64,000 nucleotides of DNA from Lachnoclostridium sp. (GTDB lineage: Bacteria > Bacillota > Clostridia > Lachnospirales > Lachnospiraceae), in NCBI GenBank assembly GCA_021770065.1, contig JAETRR010000019.1, positions 1 to 64,000 of the forward strand, read 5' to 3'. The position numbers and the translations under genes are program-made. The notes beneath the pieces were generated by a model that made no database searches, had not been told where the DNA came from, and was given only the letters and a program-made list of their open reading frames with translations. Every line of letters begins with the position of its first letter. Positions within the stretch are counted from its first letter, which is position 1. This document shows, in pieces, positions 1 to 64,000 of the stretch.

Positions 1-1
1 G

Positions 2-105
2 AACCCTCAAACCAGACCCTCACGAAAAACCCTCAAAAACTATGCCCTTTTTTATGCCTGCCCCTCACGAAAAACCCTCAAATAGATTGGCAAACCCTCA
101 AAAAC
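2..105. repeat. Short direct-repeat cluster (CCCTCAAA motif)
   Basis: The motif AACCCTCAAA occurs four times in about 100 bases, and the 19-base string CTCACGAAAAACCCTCAAA occurs twice (19-37 and 63-81). No gene overlaps it. It could be a protein-binding array or the edge of a larger repeat that begins outside the window; the function is unknown. Confidence 0.6.
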
Positions 106-217
106 TTTGATTATCCGAATTGCGGTGCTTAATATACAAACGATATACAAATAACCAACACTATTCTTTATATAAATATGATAAATTTCTGTATTTAAAA
201 TCTAACAATTTATGTAA

Positions 218-808
218 TCAGAAAAAGAATGAAACAATTGCCACTATTATACTGATCACAGTAATTATACATGAGATAATCGTAATTCTATTGCTTCTTT
301 TTGAATGTGTACTTGCAAAAAGAATTGCTTCCTGCGAATCATCAAGAAATTTGTCCATTTCTGAATATTCATTATATGCTGATTCAAACAATTTATATCT
401 CTCGTCTTCATCTATCTCATTTTTTACTTCTGTTTCTTTTGCTAGTTTGAAAGCATTTTTAGCTTTCAATTCTAATCTATTCAGCTCTGGTAAAAACTTT
501 CCGTTATCTGCTAATCCTAAATCAATATCCTTATATTCATTCCTAAAATCACAAACTTTTTCTTCCATAGAAATGCACAAGTATTTATAACAATCTAATA
601 TCGCTCTTTTTGAATGACTCTCCGCCGCCGATATATCCTTGTCACTCTTTTGCAATTTATAACGTGATAAATGGGTAAATACTGAACGTATTTCATTAAA
701 TATTTCTATTGGATATTCATTATCTCTTACTTCCAATTCTGCAATAAAGGGAGCTATAATATTTTGGTATTGCCAATATATTTTTTCTTCAATATTATTC
801 GTTTCCAT
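218..808 (-). CDS. Hypothetical protein with C-terminal membrane anchor
   Basis: This encodes about 196 residues that I do not recognise as a family. The body is charged, helical and largely hydrophilic. The last about 22 residues are a single strongly hydrophobic segment (isoleucine/valine rich, ending in VSFFF), the layout of a tail-anchored membrane protein with its body in the cytoplasm. I start it at the ATG at 808 because GGAG lies nine bases upstream; a GTG at 823 would overlap that site. Codon use is AT-rich compared with the neighbouring ribosomal genes, which fits an accessory region. No partner gene explains its role. Confidence 0.6.
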   Translation of the reverse strand: METNNIEEKIYWQYQNIIAPFIAELEVRDNEYPIEIFNEIRSVFTHLSRYKLQKSDKDISAAESHSKRAILDCYKYLCISMEEKVCDFRNEYKDIDLGLADNGKFLPELNRLELKAKNAFKLAKETEVKNEIDEDERYKLFESAYNEYSEMDKFLDDSQEAILFASTHSKRSNRITIISCIITVISIIVAIVSFFF

Positions 809-893
809 ATATCTTTTCTCCACCGTAAAATAATATTATACCATCTACTAAAACAAATACTCGTGACAAATCCTTAATCACGAGTATTTGTTA

Positions 894-1142
894 TTACACT
901 CCAAAAAATTTCTTGCTCTTTTTCTCTAAATCCTCAGCCGTCCGTATTTTTCTCCTTGCTAGCAAAGGATTACCTCGACCAATAATTCCATACCTATGTC
1001 TTTTGGAGAATGATAATTTAGAATTATTTCTTTTTTCTATCCAAGAGCGTTCCTCTTTTACATCCATATTAACTAATTTCTCTATAGGAATACCGATGAC
1101 CCGCTCTATATTCATTTTTGTTTTTTTTGATATAGTATACAT
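894..1142 (-). CDS. Small basic hypothetical protein
   Basis: This encodes 82 residues rich in Lys and Arg, starting at an ATG with a GGGGT purine stretch upstream. The middle contains a GRGNPLLARRK motif and the end is very basic, so nucleic-acid binding is possible but not shown. I do not recognise the family. It stands alone, 85 bases upstream of the tail-anchored hypothetical gene on the same strand, and may be co-transcribed with it. High AT content and the lack of a recognisable function suggest accessory DNA downstream of tuf. Confidence 0.5.
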   Translation of the reverse strand: MYTISKKTKMNIERVIGIPIEKLVNMDVKEERSWIEKRNNSKLSFSKRHRYGIIGRGNPLLARRKIRTAEDLEKKSKKFFGV

Positions 1143-1409
1143 TTTTCTACCCCGAGTAAAATACTCATATATGCGGTCTGCAAGATACCTTTCTAGCTTA
1201 AATCTTTTAACAAAAGTTTACAATATTATGACATATCTGTCAATCTACTTTTTTACAAAAAACCTCAAAATACTACCTATTATAGTATACTCTTTAAAAG
1301 AATATATGCTACCTATTTTTGGCATATGTATTTGCAAATGCAAGATTTTTTATAAAATAGAGCCATTTCAGAGCCACGAGCTCCAATAAAAATAATTTAA
1401 TAGGAAGAA
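1143..1409. other. AT-rich intergenic stretch without a gene
   Basis: No open frame here has a ribosome-binding site or recognisable product on either strand. The region probably holds the promoter of the 82-residue gene, but I see no clear -35/-10 pair. It ends at the tuf terminator. Confidence 0.5.
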
Positions 1410-1438
1410 GGGACTTCCTAAACAACTTAGAAAGCCCC
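1410..1438 (-). terminator. Rho-independent terminator of the str operon (after tuf)
   Basis: A 12-bp stem (1410-1421 with 1427-1438, two G-U pairs) with a five-base loop lies 23 bases after the tuf stop. On the minus strand it is followed by a T-rich tract. Confidence 0.85.
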
Positions 1439-1460
1439 ATAAAATCAAGCCTTTTACTGA

Positions 1461-2648
1461 TTACTCAATGATAGTAGCAACACGGCCAGAACCTACTGTA
1501 CGTCCACCCTCACGAATAGCAAAGGTAAGACCCTGCTCCATAGCGATAGGATGAATCAGCTCAATAGTCATCTCAACGTTATCGCCAGGCATGCACATCT
1601 CTGTGCCGGCGGGCAGGTTGCAGACACCAGTTACGTCAGTTGTTCTGAAGTAGAACTGGGGACGATAGTTGTTGAAGAACGGTGTATGACGGCCGCCCTC
1701 GTCTTTGGTCAGTACATATACCTGAGCGGTAAACTTTGTATGGCAGGTCACGGTACCCGGCTTTGCAATAACCTGGCCTCTCTCGATCTCGGTTCTCTGA
1801 ACACCACGAAGCAGTGCGCCGATGTTATCGCCGGCCTGAGCCTCGTCAAGCAGCTTACGGAACATCTCGATACCGGTTACAACCGTCTTACGTGTATCTT
1901 CCTTGATACCAACAATCTCAACTTCCTCATTTACATGAAGCACACCACGCTCAACACGGCCGGTAGCAACCGTACCACGTCCGGTAATGGTGAATACGTC
2001 CTCTACAGGCATCAGGAACGGCTTGTCAGTTGCACGCTGCGGATCCGGAATATATTTGTCTACGGTATCCATCAGCTCCATGATCTTATCGCCCCACTCG
2101 CCTGACGGATCCTCAAGAGCCTTCAGAGCGGAACCCTTGATAATCGGGCAGTCTGTGAACTCATACTCTTCAAGCTGCTCTGTGATCTCCATCTCGGTCA
2201 GCTCGATCAGCTCCTCGTCATCCATAGCATCGCACTTGTTCAAGAACACTACGATGTAGGGAACGCCTACCTGACGGGACAGAAGGATATGCTCCTTTGT
2301 CTGAGCCATAACACCGTCAGTAGCAGCAACTACCAGGATAGCGCCGTCCATCTGAGCAGCACCGGTGATCATGTTCTTTACATAGTCAGCATGGCCCGGG
2401 CAGTCAACATGTGCATAATGTCTCTTCTCGGTCTCATACTCAACGTGAGCGGTAGAAATGGTAATTCCACGCTCTCTCTCTTCCGGAGCCTTGTCAATGT
2501 TCTCGAAATCAGTAGCGGTGTTACCGGCAACTCTCTCGGAAAGAACCTTAGTAATAGCTGCAGTCAGAGTAGTCTTGCCATGGTCAACGTGACCGATGGT
2601 TCCGATATTACAATGGGGTTTGTTTCTTTCAAATTTAGCTTTAGCCAT
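1461..2648 (-). CDS. tuf: Translation elongation factor Tu
   Basis: EF-Tu is the GTPase that delivers aminoacyl-tRNA to the ribosomal A site. The protein is 395 residues, normal for the family. Visible motifs are the P-loop GHVDHGKTT, the switch region [13 protein letters not shown] and NKCD, followed by the two beta-barrel domains ending in [15 protein letters not shown] use the ATG at 2648 because GGAGG sits ten bases upstream; the frame stays open a further 15 codons upstream, but without a matching site. It is the last gene of the str operon and has its own promoter in the 137-base gap after fusA, which fits the high demand for EF-Tu. Confidence 0.98.
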
Positions 2649-2735
2649 TCTGAATGTCCTCCTTAATTCATATGCCTTTTTGGCATTTTTCATAATTATT
2701 TGTTTCGTTTCTTAAGATAAACCCGGCTATCTTTG

Positions 2736-2764
2736 ATTATATTTCAAAGCGCCTTATTTTTCAA
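2736..2764 (-). promoter_or_regulatory. Internal promoter for tuf
   Basis: On the minus strand TTGAAA (2764-2759) and TATAAT (2741-2736) are separated by exactly 17 bases, in the gap between fusA and tuf. This is a good sigma-A match and would allow tuf to be transcribed independently of fusA. Confidence 0.75.
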
Positions 2765-2785
2765 GCATATTTTAGGTAAAAACGC

Positions 2786-4900
2786 TTATTTCTTTGCGGC
2801 AAGCACCTTTTCCTGAATGTTCTTGGGTACCTGCTCGTATTTTTCAAAGAACATGGAGTAGTTACCACGTCCCTGAGTCTTGGAACGAAGGTCCGTAGAA
2901 TAACCAAACATCTCGGCCAGCGGAACATAGCCGCGGATCATCTTACCTCCGCCGATATCGTCCATACCCTCGATACGGCCGCGGCGGCTGTTGATATCGC
3001 CGATAACGTCACCCATATAATCCTCGGGTGTGGTAACCTCTACCTTCATAATGGGCTCCAGAAGAACCGGATTTCCCTTCTGCATAGCCTCCTTAAATGC
3101 AAGAGAACCTGCAATGTGGAATGCCATCTCACTGGAGTCTACCTCATGGTAAGAACCGTCATACACGGTTGCATGAAGTCCGAGTACAGGGAAGCCTCCC
3201 AGAATACCGGACTGTGCCGCTTCCTCAATACCCTCGCCGACTGCAGGAATGTATTCCTTGGGAATCGCACCGCCTACAACCTGGGAATCGAACTTGAACA
3301 GCTCTTCCCCATTGGCATCCATCGGCTCAAAGCGAACCTTACAGTGTCCATACTGTCCACGTCCGCCGGACTGCTTTGCATACTTGCTGTCCACATCCAC
3401 GGGCTTGGTAAAGGTCTCCTTGTAAGCAACCTGAGGTGCACCTACATTTGCCTCAACCTTGTACTCCCGGAGAAGACGGTCAACAATAATCTCAAGATGC
3501 AGCTCGCCCATACCGGCAATGATCGTCTGGCCGGTCTCCGGATCCGTATGAGCACGGAATGTGGGATCTTCCTCTGCAAGCTTTGCAAGGGCTTCGCCCA
3601 TCTTGCCCTGTCCGGCCTTTGTCTTCGGCTCGATAGCCAGCTCGATAACCGGCTCCGGGAACTCCATGGACTCCAGGATAACCGGATGCTGCTCATCACA
3701 GATGGTATCACCTGTTGTGGTAAACTTAAAGCCTACCGCCGCAGCGATGTCACCGGAGTATACCTTGTCAAGTTCCGCTCTCTTATTTGCGTGCATCTGA
3801 AGGATACGTCCTACACGCTCCTTCTTCTGTTTGGTAGAATTATATACATAGGAACCGGAATTCATGGTTCCGGAGTATACACGGAAGAATGCAAGCTTGC
3901 CTACAAAGGGATCTGCCATAATCTTAAATGCCAGTGCCGAGAAAGGCTCTTCATCAGAAGAATGGCGCTCAATCTCGTTACCCTCCATATCCGTTCCCTT
4001 GATAGAGGCAATGTCTGTAGGAGCCGGCATATAATCAATAACTGCATCCAGAAGCTTCTGAACGCCCTTATTGCGATAAGCGGTACCGCAGCATACGGGA
4101 ACTGCCGTACACTCGCAGGTAGCCTTTCTCAAGACCTTCTTCATTGCCTCAACAGACGGCTCATTTCCTTCCAGATATTCCATCATCAGCTCGTCATCCA
4201 GATCGCAGATCTTCTCTACCAGCTCTGTACGATACAGCTCTGCATCGTCCTTCATATCATCAGGGATGTCAACGATGGAAATATCCTCGCCCTTCTCATC
4301 ATTATAGATGTAGGCTTTCATTTCAAACAAATCAATAATTCCCTTGAACTCGTCTTCCTTTCCGATAGGAAGCTGAATGCAGATGGCATTCTTTCCAAGT
4401 CTTGTCTTAATCATATCTACCGCATTGTAGAAATCCGCACCCAGGATATCCATCTTGTTGATGAATGCCATACGGGGTACATTGTAGGTGTCAGCCTGAC
4501 GCCAAACGTTTTCAGACTGAGGCTCTACACCGCCCTTCGCACAGAACACGCCGACAGCGCCGTCCAGTACACGAAGGGAACGTTCTACCTCAACCGTAAA
4601 GTCAACGTGACCCGGGGTATCAATGATATTGATACGATGCTCCAAAGCTCCCTCCTGGGGCTTACAGTTCTCCTGATGGGTCCAATGACAGGTTGTAGCT
4701 GCGGAAGTGATGGTGATACCACGCTCCTGCTCCTGCTCCATCCAGTCCATGGTAGCAGTGCCTTCATGGGTATCTCCAATCTTATAGTTTACACCAGTGT
4801 AGTACAGAATACGCTCGGTCAATGTGGTCTTGCCCGCATCGATATGAGCCATGATTCCGATATTCCTGGTTCTCTCCAATGGATATTCTCTTCCAGCCAC
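2786..4900 (-). CDS. fusA: Translation elongation factor G
   Basis: EF-G is the GTPase that drives ribosomal translocation and, with RRF, ribosome recycling. The 704 residues are full length. The N-terminus has the P-loop AHIDAGKTT, then [19 protein letters not shown] and NKMD, followed by domains II-V with GRGQYGHC in domain IV. Translation begins at a GTG codon, chosen because GGAGG lies eight bases upstream and the protein begins [21 protein letters not shown] as expected. It follows rpsG and precedes tuf in the usual str order. Confidence 0.98.
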
Positions 4901-4939
4901 GGGATTTTCCTCCTCAAATCATCAAGCACAAGCTTCCGG

Positions 4940-5395
<456 letters not shown>

Positions 5396-5570
5396 TCAAA
5401 TCTATTTGTGTTGTGCACGGCATTCTATATACAACCCGCAGCCTGTTAAGGGCGATATGTCATTCCGGCATGCAGACATTCTTGTCTGCCCAACGTCTCA
5501 TAGCTTCTGTTCTTATAAATAGGATAATTCCGATTTATAAGGTGTTACCTGTAACAAATCTGAGCCGAAT

Positions 5571-5993
5571 TTACTTCTTAGCGTCTTTCGGTCTCTTGGC
5601 ACCGTATTTGGAACGGGCCTGTCTTCTCTTCGCTACACCAGCGGTATCCAATGTACCGCGGATGATATGGTATCTTGTACCGGGAAGGTCCTTTACTCTT
5701 CCGCCGCGGATCATAACAACACTATGCTCCTGAAGGTTATGGCCTTCACCCGGAATATAGCTTGTTACCTCAATACCGTTGGAAAGACGTACTCTGGCAA
5801 TCTTACGAAGAGCGGAGTTCGGCTTCTTCGGTGTGGCAGTCTTTACTGCAGTACATACGCCGCGCTTCTGGGGTGCGGATGTATCCGTAGCTTTCTTTTT
5901 CAGAGAGTTAAATCCTTTCTGAAGAGCAGGTGCAGTAGACTTCTTTACAGAGGTCTGTCTTCCTTTTCTTACTAACTGGTTAAATGTTGGCAT
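5571..5993 (-). CDS. rpsL: 30S ribosomal protein S12
   Basis: S12 lies at the decoding centre and controls translational accuracy. The 140-residue protein is full length, with the [11 protein letters not shown] segment carrying the lysine whose substitution gives streptomycin resistance elsewhere, so this copy looks wild type. Start at the ATG at 5993, seven bases after GGAGG; an in-frame GTG at 6002 overlaps that site. It is the first gene of the str operon and is preceded by a consensus promoter about 115 bases upstream, because rpoC, its usual upstream neighbour, lies more than 23 kb away here. Confidence 0.97.
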
Positions 5994-6106
5994 TCCTTTC
6001 ACCTCCTGTAATAAGTGGCTGGCATGCTGCCGGCCCTGTCAGGCTGCTTGTGCCATTTATCGGCTTTATGGCGCACGAAAGCCTGCGCATTCGCGCACAC
6101 TGGATT

Positions 6107-6135
6107 ATTATAGTAACAAAAATGACGGCTGTCAA
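6107..6135 (-). promoter_or_regulatory. Consensus promoter of the str operon
   Basis: On the minus strand TTGACA (6135-6130) and TATAAT (6112-6107) are 17 bases apart, a perfect sigma-A promoter. It implies a GC-rich leader of about 105 bases before rpsL with several short inverted repeats. Confidence 0.9.
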
Positions 6136-6176
6136 GGATTTTTTCAAAGAAAATCCTCCGGCGGACCGCACATTTT

Positions 6177-6935
6177 CTATAAATAACAGGTTTCCCCTGG
6201 TTTTTCGCCAAAATAAGGCATAGGAAGGCCGTCCGCCGCCCTTTCACAGACCGCCTTTGCACTGGCAGACCAGTTCTGGTCATCCATCTCCCGCCGGGGC
6301 AGATGCAGGGCCAGAATATGTGCGGGTTTCAGATATTTCGCAAGCACCCTTCTGCTGGAGGGAAGCCCGATAACCGGAAAAGGCACAATCAGAACATCCG
6401 GCTCCCGTTCCCATGCCCCGATCCGCGCAAACAGCTCCGCCTCCGGCCATGCATCTCCCGGCAGTACAATCCGTTTTCCCTCCATCTTAAGCATAACCGT
6501 CAGATTCTGTACCCCTGCATAGTTCTCTCCCATATGCCTGCTGTTAAAAAGCTCCGCGGTGCCGCCCTGAAACTGCATTATGATATTCCTTTTTTCCGCC
6601 GCAGAAACAGCATACATCCTCCCCCTGCCGGGAGCAGCTTTGCGAAGCCGTCCAACTACTTCCTCCGTAGAGATAATCACAAGCTCTGGATTCCGTTCAA
6701 GCGCCCCGGCCGTGTCCTCAAGACAGAAATGATCTCCGTGGGCATGCGTAAAAAAAAGCGTTCCTATGCTTCCCCTCTCAATCTCATCCAAAAGCTCTGT
6801 TCTCACCGCATCCGGCGTATCCGGATACAGCCCGTCCGGATCTCTGCTGAACACATCCACACCAACACTGTTTCTTCCTATTTTTATAAGCACACCGGCA
6901 TTGGCCGTGTGGCGTATCGTAATATTCGTATTCAT
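6177..6935 (-). CDS. MBL-fold metal-dependent hydrolase
   Basis: A metallo-beta-lactamase-fold protein of about 252 residues, probably binding two metal ions. The signature THAHGDHF, an acidic ligand in LPGDAW and a late His (ALHLPRRE) are present, in the arrangement of UlaG-like or other small MBL hydrolases that open lactones or phosphoesters. The substrate cannot be read from sequence. I start at the ATG at 6935, preceded by GGGAG, because the homologous region begins MNTNITIRHTANAG; the frame stays open for 49 codons upstream but without family similarity. It sits just upstream of the str promoter and is divergent from the sigma-factor gene. Confidence 0.8.
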   Translation of the reverse strand: MNTNITIRHTANAGVLIKIGRNSVGVDVFSRDPDGLYPDTPDAVRTELLDEIERGSIGTLFFTHAHGDHFCLEDTAGALERNPELVIISTEEVVGRLRKAAPGRGRMYAVSAAEKRNIIMQFQGGTAELFNSRHMGENYAGVQNLTVMLKMEGKRIVLPGDAWPEAELFARIGAWEREPDVLIVPFPVIGLPSSRRVLAKYLKPAHILALHLPRREMDDQNWSASAKAVCERAADGLPMPYFGEKPGETCYL

Positions 6936-7173
6936 TCCGTCAGACTCCCGGTTTCTGTTTATAGTAAAATCAGAAAAATATTTCACTTCTGTGTTCCCTT
7001 CCCTGTACAGCTCAGATACATTCCCGGAAACGCCATACAGCGAAACTGTTACCATCTTAATTGCATTTCCACGCTCTGTCAAGAATCCGCACTTTTTAAT
7101 TTTTTAAAAAAATGTTAAAATAAATGCGATAAAATCCAATTCCCGTGTATTAACCAGATGAAAGGAGAAAGCA

Positions 7174-7749
7174 ATGATGATAATTTGCTTGACGTCGGCA
7201 AATGACAGCGGAGGAGAACCGGATTCCTCCCGATTGGATCGCTGCCTTCTGGGAATTGCCGGAGAAGATTCCCGGGCCCTTGCAGAGCTCTACGACTGCA
7301 CCAGCGCTTCTGTCTATGCTTTTGCCCTTTCTATTTTAAAGAACACCCAGGACGCAGAGGATGTCCTGCACGACTGTTATCTTCAAATCTACGCAGCAGC
7401 CTCCAGGTATCAGTCCTTTGGGAAACCAATGGCATGGATTTTGACCATCACACGGAATCTCTGCCTTTTAAAGCTTCGGGAGCGCAGCCGCACGGCTGAT
7501 ATCCCTCCGGAAAACTGGGAACCTTATCTGGAAACATGCGAGAGCGCATCCCCGGATGACCGGCTGGTGATAACCGAATGTATGAAGCTTCTGACCGACG
7601 AAGAACGGCAGATCGTTGTCCTTCATGCCGTCGCGGGCTTTAAACATCGTGAAACTGCAAAGCTTTTAGAGCTTCCACTGTCCACCGTTCTTTCAAAATA
7701 CAATCGAGCAATAAAAAAGCTGAAAAATCATATAGGAAAGGAGTATTGA
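7174..7749 (+). CDS. ECF-type RNA polymerase sigma factor
   Basis: This is a 191-residue alternative sigma factor with only regions 2 and 4. Region 2 spans roughly residues 35-90 (LAELYDCTSASVYAFALSIL, NTQDAEDVLHDCY, then a WILTITRN segment) and region 4 roughly residues 130-188, with a helix-turn-helix (HRETAKLLELPLSTVLSKYN). AGGAG lies ahead of the ATG. Its stop is only two bases before the ATG of the membrane protein downstream, whose N-terminus is the likely anti-sigma domain. By family logic the sigma factor is held inactive until an extracytoplasmic signal acts on that partner. No target promoter could be identified here. Confidence 0.88.
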   Translation: MMIICLTSANDSGGEPDSSRLDRCLLGIAGEDSRALAELYDCTSASVYAFALSILKNTQDAEDVLHDCYLQIYAAASRYQSFGKPMAWILTITRNLCLLKLRERSRTADIPPENWEPYLETCESASPDDRLVITECMKLLTDEERQIVVLHAVAGFKHRETAKLLELPLSTVLSKYNRAIKKLKNHIGKEY

Positions 7750-7751
7750 CA

Positions 7752-9371
7752 ATGGCAGACAAGGACACGGAACAGAAAATCAGACAGGCCTTTACAAACG
7801 CCGTTCCCGACTTACGCGACAGTATCCTTTCCGACTGTAAAACTCAGAAAGGAGCTGTAATCATTATGACAGATACCAATAAAAAAACTTTATGGACGCG
7901 GCGTCTTGCCGGTATTGCGGCAGCATTCGTGCTTTTAATCGGCGGTTTGGCCGGATTTCAAGTATACCGGGCAAATTATTCCGTCGCCTCCACAGTCTCT
8001 TTGGATGTAAACCCCTCCATTGAGATTCAGGTAAACAAAAAAGAAGAGGTTCTCGCAGTAAATCCCCGGAATGAGGACGCGAAAATCGTAGTCGGTGATA
8101 TGGATTTCAAAGGAAGCAATCTTGATGTAACCATCAACGCCCTCATCGGCTCCATGCTCCGCAACGGATATCTGAACGAGCTGGCCAACTCCATCCTGAT
8201 CAGTGTAGACAACCAGGACCCCGCCAAGAGCGCGGAGTTAAAGGAGCGTCTTGCCGACGAGATAAGCGCCGCCCTTAAGACCGGCACCTTTGACGGCGCT
8301 GTGCTGAGCCAGACCATTTCCGCAGATCCCTCTCTTAAGAGACTCGCGGATACTTATGGCATTACCCTTGGCAAAGCCCAGCTTATTCAGCAGATCACGG
8401 AGCAAAGCGCATTTTACTCCTTTGAGGATCTGGTTCCCCTGTCCATCAATGAGCTGAACCTGCTGACCGAATCCGGCAATCTCAATCTGGCAAATGTGAA
8501 TTCTCTCGGAACTGCCAGCGACAAAGCTTATATCGGAGAAGAAAAAGCAAAGCAGGCCGCCCTCTCTCATGCAGGTGCAGCAGCGGACAAGATTGCCCGG
8601 TATGAGATTGAGCTGGATTTCGAACATGGTACAATGGTTTATGAAGTGGAATTTAAATGTGAAGGTTTTGAATATGACTATGAAATTGATGCTGTCACAG
8701 GCGCCGTTTTAAAGAGCGGGAAGGAGCCGGACGACGACTATATTCCGCCGCAGGCAGACAACGGCAGCTCCTCACAGACCGGAGGCAGCTCTTCCCAGTC
8801 AGACAGCAGCACACAGCAGACGGGCGGCAATTCCTCCCCGACTGATAACAGCAGTGCACCACAGACGGATAATGAGCAAAGCCAGAATTCAAAGGCTTCT
8901 TATATCAGCGAAGAGCAGGCTAAAAGCGCAGCGCTCTCCCATGCCGGTCTTTCGGCAGAAGCCATCACAGAATACAAGAGTAAATTGGATAGAGAACATG
9001 GCGTTATGGTCTATGAAATTGAATTTAAATGTGAGGGCTTTGAATATGATTACGAAATCGATGCCTCTGCCGGCACTGTCCTGAAGAATCACAAGGAAAC
9101 GGATGACGACTATGTTCCGCCGCAGGACGGCGGCCATCATTCTTCCGCTGAAAACGGAAACTATATCGGCGAAACCCGTGCAAAGGAAGCTGCCCTTTCC
9201 CACGCAGGCGTTTCAGCAGATGCCGTCTATGATTACAAATCCGATCTGGACAGCGATGACGGTATGATGATTTATGAAATCGAATTTAAAGCAGGCAGTT
9301 ACGAATATGAATACGAGATTGATGCCGTCAATGGTTCCGTTTTGAAATATGAATGGGACGAAGATGATTAA
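7752..9371 (+). CDS. RsgI-like transmembrane anti-sigma factor with three PepSY-like domains
   Basis: The 539-residue protein has a short cytoplasmic N-terminus (1-50), one membrane segment (about 52-72) and a large external part. Just outside the membrane is TVSLDVNPSIEIQVN (about 81-95), the motif of the RsgI family; in characterised RsgI proteins the chain self-cleaves at the Asn-Pro bond, here residues 87-88. Three near-identical PepSY-like repeats follow (about 260-322, 384-446, 471-533), each beginning YIGE/YISEEQAK...AALSHAG and ending YDYEIDA..G.VLK. The first two are separated by a Ser/Gln/Gly/Thr-rich linker. The start is the ATG with AAAGGAG eight bases upstream. It is the presumed regulator of the preceding sigma factor. 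PepSY domains often inhibit proteases or sense envelope state; the ligand is unknown. Confidence 0.85.
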   Translation: MADKDTEQKIRQAFTNAVPDLRDSILSDCKTQKGAVIIMTDTNKKTLWTRRLAGIAAAFVLLIGGLAGFQVYRANYSVASTVSLDVNPSIEIQVNKKEEVLAVNPRNEDAKIVVGDMDFKGSNLDVTINALIGSMLRNGYLNELANSILISVDNQDPAKSAELKERLADEISAALKTGTFDGAVLSQTISADPSLKRLADTYGITLGKAQLIQQITEQSAFYSFEDLVPLSINELNLLTESGNLNLANVNSLGTASDKAYIGEEKAKQAALSHAGAAADKIARYEIELDFEHGTMVYEVEFKCEGFEYDYEIDAVTGAVLKSGKEPDDDYIPPQADNGSSSQTGGSSSQSDSSTQQTGGNSSPTDNSSAPQTDNEQSQNSKASYISEEQAKSAALSHAGLSAEAITEYKSKLDREHGVMVYEIEFKCEGFEYDYEIDASAGTVLKNHKETDDDYVPPQDGGHHSSAENGNYIGETRAKEAALSHAGVSADAVYDYKSDLDSDDGMMIYEIEFKAGSYEYEYEIDAVNGSVLKYEWDEDD

Positions 9372-9400
9372 AGGCGAATGCGCCGTCAGCGCATAACCGC

Positions 9401-9447
9401 AAATCCGCCGCAGATGAGCACTCCGGGAGCCCATTTACGGCGGATTT
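9401..9447. terminator. Convergent terminator hairpin
   Basis: AAATCCGCCG (9401-9410) pairs with CGGCGGATTT (9438-9447). It lies between the convergent RsgI-like gene and lpd. A smaller hairpin (9378-9383 with 9389-9394) precedes it, and a run of nine G follows at 9454-9462. Confidence 0.65.
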
Positions 9448-9514
9448 ATTGTTGGGGGGGGGACTAAGCAGTATTAATTCCGGCACATAGCTATATTAAT
9501 TTCAGGCTGTTTTT

Positions 9515-10879
9515 TCAGGAGAATAAAGCCTCCCGAATCACCTCACATACCGTAGGATGCGGGAAAATGGTTCTCTTTATGCTCTCCAGCGGAATCTTAT
9601 TCTCAATCATCAGTGCCAGAGAATAAATGTACTCTGACGCATAGGAGGACATCAATGCGGCGCCCACAATCACATCTTTCTGTGTATCAATGATAATCTT
9701 GCAGATTCCGTTACTCATTCCGTTTTCCGCCACATGACGGCCGCTGAAATTAATGGACACCTTCTTAATTGTATAAGGAATTCCGGATTCTTTTGCCTGC
9801 TCCTCGGACATTCCCACGAAAGCCGCCTCCGGACTGGTATACACCACGCCGCAGACTGCGTCATAGCTCATGGCATCCTGTTTTCCAAGGATGGTGTTGA
9901 CAGCTACCTCGCCCTCACGATAGCCCACATGTGCCAGCATTACTTTTCCGTTCACATCACCGATGGCGTAGACACCCGGCACATTCGTCCGCATCCGGGC
10001 ATCTGTCACAACAGCGCCGCGTTCCACCTGTACACCGAGATCCGCAAGTCCCTCAATATTGCTGTTGGGCCGGCGTCCCACACACATCAGCGCTTTATCA
10101 TAAGCGGCCACGTCTATTTTTCCGTCTCTTGTAAAGGTTACGACGCCATTTGCCACCTTTGTCACTCCACTGGAGAGATAGAAGGTTACGCCCTTTTTCT
10201 CAAGTTCCTGCTGAAGAAGAAGGCTCACTTCCCGATCATTGGGGCCTAATACCTTATCCATCATCTCAATTACGGTTACTTTAGAGCCCGCCTCCTGGAA
10301 ATATGCCGCCATCTCAAAACCGATAACACCGCCTCCTACAATCAGAAGCTTTTTGGGGATCTCCGTCATGTCAAGAATCTCGTCGCTTGTCATAACCGTT
10401 CCCTTTTCCAATTCCTCCTTTACTCCCTCAATTGGCGGCACAACCGGGGAGGAACCGGATGCGATAATTACATTTTTTCCGATAAAGGATTCATTTTCCG
10501 TAGACACAATCAGAGCACCATTCTCTTTGGACAGCCTGGCCGTTCCGTTCACTACCCTGACCTTTTTTCTCCTTAATCCCCCTGCAACGCCCTGTACCAG
10601 GGTTTTTACTACCTCGTTTTTCTTCTGGACAACCACCGCATGGTCCAGCGAAACCTCTCTGGCAGTTACTCCGTAAGGCTCGCCCGCTCCGTTGGCATAG
10701 TGATACACCTTGGATGCATACAAAAAGGTCTTGGTGGGAATGCATCCCACGTTCAGACAGGTGCCTCCCAGGTTCTTCTTCTCTATCAGAAGCACGCTCT
10801 TTCCGTGGTGCGCTGCATATTCCGCACTGTTATAACCTGCCGGGCCGCCGCCGATTACAATCACATCAAATTCCTGCAT
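9515..10879 (-). CDS. lpd: Dihydrolipoyl dehydrogenase (lipoamide dehydrogenase)
   Basis: This FAD enzyme re-oxidises dihydrolipoyl groups with NAD+. The 454-residue protein has the FAD motif GGGPAGYN (about 10-17), the redox disulfide in GGTCLNVGCIPTK (Cys41 and Cys46), the NAD motif VGGGVIGFEMA, the second FAD motif YAIGDVNG, and the catalytic HPT...E near the C-terminus. No 2-oxo-acid dehydrogenase or glycine-cleavage genes are adjacent, so its partner complex must be encoded elsewhere. The ATG at 10879 has GGAGG six bases upstream, and that site directly adjoins two tandem structured repeats filling the leader, so leader folding may influence translation. Confidence 0.93.
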   Translation of the reverse strand: MQEFDVIVIGGGPAGYNSAEYAAHHGKSVLLIEKKNLGGTCLNVGCIPTKTFLYASKVYHYANGAGEPYGVTAREVSLDHAVVVQKKNEVVKTLVQGVAGGLRRKKVRVVNGTARLSKENGALIVSTENESFIGKNVIIASGSSPVVPPIEGVKEELEKGTVMTSDEILDMTEIPKKLLIVGGGVIGFEMAAYFQEAGSKVTVIEMMDKVLGPNDREVSLLLQQELEKKGVTFYLSSGVTKVANGVVTFTRDGKIDVAAYDKALMCVGRRPNSNIEGLADLGVQVERGAVVTDARMRTNVPGVYAIGDVNGKVMLAHVGYREGEVAVNTILGKQDAMSYDAVCGVVYTSPEAAFVGMSEEQAKESGIPYTIKKVSINFSGRHVAENGMSNGICKIIIDTQKDVIVGAALMSSYASEYIYSLALMIENKIPLESIKRTIFPHPTVCEVIREALFS

Positions 10880-10890
10880 TATTACCTCCA

Positions 10891-11106
10891 TTCCAGTTCC
10901 GCAATATTCCCCTTAAGTACACCTGGATCTAGATTGATTTCCAGCCGCAGTCACCTGCGTCTGTAAATCAATCTGTGCACTTTGTGGAATATTGCTGTTT
11001 CCAGTTCCGCAATATTCCCCTTAAGTACACCCGAATCTAGATTGATTTCCAGCCGCAGTCACCTGCGTCTGTAAATCAATCTGTGCACTTTGTGGAATAT
11101 TGCTGT
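10891..11106 (-). repeat. Two tandem 108-bp two-stem hairpin repeats in the lpd leader
   Basis: Two units with an exact period of 108 bases (10891-10998 and 10999-11106), almost identical, begin TTCCAGTTCCG on the plus strand. Each folds on itself: outer stem GCAATATTCC with GGAATATTGC plus AAGTACAC with GTGCACTT (one A-C mismatch); inner stem AGATTGATTT with AAATCAATCT, CAG with CTG, CGCAG with CTGCG, with C-T mismatches between blocks and a TCAC loop. On the minus strand the last unit runs directly into the lpd Shine-Dalgarno. Related units occur at 20058-20298. Confidence 0.9.
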
Positions 11107-11127
11107 TTCCAGTTTTCTCATAGCTCT

Positions 11128-11157
11128 ATCATACAGTCCACAAACACAAAAAAGCAA
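11128..11157 (-). promoter_or_regulatory. Possible lpd promoter
   Basis: On the minus strand TTGCTT (11157-11152) and TATGAT (11133-11128) are 18 bases apart. If used, the lpd transcript would begin with both structured repeats as its 5' leader. The -35 match is moderate. Confidence 0.45.
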
Positions 11158-11166
11158 GGGGATCTT

Positions 11167-12213
11167 TTATTCCCCCTTAACATATCTGCTGCTTTCCCCT
11201 TCTAAAATTTCTGGAGACAATATAATTTTTTGAGCAATATCTTTAATCTGCTCGCCCTGCTCTGTCTCTTCTCCTGTCTTTATCCGCGTCAAAAGTCTTT
11301 TTGCCACAATGCTTCCGATATTTTCAATGGGCTGCGTAATCGTTGTAATCGTCGGAGAAATCAATCCCGTATTATCTATAAAATCAAAACCAATCAGTGC
11401 AATATCCTTCGGAATTTTCAAGCCCTCTTCCTTAATGGCACGCAGCGCTCCGCAGGTCATCTTGTAAGAGCTGACATACACGGCCGTGAAAGGCTCCTTT
11501 TCCCGGTTTTTCAACAATTCTTTCATACAATTGTAGCCGCCAAGTTCTTGAAAATTCCCCATCTTCATCAGCTTCGGATTGATGGTCAGCCCGTGCCCCT
11601 CCATACCGCGGATGTAGCCCTGGATTCGCTCCATTCCCGTAGTTTCGCGCTCATTACCCGAGATAATAGCAATATCTGTATGCCCTTCCTTTACAAAAGC
11701 ATCAATCGCCATTGCGCTGGCGCGGCTATTATCCAGAATCACGCAGTCCTCATAAGCCGGATTGATATTCGGAAGATTATCAATAAAAATAACCGGAACA
11801 GAACTCCGAAAATACATATCTAACGCTTCGTGATGATCCGACACAGTTGCGAGAATCAATCCGTCTACACGCTTCTCATACATCAGCTTAATATACGCGT
11901 CCTCCTTCTCCGGATTTTCATCGGAATCTGCCAGAAGTATCGAATATCCCGCTTCAAAAAAAATAGAATCTGCCGCCTTTATAAACATATAAAAATAATC
12001 CCGAATATCCGGAACAATAATACCTATTGTATTTGTCTTACTGTTTTTCAGGGAACGGGCAACCTGGTTTGGAACATAATTATGCTCTCTCGCTATCTTC
12101 ATAACCCTTTCTTTTGTTGCTTCCGAAATTTTTCCCTTTCCATTTATAACTCTTGAGACAGTGGATATAGAGCATCCTGATTCCTCCGCTATCTTTTTGA
12201 GGTTATATTCCAT
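11167..12213 (-). CDS. LacI-family transcriptional regulator 1
   Basis: A 348-residue repressor-type regulator. The N-terminal helix-turn-helix (LKKIAEESGCSISTVSRVING, about 5-25) and hinge helix are followed by a periplasmic-binding-protein-like effector domain (NTIGIIVPDIRDYF through the C-terminus). It is closely similar in sequence and segment order to the second LacI regulator at 28236-29261; both have DYF, SYI/AYIKLMY and VDGLILATVSD segments, so they are likely paralogues. AGGGGG precedes the ATG. It probably binds one or more of the GCAA-N4-TTGC boxes upstream of the three island operons; the effector is unknown. Confidence 0.9.
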   Translation of the reverse strand: MEYNLKKIAEESGCSISTVSRVINGKGKISEATKERVMKIAREHNYVPNQVARSLKNSKTNTIGIIVPDIRDYFYMFIKAADSIFFEAGYSILLADSDENPEKEDAYIKLMYEKRVDGLILATVSDHHEALDMYFRSSVPVIFIDNLPNINPAYEDCVILDNSRASAMAIDAFVKEGHTDIAIISGNERETTGMERIQGYIRGMEGHGLTINPKLMKMGNFQELGGYNCMKELLKNREKEPFTAVYVSSYKMTCGALRAIKEEGLKIPKDIALIGFDFIDNTGLISPTITTITQPIENIGSIVAKRLLTRIKTGEETEQGEQIKDIAQKIILSPEILEGESSRYVKGE

Positions 12214-12243
12214 TGCCGTGTTCCCCCTAAATCAATTTCCCAT

Positions 12244-12273
12244 ATTATACCAAATCGCCAAGTCTAAATACAA
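12244..12273 (-). promoter_or_regulatory. Promoter of LacI regulator 1
   Basis: On the minus strand TTGTAT (12273-12268) and TATAAT (12249-12244) are 18 bases apart, about 30 bases before the start codon. Confidence 0.6.
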
Positions 12274-12403
12274 TGATTTTTTTCTTTTCCAATCATTTGT
12301 GTTTTAGCTGCTATATTTAATTTACCATGATTTGCTCTTGTGAACAACTAAATGTCTGTATTCTTTCCGCCGCAGCACAGAAAGCGCTGCTCTTTTCGTG
12401 ATC

Positions 12404-13378
12404 TCAAAGATTAAACTGCACTATGCAGAATCCCGCATAAATACACAACAGCAGAATTCCCTGTGCGCGCTTCAGCTCTCCCTTTACAAGCACCGGCACT
12501 ACAAGAATCGCCATAACAAGCAGCATCAGCGGAATTTCCAGTATAAGAGAAGCATTCATTCCCAAAAACACTGCACTTTGCGGAGTGTGAAACGGCGCCA
12601 GAATCATAGATGTTCCGCTGACCAGTACCAGATTAAATAAATTGGCTCCAATGACATTGCCGAGAGAAAGCGCTCCATGCCCCTTTATCAGAGAGCTGAC
12701 CGCCGTAACCAGCTCCGGCAGACTGGTTCCAAGCGCCACAAAAGTCAAAGCGATTACAGATTCAGGAACTCCCAATGCCCGGGCAATTAAGATTCCGTTC
12801 TCGACAAGCAAATTCGCTCCTGCCGCAATTAAAACCGCTCCAAATATGAGAAAAAACAAATGTTTCGCAACCCGGGATGCCGTGCGGACCTGTTCTTCTC
12901 CATCGCCTTTGCCGGACGTATCAAAACTGCCTTTTACTTCTTTTGCACTGCAGATAAGATATATAATAAACATTATGAGCAGCAGGCCGCCCACAGGCCG
13001 CCCAAACCAGCCGCTGCCATATGCTGTAATGCAGTAAACCGCTGCCGCTGCGAAAAAGAATAAAACCGGCAGCTTCAAGGCTTTCTTATCAGCTTTTCCC
13101 GGCCGTATTGTAATTGTAATCGCCGCAATCAGAGAAGTATTGCAGATAATGGAACCGATAGCATTCCCATAGGCAATTTCACCGTGTCCGCTTAAAGCAG
13201 AAGTCGTTGAAACCATAACTTCCGGCAGGGTAGTTCCGATAGAAACAACCGTTGCACCAATCAAAAGCTCCGGAAGCCGGAAATATCGGGCTATTCCCAC
13301 AGCACCGTCCACAAACCAGTCACCTCCTTTAATCAGACACACAAGTCCCAATATAAAAAGCAAAATAACTGCTGACAT
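12404..13378 (-). CDS. Calcium/sodium exchanger family (CaCA, YrbG-like) membrane protein
   Basis: This cation/Ca2+ antiporter-family protein has 324 residues and about ten membrane segments. The two diagnostic alpha repeats are GATVVSIGTTLPEVMVSTTS with GNAIGSIICN in the first half and ALTFVALGTSLPELVTAVSS with GNVIGANLFN in the second; the acidic residues in TLPE and SLPE are the expected ion ligands. A short acidic cytoplasmic linker separates the halves. Start is the ATG at 13378, eight bases after AGGAG. A strong hairpin separates it from the upstream GntP gene, so it is probably a separate transcript and not necessarily part of the catabolic function. Confidence 0.88.
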   Translation of the reverse strand: MSAVILLFILGLVCLIKGGDWFVDGAVGIARYFRLPELLIGATVVSIGTTLPEVMVSTTSALSGHGEIAYGNAIGSIICNTSLIAAITITIRPGKADKKALKLPVLFFFAAAAVYCITAYGSGWFGRPVGGLLLIMFIIYLICSAKEVKGSFDTSGKGDGEEQVRTASRVAKHLFFLIFGAVLIAAGANLLVENGILIARALGVPESVIALTFVALGTSLPELVTAVSSLIKGHGALSLGNVIGANLFNLVLVSGTSMILAPFHTPQSAVFLGMNASLILEIPLMLLVMAILVVPVLVKGELKRAQGILLLCIYAGFCIVQFNL

Positions 13379-13420
13379 CGTACATTCTCCTCTCATCAAA
13401 TGCCTGTACATAAAGCTTCA

Positions 13421-13464
13421 AAAAAGGATCGGAGTTCCATGATTTGGAACATCCGCTCCTTTTT
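13421..13464. terminator. Terminator after the GntP operon
   Basis: A long inverted repeat (AAAAAAGGATCGGAGTTCC against GGAACATCCGCTCCTTTTT, two mismatches) has A/T runs on both sides. On the minus strand it lies 34 bases after the GntP stop and ends in TTTTTT. Confidence 0.85.
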
Positions 13465-13497
13465 ATATCAGCTCTTATTCACTTGTTTTATATCCTG

Positions 13498-14805
13498 TTA
13501 ATACATCATCGGACCTACAATGATTGCAAAAATGGTAATCAGCAGCGGAATCAAAGAAGATACAATCAAGATGTATTTATACGCTTCTTTATGTGTCAGT
13601 CCGCATACCGTCAAGGTCGTAACAATAAATCCATTATGAGGAGTGTTGTCAAAAATGTCGCATGCCAGACTTCCGATACGGTGAAGAAGTTCCGGAGAAC
13701 ATCCCTGTGCAATAAAATCCTCTGCAAACAGGGAAATCGCAACACTTACTCCGCCGGATCCGGAGCCTGTCATTGCCGCTACTGCCGTTGTTGCCACGGA
13801 AAATGTAACATAAGGACTTCCGTTCAGTCTTCCAAGCAGTTCCACCAGATACTGAAACCCACCGGTCATCTTTACAACGGTTGCCACGGCGACAATTGCG
13901 CCGGTATTAAACATTGCCATTTTCGCATCGTTGAATCCGACTGTGAACAGTTCCGAAAATCCCTTTACTCCGCCAATACTTTTCGGGAATAAAATACACG
14001 TTGCAATGACGCCTGCCGTACCGGCAACTAAAATGTTCATGTTTAAAACATTAAGGACTATCAGAAATACAATCATCGGAATAAATGCAATCCAGGGGTT
14101 TTTAACCTTCGGCGCACTCAGATATTTGTCAATCTTCTCCTGTACTTCCGGAGTCGCATCAAAACCTTCTCCGCGCTCCCTGCATTTTTTAAACTGCCAC
14201 TCAAAATACACAATCAGAAGCGCAATACAAATCGCACAGCAAATCAGCGCCAGTGCCGGAGCCGCCTTGGGCGAGGTTCCCAGAAGCTGTGCCGGCATCA
14301 TATTGCTAATCTGCGGAGAGCCGGGAAGCATATTACATGCAAATGACGTTCCGGCAGCCGCAATTGCAGCCGGTATGAGCTTACGAGGCAGATTTGCTTT
14401 CTGAAATGCATACAGGTACATCGGATATACCGTAAAAACAATTACGAAGATGCTGACGCCCCCATATGTAAGAACTGCCGTTGCCAGCATAATTCCGTAA
14501 ATGGCAAAGCGATCGCTGAATAACTTGCTGAACACCTGAGAAACTGCCAGAGATGCACCGCACTGCTCCATAAATTTTCCAAATACGGCACACATAATAA
14601 ACAGAAACAGATTGCTGCAGATAAATCCCGTCAGGCCTGTTGCATAATCGCCGACCATTAAATCAACAATATTAAAGCCGCTTGTAACCGCAATAATCAG
14701 AATACTGATCATTGCCGAAAGCAGTGAATTCACCCCTTTAAAACACAGGAATGCCAGAACACCCAGCGCAGCCAATATGCCAATCAAGCTAATTGTTAAT
14801 TCCAT
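13498..14805 (-). CDS. GntP-family permease (sugar-acid/organic-acid symporter)
   Basis: The 435-residue transporter has 12 or more hydrophobic segments. Family features include the N-terminal LGVLAFLCFKGVNSL region, the ALTYGGVSIFVIVF-type motif, LPGSPQISNMMP, the TGSGSGGVSVA segment and the C-terminal DIFDNTPHNGFIVTTL motif of the gluconate:H+ symporter family. Relatives import gluconate, other aldonates, glycerate or beta-hydroxy acids. I start at the ATG at 14805 (GGGGGA upstream). It is the last gene of the unit that begins with the tail-like genes and includes two SMP-30 proteins, so a sugar-acid-like substrate is likely, but not proven. Confidence 0.88.
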   Translation of the reverse strand: MELTISLIGILAALGVLAFLCFKGVNSLLSAMISILIIAVTSGFNIVDLMVGDYATGLTGFICSNLFLFIMCAVFGKFMEQCGASLAVSQVFSKLFSDRFAIYGIMLATAVLTYGGVSIFVIVFTVYPMYLYAFQKANLPRKLIPAAIAAAGTSFACNMLPGSPQISNMMPAQLLGTSPKAAPALALICCAICIALLIVYFEWQFKKCRERGEGFDATPEVQEKIDKYLSAPKVKNPWIAFIPMIVFLIVLNVLNMNILVAGTAGVIATCILFPKSIGGVKGFSELFTVGFNDAKMAMFNTGAIVAVATVVKMTGGFQYLVELLGRLNGSPYVTFSVATTAVAAMTGSGSGGVSVAISLFAEDFIAQGCSPELLHRIGSLACDIFDNTPHNGFIVTTLTVCGLTHKEAYKYILIVSSLIPLLITIFAIIVGPMMY

Positions 14806-14925
14806 AAATAATTCCCCCATTTCTTTTAATTAAAATTACCGGCTCCAAATAATATCTGACTTTTTTCTTATCTTTTCCTTAATCCCCCTTTCTCACGGTC
14901 ACTTTTAACACAATGACAAGGCGTC

Positions 14926-15843
14926 TCAACATCCGATACCAATCCGTGCTCCCGCAATTTTCACTTTCAAAGCAATTAACATATTGGAGCAGCAGACAAA
15001 CAGAGATTTCATATCCGTACCGCCAAAGCATAAATTGCCAACCGTCTTCGGCATGGCGACAATGCCTAAATAGTCTCCGTCTTTTGTATAGATATGAATT
15101 CCGCCCTGCGCAGCCAGATATATATTGCCCTGCTCATCAATGCAGAGACCGTCCGGCAGGCCGTTGTCGCATCCATAATCTTTTGTCTTCGGAAACACGC
15201 GCTTATTATAAAAATCTCCATTGTCATCTACGTCAAACACAACAAGCTCTTTCATCTCAGTATCTGCAATATAAATTGTTTTCTCGTCCGGAGAAAAAGC
15301 CAGACCATTCGGCTCACAGACCTCGTCCGTCAAAAGTACGGTTTCTTTTGAGACCGGATCAATCCGGTACACTCCCTGCACCGGCTGAGGCATAAGCCCT
15401 GCAATACCGCATCCGCCCTGGCGTCGCCCGAAATGCGGATCTGTAAAATAAATAGCTCCATTTGATTTTTTTACAATCACATCATTGGGACTGTTAAGTT
15501 CTTTACCGTTATAATGCGAAGCCATGACTTCATATCCCGTTGTATCATCATTCATCCGCGCAACACGATGGGTAAAATGTTCGCACAGGAGAATCCTCCC
15601 CTCCGAGTCATATGCTTCTCCATTTGCCGCATTGGTATACGAACGGATCGTCGAAAATCCTTCTTTTTCACTCCATCGATACGTCCGCCCTCCCCTGCGC
15701 GTATCACTGAAAGTCAGGTATTCCTTAACAGGATTCCAGATCGGTCCTTCCGAAAATTCACAGGCATCAACCAAAATATTCGGGTTCTGGTTGACATCAA
15801 TCAAATCATGCAGGCGTATATCAAAAATTTCAGACTGCAGCAT
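14926..15843 (-). CDS. SMP-30/gluconolactonase-like protein A
   Basis: A six-bladed beta-propeller enzyme family of metal-dependent sugar lactonases. The 305 residues keep the core signatures: FSEGPIWNP (metal-binding Glu), NSPNDVIVKKSNGAIYFTDPHFG (metal Asn and Asp region), EPNGLAFSPDEKTIYIADT and GLPDGLCIDEQGNIYLA. AGGAG precedes the ATG. It lies between a more diverged SMP-30 relative and the GntP permease. A role in hydrolysing an aldono-lactone or similar ester is likely by family; the exact sugar is unknown. Confidence 0.88.
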   Translation of the reverse strand: MLQSEIFDIRLHDLIDVNQNPNILVDACEFSEGPIWNPVKEYLTFSDTRRGGRTYRWSEKEGFSTIRSYTNAANGEAYDSEGRILLCEHFTHRVARMNDDTTGYEVMASHYNGKELNSPNDVIVKKSNGAIYFTDPHFGRRQGGCGIAGLMPQPVQGVYRIDPVSKETVLLTDEVCEPNGLAFSPDEKTIYIADTEMKELVVFDVDDNGDFYNKRVFPKTKDYGCDNGLPDGLCIDEQGNIYLAAQGGIHIYTKDGDYLGIVAMPKTVGNLCFGGTDMKSLFVCCSNMLIALKVKIAGARIGIGC

Positions 15844-15883
15844 GTTACCTTCTCCTTCCTGATTTTAATCTCAATGCAATAGA

Positions 15884-16717
15884 TTACCGGCCTTTAACAT
15901 CCATGGTATATAACTGATCCCCGCAAAAAATATATAATGTCTCCGAATTCCTTCCCCCAATGCAGGCCGCCATGCATTTCTGCTCCGTTTCGATTACACC
16001 CAGAAGCATTCCGCCGACATCATACAAATGAACGCCTGCGTCCGTAACCACGAACAAATTATCTTTCTCGTCAACAATCATCCCACGGATCTCTGACGCA
16101 TCCTCCGGCGCAAGGTAGCAGTGAATCCTTTTGTATTTTAAAGTGCCGTCATCCAGGATATTAAATTTTGTAATCATTCCCTCTTCTGATTCGGCGATAT
16201 ACAGAAACCGGTTATCTGCCGAGCAGCAGACAGCAGAAGGTGAGACAGCATCTGTGCCTGCGCAGGAAGCCGTCAAACCGATTGGATTGGCAAAATATAC
16301 TGCAGGCTTCTCTTTGCAGTTATCAGAGAAGTAAATCATACCGTTTGAATGAATTGAAATTCCTCCTAATTTTTGAAAGCCGCGATCCTGAAATGCTTTC
16401 ACAACCGTGTGCAGCTCTTCTCCGTCCCGGTAGCTGCGTTCAATACTGGCTTTGGCTTCATTTACATATATAAGTCTCCCATTCCAGTCAAAAGCGATAT
16501 CACTTATGATATCCGTGCTTTCGCGGATACAGGACTTCCTGCCTTTTGCATCAATGCTGTACACCCGGCCATCGCTGACGGCAGCTGCCAGGCAGCAGTT
16601 CCGGCGGCTGTAAGCGGCCGCTGATACAGTTCCCGGGAACTGCATAAGAGCTTCCCTGTCGTCCCCTTTCCGGAACAATTCCCCAAAATTATGGTGCTTC
16701 TCCAGAATCTTTAACAT
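15884..16717 (-). CDS. Divergent SMP-30/gluconolactonase-like protein B
   Basis: The 277-residue protein has the same propeller character as its downstream neighbour but is weaker: GGISIHSNGMIYFSDN corresponds to the NDVIV..FTDP region, then AVCCSADNRFLYIAES and GMIVDEKDNLFVVTDAGVHLY. The usual N-terminal EGP metal-ligand motif and the Asn of the NDV motif are not evident, so lactonase activity may be reduced or lost; it could be a binding or sensing paralogue. GGAGG precedes the ATG. It lies 40 bases upstream of protein A in the same unit and is probably a diverged duplicate. Confidence 0.7.
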   Translation of the reverse strand: MLKILEKHHNFGELFRKGDDREALMQFPGTVSAAAYSRRNCCLAAAVSDGRVYSIDAKGRKSCIRESTDIISDIAFDWNGRLIYVNEAKASIERSYRDGEELHTVVKAFQDRGFQKLGGISIHSNGMIYFSDNCKEKPAVYFANPIGLTASCAGTDAVSPSAVCCSADNRFLYIAESEEGMITKFNILDDGTLKYKRIHCYLAPEDASEIRGMIVDEKDNLFVVTDAGVHLYDVGGMLLGVIETEQKCMAACIGGRNSETLYIFCGDQLYTMDVKGR

Positions 16718-16732
16718 TTCCTCTCCTCCATT

Positions 16733-17011
16733 TTATATTTCCTCTTCGGATGAATATGGTTCTCTCTCTTTTTCTTCCTCTATGCGTTCCACTATTTTTC
16801 CGTCTATCAGTTTGTAATTATAATGTGCACAGCTTTTTCCAAAACTCATAAGCCCTTTTTCAAGATAACACTCCGATGCCTCCCGATATTTCAGGCCGAC
16901 TCCCTCATCAATTTTGCAAAACGTGGAAAAATCCGTCAGATAATAGTCCGAATTAATCTCAATGATATTGTTTCTGCTGTCAGTTTTTACATATACCTCA
17001 TAACTATCCAT
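16733..17011 (-). CDS. Small phage-tail-type protein
   Basis: This encodes 92 residues starting MDSYEVYVKTDSRNNIIEIN, followed by a DYYLTDFSTFCKIDEGVGLKY segment and a C-terminus of the KLIDGKIVE type with a Glu-rich end. I recall this as the style of small tail-module proteins in Lachnospiraceae prophages; that is recognition, not a search. It directly follows the larger tail-like gene (eight-base gap) and precedes SMP-30 protein B. No other phage structural gene is nearby, so it is a captured or residual pair and not a prophage. Confidence 0.5.
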   Translation of the reverse strand: MDSYEVYVKTDSRNNIIEINSDYYLTDFSTFCKIDEGVGLKYREASECYLEKGLMSFGKSCAHYNYKLIDGKIVERIEEEKEREPYSSEEEI

Positions 17012-17019
17012 ACTCTACC

Positions 17020-17757
17020 TCATGCAATGCGAAAACAGATTGGAATACCAAATTCTTTCATGGCAGGGTTCTGGTTCGGAAGTCCGAAACGCCCGACATG
17101 GCAGAAATTCTCCGGGCTGCCGTCAGCCGTGCTGCTTGTCCACCAGTTATACCGGTCGCCTCCGACTCCCAACCGCTTTACAATATGCAAAGCGGTTCCA
17201 TGAAAAATTGGATATTGAACAGGCAGTCCATATCCCCATGGTTTTTCACAGAAGATGCCGCACCCCCATACTTCAGCTTCTGTGGGCAGCCAGAGCTTAC
17301 CAAGATTTTGCCAGCTCCATGCAGTTGCTTTACTTCCGAGCTTACATTCGACAAGCCCTCTTTTATTTACAATCAACTGTTGTATCTTGGCAGGAATCAG
17401 AGGCAGAATTTCTGTCTGTAAAACCATATTTAAATGGGAACAGACATACCCTCCGGAATTCGTAGGCTTCAGATTGTACGCGTAACGCTTTTTTAAGCAG
17501 TCTCTTGATATAAAGTCAATATGTGTTCCCAGAGGAATCTCTCCGTAGCCCACATAGGTATTAATCCCTGCAATTTCCATATATACTTCTTCCTGATTGG
17601 ACAGAACAATGATTTTGTAATCCCCGATCTGAATATCCGCCAGATCATTCTTTTTTGCCTTCTCCGATAATTCAGCCCAGGTAAACGGCAGTTCTTTTCC
17701 TGTATACAAAGAGTAATCCGCTTTTGCTTTATAATGAGCCTTATCCTGTTTTTCCAT
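17020..17757 (-). CDS. Phage tail-like protein with DUF6273-type C-terminal domain
   Basis: About 245 residues. The middle contains GTHIDFISRDCLKKRYAYN and the C-terminus has LWLPTEAEVWG, then YNWWTSSTADG, a phenylalanine/valine strand and FGIPICFRIA. This resembles the DUF6273 domain found in many phage tail-associated and secreted proteins. Start at the ATG at 17757 (AAGGA upstream), because the ATG at 17775 has no site. It is the first gene after the LacI box at 17919-17930, so it appears to be expressed with the SMP-30/GntP genes. The role in catabolism is unclear; carbohydrate or surface binding is a guess. Confidence 0.55.
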   Translation of the reverse strand: MEKQDKAHYKAKADYSLYTGKELPFTWAELSEKAKKNDLADIQIGDYKIIVLSNQEEVYMEIAGINTYVGYGEIPLGTHIDFISRDCLKKRYAYNLKPTNSGGYVCSHLNMVLQTEILPLIPAKIQQLIVNKRGLVECKLGSKATAWSWQNLGKLWLPTEAEVWGCGIFCEKPWGYGLPVQYPIFHGTALHIVKRLGVGGDRYNWWTSSTADGSPENFCHVGRFGLPNQNPAMKEFGIPICFRIA

Positions 17758-17918
17758 ACACTGCTGTCCTTTCATGCTTTTATATCAGAATTATTCTGCA
17801 AACGTTATCTTCTATTTGACGATACTTTTTCTTTCTGGCAATGGATTAATGGTACAATTTGCACATTTTTATATTTTTTTTAAGTGATTTATTATTGCTT
17901 AGTTACACTTTTTATTGT

Positions 17919-17930
17919 GCAATCGTTTGC
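17919..17930. promoter_or_regulatory. LacI-type operator box upstream of the tail-like/SMP-30/GntP unit
   Basis: GCAATCGTTTGC, identical to the box at 26810-26821, in an otherwise AT-rich 340-base gap (17758-18099). A weak half-match GCAAACGTTA lies at 17798-17807. No convincing -35/-10 pair could be fixed beside it. Confidence 0.65.
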
Positions 17931-18099
17931 TTTATTATAAGTCTATTTTTCGTCCTTGTCAATACCTTTTTGACATACTCTCATCTCGTGCCTTAAATTT
18001 TTTCGTCTCCATTACAAGCATCCCTCCGTCGTACGGTCTCCTCCTGCTATACGAGATACATCGAAGCAGATTATTCGAAAAAAACACCTGCAAATAAGA

Positions 18100-18141
18100 A
18101 GTTGTCTGGATATAAGGCAGCAGGCTTATTTCCAGACAACT
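18100..18141 (-). terminator. Terminator of the dehydrogenase/DapA operon
   Basis: A 17-bp stem with one mismatch (18100-18116 with 18125-18141) lies 12 bases after the acetyltransferase stop. Its arms (GTTGTCTGGAAATAAG on the minus strand) resemble the terminators at 29295, 42692 and 49458. Confidence 0.8.
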
Positions 18142-18153
18142 CTTCTTTCATCC

Positions 18154-19131
18154 TCACATATAAAAACCATCCATCTCATAATAAGCAAAATTCTCCCGCC
18201 TGTCCAGGCGCCCCAGCACGGAGACAATGGGAACATTGCTTTCCAAAACCAGTGAATACTGTCCTTTGGGAATCTGATATCCCGCATCGCCTATGGGATA
18301 ATCCAGGCGGAAACAATTTACCCTTCTTGCTCCTACACGCAGGACACACTGCTCTGGCTCTCTGTCTGTAAAAAGCACCGTAACGCGGACAACTGCTTCC
18401 GTATCCGTACAATTCGTAATTGTTAAGGCCTCATGCCCGAAAGGCTCCTCATTGCCCTGTGGAGGCATATCTCCGTCTGCAAATATCCATACATTTTTCC
18501 CATAATTCATACATCTCTCCTTTTCTGTCTGTCCCTTTATCTCATTGCCGTCCTCGTCTATATAGCGGATCACTCTGCAGGGATTTCCTGCGGCAACGCA
18601 ATTGTCAGGGATGTCATGGGTAACCACGCTTCCTGCTCCAATTACAACATTGCTTCCGATCGTCACTCCCGGAACCACTCTGCAGCCTCCGCCAAACCAG
18701 ACATTATCCCCCACTGTGATTGGATAGGCCCATTCATAAAACTGATTTCGTAGTTTATAGCTGATAGGATGGTGCGCCGTATAAAATCCGCAGTCCGGAC
18801 CGATAAACACGTTATCTCCAAAGGTTATCTTAGCCGGGTCCATAAAGTTGCACCCGTTGTTTGCAAAAAAATTATCTCCTGCCTCAATATTAAATCCAAA
18901 TCCGCAAAATACATTGGGTTCCACATCCGGATTTTTTCCAACCCTTCCAAACAGCTCCCGAATCAGCTCTTCTCTGCGCTTTTTATCGCCCGCCGGCGTC
19001 TGATTATACTCCTGGCAGAGCATTAGCGCCCGGGCTACCAGCTCCTCACGTCCGCGAAAGGAAGCATCATATCTTTCCCCCCGGGCGCATTTCTCAAATT
19101 CTGCCCTGTCGTAATCAATATTGTTTCTCAT
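18154..19131 (-). CDS. Hexapeptide-repeat acetyltransferase fused to an ASRT (sensory rhodopsin transducer) domain
   Basis: 325 residues in two modules. Residues 1-190 are a left-handed beta-helix O-acetyltransferase of the maltose/galactoside type: an N-terminal cap with LCQEYNQT, hexapeptide repeats, the catalytic His in FYTAHHP (about 117-122), and GAGSVVTHDIPDNCVAAGNPCRVIR. Residues 211-325 match the pattern of the Anabaena sensory rhodopsin transducer domain: NVWIFADGD, GHEALTITN, VLFTDREPE, ARRVNCFRLD, then IPKG..SLVLESNVPIVSVLGRLD. ASRT domains are thought to bind small molecules such as sugars. The start codon has no clear Shine-Dalgarno; the gene follows the DapA-like gene by nine bases and may be translationally coupled. 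It ends the operon. Confidence 0.82.
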   Translation of the reverse strand: MRNNIDYDRAEFEKCARGERYDASFRGREELVARALMLCQEYNQTPAGDKKRREELIRELFGRVGKNPDVEPNVFCGFGFNIEAGDNFFANNGCNFMDPAKITFGDNVFIGPDCGFYTAHHPISYKLRNQFYEWAYPITVGDNVWFGGGCRVVPGVTIGSNVVIGAGSVVTHDIPDNCVAAGNPCRVIRYIDEDGNEIKGQTEKERCMNYGKNVWIFADGDMPPQGNEEPFGHEALTITNCTDTEAVVRVTVLFTDREPEQCVLRVGARRVNCFRLDYPIGDAGYQIPKGQYSLVLESNVPIVSVLGRLDRRENFAYYEMDGFYM

Positions 19132-19140
19132 AATTTCTTG

Positions 19141-20046
19141 TCAAAGAGTTATCTGATGTCTCTTCAGCACATCCTTAATAACTTCCATCTCCTCATCCGT
19201 CACGCTGGCTGTCGGCCGCTTCATCCAGCGCCTGCAGGTTCCGGCAAGCTCCATGGCTGCCTTTGTAATGGCAATTACATCCTTATCCACGCAGAAAAAC
19301 AGCTCGTCATAGAAGTCTGCAAATTTCAGATATTTTTCTCTGCATTCCTCAAATCTGCCCTCATTATAATCGTGAAGCATCTCCAGGCAGAGCTTCGGCG
19401 TAATATTGCCGGGAGCTCCCATAATAAAGCCCTGAACACCCAGGCAGATGGCGGGGAAGAATTCAAACTCATCTCCCGATACCATAATGAAATCCAGATC
19501 CTTATCCATCTTATTTATGATCCGCTGGATCTTGTCCGTAGTTGTAGACTGCTTCAGAGCCTGAATATTATCTAATTTCGCAAGACGATTCAGCATCTCA
19601 CCGCTGCAGTGGTGGGGATTCTCCGGGCAGTTATAGATCATAATGGGAAGAGCCGTCTTTTCATTGATATCCTCAAAAAAGCTTTCCAGCTCACTGTCTC
19701 TTAAACTGAAGAATTCCGTCGGTGTTACCAGAGCCATGTCGGCTCCTGCTTCCTTTGCGTCTTCAATGTACATTAAGATGTCGTCTATACAGGAGCCTAC
19801 ACATCCGGCCACAATCAAAGCGTCCGGAGCCTCATCCCGGGTAACGGCCGTGATCTTTTTGCGGTCCTCTCTGTTAATGTACTTTACTTCACCTGTATAT
19901 CCAAGAATAAAAAGGGACTCCATTCCGGCATCCAGGCACCGGCGCACAAGGGCGCGGTAGGATGTCTCATCAAAACTTCCGTCCTCATTCCATGCGGAAA
20001 GAACGGCTGGTGTAACAGTCTTTAATCTTTCAAGCGTTGCGTTCAT
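19141..20046 (-). CDS. DapA/N-acetylneuraminate lyase-family class I aldolase/deaminase
   Basis: The 301-residue (beta/alpha)8 Schiff-base enzyme has the substrate loop LGYTGEVKYINREDR in place of the usual GTTGE, the catalytic tyrosine in MIYNCPEN and the Schiff-base lysine in ALKQSTT, so it should be active. Family members include dihydrodipicolinate synthase, neuraminate lyase, keto-deoxy-sugar-acid aldolases and the pyrroline-hydroxycarboxylate deaminase of the hydroxyproline pathway. Beside a racemase/epimerase and a D-imino-acid-type dehydrogenase the last is attractive, but a sugar-acid lyase is equally possible. I start at the ATG at 20046; its GGAG lies at the edge of the structured repeat upstream. 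Confidence 0.85.
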   Translation of the reverse strand: MNATLERLKTVTPAVLSAWNEDGSFDETSYRALVRRCLDAGMESLFILGYTGEVKYINREDRKKITAVTRDEAPDALIVAGCVGSCIDDILMYIEDAKEAGADMALVTPTEFFSLRDSELESFFEDINEKTALPIMIYNCPENPHHCSGEMLNRLAKLDNIQALKQSTTTDKIQRIINKMDKDLDFIMVSGDEFEFFPAICLGVQGFIMGAPGNITPKLCLEMLHDYNEGRFEECREKYLKFADFYDELFFCVDKDVIAITKAAMELAGTCRRWMKRPTASVTDEEMEVIKDVLKRHQITL

Positions 20047-20057
20047 TTTTTTCTCCA

Positions 20058-20298
20058 TTCCAGTTCCGCAGTACCCAGTCTGTACACCCGGATATAGAAG
20101 GATTTCCGGCCGCAAAAACATGCGTCCGTAAATCCTTCTGTGCACAGCCTGGGTACTGCTGTTAAAACATATTCCAGTTCCGTAAAATCCCTCCCAGTAC
20201 ACCTTCACCTAAATCAATTTCCAGTCACAAAAAACGTGCCTGTAAATTGATTTGTGCACTCTGAGGCATATTACTGTTTCCAGTTCCGTAATATCCCT
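20058..20298 (-). repeat. Two hairpin repeats plus a half copy, same family as 10891-11106
   Basis: Units begin TTCCAGTTCCG at 20058, 20172 and (truncated) 20278. In unit 20058 the outer stem is GCAGTACCCAG with CTGGGTACTGC and CTGTACAC with GTGCACAG; the inner stem is AGAAGGATTT with AAATCCTTCT, CGG with CCG, CGCA with TGCG. In unit 20172 the inner stem is AAATCAATTT with AAATTGATTT, CAG with CTG, CAC with GTG. The A-C mismatch in the outer stem and the mismatches between inner blocks sit where they do in the lpd copies while the paired bases differ. Confidence 0.9.
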
Positions 20299-20309
20299 AT
20301 TTTTTTAAG

Positions 20310-21485
20310 TTATACTTCCTTCTCAAGCCTTGCGTCCATCTCCGGTGACAGGGGTTCGTAGCCGGTCTCCGTAATCAGATAGCCGGTCTCAACGCGCACG
20401 CCATGGTGCTTCGGATGTCCGAAAATACTGATATCAATAGATACAATCGAGCCGGGCTGCAGAACATCCGTACCATTGGGGCCGAAGAAAGGCCGCTCCG
20501 CTTCCATCAGTCCAAGACCGTGAACAAAGGGGCACACAATGTATTTTGTCCAGCCATGCTTCTCGTAAATCTTTGCGCCGATGGGATCCAGGGTCTTTCC
20601 TGTCTGTCCGGGTCTTAAAGCATCACGCGTCTTGCGGAACACCTCGCGGATTACATTCACGCAGTCCTTCTGCTCCTGTGTATACTCTCCCGATACGGGA
20701 AGGGTATCTCCCATAACGCCTGCATATCCGTTGTATCTGGGTGCGATGCCCACAAGCACCATATCGCCTGCCTGCATCGGTGTATTTGATGCCACAGGGG
20801 CAACTGCATTGCTCATAACGCCGGACCCGACCATAGTCTGGAACGCAAAATTATTGGCATTTCTGGAACGACAGGCATACTCTCCCGCTGCCGCAACCTC
20901 GATCTCTGTTGCGCCCGGTTTTACCTTTTTCTCCATTGCAAGCAGGGCCTCATAGGTCATGCCGAAGGCCGTCCGGATATTCTCTACCTCCCAGGGGCTC
21001 TTGAAATAACGGAGATAATCATATTCATCGGTAATGTCCACAAACTCCGCTCCCTTAAATCCTTCCTGAAGGAGCACATAAATGGAATGCGGAAAGTAGA
21101 AAGAGCCTACAATGCCGATTCTGTTAATATGTATTCCCTTATCCTGAAGGATTTTATTCAGATCATCAAAGCCGATAATCGTAGCGTTGGGATACTCCTC
21201 CTCCGGCACCATAAAAGGAGTAAAACAGTAATTCTCCGTGATAGCACTTGCATACTTTGCAAAGGGCGCGGACTCCGGTCCTCCGAGCAGGATGGGATCC
21301 GCTTCATTTGCAAATACCATAACCGCTTCCTTCTCAAACTGAGGGCACCAGCCGGTCAGATACCAGCCGTCCGCCACATTCAGCTCATCATAATAAATAA
21401 TTGCACAGTCCAGATTCTTCTCCTTAAGAATCCCTCTCACCTTTTCAACTCTTCGTTTTGTTTCCTCAAGATTGTAATAAGCCAT
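20310..21485 (-). CDS. M24 (aminopeptidase P/creatinase)-family protein, metal site incomplete
   Basis: The 391 residues have an N-terminal creatinase-type domain (1-160) and a C-terminal pita-bread domain. Metal-dependent M24 peptidases need Asp, Asp, His, Glu, Glu. Here the first Asp position (usual VxIDxG) reads VLVGIA (Gly246), the second (usual Y..D.TR) reads YAGVMGDT, the His remains in FVHGLGL (His322), the first Glu is Asp351 (VSIDIS) and the last Glu is present (GVRVETG, Glu366). Creatinase and ectoine hydrolase are metal-free members of this superfamily, so a non-peptidase C-N hydrolase is plausible. GGAGG precedes the ATG. It sits between a flavoenzyme and the DapA-family gene. Confidence 0.82.
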   Translation of the reverse strand: MAYYNLEETKRRVEKVRGILKEKNLDCAIIYYDELNVADGWYLTGWCPQFEKEAVMVFANEADPILLGGPESAPFAKYASAITENYCFTPFMVPEEEYPNATIIGFDDLNKILQDKGIHINRIGIVGSFYFPHSIYVLLQEGFKGAEFVDITDEYDYLRYFKSPWEVENIRTAFGMTYEALLAMEKKVKPGATEIEVAAAGEYACRSRNANNFAFQTMVGSGVMSNAVAPVASNTPMQAGDMVLVGIAPRYNGYAGVMGDTLPVSGEYTQEQKDCVNVIREVFRKTRDALRPGQTGKTLDPIGAKIYEKHGWTKYIVCPFVHGLGLMEAERPFFGPNGTDVLQPGSIVSIDISIFGHPKHHGVRVETGYLITETGYEPLSPEMDARLEKEV

Positions 21486-21527
21486 TTCCTTCCTCCTATT
21501 TCTAGTCGCTGCGCGACAGCACTAAAG

Positions 21528-21619
21528 GGTAAAGTCGCTTCGGCACACAGGTATTGAGAGAAACTTTCATTCGAAGGGCACTCATGAAAGTTCCTCTCGT
21601 GCGCCTTCCCGACTTTACC
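21528..21619. other. 92-base long hairpin between flavoprotein and M24 genes
   Basis: GGTAAAGTCG (21528-21537) pairs with CGACTTTACC (21610-21619); an inner 15-bp arm (21556-21570 with 21584-21598, one mismatch) is nested inside, with further GGCACAC/GTGCGCC pairing between them. It lies in the 187-base gap inside the operon and may act as an intercistronic RNA structure or partial terminator. Confidence 0.7.
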
Positions 21620-21672
21620 GTCCAGCAATAATATTTCTAATAAACACTTGACATTTCTTAGCTGGACAATAA

Positions 21673-22839
21673 TTAATTATTAAATCTATATAAATTGTAT
21701 CGATCCATGTTTACATCCGCAGCCTCTCCCAAAATCATCTGAGCGATCAGCTTTCCGGATAATGGACCATAAGCGATACCGCTTCCACAGTGGCCGGAGC
21801 AGACATAGAAGCCTGGAACGGCGGTCTTTGAGATGATCGGCTCGTGATCCGGAGACCAGGGCCTTAAGCCCGCATAGGTACGAATGATATTTACATCCGC
21901 AATCATGGGGTAGAATCGAATCGCACGTTTTGCCATGGCACGGGTCACCTCAAAATTTGTGCCTGTATCGGTTCCCGGGTATTTACTGAAGCCAATCAGG
22001 GAATTATCTGCCCCCGTAGGTTCCGTGAGAAATCCAATGCCGTATTTTTGACGCACCGCATCTTCTCCGTCAAGCTTCATATCATTTCGCAGGAAATTAT
22101 AGCCGATCTCGCATACATAACGGTTGGACACCTTCACATCCGATTCCGCAACCAGAATATCGCCCTTCATCATGGTAACCGGAATGTCAACTCCCACCAT
22201 TTTTCCGATGCCCGGCGACCAGACACCGGCTGCATCAATGACATTTTTCGTGAGAATATCGCCCTTATCTGTAAGCACTTTTCCTACTGACCCGTCCGGA
22301 TTCCGTTCAATCCCTGTCACCCTGGTAAATCTCTGGATTTCACCGCCCAGCTTTTCCACCTTCTTACCCAGTGCAAATCCAAACAGAATGGGACTTAAGG
22401 AACCGCCTTCCGTAAACTCAATTGCCCCGTAAATGTCAGGTGCCAGATGAGGCTCCGCTTCATGGAGCTCGCGGCTGTCAACCATGCGGCACTTTACTCC
22501 GTCCTCCTGCTTTTCTCTGCACTGCTTCTTAGCCTGTTCAAACTGCTCCTCATCCTCCGCAAGTGTAAACATTCCGTTTTCAATCCAGTCCACATCTTCA
22601 TCCAGCTCATTTTTAACCAGATTTTCCACTTCGCTTACTGCAAGCCTCATCGTCTGTGTAATCTCCCCGGGAGCAGTATCACAGATATAGTTGTTTCCGT
22701 CACATCTGGCAGAGGTTCCGGCAACCAGGTCTCCTGCCTCAACAAGGACTACGCTAAGCCCCCGTTTTGCAAGCCAATACGCATTGGAGAGGCCGATAAT
22801 GCCTCCGCCTATTACAACAGCATCTACACTTTTACTCAT
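21673..22839 (-). CDS. FAD-dependent D-amino/imino-acid dehydrogenase, beta subunit type
   Basis: The 388-residue flavoprotein belongs to the DAO/glycine-sarcosine oxidase family. The FAD site VVIGGGIIGLSNAYWLAKRG lies at the N-terminus; GDLVAGTSARCDGNN, an LRPWSPDHEPII segment and GHCGSGIAYGPLSGKLIA near the C-terminus are typical of the catalytic beta subunit of multi-component dehydrogenases for D-hydroxyproline, L-proline, opines and cyanide-forming glycine oxidation. It is the fourth gene of a compact block with alpha, gamma and ferredoxin-like partners (gap of three bases to the last). The secondary-amine substrate is not determined by sequence alone. Confidence 0.85.
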   Translation of the reverse strand: MSKSVDAVVIGGGIIGLSNAYWLAKRGLSVVLVEAGDLVAGTSARCDGNNYICDTAPGEITQTMRLAVSEVENLVKNELDEDVDWIENGMFTLAEDEEQFEQAKKQCREKQEDGVKCRMVDSRELHEAEPHLAPDIYGAIEFTEGGSLSPILFGFALGKKVEKLGGEIQRFTRVTGIERNPDGSVGKVLTDKGDILTKNVIDAAGVWSPGIGKMVGVDIPVTMMKGDILVAESDVKVSNRYVCEIGYNFLRNDMKLDGEDAVRQKYGIGFLTEPTGADNSLIGFSKYPGTDTGTNFEVTRAMAKRAIRFYPMIADVNIIRTYAGLRPWSPDHEPIISKTAVPGFYVCSGHCGSGIAYGPLSGKLIAQMILGEAADVNMDRYNLYRFNN

Positions 22840-22842
22840 AGC

Positions 22843-23649
22843 TCACTCCTTATACACGCCAAATGAAACAGGCTTAATCGGCATACGGGCCGTATCCGGT
22901 TTGATCTCATCCGCCTTCATGCCGGTCTGGCTTCCCAGAATCCGGGAGACAAGCTTGGAGCATGTTCTGCCCTGGCAGAGCCCCATGCCCGCCCTGGTAC
23001 GCTTCTTAATTCCTTCCACCGTTGCAGCGCCTTCTGCAATTGCTTTTTTAATATCGCCTGCCGTTACCTCTTCACAGCGGCACACAACCAGGTCATCCGG
23101 TACGGCACTCCAGTCGTCAATCTTCAAAAGCTCTGCCTTCTCATCCTCTTCGGAGAGATTCAGGCGCCGGATGCTTCGGATGTCGTCGCTTAATTCCTTT
23201 GGAACCTCAATGGTCACAATCGGCGTACTGTCATTTGCCGGCGCATTATTGACTCTCAAAACCCTGGCATCACACACATACTGCCCCGCTCTGTCAACAG
23301 CCTTAACCGTATCTCCCTTTTCCGGAAGCGGCAGGTATTCAAAGGGAAAACTCACTGTCGCCATATCTTTTGACTTATCGACCACAAAGATGGCCAGTCC
23401 GGGACATTTTGTAATGCAGACACCACAGCCTACGCATTTGCTTTCATCCAATACCGGAAGATTGGTAATCGGGTCTCCAACTGTAATTGCACCGAATCTG
23501 CAGGCTGTTTCACAGGGATTACACGGAATATTCTGACAGCATTCAATCACTGCTGTCGGACCTTTTGCCAGCCGTTCTTCCGAAGGATATCTTCCCGCCT
23601 CTCTTAGCTCAGCGGAATTTAAAAACCCTGTTTTTGTAATATCACTCAT
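22843..23649 (-). CDS. Ferredoxin / BFD-type [2Fe-2S] protein of the dehydrogenase complex
   Basis: 268 residues. The N-terminal half has Fe-S cysteine clusters (CCQNIPCNPCETAC and CVGCGVCITKC). The C-terminal half has a BFD-like [2Fe-2S] domain with VCRCEEVTAGDIKKAI and GLCQGRTC. BFD-like modules are often fused to the alpha subunit in related dehydrogenases; here they form a separate electron-transfer protein with a ferredoxin part. The gene overlaps the end of the alpha gene by eight bases, showing tight coupling. It likely passes electrons from the flavins to a cellular ferredoxin or quinone. Confidence 0.85.
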   Translation of the reverse strand: MSDITKTGFLNSAELREAGRYPSEERLAKGPTAVIECCQNIPCNPCETACRFGAITVGDPITNLPVLDESKCVGCGVCITKCPGLAIFVVDKSKDMATVSFPFEYLPLPEKGDTVKAVDRAGQYVCDARVLRVNNAPANDSTPIVTIEVPKELSDDIRSIRRLNLSEEDEKAELLKIDDWSAVPDDLVVCRCEEVTAGDIKKAIAEGAATVEGIKKRTRAGMGLCQGRTCSKLVSRILGSQTGMKADEIKPDTARMPIKPVSFGVYKE

Positions 23650-24760
23650 GCTTTTTTCCCTCCGCTACAATTCTGTCCTTTGCATTCTGCCTTCTCTCGC
23701 CAAACGGCCCCAGACGCAGTGCCTTCAAGCGCTCTGCAATTTCCTGCTTTCTTTCTGCCGCCTCTTCCTCCGTCAGATATCCCAGATCGTAAGCCATGGA
23801 AACGCCTGCCATCCGGCCTTCATCCATTGCCGTGCTGGCCTCCTCGACACCTGCCGTATCGCCCGCTGCAAAAACGCCCTTTACATTGGTTTCCATGTTT
23901 TCATCATGGATGGGCATCCATCCCCCAAGTTCCGGGATAAAGCCGTTTTTAACGCCGAGGAGTGTACTGAGCTTAATCTGAGGCCTTAGTCCCGTAGCAA
24001 TACAGATGGTATCGCAGTCAATTCTTTTCTCGGTTCCTTCTATAGGCTGGAAACGCTCGTCAAGCTGTACAATCACGGCAGAAGAAACCTCTTCGCTCCC
24101 CTCACCGGCATCTGCATGCAGAACCGTATGAGAAAGATACACGGGAACTCCCGCTCTTCTGATCTTCCCGGCATGTACACAGTAGCCGCCAATCTTCGGT
24201 GCAGCCTCTACAATACCTACGACATCGGCCCCGGCCTGCATAAGCTGATAGCTGACAATCAGTCCTACATTTCCGGACCCCACCATTAAGATCTTTCTGC
24301 CCGGAAGAACCCTCCGCACATTCACCATCGTCTGGGCTGCTCCGGCTCCCATGACACCGGGAAGTGTCCATCCGTCAAAGTTGACTGCATTCTCGGCGCC
24401 GCCGCAGGCCACAAGAATCTTCTCTGCTTCTACTACAATTGTCTCGGATATCCCGTCCTCATTTTTTCTTACCAAAGCAACCTGCCTGTCACCCACAACG
24501 CCCACAGCAGTAGTATTGAGCCAGAATTCCACGCCCGCCTCTTTTGTCTGCTCAAGAAGCTGCTGGCCGATATGAATTCCCCTGGTTCCTGCTTTGTGCT
24601 TTGCCGACCCGAAAAACTTGTGAATCTGCTTAAAGAGCTGGCCGCCGGGAGTATCATTTTCATCCACCAGAAGCACTTCGGCGCCTGTCCTGGCCGCTTC
24701 AATCGAAGCCGCCAGGCCTGCCGGACCTGCACCAATGATTAAAATCTCTCTTTTTTCCAT
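23642..24760 (-). CDS. FAD/NAD(P)-binding alpha subunit of the dehydrogenase complex
   Basis: The 372-residue pyridine-nucleotide-disulfide-type flavoprotein has the FAD motif IIGAGPAGLAASIEAARTG at the start, GGQLFKQIHKFF, a second nucleotide site MVGSGNVGLIVSYQL, CIATGLRP and GVFAAGDTAGVEEAS. This is the alpha subunit architecture of HcnB/OoxA/D-hydroxyproline dehydrogenase relatives, but without the C-terminal BFD domain, which is encoded by the next gene. Start is the ATG at 24760, whose first base is the last base of the preceding gamma stop (TGATG), indicating coupled translation. Confidence 0.87.
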   Translation of the reverse strand: MEKREILIIGAGPAGLAASIEAARTGAEVLLVDENDTPGGQLFKQIHKFFGSAKHKAGTRGIHIGQQLLEQTKEAGVEFWLNTTAVGVVGDRQVALVRKNEDGISETIVVEAEKILVACGGAENAVNFDGWTLPGVMGAGAAQTMVNVRRVLPGRKILMVGSGNVGLIVSYQLMQAGADVVGIVEAAPKIGGYCVHAGKIRRAGVPVYLSHTVLHADAGEGSEEVSSAVIVQLDERFQPIEGTEKRIDCDTICIATGLRPQIKLSTLLGVKNGFIPELGGWMPIHDENMETNVKGVFAAGDTAGVEEASTAMDEGRMAGVSMAYDLGYLTEEEAAERKQEIAERLKALRLGPFGERRQNAKDRIVAEGKKHE

Positions 24761-25068
24761 CACTCCTGCTCCTCCGTTCGATTCTGCGTTTCAATCACCA
24801 TTCCGTCCTCCACGGGAGTGATACAGGTGCGCACGTTTCTCTGGCCGTTTACCACCATAACACAGTCCGTGCACTGGCCTATTCCGCAGAAAATACCTCT
24901 TGCAGCATGATTTTTGTGGGTATATCTGTTTACCCGGATACCTTTTTCAAGAAGTGCAGCCGCAATCATCTGTCCCTTTTCAACCTTGATCGGTACCCCG
25001 TCAAGCGTGACCGTTACCTCTTCGACTTCGGGCGCATCGCCCAGAATCGGATGTTTTTTTATGCTCAT
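24760..25068 (-). CDS. (2Fe-2S)-binding gamma subunit of the dehydrogenase complex
   Basis: 102 residues with a ferredoxin-like beta-grasp fold: VTVTLDGVPIKVEKGQMIAAALLEKG, then GIFCGIGQCTDCVMVVNG and a later Cys in VRTCITPV, giving the four-cysteine [2Fe-2S] pattern. This matches the small HcnA-type gamma subunit of heteromeric D-hydroxyproline/opine/glycine dehydrogenases. GGAGG precedes the ATG. It is the first of four dehydrogenase genes, 31 bases downstream of the SDR gene. Confidence 0.87.
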   Translation of the reverse strand: MSIKKHPILGDAPEVEEVTVTLDGVPIKVEKGQMIAAALLEKGIRVNRYTHKNHAARGIFCGIGQCTDCVMVVNGQRNVRTCITPVEDGMVIETQNRTEEQE

Positions 25069-25099
25069 CGATTGCCTCCTGATAAATAAACCTTACATA

Positions 25100-25882
25100 T
25101 TAATTTTTGCCTGTGCAGCAAGTCATTCCGCCGTCAACAATCAGAGATGCTCCGTTGAGATAATCCACTTCATCACTGGCTGCAAACAATACGGTTTTGG
25201 CAATTTCCTCCGAGGTGCCGATCCGTCCGTTTAATTCTTTTGCAAGAAATGCTTTCTTTCCTGCAACAGGGTCCGGCATTGCCTGGAATCTCTTTTCCAT
25301 GGAAGGAGTATCAACGGTTCCCGGGCATACACAGTTGATTCTCACATTTGTCCCTGCCAGTTCCGCCGCAATGGATTTGCACATAATTACAAGAGCTCCC
25401 TTAGAAGTAGAATAAGCCATCCGGTTACCCACGCCCATGATGCCTGCCGTAGATGCGATCACTACAATGGAGCCGTGTCCCTGTTCCACCATCTTTCTTG
25501 CCGCGATCTGAGAAGCAAACATAGGAGCTTTTACATTAATTGCCATAGTCCTGTCAAAGTCTTCTTCTGTAATTGTATCCAGGGAGTTGACCTGGACAAT
25601 ACCTGCCACATTTACGAGGACATCAATGGTTCCATAAGTCTCGATAGTCTCCTCAACGAATTTCTTTGCAAATTCCGTTTTGGAAAGATCGCCATATACA
25701 CATTTGTACTCTGCACCGATCTCTTTCATTTTTCCAACGGTTTCCGCCATATGCTTCTCGGATAAATCCACCATCACAACTGCTTTTGCACCCGACTCCG
25801 CGAGCATCAGAGAGATCGCCTGTCCCATTCCGGCACCTGCACCTGTAACCGCGCAGATCTTTCCTGTAAAATCAAACTTCAT
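25100..25882 (-). CDS. Short-chain dehydrogenase/reductase
   Basis: The 260-residue classical SDR has the cofactor motif TGAGAGMGQ near residue 14, NVAG, the catalytic YSTSK with upstream serine in IVVIASTAG, and a C-terminal YLNGASLIVDGG that is typical of this family. An Asp after the second strand (MVDLSEKH) suggests NAD(H) preference. GGAGG precedes the ATG. It follows the TIM-barrel isomerase and precedes the dehydrogenase subunits, so it likely oxidises or reduces a hydroxyl group in the same pathway; the substrate is unknown. Confidence 0.88.
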   Translation of the reverse strand: MKFDFTGKICAVTGAGAGMGQAISLMLAESGAKAVVMVDLSEKHMAETVGKMKEIGAEYKCVYGDLSKTEFAKKFVEETIETYGTIDVLVNVAGIVQVNSLDTITEEDFDRTMAINVKAPMFASQIAARKMVEQGHGSIVVIASTAGIMGVGNRMAYSTSKGALVIMCKSIAAELAGTNVRINCVCPGTVDTPSMEKRFQAMPDPVAGKKAFLAKELNGRIGTSEEIAKTVLFAASDEVDYLNGASLIVDGGMTCCTGKN

Positions 25883-25957
25883 AGTTTGTTCCTCCTTTAT
25901 ATAAATTAAAATAGTACCTGCTTCACTTAATAACAGCGCCTAACAAGCCTGTATTTT

Positions 25958-26758
25958 CTACTGACACAGATTTTCCAGATACCGGAAGGACAAGCCCGCC
26001 GTGTACAGGGAATCATTGTTAATCCAGCCAGTATGAGTCTCCACAATAAACCAGTCACATCCTGCCTCGTCGGCAGCCTTTATAATCATCTCCAAATCAA
26101 GGTTTCCATATCCAGGCGCCATAACAGAAGGGGTCTTGATGTATTTATCCGGTGTGCTTACACCTGTAACTCCCAGATCCTTAAGATGAATTGCTTTCAG
26201 CCGCTTTCCCAGACGCCGGCACCATGCTTTGGGATCGGAACCGCTTAGATGAACCCAATAGGCATCAAGCTCCGCTCCAACCAGTTGCGGATCTGTGTGC
26301 TCAAATATATATTCCAGCGCCGTATGTTTTCCGTCATACTTTGCAAATTCCATATTATGATTATGATATAAAAGCTCCAGGCCCTGCTCCTTAAAATATT
26401 TTCCCAGTCTGTTTAATCCGTCCGTCAGCTCTTTTAAAGATTTCTCGTCTTCCCAGACTGTGAAGCGGGACAGTCCGCATGCAATATACCTGCACCCCAG
26501 CAGCTTCGCTTTATCTGCAATGTGCTGTGGTTCTTTATCAATATCCTCATACAACTCATGTATGGAGCTGGCATGCATGCCGCTCTCTTCAAGAATTTCG
26601 GCCCAGGTTGTCCCGTCATCCGGGTTCAGAAAATGAAGGATCTCCATATATTCATATCCTGCATCCTTCAGGCCTTTAACGGATTCCCGAATTTCCCTGG
26701 TATTCGACATCCGATCCTGAAGAGACTCCAGATTAATTGATATCTGCTCTTTTTTCAT
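25958..26758 (-). CDS. Sugar phosphate isomerase/epimerase-like TIM barrel (AP endonuclease 2 family)
   Basis: The 266-residue xylose-isomerase-like TIM barrel has metal ligands in YHNHNMEF, GAELDAYWVHLSG, AIHLKDLG and WFIVETHTGW, in the order seen in IolE, hydroxypyruvate isomerase and 3-keto-sugar isomerase relatives. The substrate is probably a sugar or sugar-like keto compound. I use the ATG at 26758 with AAGGTG upstream; an in-frame GTG at 26767 overlaps that site. It is the first gene of the long operon, directly behind the promoter and LacI box. Confidence 0.85.
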   Translation of the reverse strand: MKKEQISINLESLQDRMSNTREIRESVKGLKDAGYEYMEILHFLNPDDGTTWAEILEESGMHASSIHELYEDIDKEPQHIADKAKLLGCRYIACGLSRFTVWEDEKSLKELTDGLNRLGKYFKEQGLELLYHNHNMEFAKYDGKHTALEYIFEHTDPQLVGAELDAYWVHLSGSDPKAWCRRLGKRLKAIHLKDLGVTGVSTPDKYIKTPSVMAPGYGNLDLEMIIKAADEAGCDWFIVETHTGWINNDSLYTAGLSFRYLENLCQ

Positions 26759-26809
26759 ATTCTTCACCTTCTCTCATTAATCACAATGTATATGTCTCTG
26801 CAACATCGC

Positions 26810-26870
26810 GCAATCGTTTGCATTATTTTCTTATGTTTTTCATTTTAAAATATTGCGCCAAAAATTGCAA
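26810..26870 (-). promoter_or_regulatory. Promoter and LacI box of the isomerase/dehydrogenase operon
   Basis: On the minus strand TTGCAA (26870-26865) and TAAAAT (26847-26842) are 17 bases apart, followed about 20 bases later by GCAAACGATTGC (26821-26810), a GCAA-N4-TTGC box placed just after the expected transcription start, where a repressor would block initiation. Confidence 0.7.
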
Positions 26871-26993
26871 GAGCTTTTTTATTATTGGTAAAATTATATA
26901 TTTTTTACTCTTAATTATTTATAAATTATGTGCATTATAAACTTATAATCTTTTTTTAATTTCAAAATCTGACATAATACATAAAATTAACTA

Positions 26994-27049
26994 TTGACAG
27001 AATATCTTTCAATCTTTATAGTAAAAAGCAAAACAAGCAAACATTTGCT
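26994..27049 (+). promoter_or_regulatory. Promoter and LacI box of the racemase/LacI unit
   Basis: TTGACA (26994-26999) and TATAGT (27017-27022) are 17 bases apart. AGCAAACATTTGCT (27036-27049) follows at about +8 to +20, the classic position for a LacI-family repressor. The 390-base divergent region 26759-27148 holds this and the minus-strand promoter and nothing else recognisable. Confidence 0.8.
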
Positions 27050-27148
27050 CTTATTTGCCTTTTCCGTATCGCATCCCGTCTTCAGTGGATAAAAGGATAC
27101 CGGATCAGGCAGAGAGAAACAAAATAATACTTCATCCAGGAGGAAAAC

Positions 27149-28168
27149 ATGCAATTTGAAAAAGTTTTAAAAATTATTGAAACTCACACTGCCGGAAGCC
27201 CTACCAGACATATTGTCGGAGGCGCCCCTCAGATAAAGGGCAGTACCATGGCAGAAAAGATGCAGTACCTGCACGAACATCACGATTGGATCCGAAAGGT
27301 AGTTATGCAGGAGCCCCGGGGACATGCCAGTATGTCCGGCGCCCTCTATGTGCCTCCCTGCAATCCTGAAGCAGATATGGGAGTCCTCTATTTTGACGCC
27401 TGTGATTATATGACCATGTGCGGACACAGTACCATAGCAGTATCAACAGTCCTTGTAGAGACAGGAATGGTAGAAAAAACGGAACCCGTTACGACCGTTA
27501 AGCTCGATACGCCTGCCGGCCTTGTTACTGCCGAGGTTGCCGTGGAAAACGGCAATGTACTGGAAGTAACATTTTCAAATGTACCATCCTTCCTGTATGC
27601 CAGCAGGGATGTTGAAATTGAAGGTTACGGAACGATCCACTGCGATGTTGCCTTTGGCGGTATGGCTTATGCAATTGTATCTGCCGAGAGCTTTGGAGTT
27701 ACTGTAGATCCCGCCAACATCCATGTATTAATGGAACTGGCCCATAAGGTATATGATGTTGTACAGCCCCAAATTGGTTTTATCCACCCCGAGCAGCCTT
27801 TTATGGATCGGATTCACAGTGTCATGTTCACGCAGCCGGGAAGCAGCGGTGCCGACAGTAAAGAAGTCGTTATTTTAATTCCGGCCGAGGAAGGAAACTC
27901 CACTGCCGTGGATCGTTCTCCCTGCGGAACAGGAACCTCAGCCCGAATTGCCGCCGAGCTTGGACACGGAAATCTGCAGCCGGGCCGGCCCTTTGTTCAG
28001 GAAAGTATTGTCGGAACCAGATTTACCGGACGGATCGATGAACGCAGGGATACCTGCGGCTATATCGGCGGCATTCCCAGGATTACCGGTTCCGCTTACA
28101 TTACCGCTTTCAGCGATTTTGTCGTATCCAGCAATGACCCGTTGAAAGAAGGATTTATTTTGCTTTAA
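27149..28168 (+). CDS. Proline racemase / 4-hydroxyproline 2-epimerase family enzyme
   Basis: The 339-residue PLP-independent epimerase works by two opposed cysteines. Both are present: Cys91 in MCGHSTIAV and Cys259 in DRSPCGTGTSA. Loss of the second cysteine would have indicated trans-3-hydroxyproline dehydratase, so that option is unlikely. The residue after CGH is Ser; as I recall, characterised proline racemases have Asn there, so the pattern leans towards hydroxyproline epimerase. The ATG has GGAGG upstream. Transcribed divergently from the dehydrogenase operon, it would supply a D-isomer to that complex if the substrate is proline-like. Confidence 0.88.
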   Translation: MQFEKVLKIIETHTAGSPTRHIVGGAPQIKGSTMAEKMQYLHEHHDWIRKVVMQEPRGHASMSGALYVPPCNPEADMGVLYFDACDYMTMCGHSTIAVSTVLVETGMVEKTEPVTTVKLDTPAGLVTAEVAVENGNVLEVTFSNVPSFLYASRDVEIEGYGTIHCDVAFGGMAYAIVSAESFGVTVDPANIHVLMELAHKVYDVVQPQIGFIHPEQPFMDRIHSVMFTQPGSSGADSKEVVILIPAEEGNSTAVDRSPCGTGTSARIAAELGHGNLQPGRPFVQESIVGTRFTGRIDERRDTCGYIGGIPRITGSAYITAFSDFVVSSNDPLKEGFILL

Positions 28169-28235
28169 TTTCTTTTGGATGAACCGTTTTTGTGTGAATG
28201 ATTCAATATATGATGCAGGAAAGGTACTTCACATT

Positions 28236-29261
28236 ATGGCAGCTAACTTAAAAGAAATAGCGGAAGAACTTCACCTGTCTATTTCTACGGTTTCAAGGGC
28301 AATCAACAATACCGGCCGGGTCTCTAAAGAGACCCGGCATATGGTGATGGATGCCGTAAAAAGGCATAATTATGCTCCAAACCGTGTTGCCCAATCCTTA
28401 AGGCAGAAAAAAACAAATATTGTCGGTCTTATTGTTCCTGATATCGGAGATTACTTTTCTGAAGTTATAAAGGGGACTGAATCTGAATTGTCGTCTAACA
28501 ATTATTCCATGATTTTAGCCGATTCTCACGAAGATCCTATAAAAGAATCCAACTACATTAAACTGATGTATCAGTCTCAGGTAGACGGGCTGATTCTTGC
28601 GACTGTTTCTGACGAATTTCAGTGGACCAGAATGTACCAATCCTGTAATATTCCGATGATCTTCTTTGATAATGAACCTGACGGCTTAGAATGTAATAAG
28701 GTTGTACTTAACAATATCAAGGCAACGGAAATTGCCGTAAATCACCTTGTAAAATTAGGGCATAAGAATATTGCCCTAATCTGCGGAAACACAAAAGAGA
28801 GCACTGCCAGATACAGGCGGAACGGATTTATTGAAGCTATGGAAAAGCATAATCTGGACATTGATTATAGTCTGATTAAGGAAGGTTTATACTACCTCGA
28901 TGCCGGCTATTCATCCATGCAGGATCTGATTCTGAATCGAAACGATCATCCTTTCACTGCAGTAATCGCGTCTACTTACCGATTATCCTGCTCGGCCATA
29001 CATGCCATCAAGGACTACGGCTTCAGCTATCCGAAAGATTTTTCTTTTGTCGGCTTTGATATGGAAGATTCCAACCGATTATTTTCCCCCAGTATCACCT
29101 CTGTGCTGCAGCCCGGAAAACAGATTGGAAAACTTTTGGTTCACCGCCTTCTGCAGTCCATAGAAAATTCCGATTCAGACATTCAGGAAGATAATACGGC
29201 CATCTCCTTTGTAGACCCGGTTATCAAACTGGGCGAATCCACTGCATTTATTAAAAAATAA
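28236..29261 (+). CDS. LacI-family transcriptional regulator 2
   Basis: 341 residues. Helix-turn-helix LKEIAEELHLSISTVSRAIN at the N-terminus, then NIVGLIVPDIGDYFSEVIKG and an effector-binding domain. I start at the ATG at 28236, preceded by GGAAAGG; the frame is open 19 codons further upstream without similarity. It is probably co-transcribed with the epimerase gene (67-base gap) and therefore autoregulated through the box at 27036-27049. It is a close relative of the regulator at 11167-12213. Confidence 0.9.
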   Translation: MAANLKEIAEELHLSISTVSRAINNTGRVSKETRHMVMDAVKRHNYAPNRVAQSLRQKKTNIVGLIVPDIGDYFSEVIKGTESELSSNNYSMILADSHEDPIKESNYIKLMYQSQVDGLILATVSDEFQWTRMYQSCNIPMIFFDNEPDGLECNKVVLNNIKATEIAVNHLVKLGHKNIALICGNTKESTARYRRNGFIEAMEKHNLDIDYSLIKEGLYYLDAGYSSMQDLILNRNDHPFTAVIASTYRLSCSAIHAIKDYGFSYPKDFSFVGFDMEDSNRLFSPSITSVLQPGKQIGKLLVHRLLQSIENSDSDIQEDNTAISFVDPVIKLGESTAFIKK

Positions 29262-29294
29262 CCTTTATCTGCATCCTACATTACCAAAAACGGG

Positions 29295-29467
29295 ATTGTC
29301 GTGAAATACCCCGGACTTTTCTGATATCCAGTGTACGGCTGTTTGCGCACAGGCTGTCTGATATGAGCGGATATTGCTTTGACAATGTCCGTACACAGCA
29401 GACAGAATGTGTGAAAACCGTCCGAACACAAGATATAGAAAAGCCCGGGGCCCTATTTCACGACAAT
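29295..29467. repeat. 173-base structured element / convergent terminator
   Basis: Ends ATTGTCGTGAAATA (29295-29308) and TATTTCACGACAAT (29454-29467) pair, followed inward by CCCCGG/CCGGGG and CTTTTC/GAAAAG; an inner CTGTCTG/CAGACAG arm lies in the middle. The segment CCGTCCGAACACAAGATATAG-like near 29418 recurs, inverted or direct, at 51497-51520 and 58312-58334. It separates the convergent lacI2 and rpoC genes. Confidence 0.8.
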
Positions 29468-29510
29468 GCTGTCTTCATTCAAAATTTTAGCTTTCCTAAG
29501 AGAAACTGCC

Positions 29511-32500
29511 TTAAACCTCTGTCAGCTCCTCTTCTTCTACTGCTTCCTCATCAAGCACTTCTTCCTCAAAATCAGTATCCAGTGCCTCTTCCTCCGTGTA
29601 ATCCTCTTCCAGATCCAGTTCCTCCTCCAGCTCCTCATAAGCCATGGGGGCATCAAATGTCTTCAGCTCTGTATCCAGTTTTACGGACTGATAACGCTTC
29701 ATACCGGTACCGGCGGGAATCAGCTTACCAATCAGCACATTCTCCTTAAGGCCGATCAGCGGATCAATTCTTCCCTTAATCGCCGCCTCGGTCAGAACCT
29801 TGGTCGTCTCCTGGAACGATGCCGCAGACAGGAAGGAGTTTGTAGCCAGAGATGCCTTTGTGATACCAAGCATCACCTGCTTGCCCTCTGCCGGGCGCTT
29901 GCCCTCTGCAGCCAGCTTCTCGTTCATATCGTCAAACTCCAGAACATCCACTAAGGTTCCCGGCAGGAAATCGGTATCACCGTTATCCTCCACACGGATC
30001 TTCTTTAACATCTGGCGCACAATCATCTCGATATGCTTGTCATTGATCTCAACACCCTGGAGACGGTATACGCGCTGTACCTCCTGAATCATGTAGTCCT
30101 GAACGGCACGGATGCCCTTAATCTTCAGAATATCATGTGGGTTTACACTTCCCTCTGTCAGTTCGTCTCCGGCCTCCAGAACCTGCCCGTCCTGCACCTT
30201 CATACGGGAGCCGTAAGGAATCAGATATGTCTTAGACTCTCCGTCCTCATTTGTCACCTGGATCTCGCGCTTCTTCTTGGTATCCAGAATGGTCACTGTA
30301 CCGGCAATCTCTGTGATAATTGCAAGTCCCTTGGGCTTCCTGGCCTCAAAGAGCTCCTCCACACGGGGAAGACCCTGTGTGATGTCTCCTCCGGCCACAC
30401 CGCCTGTATGGAAGGTACGCATGGTCAGCTGAGTACCCGGCTCACCGATAGACTGAGCTGCAATAATACCTACGGATTCGCCTACCTGAACCGCCTCGCC
30501 AGTGGCCATGTTAGAGCCGTAACACTTGGCGCAGACGCCGATATGAGACTTACATGTCAAAATAGTACGGATCTTCAGCCGGTCAAAGGGTCTGCCATTC
30601 TCATCCACACCGGAATTGATAATAGCGGCCGCCCGTCTCGGCGTAATCATGTGATTTGCCTTTACAATCACATTGCCGTCCTTATCCTTAATAGTCTCAC
30701 AGGAGAAGCGTCCTGTAATACGCTCCTGCAGGCTCTCAATCTCTTCTCTTCCGTCCTTGAATTCCTTCACTACCATGCCCGGGATCTCATCCTTACCCTC
30801 ACAGCAGTCCACCTCGCGGATAATCAGATCCTGAGACACATCTACCAGACGCCTTGTAAGGTAACCGGAGTCGGCAGTACGCAGAGCCGTATCGGACAGA
30901 CCTTTACGCGCACCATGGGCGGACATAAAATACTCCAGTACATCCAGGCCCTCACGGAAATTGGACTTAATAGGCAGCTCAATGGTGTGGCCGGTGGTAT
31001 CCGCCATCAATCCGCGCATACCGGCAAGCTGCTTAATCTGCTTGTCGGAACCACGGGCTCCGGAATCAGCCATCATATAGATGTTATTGTACTTATCCAG
31101 ACCATCCAGCAGTGCCTTAGTCAAAACCTCGTCCGTCTGCTTCCAGGTCTCCACAACCTCCTTGTAGCGCTCCTCCTCGGTAATCAGACCTCGCTTATAG
31201 TTCCGCGTAATCTTATCCACCGTATCCTGGGCATTCTTAATCAGCTCCGGCTTCTCCGGCGGCACCGTCATATCGGAGATGGATACCGTCATAGCCGCCT
31301 TTGTGGAATATTTGTAACCCATAGCCTTGATATCATCCAGAACCTCTGCGGTCCGGGTTGCTCCATGGGTATTAATAACCTTTTCCAGGATCTGCTTTAA
31401 TCCCTTCTTGCCTACGTGGAAATCCACCTCAAGCTTAAGCTCATTGCCCGGAATACTTCTGTCAACAAAGCCCAGGTCCTGGGGCAGAATCTCATTAAAG
31501 ATAAACCGTCCCATAGTGGATTCAATAATATCCGAAATCTCACTGCCGTCAGCCAGCGTCCTGGACACCTTCACCTTAATTCTGGACTGAAGCTTAATGA
31601 CTCCGTTCTCATAGGCAAGAATCGCCTCATTTACATTCTTAAAGAACTTGCCTTCACCCTCGATTCCGGGACGTTCCTGGGTCAGATAATAGATTCCAAG
31701 CACCATGTCCTGGGAAGGAACGGCCACAGGACCTCCGTCCGAAGGTTTCAGAAGGTTATTCGGTGACAGCAGAAGGAAACGGCACTCCGCCTGGGCCTCT
31801 ACGGACAGGGGAAGATGCACTGCCATCTGGTCTCCGTCAAAGTCCGCATTGAAGGCCGTACAAACCAGGGGATGCAGCTTAATAGCCTTACCCTCTACCA
31901 GAATAGGCTCAAATGCCTGGATTCCCAGTCTGTGAAGCGTGGGGGCACGGTTCAGCATAACCGGATGCTCTTTGATCACTTCCTCCAGTACGTCCCATAC
32001 CTCGGGCTGTACCTGGCGCTCCACCATCTTCTTTGCACTCTTAATATTATGAGCCGTGCCTTTCTGCACCAGCTCCTTCATCACAAAGGGCTTAAACAGC
32101 TCAATCGCCATCTCCTTGGGAAGACCGCACTGATAGATCTTAAGCTCCGGTCCCACGACGATAACGGAACGGCCGGAATAGTCTACACGCTTTCCGAGCA
32201 GATTCTGGCGGAAACGGCCGGATTTACCCTTCAGCATGTCGGAGAGAGACTTAAGCGCACGGTTTCCCGGCCCCGTTACGGGACGGCCTCTTCTTCCGTT
32301 GTCAATCAGGGCATCCACAGCCTCCTGCAGCATACGCTTTTCATTTCTTACAATAATATCCGGCGCACCCAGCTCCAGAAGGCGCTTTAAACGGTTGTTC
32401 CGGTTGATAATTCTTCTGTACAGATCATTAAGGTCAGAGGTTGCAAAACGTCCGCCGTCCAGCTGGACCATGGGACGCAGGTCAGGCGGAATTACCGGAA

Positions 32501-33215
32501 TGGCATCCATAATCATCCACTCCGGCTGGTTTCCGGACTCGCGGAATGCCTCCACTACCTCCAGACGCTTGATAATACGGGCGCGCTTCTGTCCGGTAGC
32601 ATTCTGCAGGGCACTTTTAAGCTCCACAGACTCCTTTTCCAGATCAATGGCTTCCAGAAGTTCCTTAATGGATTCCGCGCCCATCCCTACCCGGAAACGG
32701 CTGCCGTACTTCTCACGCATATCCTGGTATTCTTTTTCGGTCAGAATCTGCTTATACTGAAGCTCGGTATCTCCCGCGTCCAGCACAATATAGGAGGCAA
32801 AATACAGCACCTTCTCCAGAGTACGGGGAGACAGGTCCAGAATCAGACCCATGCGGCTGGGAATCCCCTTAAAGTACCAGATATGGGATACGGGAGCCGC
32901 CAGTTCAATATGTCCCATACGTTCGCGGCGGACATTCGACTTGGTAACTTCCACACCGCATCGATCGCAGACTACGCCTTTATAGCGGATCTTCTTATAT
33001 TTTCCGCAGTGACACTCCCAGTCTTTGCTGGGTCCGAAGATACGTTCGCAGAATAAGCCGTCTTTTTCCGGTTTCAAGGTCCTGTAATTGATGGTTTCCG
33101 GTTTTTTTACCTCTCCCTTGGACCACTCACGAATCTTCTCCGGAGACGCAAGTCCGATCCGAATCGCATCAAAGGTCATGGGCTGGTAAACCGCTTGATT
33201 CGTTGTTTCTGGCAT
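29511..33215 (-). CDS. rpoC: DNA-directed RNA polymerase subunit beta'
   Basis: Beta' carries the polymerase active site. The 1234-residue protein is full length. The N-terminal zinc site is [20 protein letters not shown], the catalytic triad is NADFDGDQM, and a second zinc site includes [11 protein letters not shown]. The C-terminus is an acidic tail rich in Glu ([18 protein letters not shown]), common in this group. I start at the ATG at 33215 with GGGAG upstream. It lies 16 bases downstream of rpoB. Unusually, rpsL does not follow; the catabolic island does, in convergent orientation. Confidence 0.98.
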
Positions 33216-33231
33216 GAATACACTCCCTTTC

Positions 33232-37080
<3,849 letters not shown>

Positions 37081-37184
37081 TGACGTTCACCCCTTATTTT
37101 AGTTGTGAATTGCAGTGCTTTTGTCATTTTTGACAATGACTGTCATAAAAATAGAGTATAGCTCACCACAATAGTGCATCCTAC

Positions 37185-37213
37185 ATGATAGCACAGGCTT
37201 GTTTTTGTGTCAA
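37185..37213 (-). promoter_or_regulatory. rpoBC promoter
   Basis: On the minus strand TTGACA (37213-37208) and TATCAT (37190-37185) with a 17-base spacer, followed by a leader of about 100 bases to the rpoB ATG. Confidence 0.85.
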
Positions 37214-37285
37214 GCATTGTTTTGGGAAATTTTATGATAAAATTTATGAAAAACCCGAGGACAGGTTCTGCCGGAACCGGTCATG

Positions 37286-37325
37286 AAAAAGACGCCGCAA
37301 AACCGGAAACCGTTTTTACAGCGTC
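37286..37325 (-). terminator. Terminator after the DUF4190 gene
   Basis: On the minus strand GACGC...AAAACGG pairs with CCG.TTTT...GCGTC (37325 to 37291), followed by TTTTT at 37290-37286, 18 bases after the stop codon. Confidence 0.85.
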
Positions 37326-37343
37326 TCATTTACCTGTTTCGTT

Positions 37344-37685
37344 TTAAATGTTCATTATCAGAGCAAACAGATAAATTGCTCCTATCACAAGGGCTATCAG
37401 CGCGCCGATCGCTGAAATAATAACTCCGGCAACCGCTGCCCCGTGTCCGTCTCTGTGCTGAACCAGACTCACGATTCCGGTAATCAGTCCGGCTATTCCA
37501 AGAAGAATCGTAATCCACGGCACCCAGAAAAACACGATTGACAAAATTCCGGTTACCAGGGATATAGCTGCCAGATTACTGTTCCTCTTACCGGCATTGG
37601 GATCCTGTTCTCCCACAATAATCACAGGCTGATAAGGCTGTTGTCCGCCGTTGTTCCAATTATCATTTCTCGGTTCCTGTTCCAT
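37344..37685 (-). CDS. Small DUF4190-type membrane protein
   Basis: 113 residues: a short Asn/Gln/Pro-rich cytoplasmic N-terminus followed by two to three hydrophobic segments with a Gly-rich LAAISLVTGILSIVFFWVPW motif and AAVAGVIISAIGALIALVIGAIYLFAL, the layout of DUF4190 proteins. No enzymatic motif is seen. GGGAG precedes the ATG. It follows the FAIM-like membrane gene by 22 bases and shares its transcript; both sit between rplL and rpoB. Function unknown. Confidence 0.72.
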   Translation of the reverse strand: MEQEPRNDNWNNGGQQPYQPVIIVGEQDPNAGKRNSNLAAISLVTGILSIVFFWVPWITILLGIAGLITGIVSLVQHRDGHGAAVAGVIISAIGALIALVIGAIYLFALIMNI

Positions 37686-37707
37686 ACTTCACTCTCCCGT
37701 TTCAAGC

Positions 37708-38193
37708 CTAATAATAATACCCCGTCGCCACCAGAAGATATGCAACTCCAAACATCAGCACTGTCTCAATTACCACACATCCGACAAATGCTCCAACCAT
37801 AGCCCCGGTCTTGCCTTTCAGTCCGAGCTTTGCATAAAGGAAGCTGAAGAGCAGGCCGATCAAGAAGCCCAGCCATTTTGTCATCAGAAATCCGCCGATA
37901 CAGCTGATACCGATAAACACATTGGCTAAAACCGGCATCTTATTCAGAGGTATGTACTCCTCGCCGCTGCCCAGATATTTTCCGTTCACGGCCAGATCCA
38001 CCTTATTGCCGACTGCCACAACACGAATCTCGGCGCCGTCAATGGTAATCGGGTAATCAATCATATTGATAAACCAGTTCTGTGTTTTGGCCTTATACAC
38101 CTTGCCGTTTACAATCACCTTGGCTCCAAAACCTGCCCGGTACTCTACAGTATGATTTACCCCATTCACATTGACATCCCATGCTTTTTTCAT
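37708..38193 (-). CDS. Membrane protein with FAIM1-like N-terminal beta domain
   Basis: 161 residues. Residues 1-80 are a beta-rich cytoplasmic domain (WDVNVNGVNHTVEYRAG, KVIVNGKVYKAK, YPITIDGAEIRVV, KVDLAVNGKYL) with the repeated strand pattern of FAIM1-like domains; three hydrophobic segments follow. GGGAGG precedes the ATG. No conserved catalytic residues are evident. Its neighbour is the DUF4190 protein, and the pair is inserted between rplL and rpoB. I am fairly sure of the fold pattern, not of function. Confidence 0.6.
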   Translation of the reverse strand: MKKAWDVNVNGVNHTVEYRAGFGAKVIVNGKVYKAKTQNWFINMIDYPITIDGAEIRVVAVGNKVDLAVNGKYLGSGEEYIPLNKMPVLANVFIGISCIGGFLMTKWLGFLIGLLFSFLYAKLGLKGKTGAMVGAFVGCVVIETVLMFGVAYLLVATGYYY

Positions 38194-38375
38194 GACTTTT
38201 CAGCCTCCCTTTTCATAATATTTCTCACTGTCCCGTTAAGACTGTTTCACAATATAATTATACTATAAATCCGCAAAATTGCATCTGTTTTTTTCAATTT
38301 TCTATCATTTACAGAGATTTCAGCGCGGCCCGTGCGCCACTTTAGCGGCATACTTCCTCTGCACGGGCCTGTGCA

Positions 38376-38410
38376 TAAAAAACGGGCAGAGAATCCGTTT
38401 CTCCGCCCGC
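38376..38410 (-). terminator. Terminator after rplL
   Basis: On the minus strand CGGGCGGAGAA pairs with TTCTCTGCCCG (38409-38399 with 38393-38383, one mismatch), followed by TTTTTT. A second perfect 9-bp inverted repeat (GGCCCGTGC/GCACGGGCC) lies further downstream. Confidence 0.85.
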
Positions 38411-38436
38411 GACATTCTTTTTGTTCCTGCTGCTCC

Positions 38437-38805
38437 TTATTTCAGAGTAACACTTGCTCCCTGCTCCTCTAACTTTGCCTTCAGCTCGTCTGCTTCTGCC
38501 TTGGAAACGCCCTCCTTGATCACCTTCGGAGCGCTCTCTACCAGATCCTTAGCTTCTTTCAAGCCGAGACCGGTAATCTCACGAACGGCCTTGATAACCT
38601 TAACCTTGGAATCTCCGGCTCCTGTCAGCTCTACATCAAAGGAATCCTTCTCCTCTGCTGCTGCGCCTGCGCCGTCGCCTGCTGCTGCAACAACTACGCC
38701 TGCTGCTGCGGATACGCCGAACTCTTCCTCACATGCCTTTACCAGCTCATTTAACTCTAATACGGATAACTCTTTGATTGCCTCGATAAACTCAGCAGTT
38801 GTCAA
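38437..38805 (-). CDS. rplL: 50S ribosomal protein L7/L12, start codon region altered
   Basis: L7/L12 forms the ribosomal stalk that recruits translation factors. 122 residues from a TTG codon: an N-terminal dimerisation part ([30 protein letters not shown]), an Ala/Gly-rich hinge, and the factor-binding C-terminal domain ending EQGASVTLK. Relatives begin MAKLTTAEF. Here GCA AAA TTG is present in frame but the ATG is replaced by GGA, so only TTG is left as a start, overlapping the end of rplJ and without an independent ribosome-binding site. This follows from the apparent deletion described under rplJ. Confidence 0.9.
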
Positions 38806-39179
38806 TTTTGCTCCATGCCTGCAGCATCATAGTAGGTTCCCTCTACGATGCCGGCCTTGATCTCCAGTGCCTTCGCATCCTTTGCAAACTTGGCAAGGAT
38901 TCTGGCCGGTGCGGTTGCATCTGTCTTGGAGATGGCGATCGCATTGGGCCCTTCCAGGTGCTGGATCAGGCTCTCGCAGTCCGTGTCCTTGAAAGCAAAA
39001 TTCATCATTGTGTTTTTGTAAACCTTATAGATGACGCCGTTCTCACGAAGCTCCTTGCGAAGCCTGGTGTCCTGTTCTACGGTAAGTCCGCAGTAATTTA
39101 CAAGCACAACAGACTGGGCATCTGTGATATTGGCAGTGATCTCATCTACTACCGGTTTCTTCAACTCGACTTTTGCCAT
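38802..39179 (-). CDS. rplJ: 50S ribosomal protein L10, C-terminus missing
   Basis: L10 anchors L7/L12 dimers to 23S rRNA. The N-terminal rRNA-binding domain is intact ([18 protein letters not shown] through [20 protein letters not shown]), but the frame ends after 125 residues whereas relatives have about 165-175. The missing part normally includes the C-terminal helix that binds L7/L12. The sequence goes from codon about 121 straight into the second codon of rplL, consistent with a deletion that removed about 45 rplJ codons, the spacer and the rplL ATG. A stalk without this helix should not work, so an assembly fault or another copy should be suspected. GGAGG precedes the ATG. Confidence 0.9.
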
Positions 39180-39372
39180 GAATGGTGTACCTCCTTATAT
39201 TATTTGTCCACCAACCCGACGGATTTTTCATGGATATGAAAGAAAAACCTCTCTGCCAAAGACAGAGAGGTTTTCGAAAATCATTCTCATAAGGAAAATG
39301 CATCGTCCTCGGCAGGCGGCTCCAACCTTATGCCTTACGGCACCTGCTGTCTTCGGGTCGTGTTACATGCTA
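39180..39372 (-). ncRNA. Ribosomal protein L10 leader with attenuator
   Basis: On the minus strand the region upstream of rplJ holds the GACAGCAGGTGCC...GGCATAAGG...GCCGCCTGCCGAGG pattern of the L10 leader, followed by a strong hairpin (AAAACCTCTCTG, 39255-39244, with CAGAGAGGTTTT, 39274-39263) and T-rich tract that act as an intrinsic attenuator. In the known mechanism, excess L10 (or L10-L7/L12) binds the leader and stops rplJL expression. Confidence 0.85.
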
Positions 39373-39376
39373 TGCA

Positions 39377-39405
39377 AGCATAGCACATCTGAATCTAAAT
39401 GTCAA
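39377..39405 (-). promoter_or_regulatory. rplJL promoter
   Basis: On the minus strand TTGACA (39405-39400) and TATGCT (39382-39377) with a 17-base spacer, immediately after the rplA stop and before the L10 leader. Confidence 0.8.
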
Positions 39406-39420
39406 TCAGCAAGTTACGGC

Positions 39421-40113
39421 TTAAACCAGCTTTACCGGATTCAGCTTCACGCCGGGTCCCATGGTAGGAGCGATGGTAACACTCTTTAAGAACTGACCCT
39501 TCACTGCGGAAGGCCTTGCCTTGTTGATTGCATCAATAAGCGTCTGGAAGTTGTCCGCTAACTGCTCCTCTGTAAAAGAAGCCTTTCCTATTGGCACGTG
39601 GATAATGTTTGTCTTGTCGAGTCTGTACTCGATCTTACCGGCCTTGATATCCTGGATCGCCTTTGTCACATCCATGGTTACCGTTCCGGCCTTGGGGTTC
39701 GGCATCAGACCCTTAGGTCCCAGTACACGGCCGAGACGTCCTACAACGCCCATCATATCCGGGGTTGCCACAACCACATCGAACTCAAACCATCCCTCGT
39801 TCTGAATCTTCGGGATCAGCTCTTCTGCTCCTACATAGTCTGCACCTGCAGCCTGTGCCTCGTCAGCCTTGGCATTCTTGGCAAATACCAGAACGCGCGC
39901 CGTCTTACCTGTTCCGTGGGGAAGCACAACGGCACCGCGGATCTGCTGATCCGCATGACGTCCGTCACAGCCTGTACGGATGTGAGCTTCAATGGTTTCG
40001 TCAAACTTTGCAACAGCCAGCTTCTTTACGATGCTGATTGCTTCATCTCTGTCATACTGGGTCTGTTTGTCGTAGAGCTTTGCAGCCTCAACATATTTCT
40101 TTCCATGTTTCAT
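39421..40113 (-). CDS. rplA: 50S ribosomal protein L1
   Basis: L1 builds the mobile stalk of the 50S E site and in many bacteria represses its own operon by binding mRNA. 230 residues, normal length, with the [16 protein letters not shown] start, [26 protein letters not shown] and the C-terminal [20 protein letters not shown] precedes the ATG. It follows rplK, and the 131-base spacer carries a copy of a 44-base element also found before rplK, probably a regulatory protein-binding site. Confidence 0.97.
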
Positions 40114-40120
40114 ATTAAAT

Positions 40121-40165
40121 AACCTCCTGGTGGTAATTGCGGGAATCTGGGTTAATCCCTCCCAC
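40121..40165 (-). promoter_or_regulatory. 44-base leader element before rplA (copy 2)
   Basis: On the minus strand GTGGGAGGGATTAACCC, a two-base variable step, ATTCCCGC, ATTACCAC and then the GGAGGT ribosome-binding site. About 40 of 44 bases match the copy at 40678-40721 before rplK. Likely a translational control site (L1 or L11 binding is the obvious candidate). Confidence 0.7.
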
Positions 40166-40244
40166 GTTTCTAATTCACCCTCCGGGTTTCCATGTCCCGT
40201 TCCTCTTCGGGGGACGGCCTCCCGTCAGGGTATACAGTTACGTC

Positions 40245-40670
40245 TTAATCTGTTACAGTGATACCCATGCTTCTTGCTGTACCAGCGATCATGCTGATGG
40301 CGGCGTCAATGCTTGCTGCATTCAAATCCGGCATCTTCAGCTCTGCAATCTTCTGAAGCTCTGCTCTCGTGATGCTTGCCACCTTTGTCTTGTTCGGAAC
40401 TCCGGAACCGGACTGGATGTTGCATGCCTTCTTGAGCAGTACGGCTGCAGGCGGAGTCTTGGTGATAAAGCTGAAAGATCTGTCTGCGTAAACTGTAATA
40501 ACAACCGGAATAATCATTCCGTCCTGGTCTGCGGTTCTTGCGTTGAACTGCTTTGTAAACTCTACGATGTTCACACCGTGCTGACCAAGCGCCGGTCCGA
40601 CTGGCGGAGCCGGTGTTGCCTTTCCAGCAGGAATCTGTAATTTAATATAACCTGTTACTTTTTTTGCCAT
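40245..40670 (-). CDS. rplK: 50S ribosomal protein L11
   Basis: L11 forms the GTPase-associated centre with 23S rRNA and is needed for RelA/Rel-type stringent signalling and thiostrepton action. 141 residues, with the proline-rich [25 protein letters not shown] and the C-terminal rRNA-binding domain ending [12 protein letters not shown]. Start at the ATG at 40670, eight bases after GGAGG; 17 further upstream codons are open but overlap the leader element. Order nusG-rplK-rplA is standard. Confidence 0.97.
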
Positions 40671-40677
40671 ATCAGGC

Positions 40678-40721
40678 ACCTCCTTGTGGTAATCGCGGGA
40701 ATTAGGGTTAATCCCTCCCAC
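40678..40721 (-). promoter_or_regulatory. 44-base leader element before rplK (copy 1)
   Basis: Same element as at 40121-40165, ending in the rplK ribosome-binding site. Duplication before both cistrons suggests that one ligand controls both. Confidence 0.7.
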
Positions 40722-40768
40722 TTATTTGCTCTGTTACGGTTCACTTTAGTGAACAATAACTTTTCCAT

Positions 40769-41284
40769 CTACATCTTTCTTACTTCTGAGAAGCTAATCT
40801 CTACCGGCGTTTCCCGGCCAAAGAGATCCACGTTGATGATAACACACTGCTTGCCATGGTTCATAGACTGAATGGTTCCCACCGTATCGGCCCAGACGCC
40901 TCCCGTAACAATCACGGTATCTCCTTCCGCGAAGTCGATCACGACATTCTCGGCCTCAATGCCCAGCGGTCTCATTTCTTCCTCGGTGAGCGGAACCGGT
41001 TTGGAGCCAGGTCCAACAAATCCGGTAACGCCTCTGGTGTTGCGCACCACATACCAGGTGTCGTCATTCATCACCATGTTGATCAGAACATAGCCTGGGA
41101 ACAGTTTCTTCTGAACCTGCTTTCTGGCCCCGTTCTTCATCTCTACCACATCCTGCATGGGAACTCTCACTTCCAGGATCTGTTCCTCCAGATGTCTGTT
41201 CTCAATCGTCTTCTCAATGTTGGCCTTAACCTTGTTCTCATACCCGGAATAGGTATGAACTACATACCAGTTCGCCTCTGCCAT
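40769..41284 (-). CDS. nusG: Transcription termination/antitermination factor NusG
   Basis: NusG binds RNA polymerase and links it to Rho or the ribosome. 171 residues with an N-terminal NGN domain (NWYVVHTYSGYENKVKANIE, FPGYVLINMVMNDDTWYVVRNTRGVTGFVG) and a C-terminal KOW domain (FAEGDTVIVTGGVWADTVGTIQ). Normal length. It lies 10 bases downstream of secE and upstream of rplK. Confidence 0.97.
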   Translation of the reverse strand: MAEANWYVVHTYSGYENKVKANIEKTIENRHLEEQILEVRVPMQDVVEMKNGARKQVQKKLFPGYVLINMVMNDDTWYVVRNTRGVTGFVGPGSKPVPLTEEEMRPLGIEAENVVIDFAEGDTVIVTGGVWADTVGTIQSMNHGKQCVIINVDLFGRETPVEISFSEVRKM

Positions 41285-41294
41285 ATCGTCACCC

Positions 41295-41498
41295 CTATAA
41301 CTTCATGATAGCATCAATACCGTAGGTCATAATAACGTCCAGTATTTTAATAATGATGCCCAAAGCCACGGATGTTGCCACAACTGCAATGGTCTGCTTT
41401 GTAAGGGATTTTTTATCCGGCCAGATGATCTTCTTGTATTCAGCTTTAAGACCCTTAAACCAGCTCTTCTTTTGAGCTTTTTCTGCTGCTTCGCTCAT
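41295..41498 (-). CDS. secE: Preprotein translocase subunit SecE
   Basis: SecE clamps SecY in the membrane translocon. 67 residues: a hydrophilic N-terminus with the conserved WFKGLKAEYKKIIWPDKKSL stretch, then one membrane segment (TIAVVATSVALGIIIKILDVIM). Between rpmG and nusG as usual in Bacillota. Confidence 0.95.
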   Translation of the reverse strand: MSEAAEKAQKKSWFKGLKAEYKKIIWPDKKSLTKQTIAVVATSVALGIIIKILDVIMTYGIDAIMKL

Positions 41499-41522
41499 CT
41501 TTCCACTTTCCTTTCCGGCATC

Positions 41523-41672
41523 CTACTTTGTCTCTTTGTGCAGTGTGTGTTTCCTGCAGAATCTGCAGTACTTACTGGTCTCCATCCTGTCCGGATGGTT
41601 CTTTTTCTCTTTTGTCATGTTGTAATTACGTTGCTTACACTCCGTACATGCCAATGTGATTTTTACGCGCAC
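41523..41672 (-). CDS. rpmG: 50S ribosomal protein L33
   Basis: 49 residues ([19 protein letters not shown]..., with the zinc-type pairs CTEC and CRFC), so it is the zinc-binding C+ form. Translation starts at GTG, eight bases after GGAGG. It is the first gene of the rpmG-secE-nusG-rplK-rplA operon, 24 bases upstream of secE. Confidence 0.93.
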
Positions 41673-41768
41673 GACTTCCACCTCCGCTTAATTTCTGTTT
41701 GTCTGCGGCCTTGCGGGGACCGCCTTTTTTCAGGCATAAAAAAAAAGCCTGCTTCCATTCGCCATAAT

Positions 41769-41843
41769 ATCATAGCATGATACATAAGAGACTGTCAAGG
41801 TTTTTATAAAAAACTTGACATGGTTTTTTACGGACTTTACAAT
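41769..41843. promoter_or_regulatory. Divergent promoters of the rpmG operon and the IclR gene
   Basis: Minus strand: TTGACA (41798-41793), 18 bases, TATGAT (41774-41769), serving rpmG-secE-nusG-rplKA. Plus strand: TTGACA (41815-41820), 17 bases, TACAAT (41838-41843), serving the IclR gene. The two -35 boxes are the ends of a 28-base near-perfect palindrome (41793-41820). Confidence 0.85.
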
Positions 41844-41922
41844 GAAATTATATAGAAAAACAAAGGGTTTTGTAAAGGATTTTTTTAAGATACGGCTGAA
41901 AATGAGGGGGGGCTGATATATT

Positions 41923-42681
41923 ATGGAAGAAACTGTTCGTGTTGCCGACCGCATATTTGATATTCTGGAAGCATTGGCCGCATCCAGTTCTCCTCTGGGT
42001 CTTTCAGAAATTGCCAAGGCCACCGGTATGAGTAAAAGCACGATCCACCGGCTCCTGACCTCCATGTGTGCCCGGCAGTATGTGGAAAAAAGCAGTGACG
42101 GCCTTTATTCCATCGGTTACAAGCTGATTGAGACGGTAAGCCTTCATATTAACCAGCTGGAACTTCTCACAGAGGCCAAGCCCTTTTTAAGTGATATTAT
42201 GCGCGATCTGGATTTGACCGCCCATCTGGGAATTCTGGACGGCTGTGATGTGGTTTATCTGGAGAAAATGGATATTTACCCCAATACCCGGCTCTATACG
42301 CAGGTGGGATACCGTTCCCCCGCTTTCTGCTCTTCCATCGGCAAATGCCTTCTTGCCTGCCTGTCCGGGGATGAGCTGGAGGACGCCCTGTACCTGTGTA
42401 ATTTTAAGAAATATACGGCAAACACCATCACGGATACCCGGGAGTTCAGGCGCTATCTGAAGGTTATCCGGCGCCAGGGCTGGGCCATGGATAATGAAGA
42501 ATATCAGATCGGCCACCGGTGTGTAGGTGCGCCGGTATTTGATTACCGGGGCTCCCCTGTGGCAGCCATCAGCGCCAGCGGCTCCATCGCGCAGCTCTCG
42601 GACGACAAGCTGGAGATGGTGATCCGGGAGGTTAAGCAGGCGGCAAAAAAGCTTTCCCGGAGGATGGGATACGTAGAATAA
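41923..42681 (+). CDS. IclR-family transcriptional regulator
   Basis: 252 residues. N-terminal winged helix (VADRIFDILEALAASSSPLGLSEIAKATGMSKSTIHRLL) and C-terminal effector-binding domain (FLSDIMRDLDLTAHLGILDG..., QVGYRSPAFCSSIGKCLLA, GAPVFDYRGSPVAAISASG). A G-rich purine stretch lies upstream of the ATG with wide spacing. It is convergent with the aldehyde dehydrogenase/FIST unit, whose metabolite may be its ligand; that is inference from position only. Confidence 0.92.
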   Translation: MEETVRVADRIFDILEALAASSSPLGLSEIAKATGMSKSTIHRLLTSMCARQYVEKSSDGLYSIGYKLIETVSLHINQLELLTEAKPFLSDIMRDLDLTAHLGILDGCDVVYLEKMDIYPNTRLYTQVGYRSPAFCSSIGKCLLACLSGDELEDALYLCNFKKYTANTITDTREFRRYLKVIRRQGWAMDNEEYQIGHRCVGAPVFDYRGSPVAAISASGSIAQLSDDKLEMVIREVKQAAKKLSRRMGYVE

Positions 42682-42691
42682 TTTGCAAATG

Positions 42692-42742
42692 AGATTGTCG
42701 GGAAATAAGGCCGCAGGCCTTATTTCCCGACAATCTTTTTTC
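42692..42742. terminator. Bidirectional terminator between IclR and ALDH genes
   Basis: A perfect 21-bp stem (42692-42712 with 42716-42736), GCA loop, followed by TTTTTT on the plus strand. Arms contain ATTGTCGGGAAATAAG, shared in part with the terminators at 18100, 29295 and 49458. Confidence 0.92.
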
Positions 42743-42823
42743 TGCTTTGCCCCTCCTGCCAAGAATCAAAGCCTCTGTTTCTTCTTTGCTCTTATCCCGT
42801 CAAAATCCGGACACAGCCGCATA

Positions 42824-44257
42824 CTAAATAATATTCTTCAAAACAATCGTCTTGGTTCTGGTCACTTCATCGAAAGTGGACATCACGCCCTCCGTGCCGA
42901 TTCCGGAATACTTGTAGCCGCCGAAAGGCATCTCAAAACTGCGGAAGAAGCTTGCGCCGTTGATGATGGTTCCGCCGCACTCCAGTGCATTGCAGACCTT
43001 CATGGCTGTCTTCATATTCTCTGTGAATACACAGCCGCAGAGGCCGAACTTCGATCCGTTCGCAATCTCAATGGCTTCCTCTACCGTATCAAAGGTGATA
43101 ATGGGAACTACCGGTCCAAAGATCTCCATGTCAATGGCCACGTCAGCCGTCCTGGGAACATCTGCGATTACTGTAGGAGCAATGAATGCGCCGTTCCTGG
43201 TTCCGCCCAGAATAACCCTGCCGCCCTGCTCTACCGTAAGCTTAATCTGCTCTTCTACCTTAACAGCTGCCTTCTCGCTGATCAGACAGCCAATCTGTGT
43301 GCTCTCGTCAGCCGGCATGCCCTGTTTCAGCTGCTTGATGCGCTCAACGGCCTTGGCCGTGAACTCTTCTGCGCGGTTTTTATGTATAAGGAAACGTTTG
43401 GAAGCGCAGCACACCTGTCCGGTATTGTACATGCGGCCCCAGATAAGCTCTTCCACTGCCAGATCCACGTCGCCGTCTTCCAGCACAATGAAAGCATCGT
43501 TGCCGCCCAGCTCCAGTGCGATGTGCGCCAGGTGATCGGCTGCCGTTCTTGCCGTCTCAATGCCTACCTCTGTGGAACCTGTGAGGGTAATAGCATGAAC
43601 ATCTTTGTTTGCGCAAAGCCATGCACCTACCTTGGAGCCGCGTCCCGTGACGATCTGAATTGCTCCCGGTGTCACGCCCGCCTCGCCCAGAAGTGCCGTC
43701 AGTTTGCACAAGGTAAGCGGATTATCCGTAGAAGGCTTTACAATCGCAGCATTTCCTGCGAGAAGCGCCGGGGCCACCTTCTGATCGAAAAGATCGCAGG
43801 GGAAGTTAAAGGGGATTACACAGGCAATCACGCCGATGGGTTCCCGTTTGGTAATCAGCACATGCTTATCCTGTCCTGCCTCCATGCCGGCCGGAATCGT
43901 CTCGCCGTACAGATGCTTTGCCTTCTCGGAAAATGCTTTGAAAGCAATGGGGATATTGCCGATCTCGGCTCTTGCTTCTGTGATAGGCTTTCCTGTTTCC
44001 TGGGATAAGGTCTGTGCCAGATCCTCTTTATTTTTCTCCACCAGGTCAAGGAAGCGGTACATAATCTCCGCTTTTTCATAAACCGGAACATCCGCCCATA
44101 TTTTTTGGGCTGCTGCCGCCTTCTCCACTGCAAGATCCACGTCTTCTTTTGCTGCCGCCGGAACCGTATCCACCACTGCGCCGGTTGCCGGATTGATCAC
44201 TTCGATTACTTCGCCGTTGGAAGCATCTGCAGATGCTCCGTTAATAAACATTTTCAT
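42824..44257 (-). CDS. NAD(P)-dependent aldehyde dehydrogenase
   Basis: The 477-residue ALDH-superfamily protein has the cofactor-site motif FNFPCDLFDQKVAPALLAGNAAIVKPS, LTGSTEVG, the catalytic Glu in ALELGGNDAF and the catalytic Cys in GQVCCASKRF, followed by EIFGPVVP and the C-terminal MPFGGYKYSGIGTEG. It resembles succinate-semialdehyde or lactaldehyde dehydrogenases of the non-acylating type. It lies 23 bases downstream of the FIST gene in the same unit. It could serve the missing semialdehyde step of a hydroxyproline-type pathway, but it is 14 kb or more from that cluster and has its own regulator nearby. Confidence 0.9.
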   Translation of the reverse strand: MKMFINGASADASNGEVIEVINPATGAVVDTVPAAAKEDVDLAVEKAAAAQKIWADVPVYEKAEIMYRFLDLVEKNKEDLAQTLSQETGKPITEARAEIGNIPIAFKAFSEKAKHLYGETIPAGMEAGQDKHVLITKREPIGVIACVIPFNFPCDLFDQKVAPALLAGNAAIVKPSTDNPLTLCKLTALLGEAGVTPGAIQIVTGRGSKVGAWLCANKDVHAITLTGSTEVGIETARTAADHLAHIALELGGNDAFIVLEDGDVDLAVEELIWGRMYNTGQVCCASKRFLIHKNRAEEFTAKAVERIKQLKQGMPADESTQIGCLISEKAAVKVEEQIKLTVEQGGRVILGGTRNGAFIAPTVIADVPRTADVAIDMEIFGPVVPIITFDTVEEAIEIANGSKFGLCGCVFTENMKTAMKVCNALECGGTIINGASFFRSFEMPFGGYKYSGIGTEGVMSTFDEVTRTKTIVLKNII

Positions 44258-44280
44258 GGGAATATTTCTCCTTTCCTTAT

Positions 44281-45447
44281 TTATGCCTCAAAGCCTGCGA
44301 AGGAAAGCATCAGGCCGCCGCAGGTATTTAAGCCGTCCGCCTCAAAGCCATACTCGCCGAAGGTGAACTCCACGATAAAGGGAACGTCTCCCGCTTCTTT
44401 CTTAAGCTGCTCTGCCACCTCTTTGATGCGGCTGTCAATGCCCGCTCTTCTTCCTCCGCAGTGTACCAGATGGTATGCACCGGCCGGAGCCGCCATCTTT
44501 TCCTTCAGTGCGGCAAGGGTATTGCCCGTAGAATCGATGAGTTCGTCTACCGTTGCTTCCATGCGGATAACTGCCGTTCCCTCTGCCAGGTTATTTCCGA
44601 TGTTCATGCTCAGATCATCATTTCCGTTCATAGGATGGCGGATAGCAACCAGATCGCCCAGACGGTCTTTTACACCCAGGGGCGAGGTGATGGTCTGTAC
44701 CAGCAGGTCGCCGCCCATAACCGCATCCGTTCCCATGCCTCTCCAGTCTGCGTATTTCTTGAGGGCCGGAACACCGTCGATCTCTGCCAGAACACGGTTA
44801 TCCACTACCTTTGTAATGATACCCATATCCTTTGTCTCTCTGTAAGCACCTGTGAACTTGTTGGTCATCTTCTTTGCCGTGTAGAAAAATGCAACCGCCA
44901 CACCGTCCGCAAAGGCTCCCTTATCCGTGTAAAGCTTCCACTCGCCTGCAATACTGTTATCTGCTGCGCTTCCGCCATAGAAAGGAACTCTTCCAATCAC
45001 TTTGGTGATACCCTTTAAGAAGAATTCTTCTTCTCCCGGAGGTGCTGCCATGTAGAAATAATCCGGAGCCGTGGTCTTGCCTGCCCGCTCCATGGCAAGC
45101 TTTGCTGCCTGCTCGCCTGCATCTATCGGGCATCCGCTCTTCTCTACTGCTGCAATCCCTACTGCCATTTCCGGATCGGACACTGCCATAATACCTACAA
45201 AGCCGTCATCGCCGGTTACAAATCCTTCCGGTGTAATTACTCCTGTAAAGGACGTGTTGCCAATTACGGGAACGCCCGGAAGTTCCTCTGCAATTCCTGC
45301 CAGCATCGCATCCAGGTCATAGGCGCAGCTTGCATACACATATGCCATATTCACAGAATCCAGACCTGCTTTTGCTTTCTTCGCGGCCTCTGCTCCTGCT
45401 GTCTTGGGGTTACTGTTTGTACTGGAACCGGTGTTACCTTTCAACAT
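44281..45447 (-). CDS. FIST-domain small-molecule sensor protein
   Basis: The 388 residues contain a FIST N domain (AYVYASCAYDLDAMLAGIAEELPGVPVIGNTSFTGVI, DDGFVGIMAVSDPEMAVGIA) and FIST C domain (RVLAEIDGVPALKKYADW, RMEATVDELID, YHLVHCGGRRAGIDSRI, GFEADGLNTCGGLMLSFAG). FIST proteins are predicted to bind small ligands such as amino acids, usually upstream of signalling domains. Here no kinase or cyclase domain is attached. The gene is followed by an aldehyde dehydrogenase, suggesting sensing or handling of its substrate. No signal peptide, so cytoplasmic. GGAGG precedes the ATG. Confidence 0.85.
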   Translation of the reverse strand: MLKGNTGSSTNSNPKTAGAEAAKKAKAGLDSVNMAYVYASCAYDLDAMLAGIAEELPGVPVIGNTSFTGVITPEGFVTGDDGFVGIMAVSDPEMAVGIAAVEKSGCPIDAGEQAAKLAMERAGKTTAPDYFYMAAPPGEEEFFLKGITKVIGRVPFYGGSAADNSIAGEWKLYTDKGAFADGVAVAFFYTAKKMTNKFTGAYRETKDMGIITKVVDNRVLAEIDGVPALKKYADWRGMGTDAVMGGDLLVQTITSPLGVKDRLGDLVAIRHPMNGNDDLSMNIGNNLAEGTAVIRMEATVDELIDSTGNTLAALKEKMAAPAGAYHLVHCGGRRAGIDSRIKEVAEQLKKEAGDVPFIVEFTFGEYGFEADGLNTCGGLMLSFAGFEA

Positions 45448-45499
45448 TTTGTACCTCCTTCTATTTTGTATAAATCGGACAATATTTCCGTCTTATTTT

Positions 45500-45527
45500 A
45501 TTATAATTTATTTATTTTCACAATCAA
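45500..45527 (-). promoter_or_regulatory. Promoter of the FIST-ALDH unit
   Basis: On the minus strand TTGATT (45527-45522) and TATAAT (45505-45500) with a 16-base spacer, about 45 bases before the start codon region. Confidence 0.55.
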
Positions 45528-45548
45528 TACAGGGATTCCGCTAAACGA

Positions 45549-45583
45549 AACGGGCGTTCCGCACAGTGGAACACCCGTTTTTT
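45549..45583. terminator. Hairpin with T-run between FIST and DtxR genes
   Basis: AACGGGCGTTCCGC (45549-45562) pairs with GTGGAACACCCGTT (45566-45579) with one mismatch and one wobble; TTTT follows on the plus strand. Which transcript it would end is not clear, since no plus-strand gene lies directly upstream. Confidence 0.5.
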
Positions 45584-45733
45584 AAATATTTTCCTATATT
45601 CTGCAGTCCAAAAATCCATGCTTTGAAAACTCCTTGCGTTTTCGCCTTTAAAATGTTACCCTCTGTATAGAAAAGTATAAGCGCTGCCTGTCCGGGCCGT
45701 TTTTATCGACATCAGCCAAAGGAGGATTTTTAC

Positions 45734-46132
45734 ATGAGCTATCAGAAACACAAGTCCGAGGAATCGGTAGAAGATTATCTGGAGACCATTCTGATTCTAG
45801 GCAGGCAGCTTGCCAATGTGCGTTCGATTGACATTGCCAATGAGCTGAACTATTCCAAGCCCAGTGTCAGCGTGGCTATGAAGAATCTGCGGCAGAAAAA
45901 TTATATTACAGTCTCTGGGGACGGCTTTATCCGGCTGACAGATACCGGGCGCTCTCTGGCCGAGGCCGTCTATGAACGCCATTCGCTTCTCTCGGAATGG
46001 CTGATCCGGCTTGGAGTTAATCCGGAAACCGCTGTGGCCGATGCCTGCAGGATGGAGCATGACATGAGTCCGGAAAGCTTTGAAGCTATTAAAAAATATT
46101 TGAAAGATCCTTCCCAAACCGGCCTTTGCTGA
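45734..46132 (+). CDS. DtxR/MntR-family metal-dependent regulator (short form)
   Basis: 132 residues: winged helix (SVEDYLETILILGRQLANVRSIDIANELNYSKPSVSVAMKNLRQKNYI) and dimerisation/metal domain with the ACRMEHDMS motif, where Cys, Glu and His match the DtxR primary metal site, and H in YERHSLL. It lacks the SH3-like third domain, as in MntR. AAAGGAGG precedes the ATG. No metal transporter is adjacent, so its regulon must lie elsewhere. It is convergent with the cvpA unit, 11 bases away. Confidence 0.88.
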   Translation: MSYQKHKSEESVEDYLETILILGRQLANVRSIDIANELNYSKPSVSVAMKNLRQKNYITVSGDGFIRLTDTGRSLAEAVYERHSLLSEWLIRLGVNPETAVADACRMEHDMSPESFEAIKKYLKDPSQTGLC

Positions 46133-46143
46133 TTTGAGTAGAT

Positions 46144-46719
46144 TTATTTTTGCAAAAGCAGCAGAAGAAGATTCCTGCGGTAAATCCAGGACAGCAATTC
46201 ACTGTCCGCGATCATCCAGAGCAGCTGCCCTCCCGTCTTTGTGCCTGCGCAGACGGTAACCGCAAAGAAAAAAATCCACACAAACAGAATTCCTTCTGCC
46301 AGTCCCAGGAACAGACCGGCTGTCTTGTTCAGTCCATGCAGGATCGGAAGCTTTGCCGCAATTCCCAGAGAAAGCAAAATCCCCTGTACCAGAACGCTTA
46401 CCAGCAGAAAGGTAATCAGAAATGCGACTGCCTGCAGAGCCAGATCTGCAAGATAACCGCTCACCGTCTCCTCCAGCCCAATCATCTGCACCGCTTCCAT
46501 CACATCCAGATCACTGGCCGCGATACTGTTCTGCAGCACACGGTACATGGCCGTCTGCTCTTTTAAAAAACCCACAACACGCGGCGACAGTGCAGATGTC
46601 GCTATAAGGGTAAGAATCATGCTTAATATCCTCACCGACTTTTTAATAAATCCTTTTCGATGTCCGTCCCAGGCTGCAAGCGCCAGAAAACCGGCCACTG
46701 CCGGTACCAGCCAGTTCAT
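46144..46719 (-). CDS. CvpA-family membrane protein
   Basis: 191 residues with about four membrane segments: WLVPAVAGFLALAAWDGHRKGFIKK at the start, the RILSMILTLIATSAL helix and later AVAFLITFLLVSVLVQGIL with LNKTAGLFLGLAEGILFVWIFF. This is the CvpA (colicin V production) layout with the G..KG motif after the first helix. GGGGAG precedes the ATG. It is last in a three-gene membrane/envelope unit with the DUF5711 and LysM genes. Molecular function unknown. Confidence 0.82.
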   Translation of the reverse strand: MNWLVPAVAGFLALAAWDGHRKGFIKKSVRILSMILTLIATSALSPRVVGFLKEQTAMYRVLQNSIAASDLDVMEAVQMIGLEETVSGYLADLALQAVAFLITFLLVSVLVQGILLSLGIAAKLPILHGLNKTAGLFLGLAEGILFVWIFFFAVTVCAGTKTGGQLLWMIADSELLSWIYRRNLLLLLLQK

Positions 46720-46735
46720 ATTCTTTCGTTCTCCC

Positions 46736-47932
46736 CTATTTCAGTTTAATCTCGTCTGTCCGATCCGAAAAAACAAAGATATATTTCCGAAGTCCGGATC
46801 CTCTATAGATATCCGCAATTGTTCCGTCAAAATTACCGGTGTAGCGCAGAATCCCTTGTCTGCTGTAAATCTCACATTCACTCTCATTAAACAGGATCAG
46901 ATCCCCGCCGGACATCTTAACCTGTCCGTAAGCAAGGTCTGTCCCCTGATTCAGAATAAGATTGCCCGAGGTATCATAGAGATGCACTTCATATCTGGCA
47001 CCGTCCTTCTCTGCTCCTTCTACCACAGTTCCCACAATGTCATTTCCGGCAAAAATGCTGCGTATCTCTGTATTTTCTTCTACTGCCGCTTTTTCCTCGG
47101 GGATTTCTTTTCCTTCATAAAATATAATTCCTTTGTCGGACACTGCTGCACAGATCGTATCTCCCATATATTTGATCCGGGGAATGATCTGATCCTCATA
47201 TACCTTAGAGGCCACAATCTTATCCACGAAATTGCCTCCCACGGAACCAAAATTATAGAATGTAATACAGCTTGCAGATGCCCCGCCCTGAATCTGGAGA
47301 TACGACACCGCCACCTTTATGCCGTCCGAGGAAATCCCGATAGACAGAGGCTGCCCCGTCTCCGAAAGCCTGCAGCGGGCCTCTGTCAGCTTCTCCCCTT
47401 CACTGTCATAGAGGCAGATCCAGGAAGCAGCGTTGTCGCTCAGCAGCATAGCCGTCACTCCCTGGCCGGAAATGCTGACCTGCTGAATGGGAAGCAGGGT
47501 CGTAATCTGAGTCAGCAGCCCTTCTTCATTGAATACATAAGCTTCATTTCCCTGCATGTCTGCAACAACCACAGAATTCTGACAGATATCCAGAATCGGC
47601 ATCTGCATATTGTAAGTCTGGCTCCAGAGCGCCTCATTCTTTAAATTCACACAGGATATGCCGTCCCTGCTGTATTTTAAAATCTTTCCGTTGTATTCCG
47701 CATACTGGGTGTTCATCGTATCCGTGCGTTCATTGGACGAAAGAAGCTCATAGGATGTGTAGGTTTTATACCGGCTCCAGAACCACATTCCGAAAATCAG
47801 ACCCAGCACCACAACTGCACAGAGCAGGCCCCTGATGCCGATTCCCGCCCGATGGCGAAACAATTTCTCTTTATAACCTTTCATGTCCTCCGTCGTATCC
47901 GGAGTTTCAAATAGAGGTGTAATCTTTGCCAT
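46736..47932 (-). CDS. DUF5711 membrane-anchored beta-propeller-like protein
   Basis: 398 residues: short cytoplasmic N-terminus, one membrane segment (about residues 33-52, GLLCAVVVLGLIFGMWFW), then a long external domain made of repeating beta units such as ILKYSRDGISCVNLKNEALW, NSVVVADMQGNEAYVFNEEG, AASWICLYDSEGEKL and YEVHLYDTSGNLIL, consistent with a WD/PQQ-like propeller. I recognise the pattern as DUF5711. It is the middle gene between the LysM protein and CvpA, suggesting an envelope role. Start ATG has AAAGGA upstream. Confidence 0.75.
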   Translation of the reverse strand: MAKITPLFETPDTTEDMKGYKEKLFRHRAGIGIRGLLCAVVVLGLIFGMWFWSRYKTYTSYELLSSNERTDTMNTQYAEYNGKILKYSRDGISCVNLKNEALWSQTYNMQMPILDICQNSVVVADMQGNEAYVFNEEGLLTQITTLLPIQQVSISGQGVTAMLLSDNAASWICLYDSEGEKLTEARCRLSETGQPLSIGISSDGIKVAVSYLQIQGGASASCITFYNFGSVGGNFVDKIVASKVYEDQIIPRIKYMGDTICAAVSDKGIIFYEGKEIPEEKAAVEENTEIRSIFAGNDIVGTVVEGAEKDGARYEVHLYDTSGNLILNQGTDLAYGQVKMSGGDLILFNESECEIYSRQGILRYTGNFDGTIADIYRGSGLRKYIFVFSDRTDEIKLK

Positions 47933-47991
47933 ATCTTTATCCTTTGATGCTTATGCCCATAGCTTTTGGATATTATGATAGCACAGATCCG

Positions 47992-49236
47992 TTACGGAAG
48001 CAAAAGTTTTTGTCCTACCAGAATATGATTCATATCGTGAATCTGGTTCAGGCTGCAGATTTCATCTATCTTATTGTCCTGCCCGTATATCTTTCTGCTG
48101 ATTTTTAAGAGCGTATCTCCCTCCTGTACCGTATAGCTTTCAGGTATGGTTATCACGCTCTGGCTGAGCGCCGTCTCTGCAGGCTGTTCCGTCTCTGCAG
48201 GCTCTGTGGGTTCTTCAGGCTGATTCTCTTCCGGCTCCTCTGTGCCCGCTTCTTCCGGATTCTCCTGAGGCAGCGGTTCTGCTTCCTCCTTCGGCTCCTG
48301 CTCCGCCGGCGCTTCTGCTTCTTTTTCCCCTTCCGGCTGTTCCAGGGCCCGTGCGTTTTCCTCTTCCATGGCCGTCGTAAGGGGATCTGTATTTACGGCC
48401 GCCTGTTCCTCCTGCTCATCCAGGGATCTTGAAATTTCGCTCAGTGTCAGTTCCAATCCCTCCATTTTCTCATAATTGTTAATCAGAGTAATCCCTATCA
48501 CCAGTACCACCATCACCAGAAAAGTACTGGCCGTATACAGGAATGTCATAACCTTCTTCTGTCCCGACAAATCCTTTTTCTCCTGAACCAGAGTCCGGAA
48601 GCTCCGGGCTGCCCGGTCCTCAAACCCCTCTCTGGTCTCCACGCTCTCTCCGCTGCCCGTATCTACCATATACCGCTGCATGGCTTCATTGCGCTCGTAA
48701 AAAATATAGTACCCTCTCTGGCGCGTGAGTCTTCCGTTTTCATAGGCAAAAAAATCCTCCTCCCCGTCTTCCGGATTCGCTGCCATAAGAACCTTGTCCA
48801 CTCCGCCAAAATAATTGATATGGGTTTTCAGCAGTCCGGCATCCAAATCCGTCGGATAACCAGGCACGGACAAAAACCATCCCAGAATATCCTGCTCTGC
48901 AAAATATTCCTTGATGGTCTCATATATTTCCGCCCAGGCCTCGTCCGTGAAAGGGATTCCTTCCCCAAAATCTGCTGCGTTTTTTACGGCTGCTGCGCTT
49001 CTGATAAAAAGATACGGAATCCCCTCCGCCCATTCCGAATTTCCCAGAAGAATTGCTGCCCGGCTGCTTAAGGCCTCTTCCTTCGCCATTTTTTTTAAAT
49101 ATGTAACAACATAGTCCTCTATGTAGATTTTTCTGCCGGCCTCCGGCTCCCCAATCTGCCGGACATTCCTGGGCAGGTTTATTTTTCTCCCCTGTCCGGT
49201 TTCCTTTGTGTTTTCCTTATAAACAATTTCAATCAT
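47992..49236 (-). CDS. Degenerate JAMM/MPN-like domain, membrane segment and C-terminal LysM
   Basis: 414 residues. Residues about 38-185 resemble a JAB/MPN (JAMM) domain: RAAILLGNSEWAEGIPYLFI, then GWFLSVPGYPTDLD where active JAMM enzymes have GW-H-x-H-PG; both histidines are replaced (Leu122, Val124), so it should not be a metalloprotease. One membrane helix follows (about 229-252), then a Glu/Pro-rich stalk (about 275-355), and a LysM peptidoglycan-binding domain at the C-terminus (SYTVQEGDTLLKISRKIYG...LVGQKLLLP). The topology is cytoplasmic MPN, external LysM. GAGGTG precedes the ATG. First gene of the LysM-DUF5711-CvpA unit. Confidence 0.78.
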   Translation of the reverse strand: MIEIVYKENTKETGQGRKINLPRNVRQIGEPEAGRKIYIEDYVVTYLKKMAKEEALSSRAAILLGNSEWAEGIPYLFIRSAAAVKNAADFGEGIPFTDEAWAEIYETIKEYFAEQDILGWFLSVPGYPTDLDAGLLKTHINYFGGVDKVLMAANPEDGEEDFFAYENGRLTRQRGYYIFYERNEAMQRYMVDTGSGESVETREGFEDRAARSFRTLVQEKKDLSGQKKVMTFLYTASTFLVMVVLVIGITLINNYEKMEGLELTLSEISRSLDEQEEQAAVNTDPLTTAMEEENARALEQPEGEKEAEAPAEQEPKEEAEPLPQENPEEAGTEEPEENQPEEPTEPAETEQPAETALSQSVITIPESYTVQEGDTLLKISRKIYGQDNKIDEICSLNQIHDMNHILVGQKLLLP

Positions 49237-49285
49237 ACCATTTTCACCTCATTGTCCTCTTTTATTCCTGCGAGCAACGAGCCAA

Positions 49286-49307
49286 GCGGACATGCCGGCA
49301 TGTCCGC
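49286..49307. repeat. Perfect 22-bp palindrome
   Basis: GCGGACATGCCGGCATGTCCGC equals its own reverse complement; it lies 50 bases upstream of the LysM gene start. It may be an operator or a stem without a loop. GC-rich sequence follows to about 49335. Confidence 0.6.
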
Positions 49308-49457
49308 CCGGCATATTGCCCGCGGCAGCCGCCGTCTCACAAGTATATCCGTCCAAACCGCTGCTTACGGTATTTAGTTGCATGGTAACACAGGCGTAAT
49401 GCATGATTTGTCATTTTCTGTCAAAGGAACCGGAATTTTTTTCGACATAACGAAAGA

Positions 49458-49510
49458 GGCTGCCGGGAAGTAAGACGCAGGCTTTTCTACCGTCTTACTT
49501 CCTGACAGCC
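49458..49510 (-). terminator. Terminator of the transketolase operon
   Basis: A 20-bp stem with two mismatches (49458-49477 with 49491-49510) lies 26 bases after the transketolase stop. The loop contains GAAAAGCC, as in the 173-base elements. Confidence 0.85.
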
Positions 49511-49535
49511 CCTTTTCAGTCCTGTCAGTATTCTT

Positions 49536-50474
49536 TTACATAAATTCTTTTACCTGTTCATATACGCCTGTTCCGTCAAGGCGGTACTTCTCAATCAGTT
49601 TTGCCGCCGGGCCGGACTCGCAGTAAGTATCATTGACGCCCAGTTTCTTTACAGGTGTGGGCAGCTTCTCACTCAGCACGTCGCAAACAGCGCTGCCAAG
49701 TCCTCCGATTACAGAATGCTCCTCTATAGTCACCACTCTGCCGGTCTTCTTTGCCGACGCAAGAATCAGTTCCTCATCCAGAGGCTTAATCGTATGGATA
49801 TTGATTACCTCTGCCGAAACTCCGTCTGCCGCAAGTTTTTCCGCCGCTTCCAGCGCGCTGTTTACACACAGGCCTGTTGCTGCAAGAGTCACATCAGAGC
49901 CTTCTCTCAGAACAATTCCCTTGCCAATCTCAAACTTGTAAGTTGCCTCGTCATTAAATACCGGAACGGCCATTCTGCCGAAGCGCAGATATACAGGTCC
50001 CACATATTCCGCTGCCGCCTTCACTGCTGCCCGGGCCTCTACATCGTCTGCCGGATTGATAATCACCATACCGGGAATCGTGCGCATCAAGGCAATGTCC
50101 TCATTGCACTGATGGGTTGCTCCATCCTCGCCGACAGAGATTCCCGCATGGGTTGCTCCAATCTTTACATTCAAGTGGGGATATCCGACCGCATTGCGGA
50201 CCTGCTCAAAAGCGCGTCCAGCCGCAAACATAGCGAAGGAGCTGCAGAACGGAATCTTGCCGGTAGTCGCCACGCCCGCCGCAATACTTACCATGTTGCA
50301 CTCTGCGATTCCGCAGTCAAAGAAGCGCTCCGGAAACGCTTTCTTAAATACGCCTGTTTTGGTTGCGCCTGCCAGGTCAGCATCCAATACCAGCACGTTG
50401 GGGTTCTCTTCACCCAGAGCCTTTAACGCATTGCCATAGCTTTCCCTCGTTGCGATCTTCTTTACTTCTGACAT
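49536..50474 (-). CDS. Transketolase, C-terminal (pyrimidine and C) subunit
   Basis: The 312 residues contain the pyrimidine-binding domain (KIATRESYGNALKALGEENPNVLVLDADLAGATKTG, GIAECNMVSIAAGVATTGKIPF, GISVGEDGATHQCNEDIALMRTIPGM) and the C-terminal domain (VTIEEHSVIGGLGSAV). It pairs with the N-terminal subunit from the preceding gene to transfer two-carbon units between sugar phosphates using thiamine diphosphate. Its start overlaps the end of that gene by 13 bases. Split transketolases are common in anaerobic Bacillota. Confidence 0.92.
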   Translation of the reverse strand: MSEVKKIATRESYGNALKALGEENPNVLVLDADLAGATKTGVFKKAFPERFFDCGIAECNMVSIAAGVATTGKIPFCSSFAMFAAGRAFEQVRNAVGYPHLNVKIGATHAGISVGEDGATHQCNEDIALMRTIPGMVIINPADDVEARAAVKAAAEYVGPVYLRFGRMAVPVFNDEATYKFEIGKGIVLREGSDVTLAATGLCVNSALEAAEKLAADGVSAEVINIHTIKPLDEELILASAKKTGRVVTIEEHSVIGGLGSAVCDVLSEKLPTPVKKLGVNDTYCESGPAAKLIEKYRLDGTGVYEQVKEFM

Positions 50475-51298
50475 AATGCTTCACCTGCCTTCTCTAATTC
50501 TGCCATTGCGGCTGCATACTGCTCATCATTGGGAGCAGAGCCATGCCATGACGCGTTGTTCTCCATAAAGGAAACACCCTTGCCTTTTACCGTCTTCATA
50601 ATGATAACCGTAGGCTGACCTTTTATGGTTTTTGCTTCATCAAAAGCTGCCCTTAACTGATCAAAATCATGTCCGTCCACGCTGATTGTGTGGAAGCCGA
50701 ACGCTTCAAACTTCTCGGGAATGGGGTAAGGAGAGTTTACCTCCTCAATGGTTCCGTCTATCTGCAGATTGTTGTTATCCACGATCACGCACAGGTTGTC
50801 CAGCTTCTTGGCGCTTGCAAACATAGATGCCTCCCAGACCTGGCCCTCCTGCAGTTCTCCGTCACCCAGAAGCGTGTATACACGATAAGTATCTCCAAAT
50901 GTCTTTGCGGAAAGCGCCATGCCTACAGCCGCGGAGATTCCCTGTCCCAGGGAGCCGCTGGACATATCCAGTCCGGGCGTATGCTGCATACAGGGATGTC
51001 CCTGTAAATGAGAACCAATATGGCGCAGGGTCAGCAAATCCTCCTTCGGGAAGAAGCCCCTCTCTGCCAGGACTGCGTAAAGTCCCGGAGCCGTATGGCC
51101 TTTGGAAAGCACGAAACGGTCTCTGTCTGCCTTCTTCGGATCCTTCGGGTCAATATTCAGCTCTTCAAAATACAGATATGTGAAAACATCTGCTGCCGAT
51201 AAAGAACCGCCCGGATGTCCGGACTTTGCACTGTGAACGGCTGTAACGATGCTCTTGCGGACTTCGTTGGCCGTCTTTTGAAGTTCTAACTTTGTCAT
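50462..51298 (-). CDS. Transketolase, N-terminal (ThDP-binding) subunit
   Basis: 278 residues: SAKSGHPGGSLSAADVFTYLYF, VLSKGHTAPGLYAVLAERG, SLGQGISAAVGMALSAK and the ThDP/Mg motif GDGELQEGQVWEA...NN. It contains only the PP domain and needs the overlapping downstream gene to form the active enzyme of the non-oxidative pentose phosphate pathway. AGGTGGGA precedes the ATG. Its upstream region contains the structured element at 51464-51636. Confidence 0.92.
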   Translation of the reverse strand: MTKLELQKTANEVRKSIVTAVHSAKSGHPGGSLSAADVFTYLYFEELNIDPKDPKKADRDRFVLSKGHTAPGLYAVLAERGFFPKEDLLTLRHIGSHLQGHPCMQHTPGLDMSSGSLGQGISAAVGMALSAKTFGDTYRVYTLLGDGELQEGQVWEASMFASAKKLDNLCVIVDNNNLQIDGTIEEVNSPYPIPEKFEAFGFHTISVDGHDFDQLRAAFDEAKTIKGQPTVIIMKTVKGKGVSFMENNASWHGSAPNDEQYAAAMAELEKAGEALCQK

Positions 51299-51463
51299 GT
51301 CTGTCCCACCTTTTAAATTTTTTTAAGAATCCTGTTCCTATCAATCGGATTTTTCTTCCTTATGATAGCAAAATCTCTTCTTATAGTATACTCAGAGAAC
51401 CGGAACCGGTCAAGCTGTTATTAGCCGATTCCGACATATTTTCCTTTATCTGGTTATCGTTCA

Positions 51464-51636
51464 GGGGGCGGCAGCAAAACCGGCTCTCAGGCTTTTCCAT
51501 ATCCGTGTTCGGACGGTTCGTGTACACCGCGTCTGCTCTTGCCGGACAAAAGTCCGTCAATATCAGACACGGCGTTCACGAACAGCCGGACACTTGATAT
51601 TGGAAAAGCCTGAGAGCCGGTTTTGCTGCCGCCCCT
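51464..51636. repeat. 173-base structured element with perfect 35-bp stem
   Basis: 51465-51499 and 51601-51635 are perfect inverted repeats of 35 bases. Inside, CGTGTTCGGACGGTTCGTG pairs imperfectly with CACGAACAGCCGGACAC, then an inner CGTCTG/CAGAC arm and a CGGAC-AAAA-GTCCG tip. Same length and partly the same core as 29295-29467. It lies 13 bases after the glycosyltransferase stop (terminator position) in the 350-base gap before transketolase. Confidence 0.88.
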
Positions 51637-51648
51637 TGAAGTACAGCC

Positions 51649-53007
51649 TTATCCGGCACGCGGTGTAATCCCCAGTCCCGTATAACACACTATACTCAAA
51701 ACGCTCCATATAATTACCGCGGCAGACAGTGCCTTTGCCGAGCGCTTCTCCCCGTGCTCCTCGATATACCACCCGAAAGCCGCACTGCCGGTCAGCGCCG
51801 TCAGCGCAATATAGCGGAAATCCATGCTGCACACCTTCGGGTACTGGAAGCAGAACCTGATATAAAAAACCATGGTTATCACATAAAGCAGAAAAACAAA
51901 CCTTTTTTCCAGCAGCTGCCGGCCTCTTGCCGCTCCAAGCGAAAGCACTGCCGGCACGGAAAGCGCTGCCAGAATACCGTTTACAATCGTAAGCGCAATC
52001 AGAAACCAGTATTCCGCCCCCCAGCTCATCAATATGTACTCCCCGAAGACAGAGGTTTTTAACAGTGTGATTCCGATATTATAATCTTTAAAATCCCCTC
52101 TGAACTGCACCGACAGCTGGCGCAGCGGCCCGTCCTTCAGCCCGAACAGCCTCTGGGTTACGGTATACCCGCTGACATCCTGGGAGGAAAATTCCGTCAG
52201 CGCCGCCGGTGTAAAGTCAAACGGCATTCCGAATTTTATATAATTGTATACGCTCCAGGCCAGCCCCAGAGGGACTGTAACCGCGCCGAAAATCAAAAAC
52301 TGCACCAACAGGCGTTTCCTTATGAGCGGATCTTTCCATTTTTTCACCAGCACATACAGAAATACAAACCCGATTGCAGGCGTAATTAAAAAGGTATTCT
52401 GTTTTGTCCAGATGCCGCCCAGCAGAAAAACCGAGATCAGCAGAATGTTTCCCACGGACTGCTTCCGATACCAGCGGAGTGTATAGTATACCGCCCCGGC
52501 CATGAACATCAGGCACAGCCCGTCATTATTGATACTTCCTGCAAACAGGTAAAATGCAGGGTGAAATGCGGTAATAAGATAAGCGGTCAGAAGCGCCTTT
52601 CCCCAAAAGCCCAGTTCTTTTAAAATTTTGCAGAAAAATACCAGCGTAACTACAGAATACAAAAGAGAGAGATACTGCAGATGTTCAAATGCTTCCTCGT
52701 AAGGCGTCCCCAAAAGCAGGCTGAACCGCACACAGGCAGCGGACAGAAGATGCGACAACGGCGGATGATAAAACTGGTATCTGGTCATCGGATCAAAATC
52801 ATGAAAAATATGTCCTCCTTCCAGGAAATACTCTATATAGCCCAGATGCCCCTGGCCCGATCCCAGTACCGTTAAATCATGCTGTCCCATCATAAAGGGT
52901 GTATACAAAACATAGCCCAGACGCATCAGAACTCCCAGAAGCGTAATGATGCCGATCCAGACCTTTTCATCTCTTAGTCTTTCAACTGCCGGGATTCCTG
53001 CCCTCAC
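51649..53007 (-). CDS. GT-C-type membrane glycosyltransferase (PMT/GT39-like)
   Basis: 452 residues with roughly ten or more membrane segments. After the first helix comes a large external loop with GQHDLTV and later DFDPMTRYQFYHPPLSHLLSA, where an Asp and the HPPL motif recall polyprenyl-phosphate-sugar glycosyltransferases of the PMT/ArnT class. The acceptor is unknown. It starts at GTG overlapping the recR stop by four bases, so it is co-transcribed with recR, though the functions are unrelated. Confidence 0.75.
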   Translation of the reverse strand: MRAGIPAVERLRDEKVWIGIITLLGVLMRLGYVLYTPFMMGQHDLTVLGSGQGHLGYIEYFLEGGHIFHDFDPMTRYQFYHPPLSHLLSAACVRFSLLLGTPYEEAFEHLQYLSLLYSVVTLVFFCKILKELGFWGKALLTAYLITAFHPAFYLFAGSINNDGLCLMFMAGAVYYTLRWYRKQSVGNILLISVFLLGGIWTKQNTFLITPAIGFVFLYVLVKKWKDPLIRKRLLVQFLIFGAVTVPLGLAWSVYNYIKFGMPFDFTPAALTEFSSQDVSGYTVTQRLFGLKDGPLRQLSVQFRGDFKDYNIGITLLKTSVFGEYILMSWGAEYWFLIALTIVNGILAALSVPAVLSLGAARGRQLLEKRFVFLLYVITMVFYIRFCFQYPKVCSMDFRYIALTALTGSAAFGWYIEEHGEKRSAKALSAAVIIWSVLSIVCYTGLGITPRAG

Positions 53008-53600
53008 AGCTCCACACGTCCTTCCAGTGCGCGCAAAAGCGTCACTTCATCAATATATTCCAGGTCTCCGCCCACCGGCACGCCACTGGCTATCCGTGTC
53101 ACCAGAATCCCCGTCGGTTTAATGAGTTTGCTGATATACATAGCCGTTGTCTCACCCTCCAGGCTTGAGTTGGTGGCAATGATAACCTCCTCCACCTCTC
53201 CCTGAAGCCTGGTCATCAGTTCCTTTAAACGGATATCGTTAGGCCCGATTCCGAGCATGGGGGAAATGGCTCCGTGAAGCACATGGTATACTCCCTCAAA
53301 CCGCCCCGTCTTTTCATAAGCCGCCAGATCCCGCGTATTCTCCACCACCATTATCTGCCTGCTGTTCCGCTTGGGATTGCTGCAGATAGGACAGAGCTCC
53401 CGATCTGTCATGGTAAAACACTGCTTACAGTAGCGGACGTTTTTCTTGGCATCCAGAACGGACTCAGACAAAGCCTGCACCTTTTCCATCGGCATATTGA
53501 CAATGTGAAAGGCCAGGCGCTGAGCCGTCTTACTTCCGATCCCCGGCAGAGCGGAAAGCTGTTCAATTAATCTGCTGATTTGACTGCCGTAATAATCCAT
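53004..53600 (-). CDS. recR: Recombination protein RecR
   Basis: 198 residues, normal. Helix-hairpin-helix (LSALPGIGSKTAQRLAFHI), zinc finger CKQCFTMTDRELCPIC, and Toprim domain (IMVVENTRDLAAYEKTG...). RecR acts with RecF/RecO in loading RecA at gaps. Its ATG overlaps the TGA of the ybaB homologue (TGATG), the usual dnaX-ybaB-recR order. Confidence 0.96.
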   Translation of the reverse strand: MDYYGSQISRLIEQLSALPGIGSKTAQRLAFHIVNMPMEKVQALSESVLDAKKNVRYCKQCFTMTDRELCPICSNPKRNSRQIMVVENTRDLAAYEKTGRFEGVYHVLHGAISPMLGIGPNDIRLKELMTRLQGEVEEVIIATNSSLEGETTAMYISKLIKPTGILVTRIASGVPVGGDLEYIDEVTLLRALEGRVEL

Positions 53601-53953
53601 CAGAAAGGAAAGCCTCCGCCCATGCCGCCGGTCAGCTTAGACATGGCAGCCGCGGAATCCTCCTCCATCTGCCGGAATGCCTGGTTGGCTGCTGCCATAA
53701 TCAGATCCTCCAGCATCTCAATGTCATCGGGATCTACCACTTCCTCCGAAAGCTTTACCTTCACAATCTCTTTCCTGCCGCTTACCGTAATCTCTACGGC
53801 TCCGCCGCCTGCCGCCGCCGTATATTCCTTTTCTTCCAGTTCCTTTCTGCTTTCTTCCATCTGGCGCTGCATCTTCTGCGCCTGCTTCATCAGATTGTTC
53901 ATATTGCCCGGCATACCCATTCCGCCGCCGGGAAATCCGCCTCTTTTTGCCAT
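53600..53953 (-). CDS. YbaB/EbfC-family nucleoid-associated protein
   Basis: 117 residues: Gly/Met-rich N-terminus (GGFPGGGMGMPGNMNNLMKQAQKMQRQMEE), central ITVSGRKEIVKVKLSEEVVDPDDIEMLEDLIMAAANQAFR, which is the family core. A dimeric DNA-binding protein. Its ribosome-binding site lies in sequence that matches the end of the hairpin repeats (see 53962-53977). Confidence 0.94.
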   Translation of the reverse strand: MAKRGGFPGGGMGMPGNMNNLMKQAQKMQRQMEESRKELEEKEYTAAAGGGAVEITVSGRKEIVKVKLSEEVVDPDDIEMLEDLIMAAANQAFRQMEEDSAAAMSKLTGGMGGGFPF

Positions 53954-53981
53954 ATCTTACCTCCAGTTCCGTAATATTATC

Positions 53982-55544
53982 TTATTCTTCTATTTCAATT
54001 TCCATATGAATGAGCTGTTCCATATCTATCTCACCCACATCCGGGTGCGGATCGCTTTCCGCGGACGCTACCGACAGCTCGATCGCTTTCCCTGTGTTCT
54101 TTTGAATCACGGCCCGGATCTCTTCCAGATGGGAAGGCTCCTTTAGAAATTCCTCCCCCGTAACGGAAGCCGCGATAATTCCCAGCCGGTTGTCCCCGAG
54201 GGCCTTCAGCCGTGCATCCTTCAAATAGGTGCGCAGGAGCGGATGCAGCCGGTTCACCACTTGATACCAGTTGTTCACTACATCCTGCACTTCTTCGGGC
54301 AATGCCTTGGGCGTCACAGGAGCCGCTTTCTGCTTCTTATCGGCTGCTTCCGCCGTATAAACCGGCTCCCTTACCGGTGCCGGTACAGCTCCTTCCTCCA
54401 TCTGCTTTTCCAGTGCCCGGATGCGGTCCAGAAGTCCGTCCGGATGCGTCTCCATGGACGGCTTACACAGCTTGATAAAAGCCACCTCCACCAGCACGCG
54501 CTTCTGGGAAGCATAGCGAATCTGTCCTCCAAGCTCCGAAAAGATCCGGATGTACCGCATAAGCGTATCCGACTCTATCATACCTGCCTCTTCCCGAAGC
54601 TTAAGCAGATTCTCTGTGGATACATCCAGAACATCCTCCATGCGGTCAGAGCTCTTGAGCAGCAGCAGATTGCGCAGATACCAGGTAAAATCTGTCACAA
54701 ACTGTCCCAGCTCTCTTCCCTGGAGCACAAGAGCCTCTATCTGTTCCATAACCCCTGTGAGATCCTGCTTTAATGTCTGCCGCAGCAATGCGCTGTAGAC
54801 TTCCGTATCCACAGCCCCCAGCACATCCAGGACGTGGTCATAGGTCAGTTCTTCATTCAGATAAAAGGCAATGCACTGGTCAAGGAGACTTAAGGCATCG
54901 CGCATGGAACCGTCCGCAGCCTTGGCGATATAACGCAGAGCTTTTTCTTCCGCCGTCACTTTTTCCGCCCGTGTCAGCTCTTCAAGCCTGGCCGTAATGG
55001 TCTCTGCCGAAATCCGCCGGAAATCGTACCGCTGGCATCTGGAAAGAATTGTCACGGGAATCTTATGGGCCTCTGTAGTTGCCAGAATAAAAATCACATA
55101 AGAGGGCGGCTCTTCCAGTGTCTTTAAAAGCGCATTAAATGCTCCGATAGAAAGCATATGCACTTCATCAATAATATAGACCTTATACCGCCCCTCTGTC
55201 GGCGAGTAGGCCACCTCATCCCGGATCTCCCGGATATTGTCCACGCCATTGTTGGAGGCTGCGTCAATCTCTATCACATTCATGGAAGAACCTGCCGCAA
55301 TGGAACGGCAGGCCGCACATTCTCCGCAGGGGTTTCCGTCTGTCGGATGTTCACAGTTGACTGCCTTTGCAAATATCTTGGCAATGGTAGTCTTGCCGGT
55401 ACCTCTGGTGCCGCAGAACAGATAGGCATGGCCTATCCGTTCTGCCTTAATCTGATTTTTTAATGTTGTTACAATATGCTCCTGGCCCTTTACATCGTTA
55501 AACTCTGTGGGACGGAACTTCCGGTAGAGCGCCATATAAGACAT
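53982..55544 (-). CDS. dnaX: DNA polymerase III subunits gamma/tau
   Basis: The 520-residue clamp-loader ATPase has Walker A GTRGTGKTTIAKI, zinc module CEHPTDGNPCGECAAC, Walker B VYIIDEVHML, sensor-1 FILATTEAHKIP and AAA+ lid, then tau-specific C-terminal regions. Start ATG with GGAG upstream, three bases after the pfkA stop, so dnaX may be expressed with pfkA. Confidence 0.96.
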   Translation of the reverse strand: MSYMALYRKFRPTEFNDVKGQEHIVTTLKNQIKAERIGHAYLFCGTRGTGKTTIAKIFAKAVNCEHPTDGNPCGECAACRSIAAGSSMNVIEIDAASNNGVDNIREIRDEVAYSPTEGRYKVYIIDEVHMLSIGAFNALLKTLEEPPSYVIFILATTEAHKIPVTILSRCQRYDFRRISAETITARLEELTRAEKVTAEEKALRYIAKAADGSMRDALSLLDQCIAFYLNEELTYDHVLDVLGAVDTEVYSALLRQTLKQDLTGVMEQIEALVLQGRELGQFVTDFTWYLRNLLLLKSSDRMEDVLDVSTENLLKLREEAGMIESDTLMRYIRIFSELGGQIRYASQKRVLVEVAFIKLCKPSMETHPDGLLDRIRALEKQMEEGAVPAPVREPVYTAEAADKKQKAAPVTPKALPEEVQDVVNNWYQVVNRLHPLLRTYLKDARLKALGDNRLGIIAASVTGEEFLKEPSHLEEIRAVIQKNTGKAIELSVASAESDPHPDVGEIDMEQLIHMEIEIEE

Positions 55545-55547
55545 GGG

Positions 55548-56621
55548 TTAATCTCCAAAACTGATTCCCACCATCTTCGCTTCTGCTATGATGGAAGAAT
55601 TGGGATCCACAAACTTTAACTTTCCTGCAGATTCCTGCAGCGGAATTCTCTTTGTCTCATTGCCTACAATGCCTATCATGTAGCCGTAATCGTCTTCTAC
55701 AATGGCCTGAGCCGCAGCGGCGCCTAATCTTGTGGACAATACGCGGTCATACGGACAGGGACTTCCGCCTCTCTGGGTATGTCCGGGCACGGTTACACGA
55801 ACTTCTGTCCCGAGACGTTTGGTAAGCTGATCCGCAATCTCGTAGGATACGGCAGGATACGGGTAGGTCTCCATGAACTTCTTCAGTTCCTTCTTGGACA
55901 TCTCGGCGCGCTCCTTCGGAATGGCACCTTCTGCCACCGCAAGGATGGTAAAGCCCTTCTTCTGCTTATTCCGGGCATCAATGGCATCACAGATGCTGTC
56001 AATGCTGTAGGGAATCTCGGGAATCAGTATGATATCCGCTCCGCCTGCAATTCCCGCATGAAGCGTCAGCTGGCCGACCTTATGCCCCATAACCTCCACA
56101 ATGAAAACACGTCCGTGAGATGCTGCCGTAGTGTGAATACAGTCAATACAGTCGGTTGCAATATTCACAGCGCTCTGGAACCCGAAGGTCATATCGGTTG
56201 CCCAGATATCATTGTCAATCGTCTTGGGCATATGCAGAACATTCAGCCCTTCTTCCCCCAAAAGATTCGCCGACTTCTGAGTCCCGTTTCCTCCCAGAAT
56301 CACCAGGCAGTCCAGACGCAGCTTGTAGTACGTCTGCTTCATGGCCTCTACCTTGTCCAGTCCCTTCTCATCCGGCACACGCATCTGCTTGAATGCCTGC
56401 CTGGAACTTCCCAGAATCGTTCCGCCCTTGGTCAGAATTCCGGAAAAATCTTTCGGAGTAAGCATCCGGTAATTTCCATAAATCAGACCCTTATATCCTT
56501 CCTCAAAACCGTACAGTTCCACTTCGTCCAGCGCATTGCATACACCTTTTACGATTCCTCTCATGGTCGCGTTGAGAGCCTGGCAGTCGCCGCCGCTGGT
56601 CAGCATTCCGATTCGTTTCAT
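55548..56621 (-). CDS. 6-phosphofructokinase
   Basis: The 357-residue glycolytic kinase has GMLTSGGDCQALNATMRGIV at the N-terminus, the phosphoryl-donor motif GGNGTQKSA with Gly at the position that favours ATP over pyrophosphate, the catalytic PKTIDNDI, MGHKVGQLTLHAGI, and VPGHTQRGGSPCPYDR. PKTIDND is common in the mixed ATP/PPi groups, so donor specificity is not certain. Start at the ATG at 56621 with GGAGG upstream. Confidence 0.92.
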   Translation of the reverse strand: MKRIGMLTSGGDCQALNATMRGIVKGVCNALDEVELYGFEEGYKGLIYGNYRMLTPKDFSGILTKGGTILGSSRQAFKQMRVPDEKGLDKVEAMKQTYYKLRLDCLVILGGNGTQKSANLLGEEGLNVLHMPKTIDNDIWATDMTFGFQSAVNIATDCIDCIHTTAASHGRVFIVEVMGHKVGQLTLHAGIAGGADIILIPEIPYSIDSICDAIDARNKQKKGFTILAVAEGAIPKERAEMSKKELKKFMETYPYPAVSYEIADQLTKRLGTEVRVTVPGHTQRGGSPCPYDRVLSTRLGAAAAQAIVEDDYGYMIGIVGNETKRIPLQESAGKLKFVDPNSSIIAEAKMVGISFGD

Positions 56622-56764
56622 TAAGCACGCCTCCATCCTTTTTATTTCAGATTTTCCCCGGGTTCAGAGCACGTCTGAAAGCAGAAATAAGTTTATGAGA
56701 CACGCTCCGGCCCACATAATATATAAATTTTAACATAAATACGCATTTCTCACAAGGGAATAAC

Positions 56765-56793
56765 TTGAAAAATCTCTGAAAGCATATTATAAT
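56765..56793 (+). promoter_or_regulatory. tRNA-Ser promoter
   Basis: TTGAAA (56765-56770), 17 bases, TATAAT (56788-56793), about 60 bases before the mature tRNA. Confidence 0.8.
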
Positions 56794-56854
56794 ATATTTG
56801 CTGCCGCGCTGTTACAGGAATCAGGAATCGACACTCACGGCAGGCACATCCCAT

Positions 56855-56943
56855 GGAGGAGTACCCAAGCGGCTGAAGGGTCTGGCTTCGAACACCAGTA
56901 GGTCGGTAACACCGGCGCGAGGGTTCAAATCCCTCCTCCTCCG
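56855..56943 (+). tRNA. tRNA-Ser (anticodon CGA)
   Basis: 89 bases with a seven-base acceptor stem (GGAGGAG/CTCCTCC) and G discriminator, D arm, anticodon loop TTCGAAC giving CGA for UCG codons, a long type II variable arm (GTCGG/CCGGC) and T arm GAGGG-TTCAAAT-CCCTC. CCA is not encoded. The last anticodon-stem pair is a C-A mismatch. Confidence 0.9.
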
Positions 56944-57030
56944 TTATCTTTTAACAGGATTGTTGTGATCCGCAGAAATATTCTATGGATTGCCGCAATC
57001 CTTCTTTATTTTTAATCAGGAGGAACTCTT

Positions 57031-58266
57031 ATGACCAAACCCAAATCCTACATGTTTGCCGTTCCGTCCCGGCCCAGAGACATCGAAGACTCGGATCTTA
57101 TCCTGGAACGTCTTCACACAGCCGGTGCCTTCCAGCTCTTATCGGAACGCATGGAAGAAGAAACGCTGTATCTGGAGATCAACTATAGGGGTGAACACTA
57201 TTCTGCCGAAATTTATCCGTCGGATTTTACCCTTCCCGAGCTTTACCGCTGCCAGCATCTGTTTCCCGACGTAGACGCGGAGGCCGTTCAGGCTGCCCAG
57301 TTCGGTCTTGCCGTAGAAATGGAATTCGGCCCGGATCCCCTTGTCTCATATCATCTTCAGTTAAAACTGATCTGCGCCCTGCTGCCGGATGTTCTGGCCG
57401 TTCTGGACGACAGCTCAGAAAAAATATTGTCGGGCCGCTGGGTGGTTCTGGCCGCCCAGTCTGCCGTTCCTCCCTCTCCGCGCTATCTCTTTACTGCCCA
57501 GGCAGTTTCCGGGGATGAGGATGACTGTGTCTGGCTTCATACACACGGCCTCAACCGCTGCGGCCATCCCGAACTTGAGGTTCTGAATTCCGGCAGGGAA
57601 ACGTATCAGACCCATTACAATACCCTGGAGACACTGGCCTGCCGTCTGCTGGACGAAGAAAAAACTCCGGAATATAAAGAGCCCTTTTTCCTTGCCTATG
57701 TGGCCCAGGGCATTCCCCTGGTGGTAACGCTGGTTGACTGGGAGGAAGCCGTTTCCTGCTATCCCCCGGATATGCTGGGCGGAAAAAAGGATCGGGAAGA
57801 GGGACACAACGAAGATACCTGCGCCATCTTCGTATATCCGAACCAGGAAAGCTTTAAAGAGGGAAAATACTCCTCTCTCGCCATCTATGATGACATTCTG
57901 AAGGAGAATCCCATTTATATGCTTTCCACCTCGGAAACCAATCGAATGAAAGCTCTGGCCGCAGAGCGCATAGAATATCTGTTCCGGGCTTTTTCAGACA
58001 AGAACAATCACCTTCTGGTTAAGATCGGCCTTCTTATGGATGAACCTCATCGGACAGATTCCAGCGAGAGGGAGCATATCTGGTTTGAAGTGACTGATAT
58101 ACAGAACGGGCGCATCACCGCAAAGCTTACTCAGGAGCCTTACTATATTGAGGGAATTCATGAGGGGCATATCGGCACTTACGATCCGGAAGAAATTACA
58201 GACTGGCTTATCTTTACGCCGGAGCGCAGGCTTACCCCTGACGACGTTTACATTCTTTCTCTCTGA
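57031..58266 (+). CDS. DUF4026/DUF2314-domain protein
   Basis: 411 residues, no signal peptide or membrane segment, so cytoplasmic. Most of the chain fits DUF4026 (YMFAVPSRPRDIEDSDLILERL..., PDPLVSYHLQLKLICALLPDVLAVLDDSS..., WLHTHGLNRCGHPELEVLNS). The last about 70 residues match DUF2314 (EHIWFEVTDIQNGRITAKLTQEPYYI...GHIGTYDPEEITDWLI). Function unknown. GGAGG precedes the ATG. It follows tRNA-Ser and is convergent with the heptad-repeat gene. Confidence 0.8.
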   Translation: MTKPKSYMFAVPSRPRDIEDSDLILERLHTAGAFQLLSERMEEETLYLEINYRGEHYSAEIYPSDFTLPELYRCQHLFPDVDAEAVQAAQFGLAVEMEFGPDPLVSYHLQLKLICALLPDVLAVLDDSSEKILSGRWVVLAAQSAVPPSPRYLFTAQAVSGDEDDCVWLHTHGLNRCGHPELEVLNSGRETYQTHYNTLETLACRLLDEEKTPEYKEPFFLAYVAQGIPLVVTLVDWEEAVSCYPPDMLGGKKDREEGHNEDTCAIFVYPNQESFKEGKYSSLAIYDDILKENPIYMLSTSETNRMKALAAERIEYLFRAFSDKNNHLLVKIGLLMDEPHRTDSSEREHIWFEVTDIQNGRITAKLTQEPYYIEGIHEGHIGTYDPEEITDWLIFTPERRLTPDDVYILSL

Positions 58267-58277
58267 AAGCCAAAGGA

Positions 58278-58361
58278 GGGGGCACAGTAAGCAGGCAGAA
58301 TATACGCAAACCATCCGAACACAGAATATGGAAAAGGCTGCCGGCTTACTGCGGCAGCCCC
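58278..58361. terminator. Convergent terminator, shortened relative of the 173-base elements
   Basis: AGTAAGC pairs with GCTTACT and GGGG with CCCC at the ends; the core ACCATCCGAACACAGAATATGG at 58311-58332 matches the core near 29418 and the inverse of 51497-51520. Confidence 0.7.
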
Positions 58362-58368
58362 TTCTCTG

Positions 58369-60942
58369 CTATTTTTCGATTCCTGCGGTTTTATAGATGA
58401 ATCTTACATTTCCTTCTGCTTTGTCGGAAATCCCCGCAAAGGACTGATAAGCTCTTGCTGCACTCTTCACGCCCTCAAAGCGGTCTGACAGCTCCCTGAG
58501 ATCTCCGTTGAATTTATCTGTAAGCTTCTGTATGCCTTCATCATTAAACTCAATCGTTCCGTCCCGGAGTTCCTCCGAACCGTCCCGAAGCTCTTCCACG
58601 CCGTCACGAAGTTCCTGTCCGCCGTCTTTGAGTTCGCTTGTTCCGTCCCGGAGCTCACCCGTTCCGTCCCGGAGCTCGCTTGTTCCGCTCTTCAGTTCGC
58701 TTGTTCCGCTCTTCAGCTCACTTGTTCCGCTTTTCAGCTCGCTTGTTCCGCTCTTCAGTTCACCTGCGCCGTCCCGAAGCTTCCCTGCTCCGTTACTGAG
58801 CGCATCGATTCCGGAATTCAGCGTCGGTGCATTTTTCATCAGCTCCTGTACTCCTGCGTAGATCTGATCTACACCCTGGGTATAACTCCCTACGCCCATA
58901 TAAACCTGATATGCTCCCTCTAACAGCTGCAATGTGGACTTTGTCATCTCTATCAATTGCAGTTTCTGCTTTAACTCTGCTATAGCTGCCTGGGCATCCC
59001 CGGCCTGAGAGGACTGAACAAGTACTGTCTGTCTCTCGCTGACCTCTGCCCAAGGTTCTGCTTCCCGGTTCTCTTCTTCCGAAACTACCTCTGCAGACAC
59101 CTGGCTGTTTTCCCGGGATGCCGGTTCCTGTACTTCTTGTACTTCTTGTACTTCTTGTTTTTCTTGTACTTTCTGCTCCTGTGCTTCCGATTCCTGTGCT
59201 TTCAATTCCTGTGCTTCCGATTCCTGCACTTCCTGTTTCTGCACTTCCTGTTTCTGGTCTTTTGTTTCCTCCGGAATATTTCCGCTTTCAGCCGGAACCT
59301 TCTCCACATCCTGCGGCTGCTGCTTTTGAGGCTCAGCCGCTTCCGTATCCGCACCGGCAGGCTGCTCTTCCTTTTCTGCCGGCTCTTCTGATACCGCCGG
59401 TACTTCTTCCTTCTGTTCTTCCTCTGCGGCTTTGTCTGCCGGGAGTTCTTCCGGTGCCATCCGGGATGCAAGCCCCGGCATACTTGCTTTGAGTGTATCT
59501 GCCAGAACATTCAGCTTCTGAATGCCTGCTTCAATCTCGGCACAGAACTGCTCCGGCGTCTTTCCCGAAGGATCCAGTGTTGTGACGCCATATGCCGAAA
59601 AACCTGCAAGCTGCGCATTGGCAAGCTGAAGCAGTCCCTCATACACGGCTTTGGCTCCCTGGTTCAGCTTTGTATCATTCTGGGTGAGCTGCCCCAGGCC
59701 GTCCGCCAGCTGCTTCACGCCCGCAAACAATGCCCCGGCTCCGCTTTTCAGTGTTCCGATTCCGTTATACAGTTCTCCGGCTCCGCTGTACAGTTCCGTG
59801 GCTCCGACGTTCAATTTCCCGGCCCCGTCATCCAGATCTTTTGCTCCGTTATCCAGCTTCCCGGCCCCGTCATCCAGATCTTTTGCTCCGTCATCCAGTT
59901 TCTTTGCTCCATCGTCCAGCTCGTCAATTCCGTCCGTCAGCTCACCGGTTCCGTCGTACAGTTCCAGCACGCCGTCATACAGTTCAGCCGTTCCATCCAT
60001 GAGCTCATTCATGGCATCCTGCAGCTCATCCATATCCGCAGACAGATCATCCATCTTTTCCTGCGTGTCTATATCCATATCTCCAAAGATCTCGTTGGCT
60101 GCCACAGTCAGCGTAGCTGCCAGTTCAAAGTCTGTCACATCCGCCGTCAGTTCTACATAGTCGGGAATATTAAGCTCTTCCACATCGAAATCCTCGCTCC
60201 CGATGTCCAGATTCTCCTTCAGTCCCGGCATTGCATATCCCATTATAATCGTGCGCTCTCCGTCGTTGACGACCTTTCCGTTGGACACTTCAATATTGCG
60301 GAAGTTTTCATTATCCAGAACCAGGCTGGTAATGACTGCGAACGGTACATAAAGCTCCTCTTCTTTCTCTCCCACAGCCACCGTTTCCTTCTGCCGGTTG
60401 GTATAGTCGAAGCGTATTTTCACCTTTCCGCTCTGGCCTGCCAGTTCATCGGGAGAAACGGTTCTGCCGTTTAACTGATATGTCACTTTCAGGTCTACCG
60501 GAAGCTCCTTCTCTATACTGCCCTGATAATAAATGTCATTGCCGGCAGCATCCCATACACCCAGGGAACCTTCCTTTTGTTCAAAACTCTCCGTTCCCTT
60601 TACATTGATAATGTCTGTAAGCTCTGTGCTGTCCTCCAGAGTTTCGCTTCCCATTGCATTCTTCAGCCAGTCACTGACAATCAGCTTCTCGGGGGAGCCG
60701 TCCGCATTTGCAATCACATAGACGGTTTCCTCCTTGGCAAGCTGCCCCCGATCCTTGTCAGACAGCTCTGCCACGGCAGTTTTCGCCACCGGTTCCAGGC
60801 TTTCCACTACTGACAGGGCATTTTTGCTGATCCAGCTCTTCGGCTCCTCGGCCCGGGCCGGGATTTGGATGCTGCTGCCCGCAAGAAGCACAGTCATTGC
60901 CACTGATACGCCTTTTTTCCATTTATTCTGTAATCTCTTCAT
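58369..60942 (-). CDS. Exported Leu/Gly heptad-repeat (YhgE-like) protein
   Basis: 857 residues. Signal peptide (GVSVAMTVLLAGSSIQIPARAEE), an N-terminal conserved region (to about 295), a first block of XXXLXXG heptads (about 300-420: ELYDGVLELYDGTGELTDG...), a Glu/Gln/Val-rich low-complexity stretch (about 500-640) and a second heptad block (about 735-820: ELKSGTSELKSGTSELRDG...), encoded by 21-base tandem repeats at 58568-58800. Heptads of this type occur in YhgE/Pip-like proteins next to MMPL transporters. It starts at the ATG at 60942, seven bases from GGAGGT, six to twelve bases after the MMPL gene, so they are one unit. Confidence 0.82.
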   Translation of the reverse strand: MKRLQNKWKKGVSVAMTVLLAGSSIQIPARAEEPKSWISKNALSVVESLEPVAKTAVAELSDKDRGQLAKEETVYVIANADGSPEKLIVSDWLKNAMGSETLEDSTELTDIINVKGTESFEQKEGSLGVWDAAGNDIYYQGSIEKELPVDLKVTYQLNGRTVSPDELAGQSGKVKIRFDYTNRQKETVAVGEKEEELYVPFAVITSLVLDNENFRNIEVSNGKVVNDGERTIIMGYAMPGLKENLDIGSEDFDVEELNIPDYVELTADVTDFELAATLTVAANEIFGDMDIDTQEKMDDLSADMDELQDAMNELMDGTAELYDGVLELYDGTGELTDGIDELDDGAKKLDDGAKDLDDGAGKLDNGAKDLDDGAGKLNVGATELYSGAGELYNGIGTLKSGAGALFAGVKQLADGLGQLTQNDTKLNQGAKAVYEGLLQLANAQLAGFSAYGVTTLDPSGKTPEQFCAEIEAGIQKLNVLADTLKASMPGLASRMAPEELPADKAAEEEQKEEVPAVSEEPAEKEEQPAGADTEAAEPQKQQPQDVEKVPAESGNIPEETKDQKQEVQKQEVQESEAQELKAQESEAQEQKVQEKQEVQEVQEVQEPASRENSQVSAEVVSEEENREAEPWAEVSERQTVLVQSSQAGDAQAAIAELKQKLQLIEMTKSTLQLLEGAYQVYMGVGSYTQGVDQIYAGVQELMKNAPTLNSGIDALSNGAGKLRDGAGELKSGTSELKSGTSELKSGTSELKSGTSELRDGTGELRDGTSELKDGGQELRDGVEELRDGSEELRDGTIEFNDEGIQKLTDKFNGDLRELSDRFEGVKSAARAYQSFAGISDKAEGNVRFIYKTAGIEK

Positions 60943-60954
60943 ATTCATACCTCC

Positions 60955-63042
60955 TCAGACATTTTTACACTTTTTTGGCCGGAAGCCGGCACTCGTTGCA
61001 CAAATAACTTTATCAAACACCAGGAACATGGCCGGAAGGATAAAAGCTACCGCCAGAAGGCTCACAATAGCCCCCCTTGCCATCAGCGCGCACAGGGAAC
61101 GTATCATATCCACGTCCGAATACAGTGCCACGCCCAGAGTTGCCGCAAAGAATCCCAAAGCGCTTACAATAACCGACGGAAGGGATGTCGCCAGGGCTGT
61201 GGAAATAGCTCCTGTCCGATCCTGCCCCATGAACCGTTCCCGTTTATACCTTGTTGTCATCAGTATTGCATAGTCCACAGTTGCTCCAAGCTGAATGGTA
61301 CTGATGCAGATGGGTGCAATAAACGGAAGGGATGTTCCCGTAAAATGGGGAATTCCCAGATTGATAAAGATAGCAAACTCTATCACCGCCACCAGAATTA
61401 CCGGCAGGGAGATACTTTTCAGCACCACCGAAATAATTACGAAAATCGCAATAATGGAAATGGTATTGACCACCTGGAAATCCCGGTCTGTAATCTCTAT
61501 CAGGTCTTTGGTACAGGGCGCTTCCCCAATCAGCATCCCTGTCTCGTCATATTTTTTCATAATGTCCTGGAGCTTTTGAATCTGCCCGTTTACCTCATCC
61601 GTAGCCGTACTGTACTTGGACTGTATCAGCAGAAGCTTCCAGTTCTCACTCTCCAGCTCCTCCCTTGCCTTATCCGGTATCATCTCATCCGGAATCCTGG
61701 AGCCGACAGCCGAATCCATACCAAGGGCAAATTCCACGCCATCCACTTCTTTCATTTCCGCCACCATATTTTTTACATCTTTCGCGGAAACATTTTTATC
61801 GAGCAGTACCATATGAGTGGCTCCTGCCGAAAACTCGTCTTCCAGCTTGTTTGTGGCCTGTACATAGCCCATGTACTCCGGAAGGGAGCCGCCCAGGTTG
61901 TAGTAAACCTCGTCTCCTGCCTTGTCATAGCCGTAATATGCTGCCGGAAGAATCAGCACAAACAAAACCAGAAACAGCGGGTAGCGTTTAATCACAAACC
62001 TTACAACTTTTCCAAAGTCCGGCATCAGCGGACGGTGCTTTGTCTTTGCAATAAACTTATCAAGAACCAGAATCATAGACGGCAGAATGGTTACACAGCC
62101 AATCACGCCAAACACCACGCCCTTTGCCATCACAAGCCCCAGATCCAGTCCCAGCGTATAGCTCATAAAGCAGAGTGCGATGAAACCTGCCACTGTTGTG
62201 ACTGAGCTTCCTACCACCGAGGTTATGGTTGCCTTAATGGCATGGGCCATAGCCCGCTTTTTGTCCCCGTCAAACCGTTTCTGCTGCTCCACATAGCTGT
62301 GCCACAGGAAAATGGAATAATCCATAGTTACTGCCAGCTGAAGTACCGCCGCCAGAGCCTGAGTAAGAAATGAGATTTCCCCGAAAAATATATTTGTTCC
62401 CATGTTCAGCAGAATTGCCATCCCGATGCTGACCAGAAAAATAAGCGGAAGGGCCAGGCTGTCCAGAAAGGCTGTCATTACGACACTGGAAAGCACTACT
62501 GCCAGAACCACATAGATAATTTCCTCGCGTTCACACAATTCCTTCAAATCAGCTACCATGGCTGTCATGCCGGATACAAAGCACTGTTCTCCTGCCAGCT
62601 CCTTAATCTGAGCCGCTGCATCCAGGGTCTCATCCGCCGAGGTGGAGGTCTCAAAGAAAACCGCCATCATGGTCGCATTTTCAGAATTGAAGATATCATA
62701 GTATTCATCCGGAAGGATCTCCATGGGCACGGAAAGATCCATAAAACTGTCATACCACAGTACGGTTGCCACATGATCAACTGCCTCGATCCGTTCCCTG
62801 AGCTCTGACACCTCCTTGTTTTCCATTCCTTCTATAATAACGAAGGAAAATGCCCCCTTTCCGAACTCATCCATCAGAATGTCCTGGCCTATCATGGTTT
62901 CAATATCCCCCGGCAGATAGGTCAGCATATCATAATTAATCCGTGTTGCCGCCATTCCAAGCACCGACGGGATCATCAGAGCCAGTGTCAGTATCAAAAT
63001 GGGGATACGAAGTTTTACAACCCCTTTTCCAAATTTAATCAT
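60955..63042 (-). CDS. MMPL/RND-family membrane transporter
   Basis: 695 residues with about 12 membrane segments in two halves, each with a large external loop after the first helix (TRINYDMLTYLPGDIETMIG...; YNLGGSLPEYMGYVQATNKLEDEF). Inner motifs include TMDYSIFLWHSYVEQ and ATVDYAILMTTRYKRER, the intramembrane Asp-Tyr pair needed for proton coupling. Such proteins move lipids or hydrophobic compounds. It lies downstream of a DUF308 gene and upstream of the heptad-repeat gene, with a TetR regulator at the head. Confidence 0.9.
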   Translation of the reverse strand: MIKFGKGVVKLRIPILILTLALMIPSVLGMAATRINYDMLTYLPGDIETMIGQDILMDEFGKGAFSFVIIEGMENKEVSELRERIEAVDHVATVLWYDSFMDLSVPMEILPDEYYDIFNSENATMMAVFFETSTSADETLDAAAQIKELAGEQCFVSGMTAMVADLKELCEREEIIYVVLAVVLSSVVMTAFLDSLALPLIFLVSIGMAILLNMGTNIFFGEISFLTQALAAVLQLAVTMDYSIFLWHSYVEQQKRFDGDKKRAMAHAIKATITSVVGSSVTTVAGFIALCFMSYTLGLDLGLVMAKGVVFGVIGCVTILPSMILVLDKFIAKTKHRPLMPDFGKVVRFVIKRYPLFLVLFVLILPAAYYGYDKAGDEVYYNLGGSLPEYMGYVQATNKLEDEFSAGATHMVLLDKNVSAKDVKNMVAEMKEVDGVEFALGMDSAVGSRIPDEMIPDKAREELESENWKLLLIQSKYSTATDEVNGQIQKLQDIMKKYDETGMLIGEAPCTKDLIEITDRDFQVVNTISIIAIFVIISVVLKSISLPVILVAVIEFAIFINLGIPHFTGTSLPFIAPICISTIQLGATVDYAILMTTRYKRERFMGQDRTGAISTALATSLPSVIVSALGFFAATLGVALYSDVDMIRSLCALMARGAIVSLLAVAFILPAMFLVFDKVICATSAGFRPKKCKNV

Positions 63043-63079
63043 AATGTCCTCCTGTTCTAAGCTGCTGCCAGATTCTTTT

Positions 63080-63649
63080 TTATCCTTCCATGCTGTGCTT
63101 CCTGCGCTGCTTCTGTGTTTTTATCGTGTAAACCGCTACATACAAGTTCAGCAGCCCCTCCATCAGAAGCGTAATCCCCAGAAGAACCATAGCCCCGGAA
63201 ACTCCGGCGCTTCCGAATGGATCAATGATAATCAGAAGCCCCAGAACACTGGCCAGCACTGCCGCCGCTCCAATCAGCCACCACTGCTCCAGGCCGAAGC
63301 GTCTGGCGTCAATGGCTGTCTGTATCTTCAAAAGTCCGTCCGTCAGAATTACAATGCCCAGGATCAGATTAAAAAAACGCAGGACGCTTCCGCTGCGAAA
63401 CAGCATCAAGATGCCGATGATCACTGCCAGTATTCCTCCCGCCAGGTCAAACTGAAAAGCCAGGCGGTACAGATCATCCGACAGATAGCCGCATATTTTA
63501 AATGCTCCGCACACCACAAACAGAACTCCGATTCCCTTGCATATAAGCTCTGCGGAAACCTCCGGACAAAGAATTAACAAAATACCGGCGATACAAAAAG
63601 CAGCAGATGTTGCCGCATAGCCTCCCTTTGCTATTCGAACTGTTGACAT
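63080..63649 (-). CDS. DUF308 (HdeD-like) membrane protein
   Basis: 189 residues with six hydrophobic segments in three pairs and the repeated GI..ILFGI-type pattern (ICKGIGVLFVVCGAFKICGYL, GGILAVIIGILMLF, LLGITLLMEGLLNLYVAVY). Start at the ATG at 63649 with GGGAG upstream; 28 further open codons upstream lack a site. It shares the unit with the MMPL transporter (37-base gap). Molecular role unknown. Confidence 0.82.
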   Translation of the reverse strand: MSTVRIAKGGYAATSAAFCIAGILLILCPEVSAELICKGIGVLFVVCGAFKICGYLSDDLYRLAFQFDLAGGILAVIIGILMLFRSGSVLRFFNLILGIVILTDGLLKIQTAIDARRFGLEQWWLIGAAAVLASVLGLLIIIDPFGSAGVSGAMVLLGITLLMEGLLNLYVAVYTIKTQKQRRKHSMEG

Positions 63650-63816
63650 TCTTTTCACTCCCTTCTCTCTATGGTCTCTATTGTAACCAAAAAGGCTTTT
63701 CCATGAAACGGGCAGAAAAAGAGCGGTATACAAAATTCGTACACCGCTTTCTTATTAACCAAAATTCAGACAAAAAGGCTTATCTGCCCAAAAACGCCTC
63801 ATTACCTCCACAGGCT

Positions 63817-64000
63817 TTACTGTTTTTTCTTTCCGGCTCTCTGCCGTCCCTTTTCCATGGCTGCCGATATGCTTCCCTCCAGCAGAGCTCCCAGGCTTCG
63901 AATCATCTGCTCCGGATCTGCCTTCATTCCTTCCCCGACCCAGCCCAGCACCATTCCTGACAGGCCGCATTTATAAAAATGAATGATCAGCTCCCGGTCA
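63817..64000 (-). CDS. TetR-family regulator, C-terminal part (runs off the window)
   Basis: The visible 60 residues (DRELIIHFYKCGLSGMVLGWVGEGMKADPEQMIRSLGALLEG..., ending RAGKKKQ) match the C-terminal ligand domain of TetR regulators of the type placed before YhgE/MMPL genes. The DNA-binding part lies beyond 64000. It probably controls the DUF308-MMPL-heptad genes downstream. Confidence 0.78.
   Translation of the reverse strand, partial: DRELIIHFYKCGLSGMVLGWVGEGMKADPEQMIRSLGALLEGSISAAMEKGRQRAGKKKQ

Follow-up and report, generated by a model that had tools for sequence, protein, structure and literature searches.

Two hairpin families that abut Shine-Dalgarno sequences in Lachnoclostridium sp. 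and may be mobile

Two families of hairpin elements, H (∼106 nt) and M (∼117 nt), differ in sequence, share a common architecture, and occupy the same position relative to the Shine-Dalgarno sequence (SD), nearly base for base, before at least ∼100 genes. They are probably nonautonomous mobile elements that are recognized by their fold, live at translation initiation sites, and grow into arrays at SDs. In most descriptions, palindromic repeats of bacteria are extragenic litter. H appears to have spread recently, and a burst of seven copies, together with element-free sites, makes both mechanism and effect directly testable. If insertion is truly SD directed, selfish DNA would have a novel means of sparing its host, and a strong RNA hairpin would stand before many start sites of one genome, with testable effects on translation coupling and mRNA decay.

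Within the window (the whole 64-kb stretch of DNA analyzed), the first-pass annotation had described two full hairpin units at one site and two plus a half at another. Both arrays were recovered, entirely on the minus strand, at 10891 to 11105 and 20058 to 20298 (Table 1), and each ends at an SD, as had been described. The observation is confirmed, and the family is larger than first noted. The framing word TTCCAGTTCCG occurs nine times in the window with ≤1 mismatch (1.29 expected) and five times exactly, always inside arrays. Pfam named three of the genes adjoining the elements of the window; the longest open reading frame (ORF) of lpd begins at 10891, and its SD favors the start codon in Table 1. 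Remnants like the solitary 3′ tail of array 2 also lie upstream of other arrays in the genome. The M element had been overlooked in the first pass. No Rfam family matched the window arrays at gathering score; the best subthreshold match, far below the cutoff, was to the miRNA MIR5565 at array 1 (21.2 bits against a cutoff of 80).

Table 1. Hairpin elements, SDs, and adjoining genes in the 64-kb window
Feature	Position	Strand	Evidence or remark
H unit, SD-proximal copy of lpd array (array 1)	10891..10997	minus	R1 113.2 bits; fold z −6.8
H unit, second copy of lpd array	10999..11105	minus	R1 112.6 bits; 98% identity to first copy
SD TGGAGG of lpd-type gene	10885..10890	minus	Read in sequence; start codon taken as 10879
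Dihydrolipoamide dehydrogenase-type gene (lpd), downstream of array 1	9515..10879	minus	Pfam Pyr_redox_2 and Pyr_redox_dim
H unit, SD-proximal copy of DapA-family array (array 2), GC-rich stem variant	20058..20161	minus	R1 103.5 bits; fold z −9.8
H unit, second copy of DapA-family array	20172..20276	minus	R1 109.6 bits
5′-truncated H unit, 3′ tail only, upstream of full units	20278..20298	minus	Read in sequence; weak R1 match 20278-20320
SD TGGAGAA of DHDPS (DapA-family) gene	20051..20057	minus	Start codon 20046
DHDPS/DapA-family gene, downstream of array 2	19141..20046	minus	Pfam DHDPS 1.9e-39
M-family element	21499..21666	minus	M proper 21499-21619; 5′ prefix hairpin up to 21666
SD TAGGAGG directly after M element	21492..21498	minus	Start codon 21485 of M24 peptidase gene
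M24 peptidase gene, downstream of M element	20310-21485	minus	

Each unit forms one long hairpin. An outer stem leads through an internal loop to a GYGCAC:GUGURY helix in which G.U pairs are fixed; then come a 3′-side bulge of 7 to 8 nt and an inner stem, topped in H by an apical part that has A.G mismatches. A short 3′ tail (e.g., CGGAACTGGAA in H and AGCGACTTAAAA in M) closes the unit, and the SD, which is usually TAGGAG(G), starts directly after it. The four full units of the window fold with z scores of −5.0 to −9.8 on either strand, and none of 200 shuffles was as good. Selection on structure and compensatory stem changes, both claimed in the first pass, are strongly supported by the covariation of 46 H units: in 28 of 31 pairs, both positions have changed with pairing maintained, 94.0% of cells are paired (77.5% when shuffled), and the covariation score is 0.504, compared with 0.192 for shuffled alignments (0 of 500 as high) and 0.05 to 0.12 for slid controls. 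H also occurs in other genera with quite different stems.

The fixed G.U pairs indicate that the sense strand is the one that folds. G.T cells outnumber A.C cells by 76 to 25 and 50 to 4 in H and by 84 to 5 in M, although most G.T cells fall at a handful of fixed positions (two in H, three in M), so that the strand bias represents a few events seen repeatedly. The fixed “A-C mismatch” of the first pass, read on the plus strand, keeps its position as claimed, but on the minus strand, which is the sense strand, it reads as a G.U wobble rather than a mismatch, and the “C-T mismatches” of the first pass correspond to A.G mismatches there. The outer arms also vary between copies; H does not resemble a classical (DDE-type) MITE, because its terminal inverted repeats covary and are not conserved.

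In the 4.1-Mb genome of this gut bacterium, 121 H copies were read in 103 arrays from 100 loci. With the sense strand of each element as reference, 94 of the 103 arrays ended 0 to 5 nt before an SD and 10 to 22 nt before a start codon; the strict SD test failed for the other nine, among which L085 and L086 have a weak SD or none. The same placement was found for 29 of 38 arrays in six other genomes, and M is placed like H. The base preceding AGGAG(G) is T at 47 of 56 H sites compared with 16 of 68 element-free SDs of the same loci of this genome. No shared pathway was apparent by eye among the 100 downstream ORFs, the functions of which are unrelated.

Of 16 genomes of the genus, eight carry H; M is found in all eight of these and in none of the eight H-negative ones, with the reservation that M is weak in one (G006), where it gives three matches and a reversed control word gives up to two in some genomes. 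H is also present in five other genera, and a sixth has one unverified match. At yajC, 13 of 15 orthologues have no recognizable H or M and keep their SD in place (TAGGAGG in 12 and CAGGAGG in G004); six of these empty sites belong to H-positive genomes, and the site of G005 contains M alone. Element content at a given SD varies between species, and in further comparisons beyond yajC, orthologous sites without an element also retain the same SD. By eye, the few sites that could be aligned to an empty orthologue showed no target duplication. The identity of yajC to that of this genome is 95 to 97% in six of seven H-positive genomes, 91% in G004, and 87 to 92% in H-negative genomes. The H-positive genomes may thus be mostly one clade, so that the co-occurrence of H and M may be inherited.

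Seven H copies at seven loci have a mean pairwise identity of 0.984, and six of them are each one private change away from L115. All seven are full length with a common 5′ end, while the M sequences just upstream are only 71 to 96% alike over 24 nt and the right-hand homology is limited to the 6- to 7-nt SD. Since near-identical copies each lie between an older, divergent M and the SD, the sequences are best read as recent, precise insertion of H at these loci. More broadly, 24 copies match a copy from a different locus at ≥96% identity (ungapped, equal length), 15 following an M sequence and 9 following an H tail; among these, L006 follows an M fragment rather than the usual tail, L014:1400 follows a doubtful H tail, and L070 and L101 are probably one locus at two contig ends.

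Truncated copies are common. Matches to the tail word outnumber those to the 5′ word by 190 to 71, a ratio that overstates truncation bias because the two end words are unequally conserved. Twenty regions have a tail outside the listed copies; by eye, 4 of them are chance occurrences of the word inside ORFs, and 11 or more hold a 5′-truncated H directly before an SD. An H tail lies directly upstream of 41 of the 103 arrays and M upstream of 38, tandem arrays of identical units are found, and mosaics are apparently joined at GGTGT (by eye). The upstream and downstream tails often carry the same locus-specific letters, so that part of the arrays is accounted for by local duplication or conversion.

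We propose that H and M are recognized by fold, not sequence, by a putative enzyme that would act in trans on the folded sense strand, either as RNA or as single-stranded DNA, any effects on translation being secondary. A new unit would be placed exactly where an existing element adjoins the SD, turning the site into an array, and copies could persist because the gene and its SD are left unbroken. Older units would then degenerate, losing 5′ sequence and undergoing tandem expansion or contraction. More tentatively, and with less confidence than in mobility as such, H and M might be a bacterial counterpart of safe-harbor SINEs: hairpin cassettes added singly and in fixed orientation between the last tail and the SD by a putative reader of the folded sense strand (RNA or single-stranded DNA), giving polarized arrays in several genera of one family, with native SDs as protected landing sites.

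The alternative that the hairpin is a selected 5′ leader, a cis-acting aid to expression of the abutted gene recruited many times (as an mRNA stabilizer, RNase III/RNase J barrier, translational standby site, or protein-binding switch), would account for the sense-direction abutment of SDs, the G.U pairs fixed on the sense strand, strong structural conservation across genera, and persistence at housekeeping genes (by eye). It is nevertheless unlikely: the downstream genes have no common function by eye, the yajC orthologues mostly lack the element even in H-positive genomes, species differ in content at the same SD, truncated remnants sit directly before SDs, and the recent burst targeted sites that already had M. 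The same gene list led to rejection, by eye, of a regulon, and a ligand-sensing leader, including the lpd- or DapA-specific one raised in the first pass, is unlikely and fits poorly with element-free orthologues and truncated remnants. The other first-pass suggestion, an element that inserts next to ribosome-binding sites, fits the SDs of unrelated genes, the empty orthologous sites with the same SD, and the recent near-identical copies; the first-pass interpretation as a whole is partly supported.

Recombination (homologous or by microhomology) and replication slippage between tails beside SDs could, with no dedicated mobility, produce the tails and M sequences before arrays, their shared letters, the identical tandem units, and the seeming mosaics. 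As a full account, it has a low probability, since conversion did not reach the M sequences that flank the near-identical H units of the burst and right-hand homology there is confined to the SD. We give no greater weight to a tyrosine HUH transposase that would move the element as single-stranded DNA, in the manner of REPINs or IS200/IS605, with CTCCTA on the antisense strand as its target. Such transposition would agree with the target-like T preference, the same two ends of the youngest copies, and compensatory hairpin changes, described as common in REPINs (PMC3116915). However, the single Y1_Tnp match of this genome (G000) has an internal TAG stop, Y1_Tnp was not found in H-positive G004, G006, or G007 and is present in H-negative G001, G008, and G015, none of four H/M end words occurred in the nine Y1_Tnp loci examined, and both arms of H covary, unlike the two conserved, inverted sequences of REPs. 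Least probable is SINE-like retro-insertion, in which the 3′ end of element RNA, meeting AGGAGG, would prime on antisense CCTCCT at SDs and be copied by reverse transcriptase. The constant 3′ end, the many 5′-truncated copies with their excess of tail words (inflated, as noted), and the retained sense-strand G.U pairs would agree with it, and the truncations first favored target-primed reverse transcription. This was demoted because the seven youngest copies proved full length, sharing one 5′ end, unlike typical target-primed insertions, and because Pfam RVT_1 gave no match in this genome (92% complete). RVT_1 gave none in H-positive G006 either, both genomes being incomplete drafts, and was present in four H-negative genomes. 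Neither enzyme tracks the element across genomes. The transposase and reverse transcriptase explanations are themselves special cases of a fold-recognized mobile element.

Several known systems resemble H in part. ERIC, NEMIS, BOX/RUP, and EFAR are dispersed palindromic elements of ∼100 to 200 nt, some of them in mRNA untranslated regions; they are not known to be restricted to the position adjoining the SD, and their terminal repeats are conserved. H is set apart from them by its SD-adjacent position and nonconserved arms. Integron attC sites are folded single strands recognized by structure, with compensated stem variation, few fixed positions, and polarized array growth, whereas H has ∼100 scattered sites and no cassette genes, and no GTTRRRY core was noticed in its tail. 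REP/REPIN sequences are described (PMC3116915) as short, mostly extragenic, hairpin forming, clustered, and high in copy number, with compensatory hairpin changes; REPINs retain two conserved REP sequences and accompany a RAYT gene. H is likewise short, mostly extragenic, hairpin forming, multicopy, and clustered, with compensatory changes, but both of its stems vary (the 28 compensated pairs), nearly all of its arrays abut an SD in the sense direction, and the RAYT-type gene (Y1_Tnp) does not track it. The TAACTGA repeats of Beggiatoaceae (PMC4679880) are 7-nt direct repeats; H, in contrast, forms covarying hairpins of ∼106 nt next to a canonical SD, for which there is evidence of insertion.

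A blastn search of plasmids and phages with one H copy gave no match, five exact 17-nt tail matches in viral contigs had no hairpin upstream (by eye), and no title or abstract found among open-access papers described an SD-abutting, covarying hairpin family, an absence that is not proof. A plain six-base target, TAGGAG, combined with purging of gene-breaking insertions looks insufficient on counts in 414 kb of related species, a weak test in that these loci were found via a TAGGAG-containing pattern. Element-free TAGGAG there comprised 25 SDs, 7 noncoding non-SD sites, and 71 coding non-SD sites, while 57 of 61 element-bearing TAGGAG were SDs by rule and the other 4, by eye, precede a start codon whose ORF is shorter or unclear.

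The arrays of the window belong to a dispersed hairpin family (H; about 106 nt per unit). Many H copies are preceded by sequence that is likewise a dispersed element (M; about 117 nt). Together, H and M make up a new, structure-recognised and apparently mobile hairpin element, which comes in two sequence families and has ribosome-binding sites as its anchor points. The phenomenon of a hairpin element anchored at the Shine-Dalgarno sequence (SD) is solid.

Features of the window discussed in the text
Feature	Position	Strand	Context
H array 1	10891-11105	minus	before lpd-type gene
LacI-family regulator gene			upstream of array 1 (Pfam)
H array 2	20058-20298	minus	before DHDPS/DapA-family gene
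M element with further 5' prefix hairpin	21499-21666	minus	before TAGGAGG of M24 peptidase gene
L10 ribosomal leader	39233-39374	minus	
Long near-perfect palindrome	~51464-51635		between genes, away from SD
21-nt period repeats	58541-60027		

On the minus strand, the four H units of the window read CAG-outer arm-GTGCAC-inner arm-apical hairpin-inner arm-bulge-GTGTAC-outer arm-CGGAACTGGAA, and in the last unit of each array CGGAACTGGAA is followed by the SD. Single-strand folding gave −25 to −58 kcal/mol on both strands (z of −5.0 to −9.8 versus 200 shuffles), the minus-strand fold being more stable in all four units. Pfam assigned four window proteins to the lpd type, the DHDPS (DapA) family, the M24 peptidases and the LacI-family regulators. 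The H apical consensus, TGCGGCTGGA, appears to resemble the 16S rRNA 3'-terminal region next to the anti-SD, a likeness that may be chance.

A DNA search returned 51 matches to H in the window's own genome (4.14 Mb, 145 contigs, 92% complete). A covariance model built from 31 H copies (R1) gave at least 142 matches at an E value of ≤0.01, a lower bound, as scoring covered 150 of 2416 first-look candidates and overlooked diverged copies (e.g., L144 and L155); 119 were called sense (113 strong, 6 weak), and the remaining 23 lie opposite sense matches, on the other strand, and overlap them. Across 100 loci read in this genome, there were 121 sense copies in 103 arrays, including a few doubtful weak matches (L062, L067, L068, L079, and L103). 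The first-pass annotation had suggested, from two arrays, a 5'-leader role or insertion next to ribosome-binding sites, and the placement at SDs is borne out genome-wide: 94 of 103 arrays have, on the sense strand, an SD-like word ≤5 nt from the element 3' end and an open reading frame (ORF) of ≥60 amino acids starting 8 to 22 nt on (10 to 22 nt in these 94). Of the nine exceptions, three carry one more, truncated unit between the array and the SD (L014, L095, L129), one lies at a contig end (L070), one array is followed by an M prefix (L023), two are doubtful matches (L062, L103), and two have a weak or no SD (L085, L086). The same rule held for 29 of 38 arrays from G004, of the same genus, and from G028, G212, G223, G310, and G319; in the nine that did not pass, inspection by eye showed a variant SD (L320, L325, L339, L342, L351), an additional unit or a remnant (L321, L323), or an SD slightly farther downstream (L330, L346). 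The base before AGGAG(G) is T at 47 of 56 H sites versus 16 of 68 element-free SDs of the same own-genome loci. Inspection by eye of 100 ORFs downstream of H (among them yajC, era, prfA, ftsY, ftsH, lon, thrS, glyS, leuD, nifU, pyrF, ung, nagB, and transporters) revealed no regulon.

The compensatory stem changes that had been read as selection on structure were confirmed when 46 units were aligned with MAFFT (5 from the own genome, 3 from G004, and 38 from five other genera), leaving out 10 of 51 other-genome units (eight further tandem-array units and the two units of L330). Pair-keeping changes on both sides occurred in 28 of 31 pairs, paired cells made up 94.0% versus 77.5% when shuffled, and the covariation score was 0.504 versus 0.192; in none of five measures did any of 500 shuffles reach the observed value. 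Sliding the partner by 1 to 3 columns reduced the score to 0.05 to 0.12, a comparison biased towards the H structure, which was derived from the tested alignment; related rows inflate the counts. Given the size of the effect and its occurrence across genera, the covariation is hardly in doubt. The fixed mismatches described in the first-pass annotation do keep their positions, but on the sense strand they are G.U wobbles and A.G mismatches. G.T exceeded A.C among wobbles in the 46-unit alignment (76 versus 25), in the first own-genome alignment (50 versus 4), and in M (84 versus 5), and the sense strand, as RNA or single-stranded DNA, is therefore likely the folded form of both families. In H, two fixed positions account for most G.T cells (45 of 76 and 47 of 50, respectively), and in M three positions account for 70 of 84; the bias thus represents few events conserved in many copies.

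The M element of the window belongs to a second family of the same phenomenon. The core word of M, with ≤1 mismatch, occurs 129 times in the own genome (control, 1). M units are arrayed in tandem every ∼117 to 123 nt, and M also terminates at the SD: by pattern extraction from own and related loci, 32 distinct units were followed by an SD (16), H (9), another M (6), or a variant M (1). M has the architecture of H in a different sequence: its outer stem (10 bp) and internal loop are followed by a GGCGCAC:GTGTGTC helix, in which two positions are G.U, and by an inner stem of 15 bp, with a bulge of 7 nt on the 3' side. The prefix hairpin TCCAGCTAAGAAATGTC... lies upstream of M at L023, L024, L092, L102, L115, and L215; TAG precedes it in four of six distinct cases and may reflect insertion within the TAG of TAGGAGG.

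R1 searches placed H in 9 genomes of a set of 61, namely, 8 of the 16 from the genus (own genome included) and G028. Among 299 genomes sampled evenly across the family, H was present in at least 7 (7 of 298 genera), the family-wide counts being lower bounds from 13 scored candidates per genome, with G284 a single putative match. M occurred in the same eight genomes of the genus (G000, the own genome, 129 matches; G002, 114; G004, 21; G005, 83; G006, 3; G007, 122; G012, 186; G013, 63) and in none of eight H-negative ones; the reversed word gave 0 to 2 matches per genome, so that G006 is weak. In contigs of 84,980 species, an exact 26-nt pattern was found in five assemblies only, namely, four "Clostridia bacterium" isolates and "Bacterium 1XD21-13," presumably a mouse gut member of the Lachnospiraceae.

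Orthologous sites in the 16 genomes of the genus (yajC found in 15, era in 16) differ in occupancy. At yajC, 13 of 15 sites have no recognisable H or M and retain the SD at an unchanged place (TAGGAGG in 12, CAGGAGG in G004); six of these 13 belong to H-positive genomes. In G005, TAGGAGG is immediately preceded by M; in the own genome, M comes first, then H, then TAGGAGG. At era, the own genome and G005 have differing H units, and the own-genome H occupies the place of a terminator-like stretch in G002, G005, G007, and G012, so the intergenic region there changed by more than clean insertion. In G002 (L175), GGAACTTAAAA, possibly an old H tail, directly precedes TAGGAG without a hairpin. Further ortholog pairs, in which shared occupancy is overstated as loci were fetched largely for holding the element, had element-free sites (L069, L099, L096) or other content at the same SD. 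Another MITE-like family is represented at L222 of a related species, where an inverted-repeat element (TAGTCCGTACC...) lies inside a gene, towards its 3' end, and an H remnant follows downstream of that gene.

Seven H copies at seven loci have a mean pairwise identity of 0.984; L115 matches their common sequence exactly, and the remaining six differ from it by a single private change each. Their 5' ends, after M sequence, and 3' ends, before TAGGAGG (six) or TGGAGG (one), are identical. The upstream M sequences are only 71 to 96% alike over the last 24 nt, and M was therefore probably resident earlier rather than carried along. All 24 H copies that are ≥96% identical to a copy at another locus (same length, ungapped comparison) follow M (15, L006 following a fragment) or an H tail (9, L014:1400 being doubtful; L070 and L101 probably represent a single locus split across two contig ends). 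It therefore seems that a new unit is added on the SD side of an element already in place, directly before the SD. By pattern, the 103 arrays are directly preceded by another H tail (41), M (38), or neither (24, some with tail-like flanks). The exact words CGGAACTGGAA and CAGTAATATCC occur 190 and 71 times in the own genome, and their reversed controls do not occur. Among the first 100 tail places, ∼40 lie outside listed H copies; of 20 such regions read, 4 were chance words inside ORFs (L136, L137, L148, L149) and 16 held element tails, at least 11 of which, by eye, were 5'-truncated H of graded length directly before the SD (L139, L140, L142, L144, L145, L146, L150-L154).

In its way of working, the element would be closest to REPINs or attC-type folded sites; it failed the membership tests for REPIN/RAYT. 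Searches for the reverse transcriptase family RVT_1 and for Y1_Tnp, of HUH/RAYT-type transposases, found no machinery for H or M. RVT_1 is absent from the own genome (92% complete) and G006 and present in six other H-positive and four H-negative genomes. Y1_Tnp was rejected as a partner, as it does not track H, and the nine Y1_Tnp loci examined contained none of four H/M end words. Plasmid and phage collections gave no blastn match to one H copy.

Other features of the window include the palindrome, with arms GGGGCGGCAGCAAAACCGGCTCTCAGGCTTTTCC and its reverse complement, an 18-nt arm word of which is found nowhere else in the fetched loci. The 21-nt period repeats fall into a 46-nt family (13 copies) and a 53-nt family (8 copies), and the L10 leader matches Rfam RF00557 at 78.3 bits.
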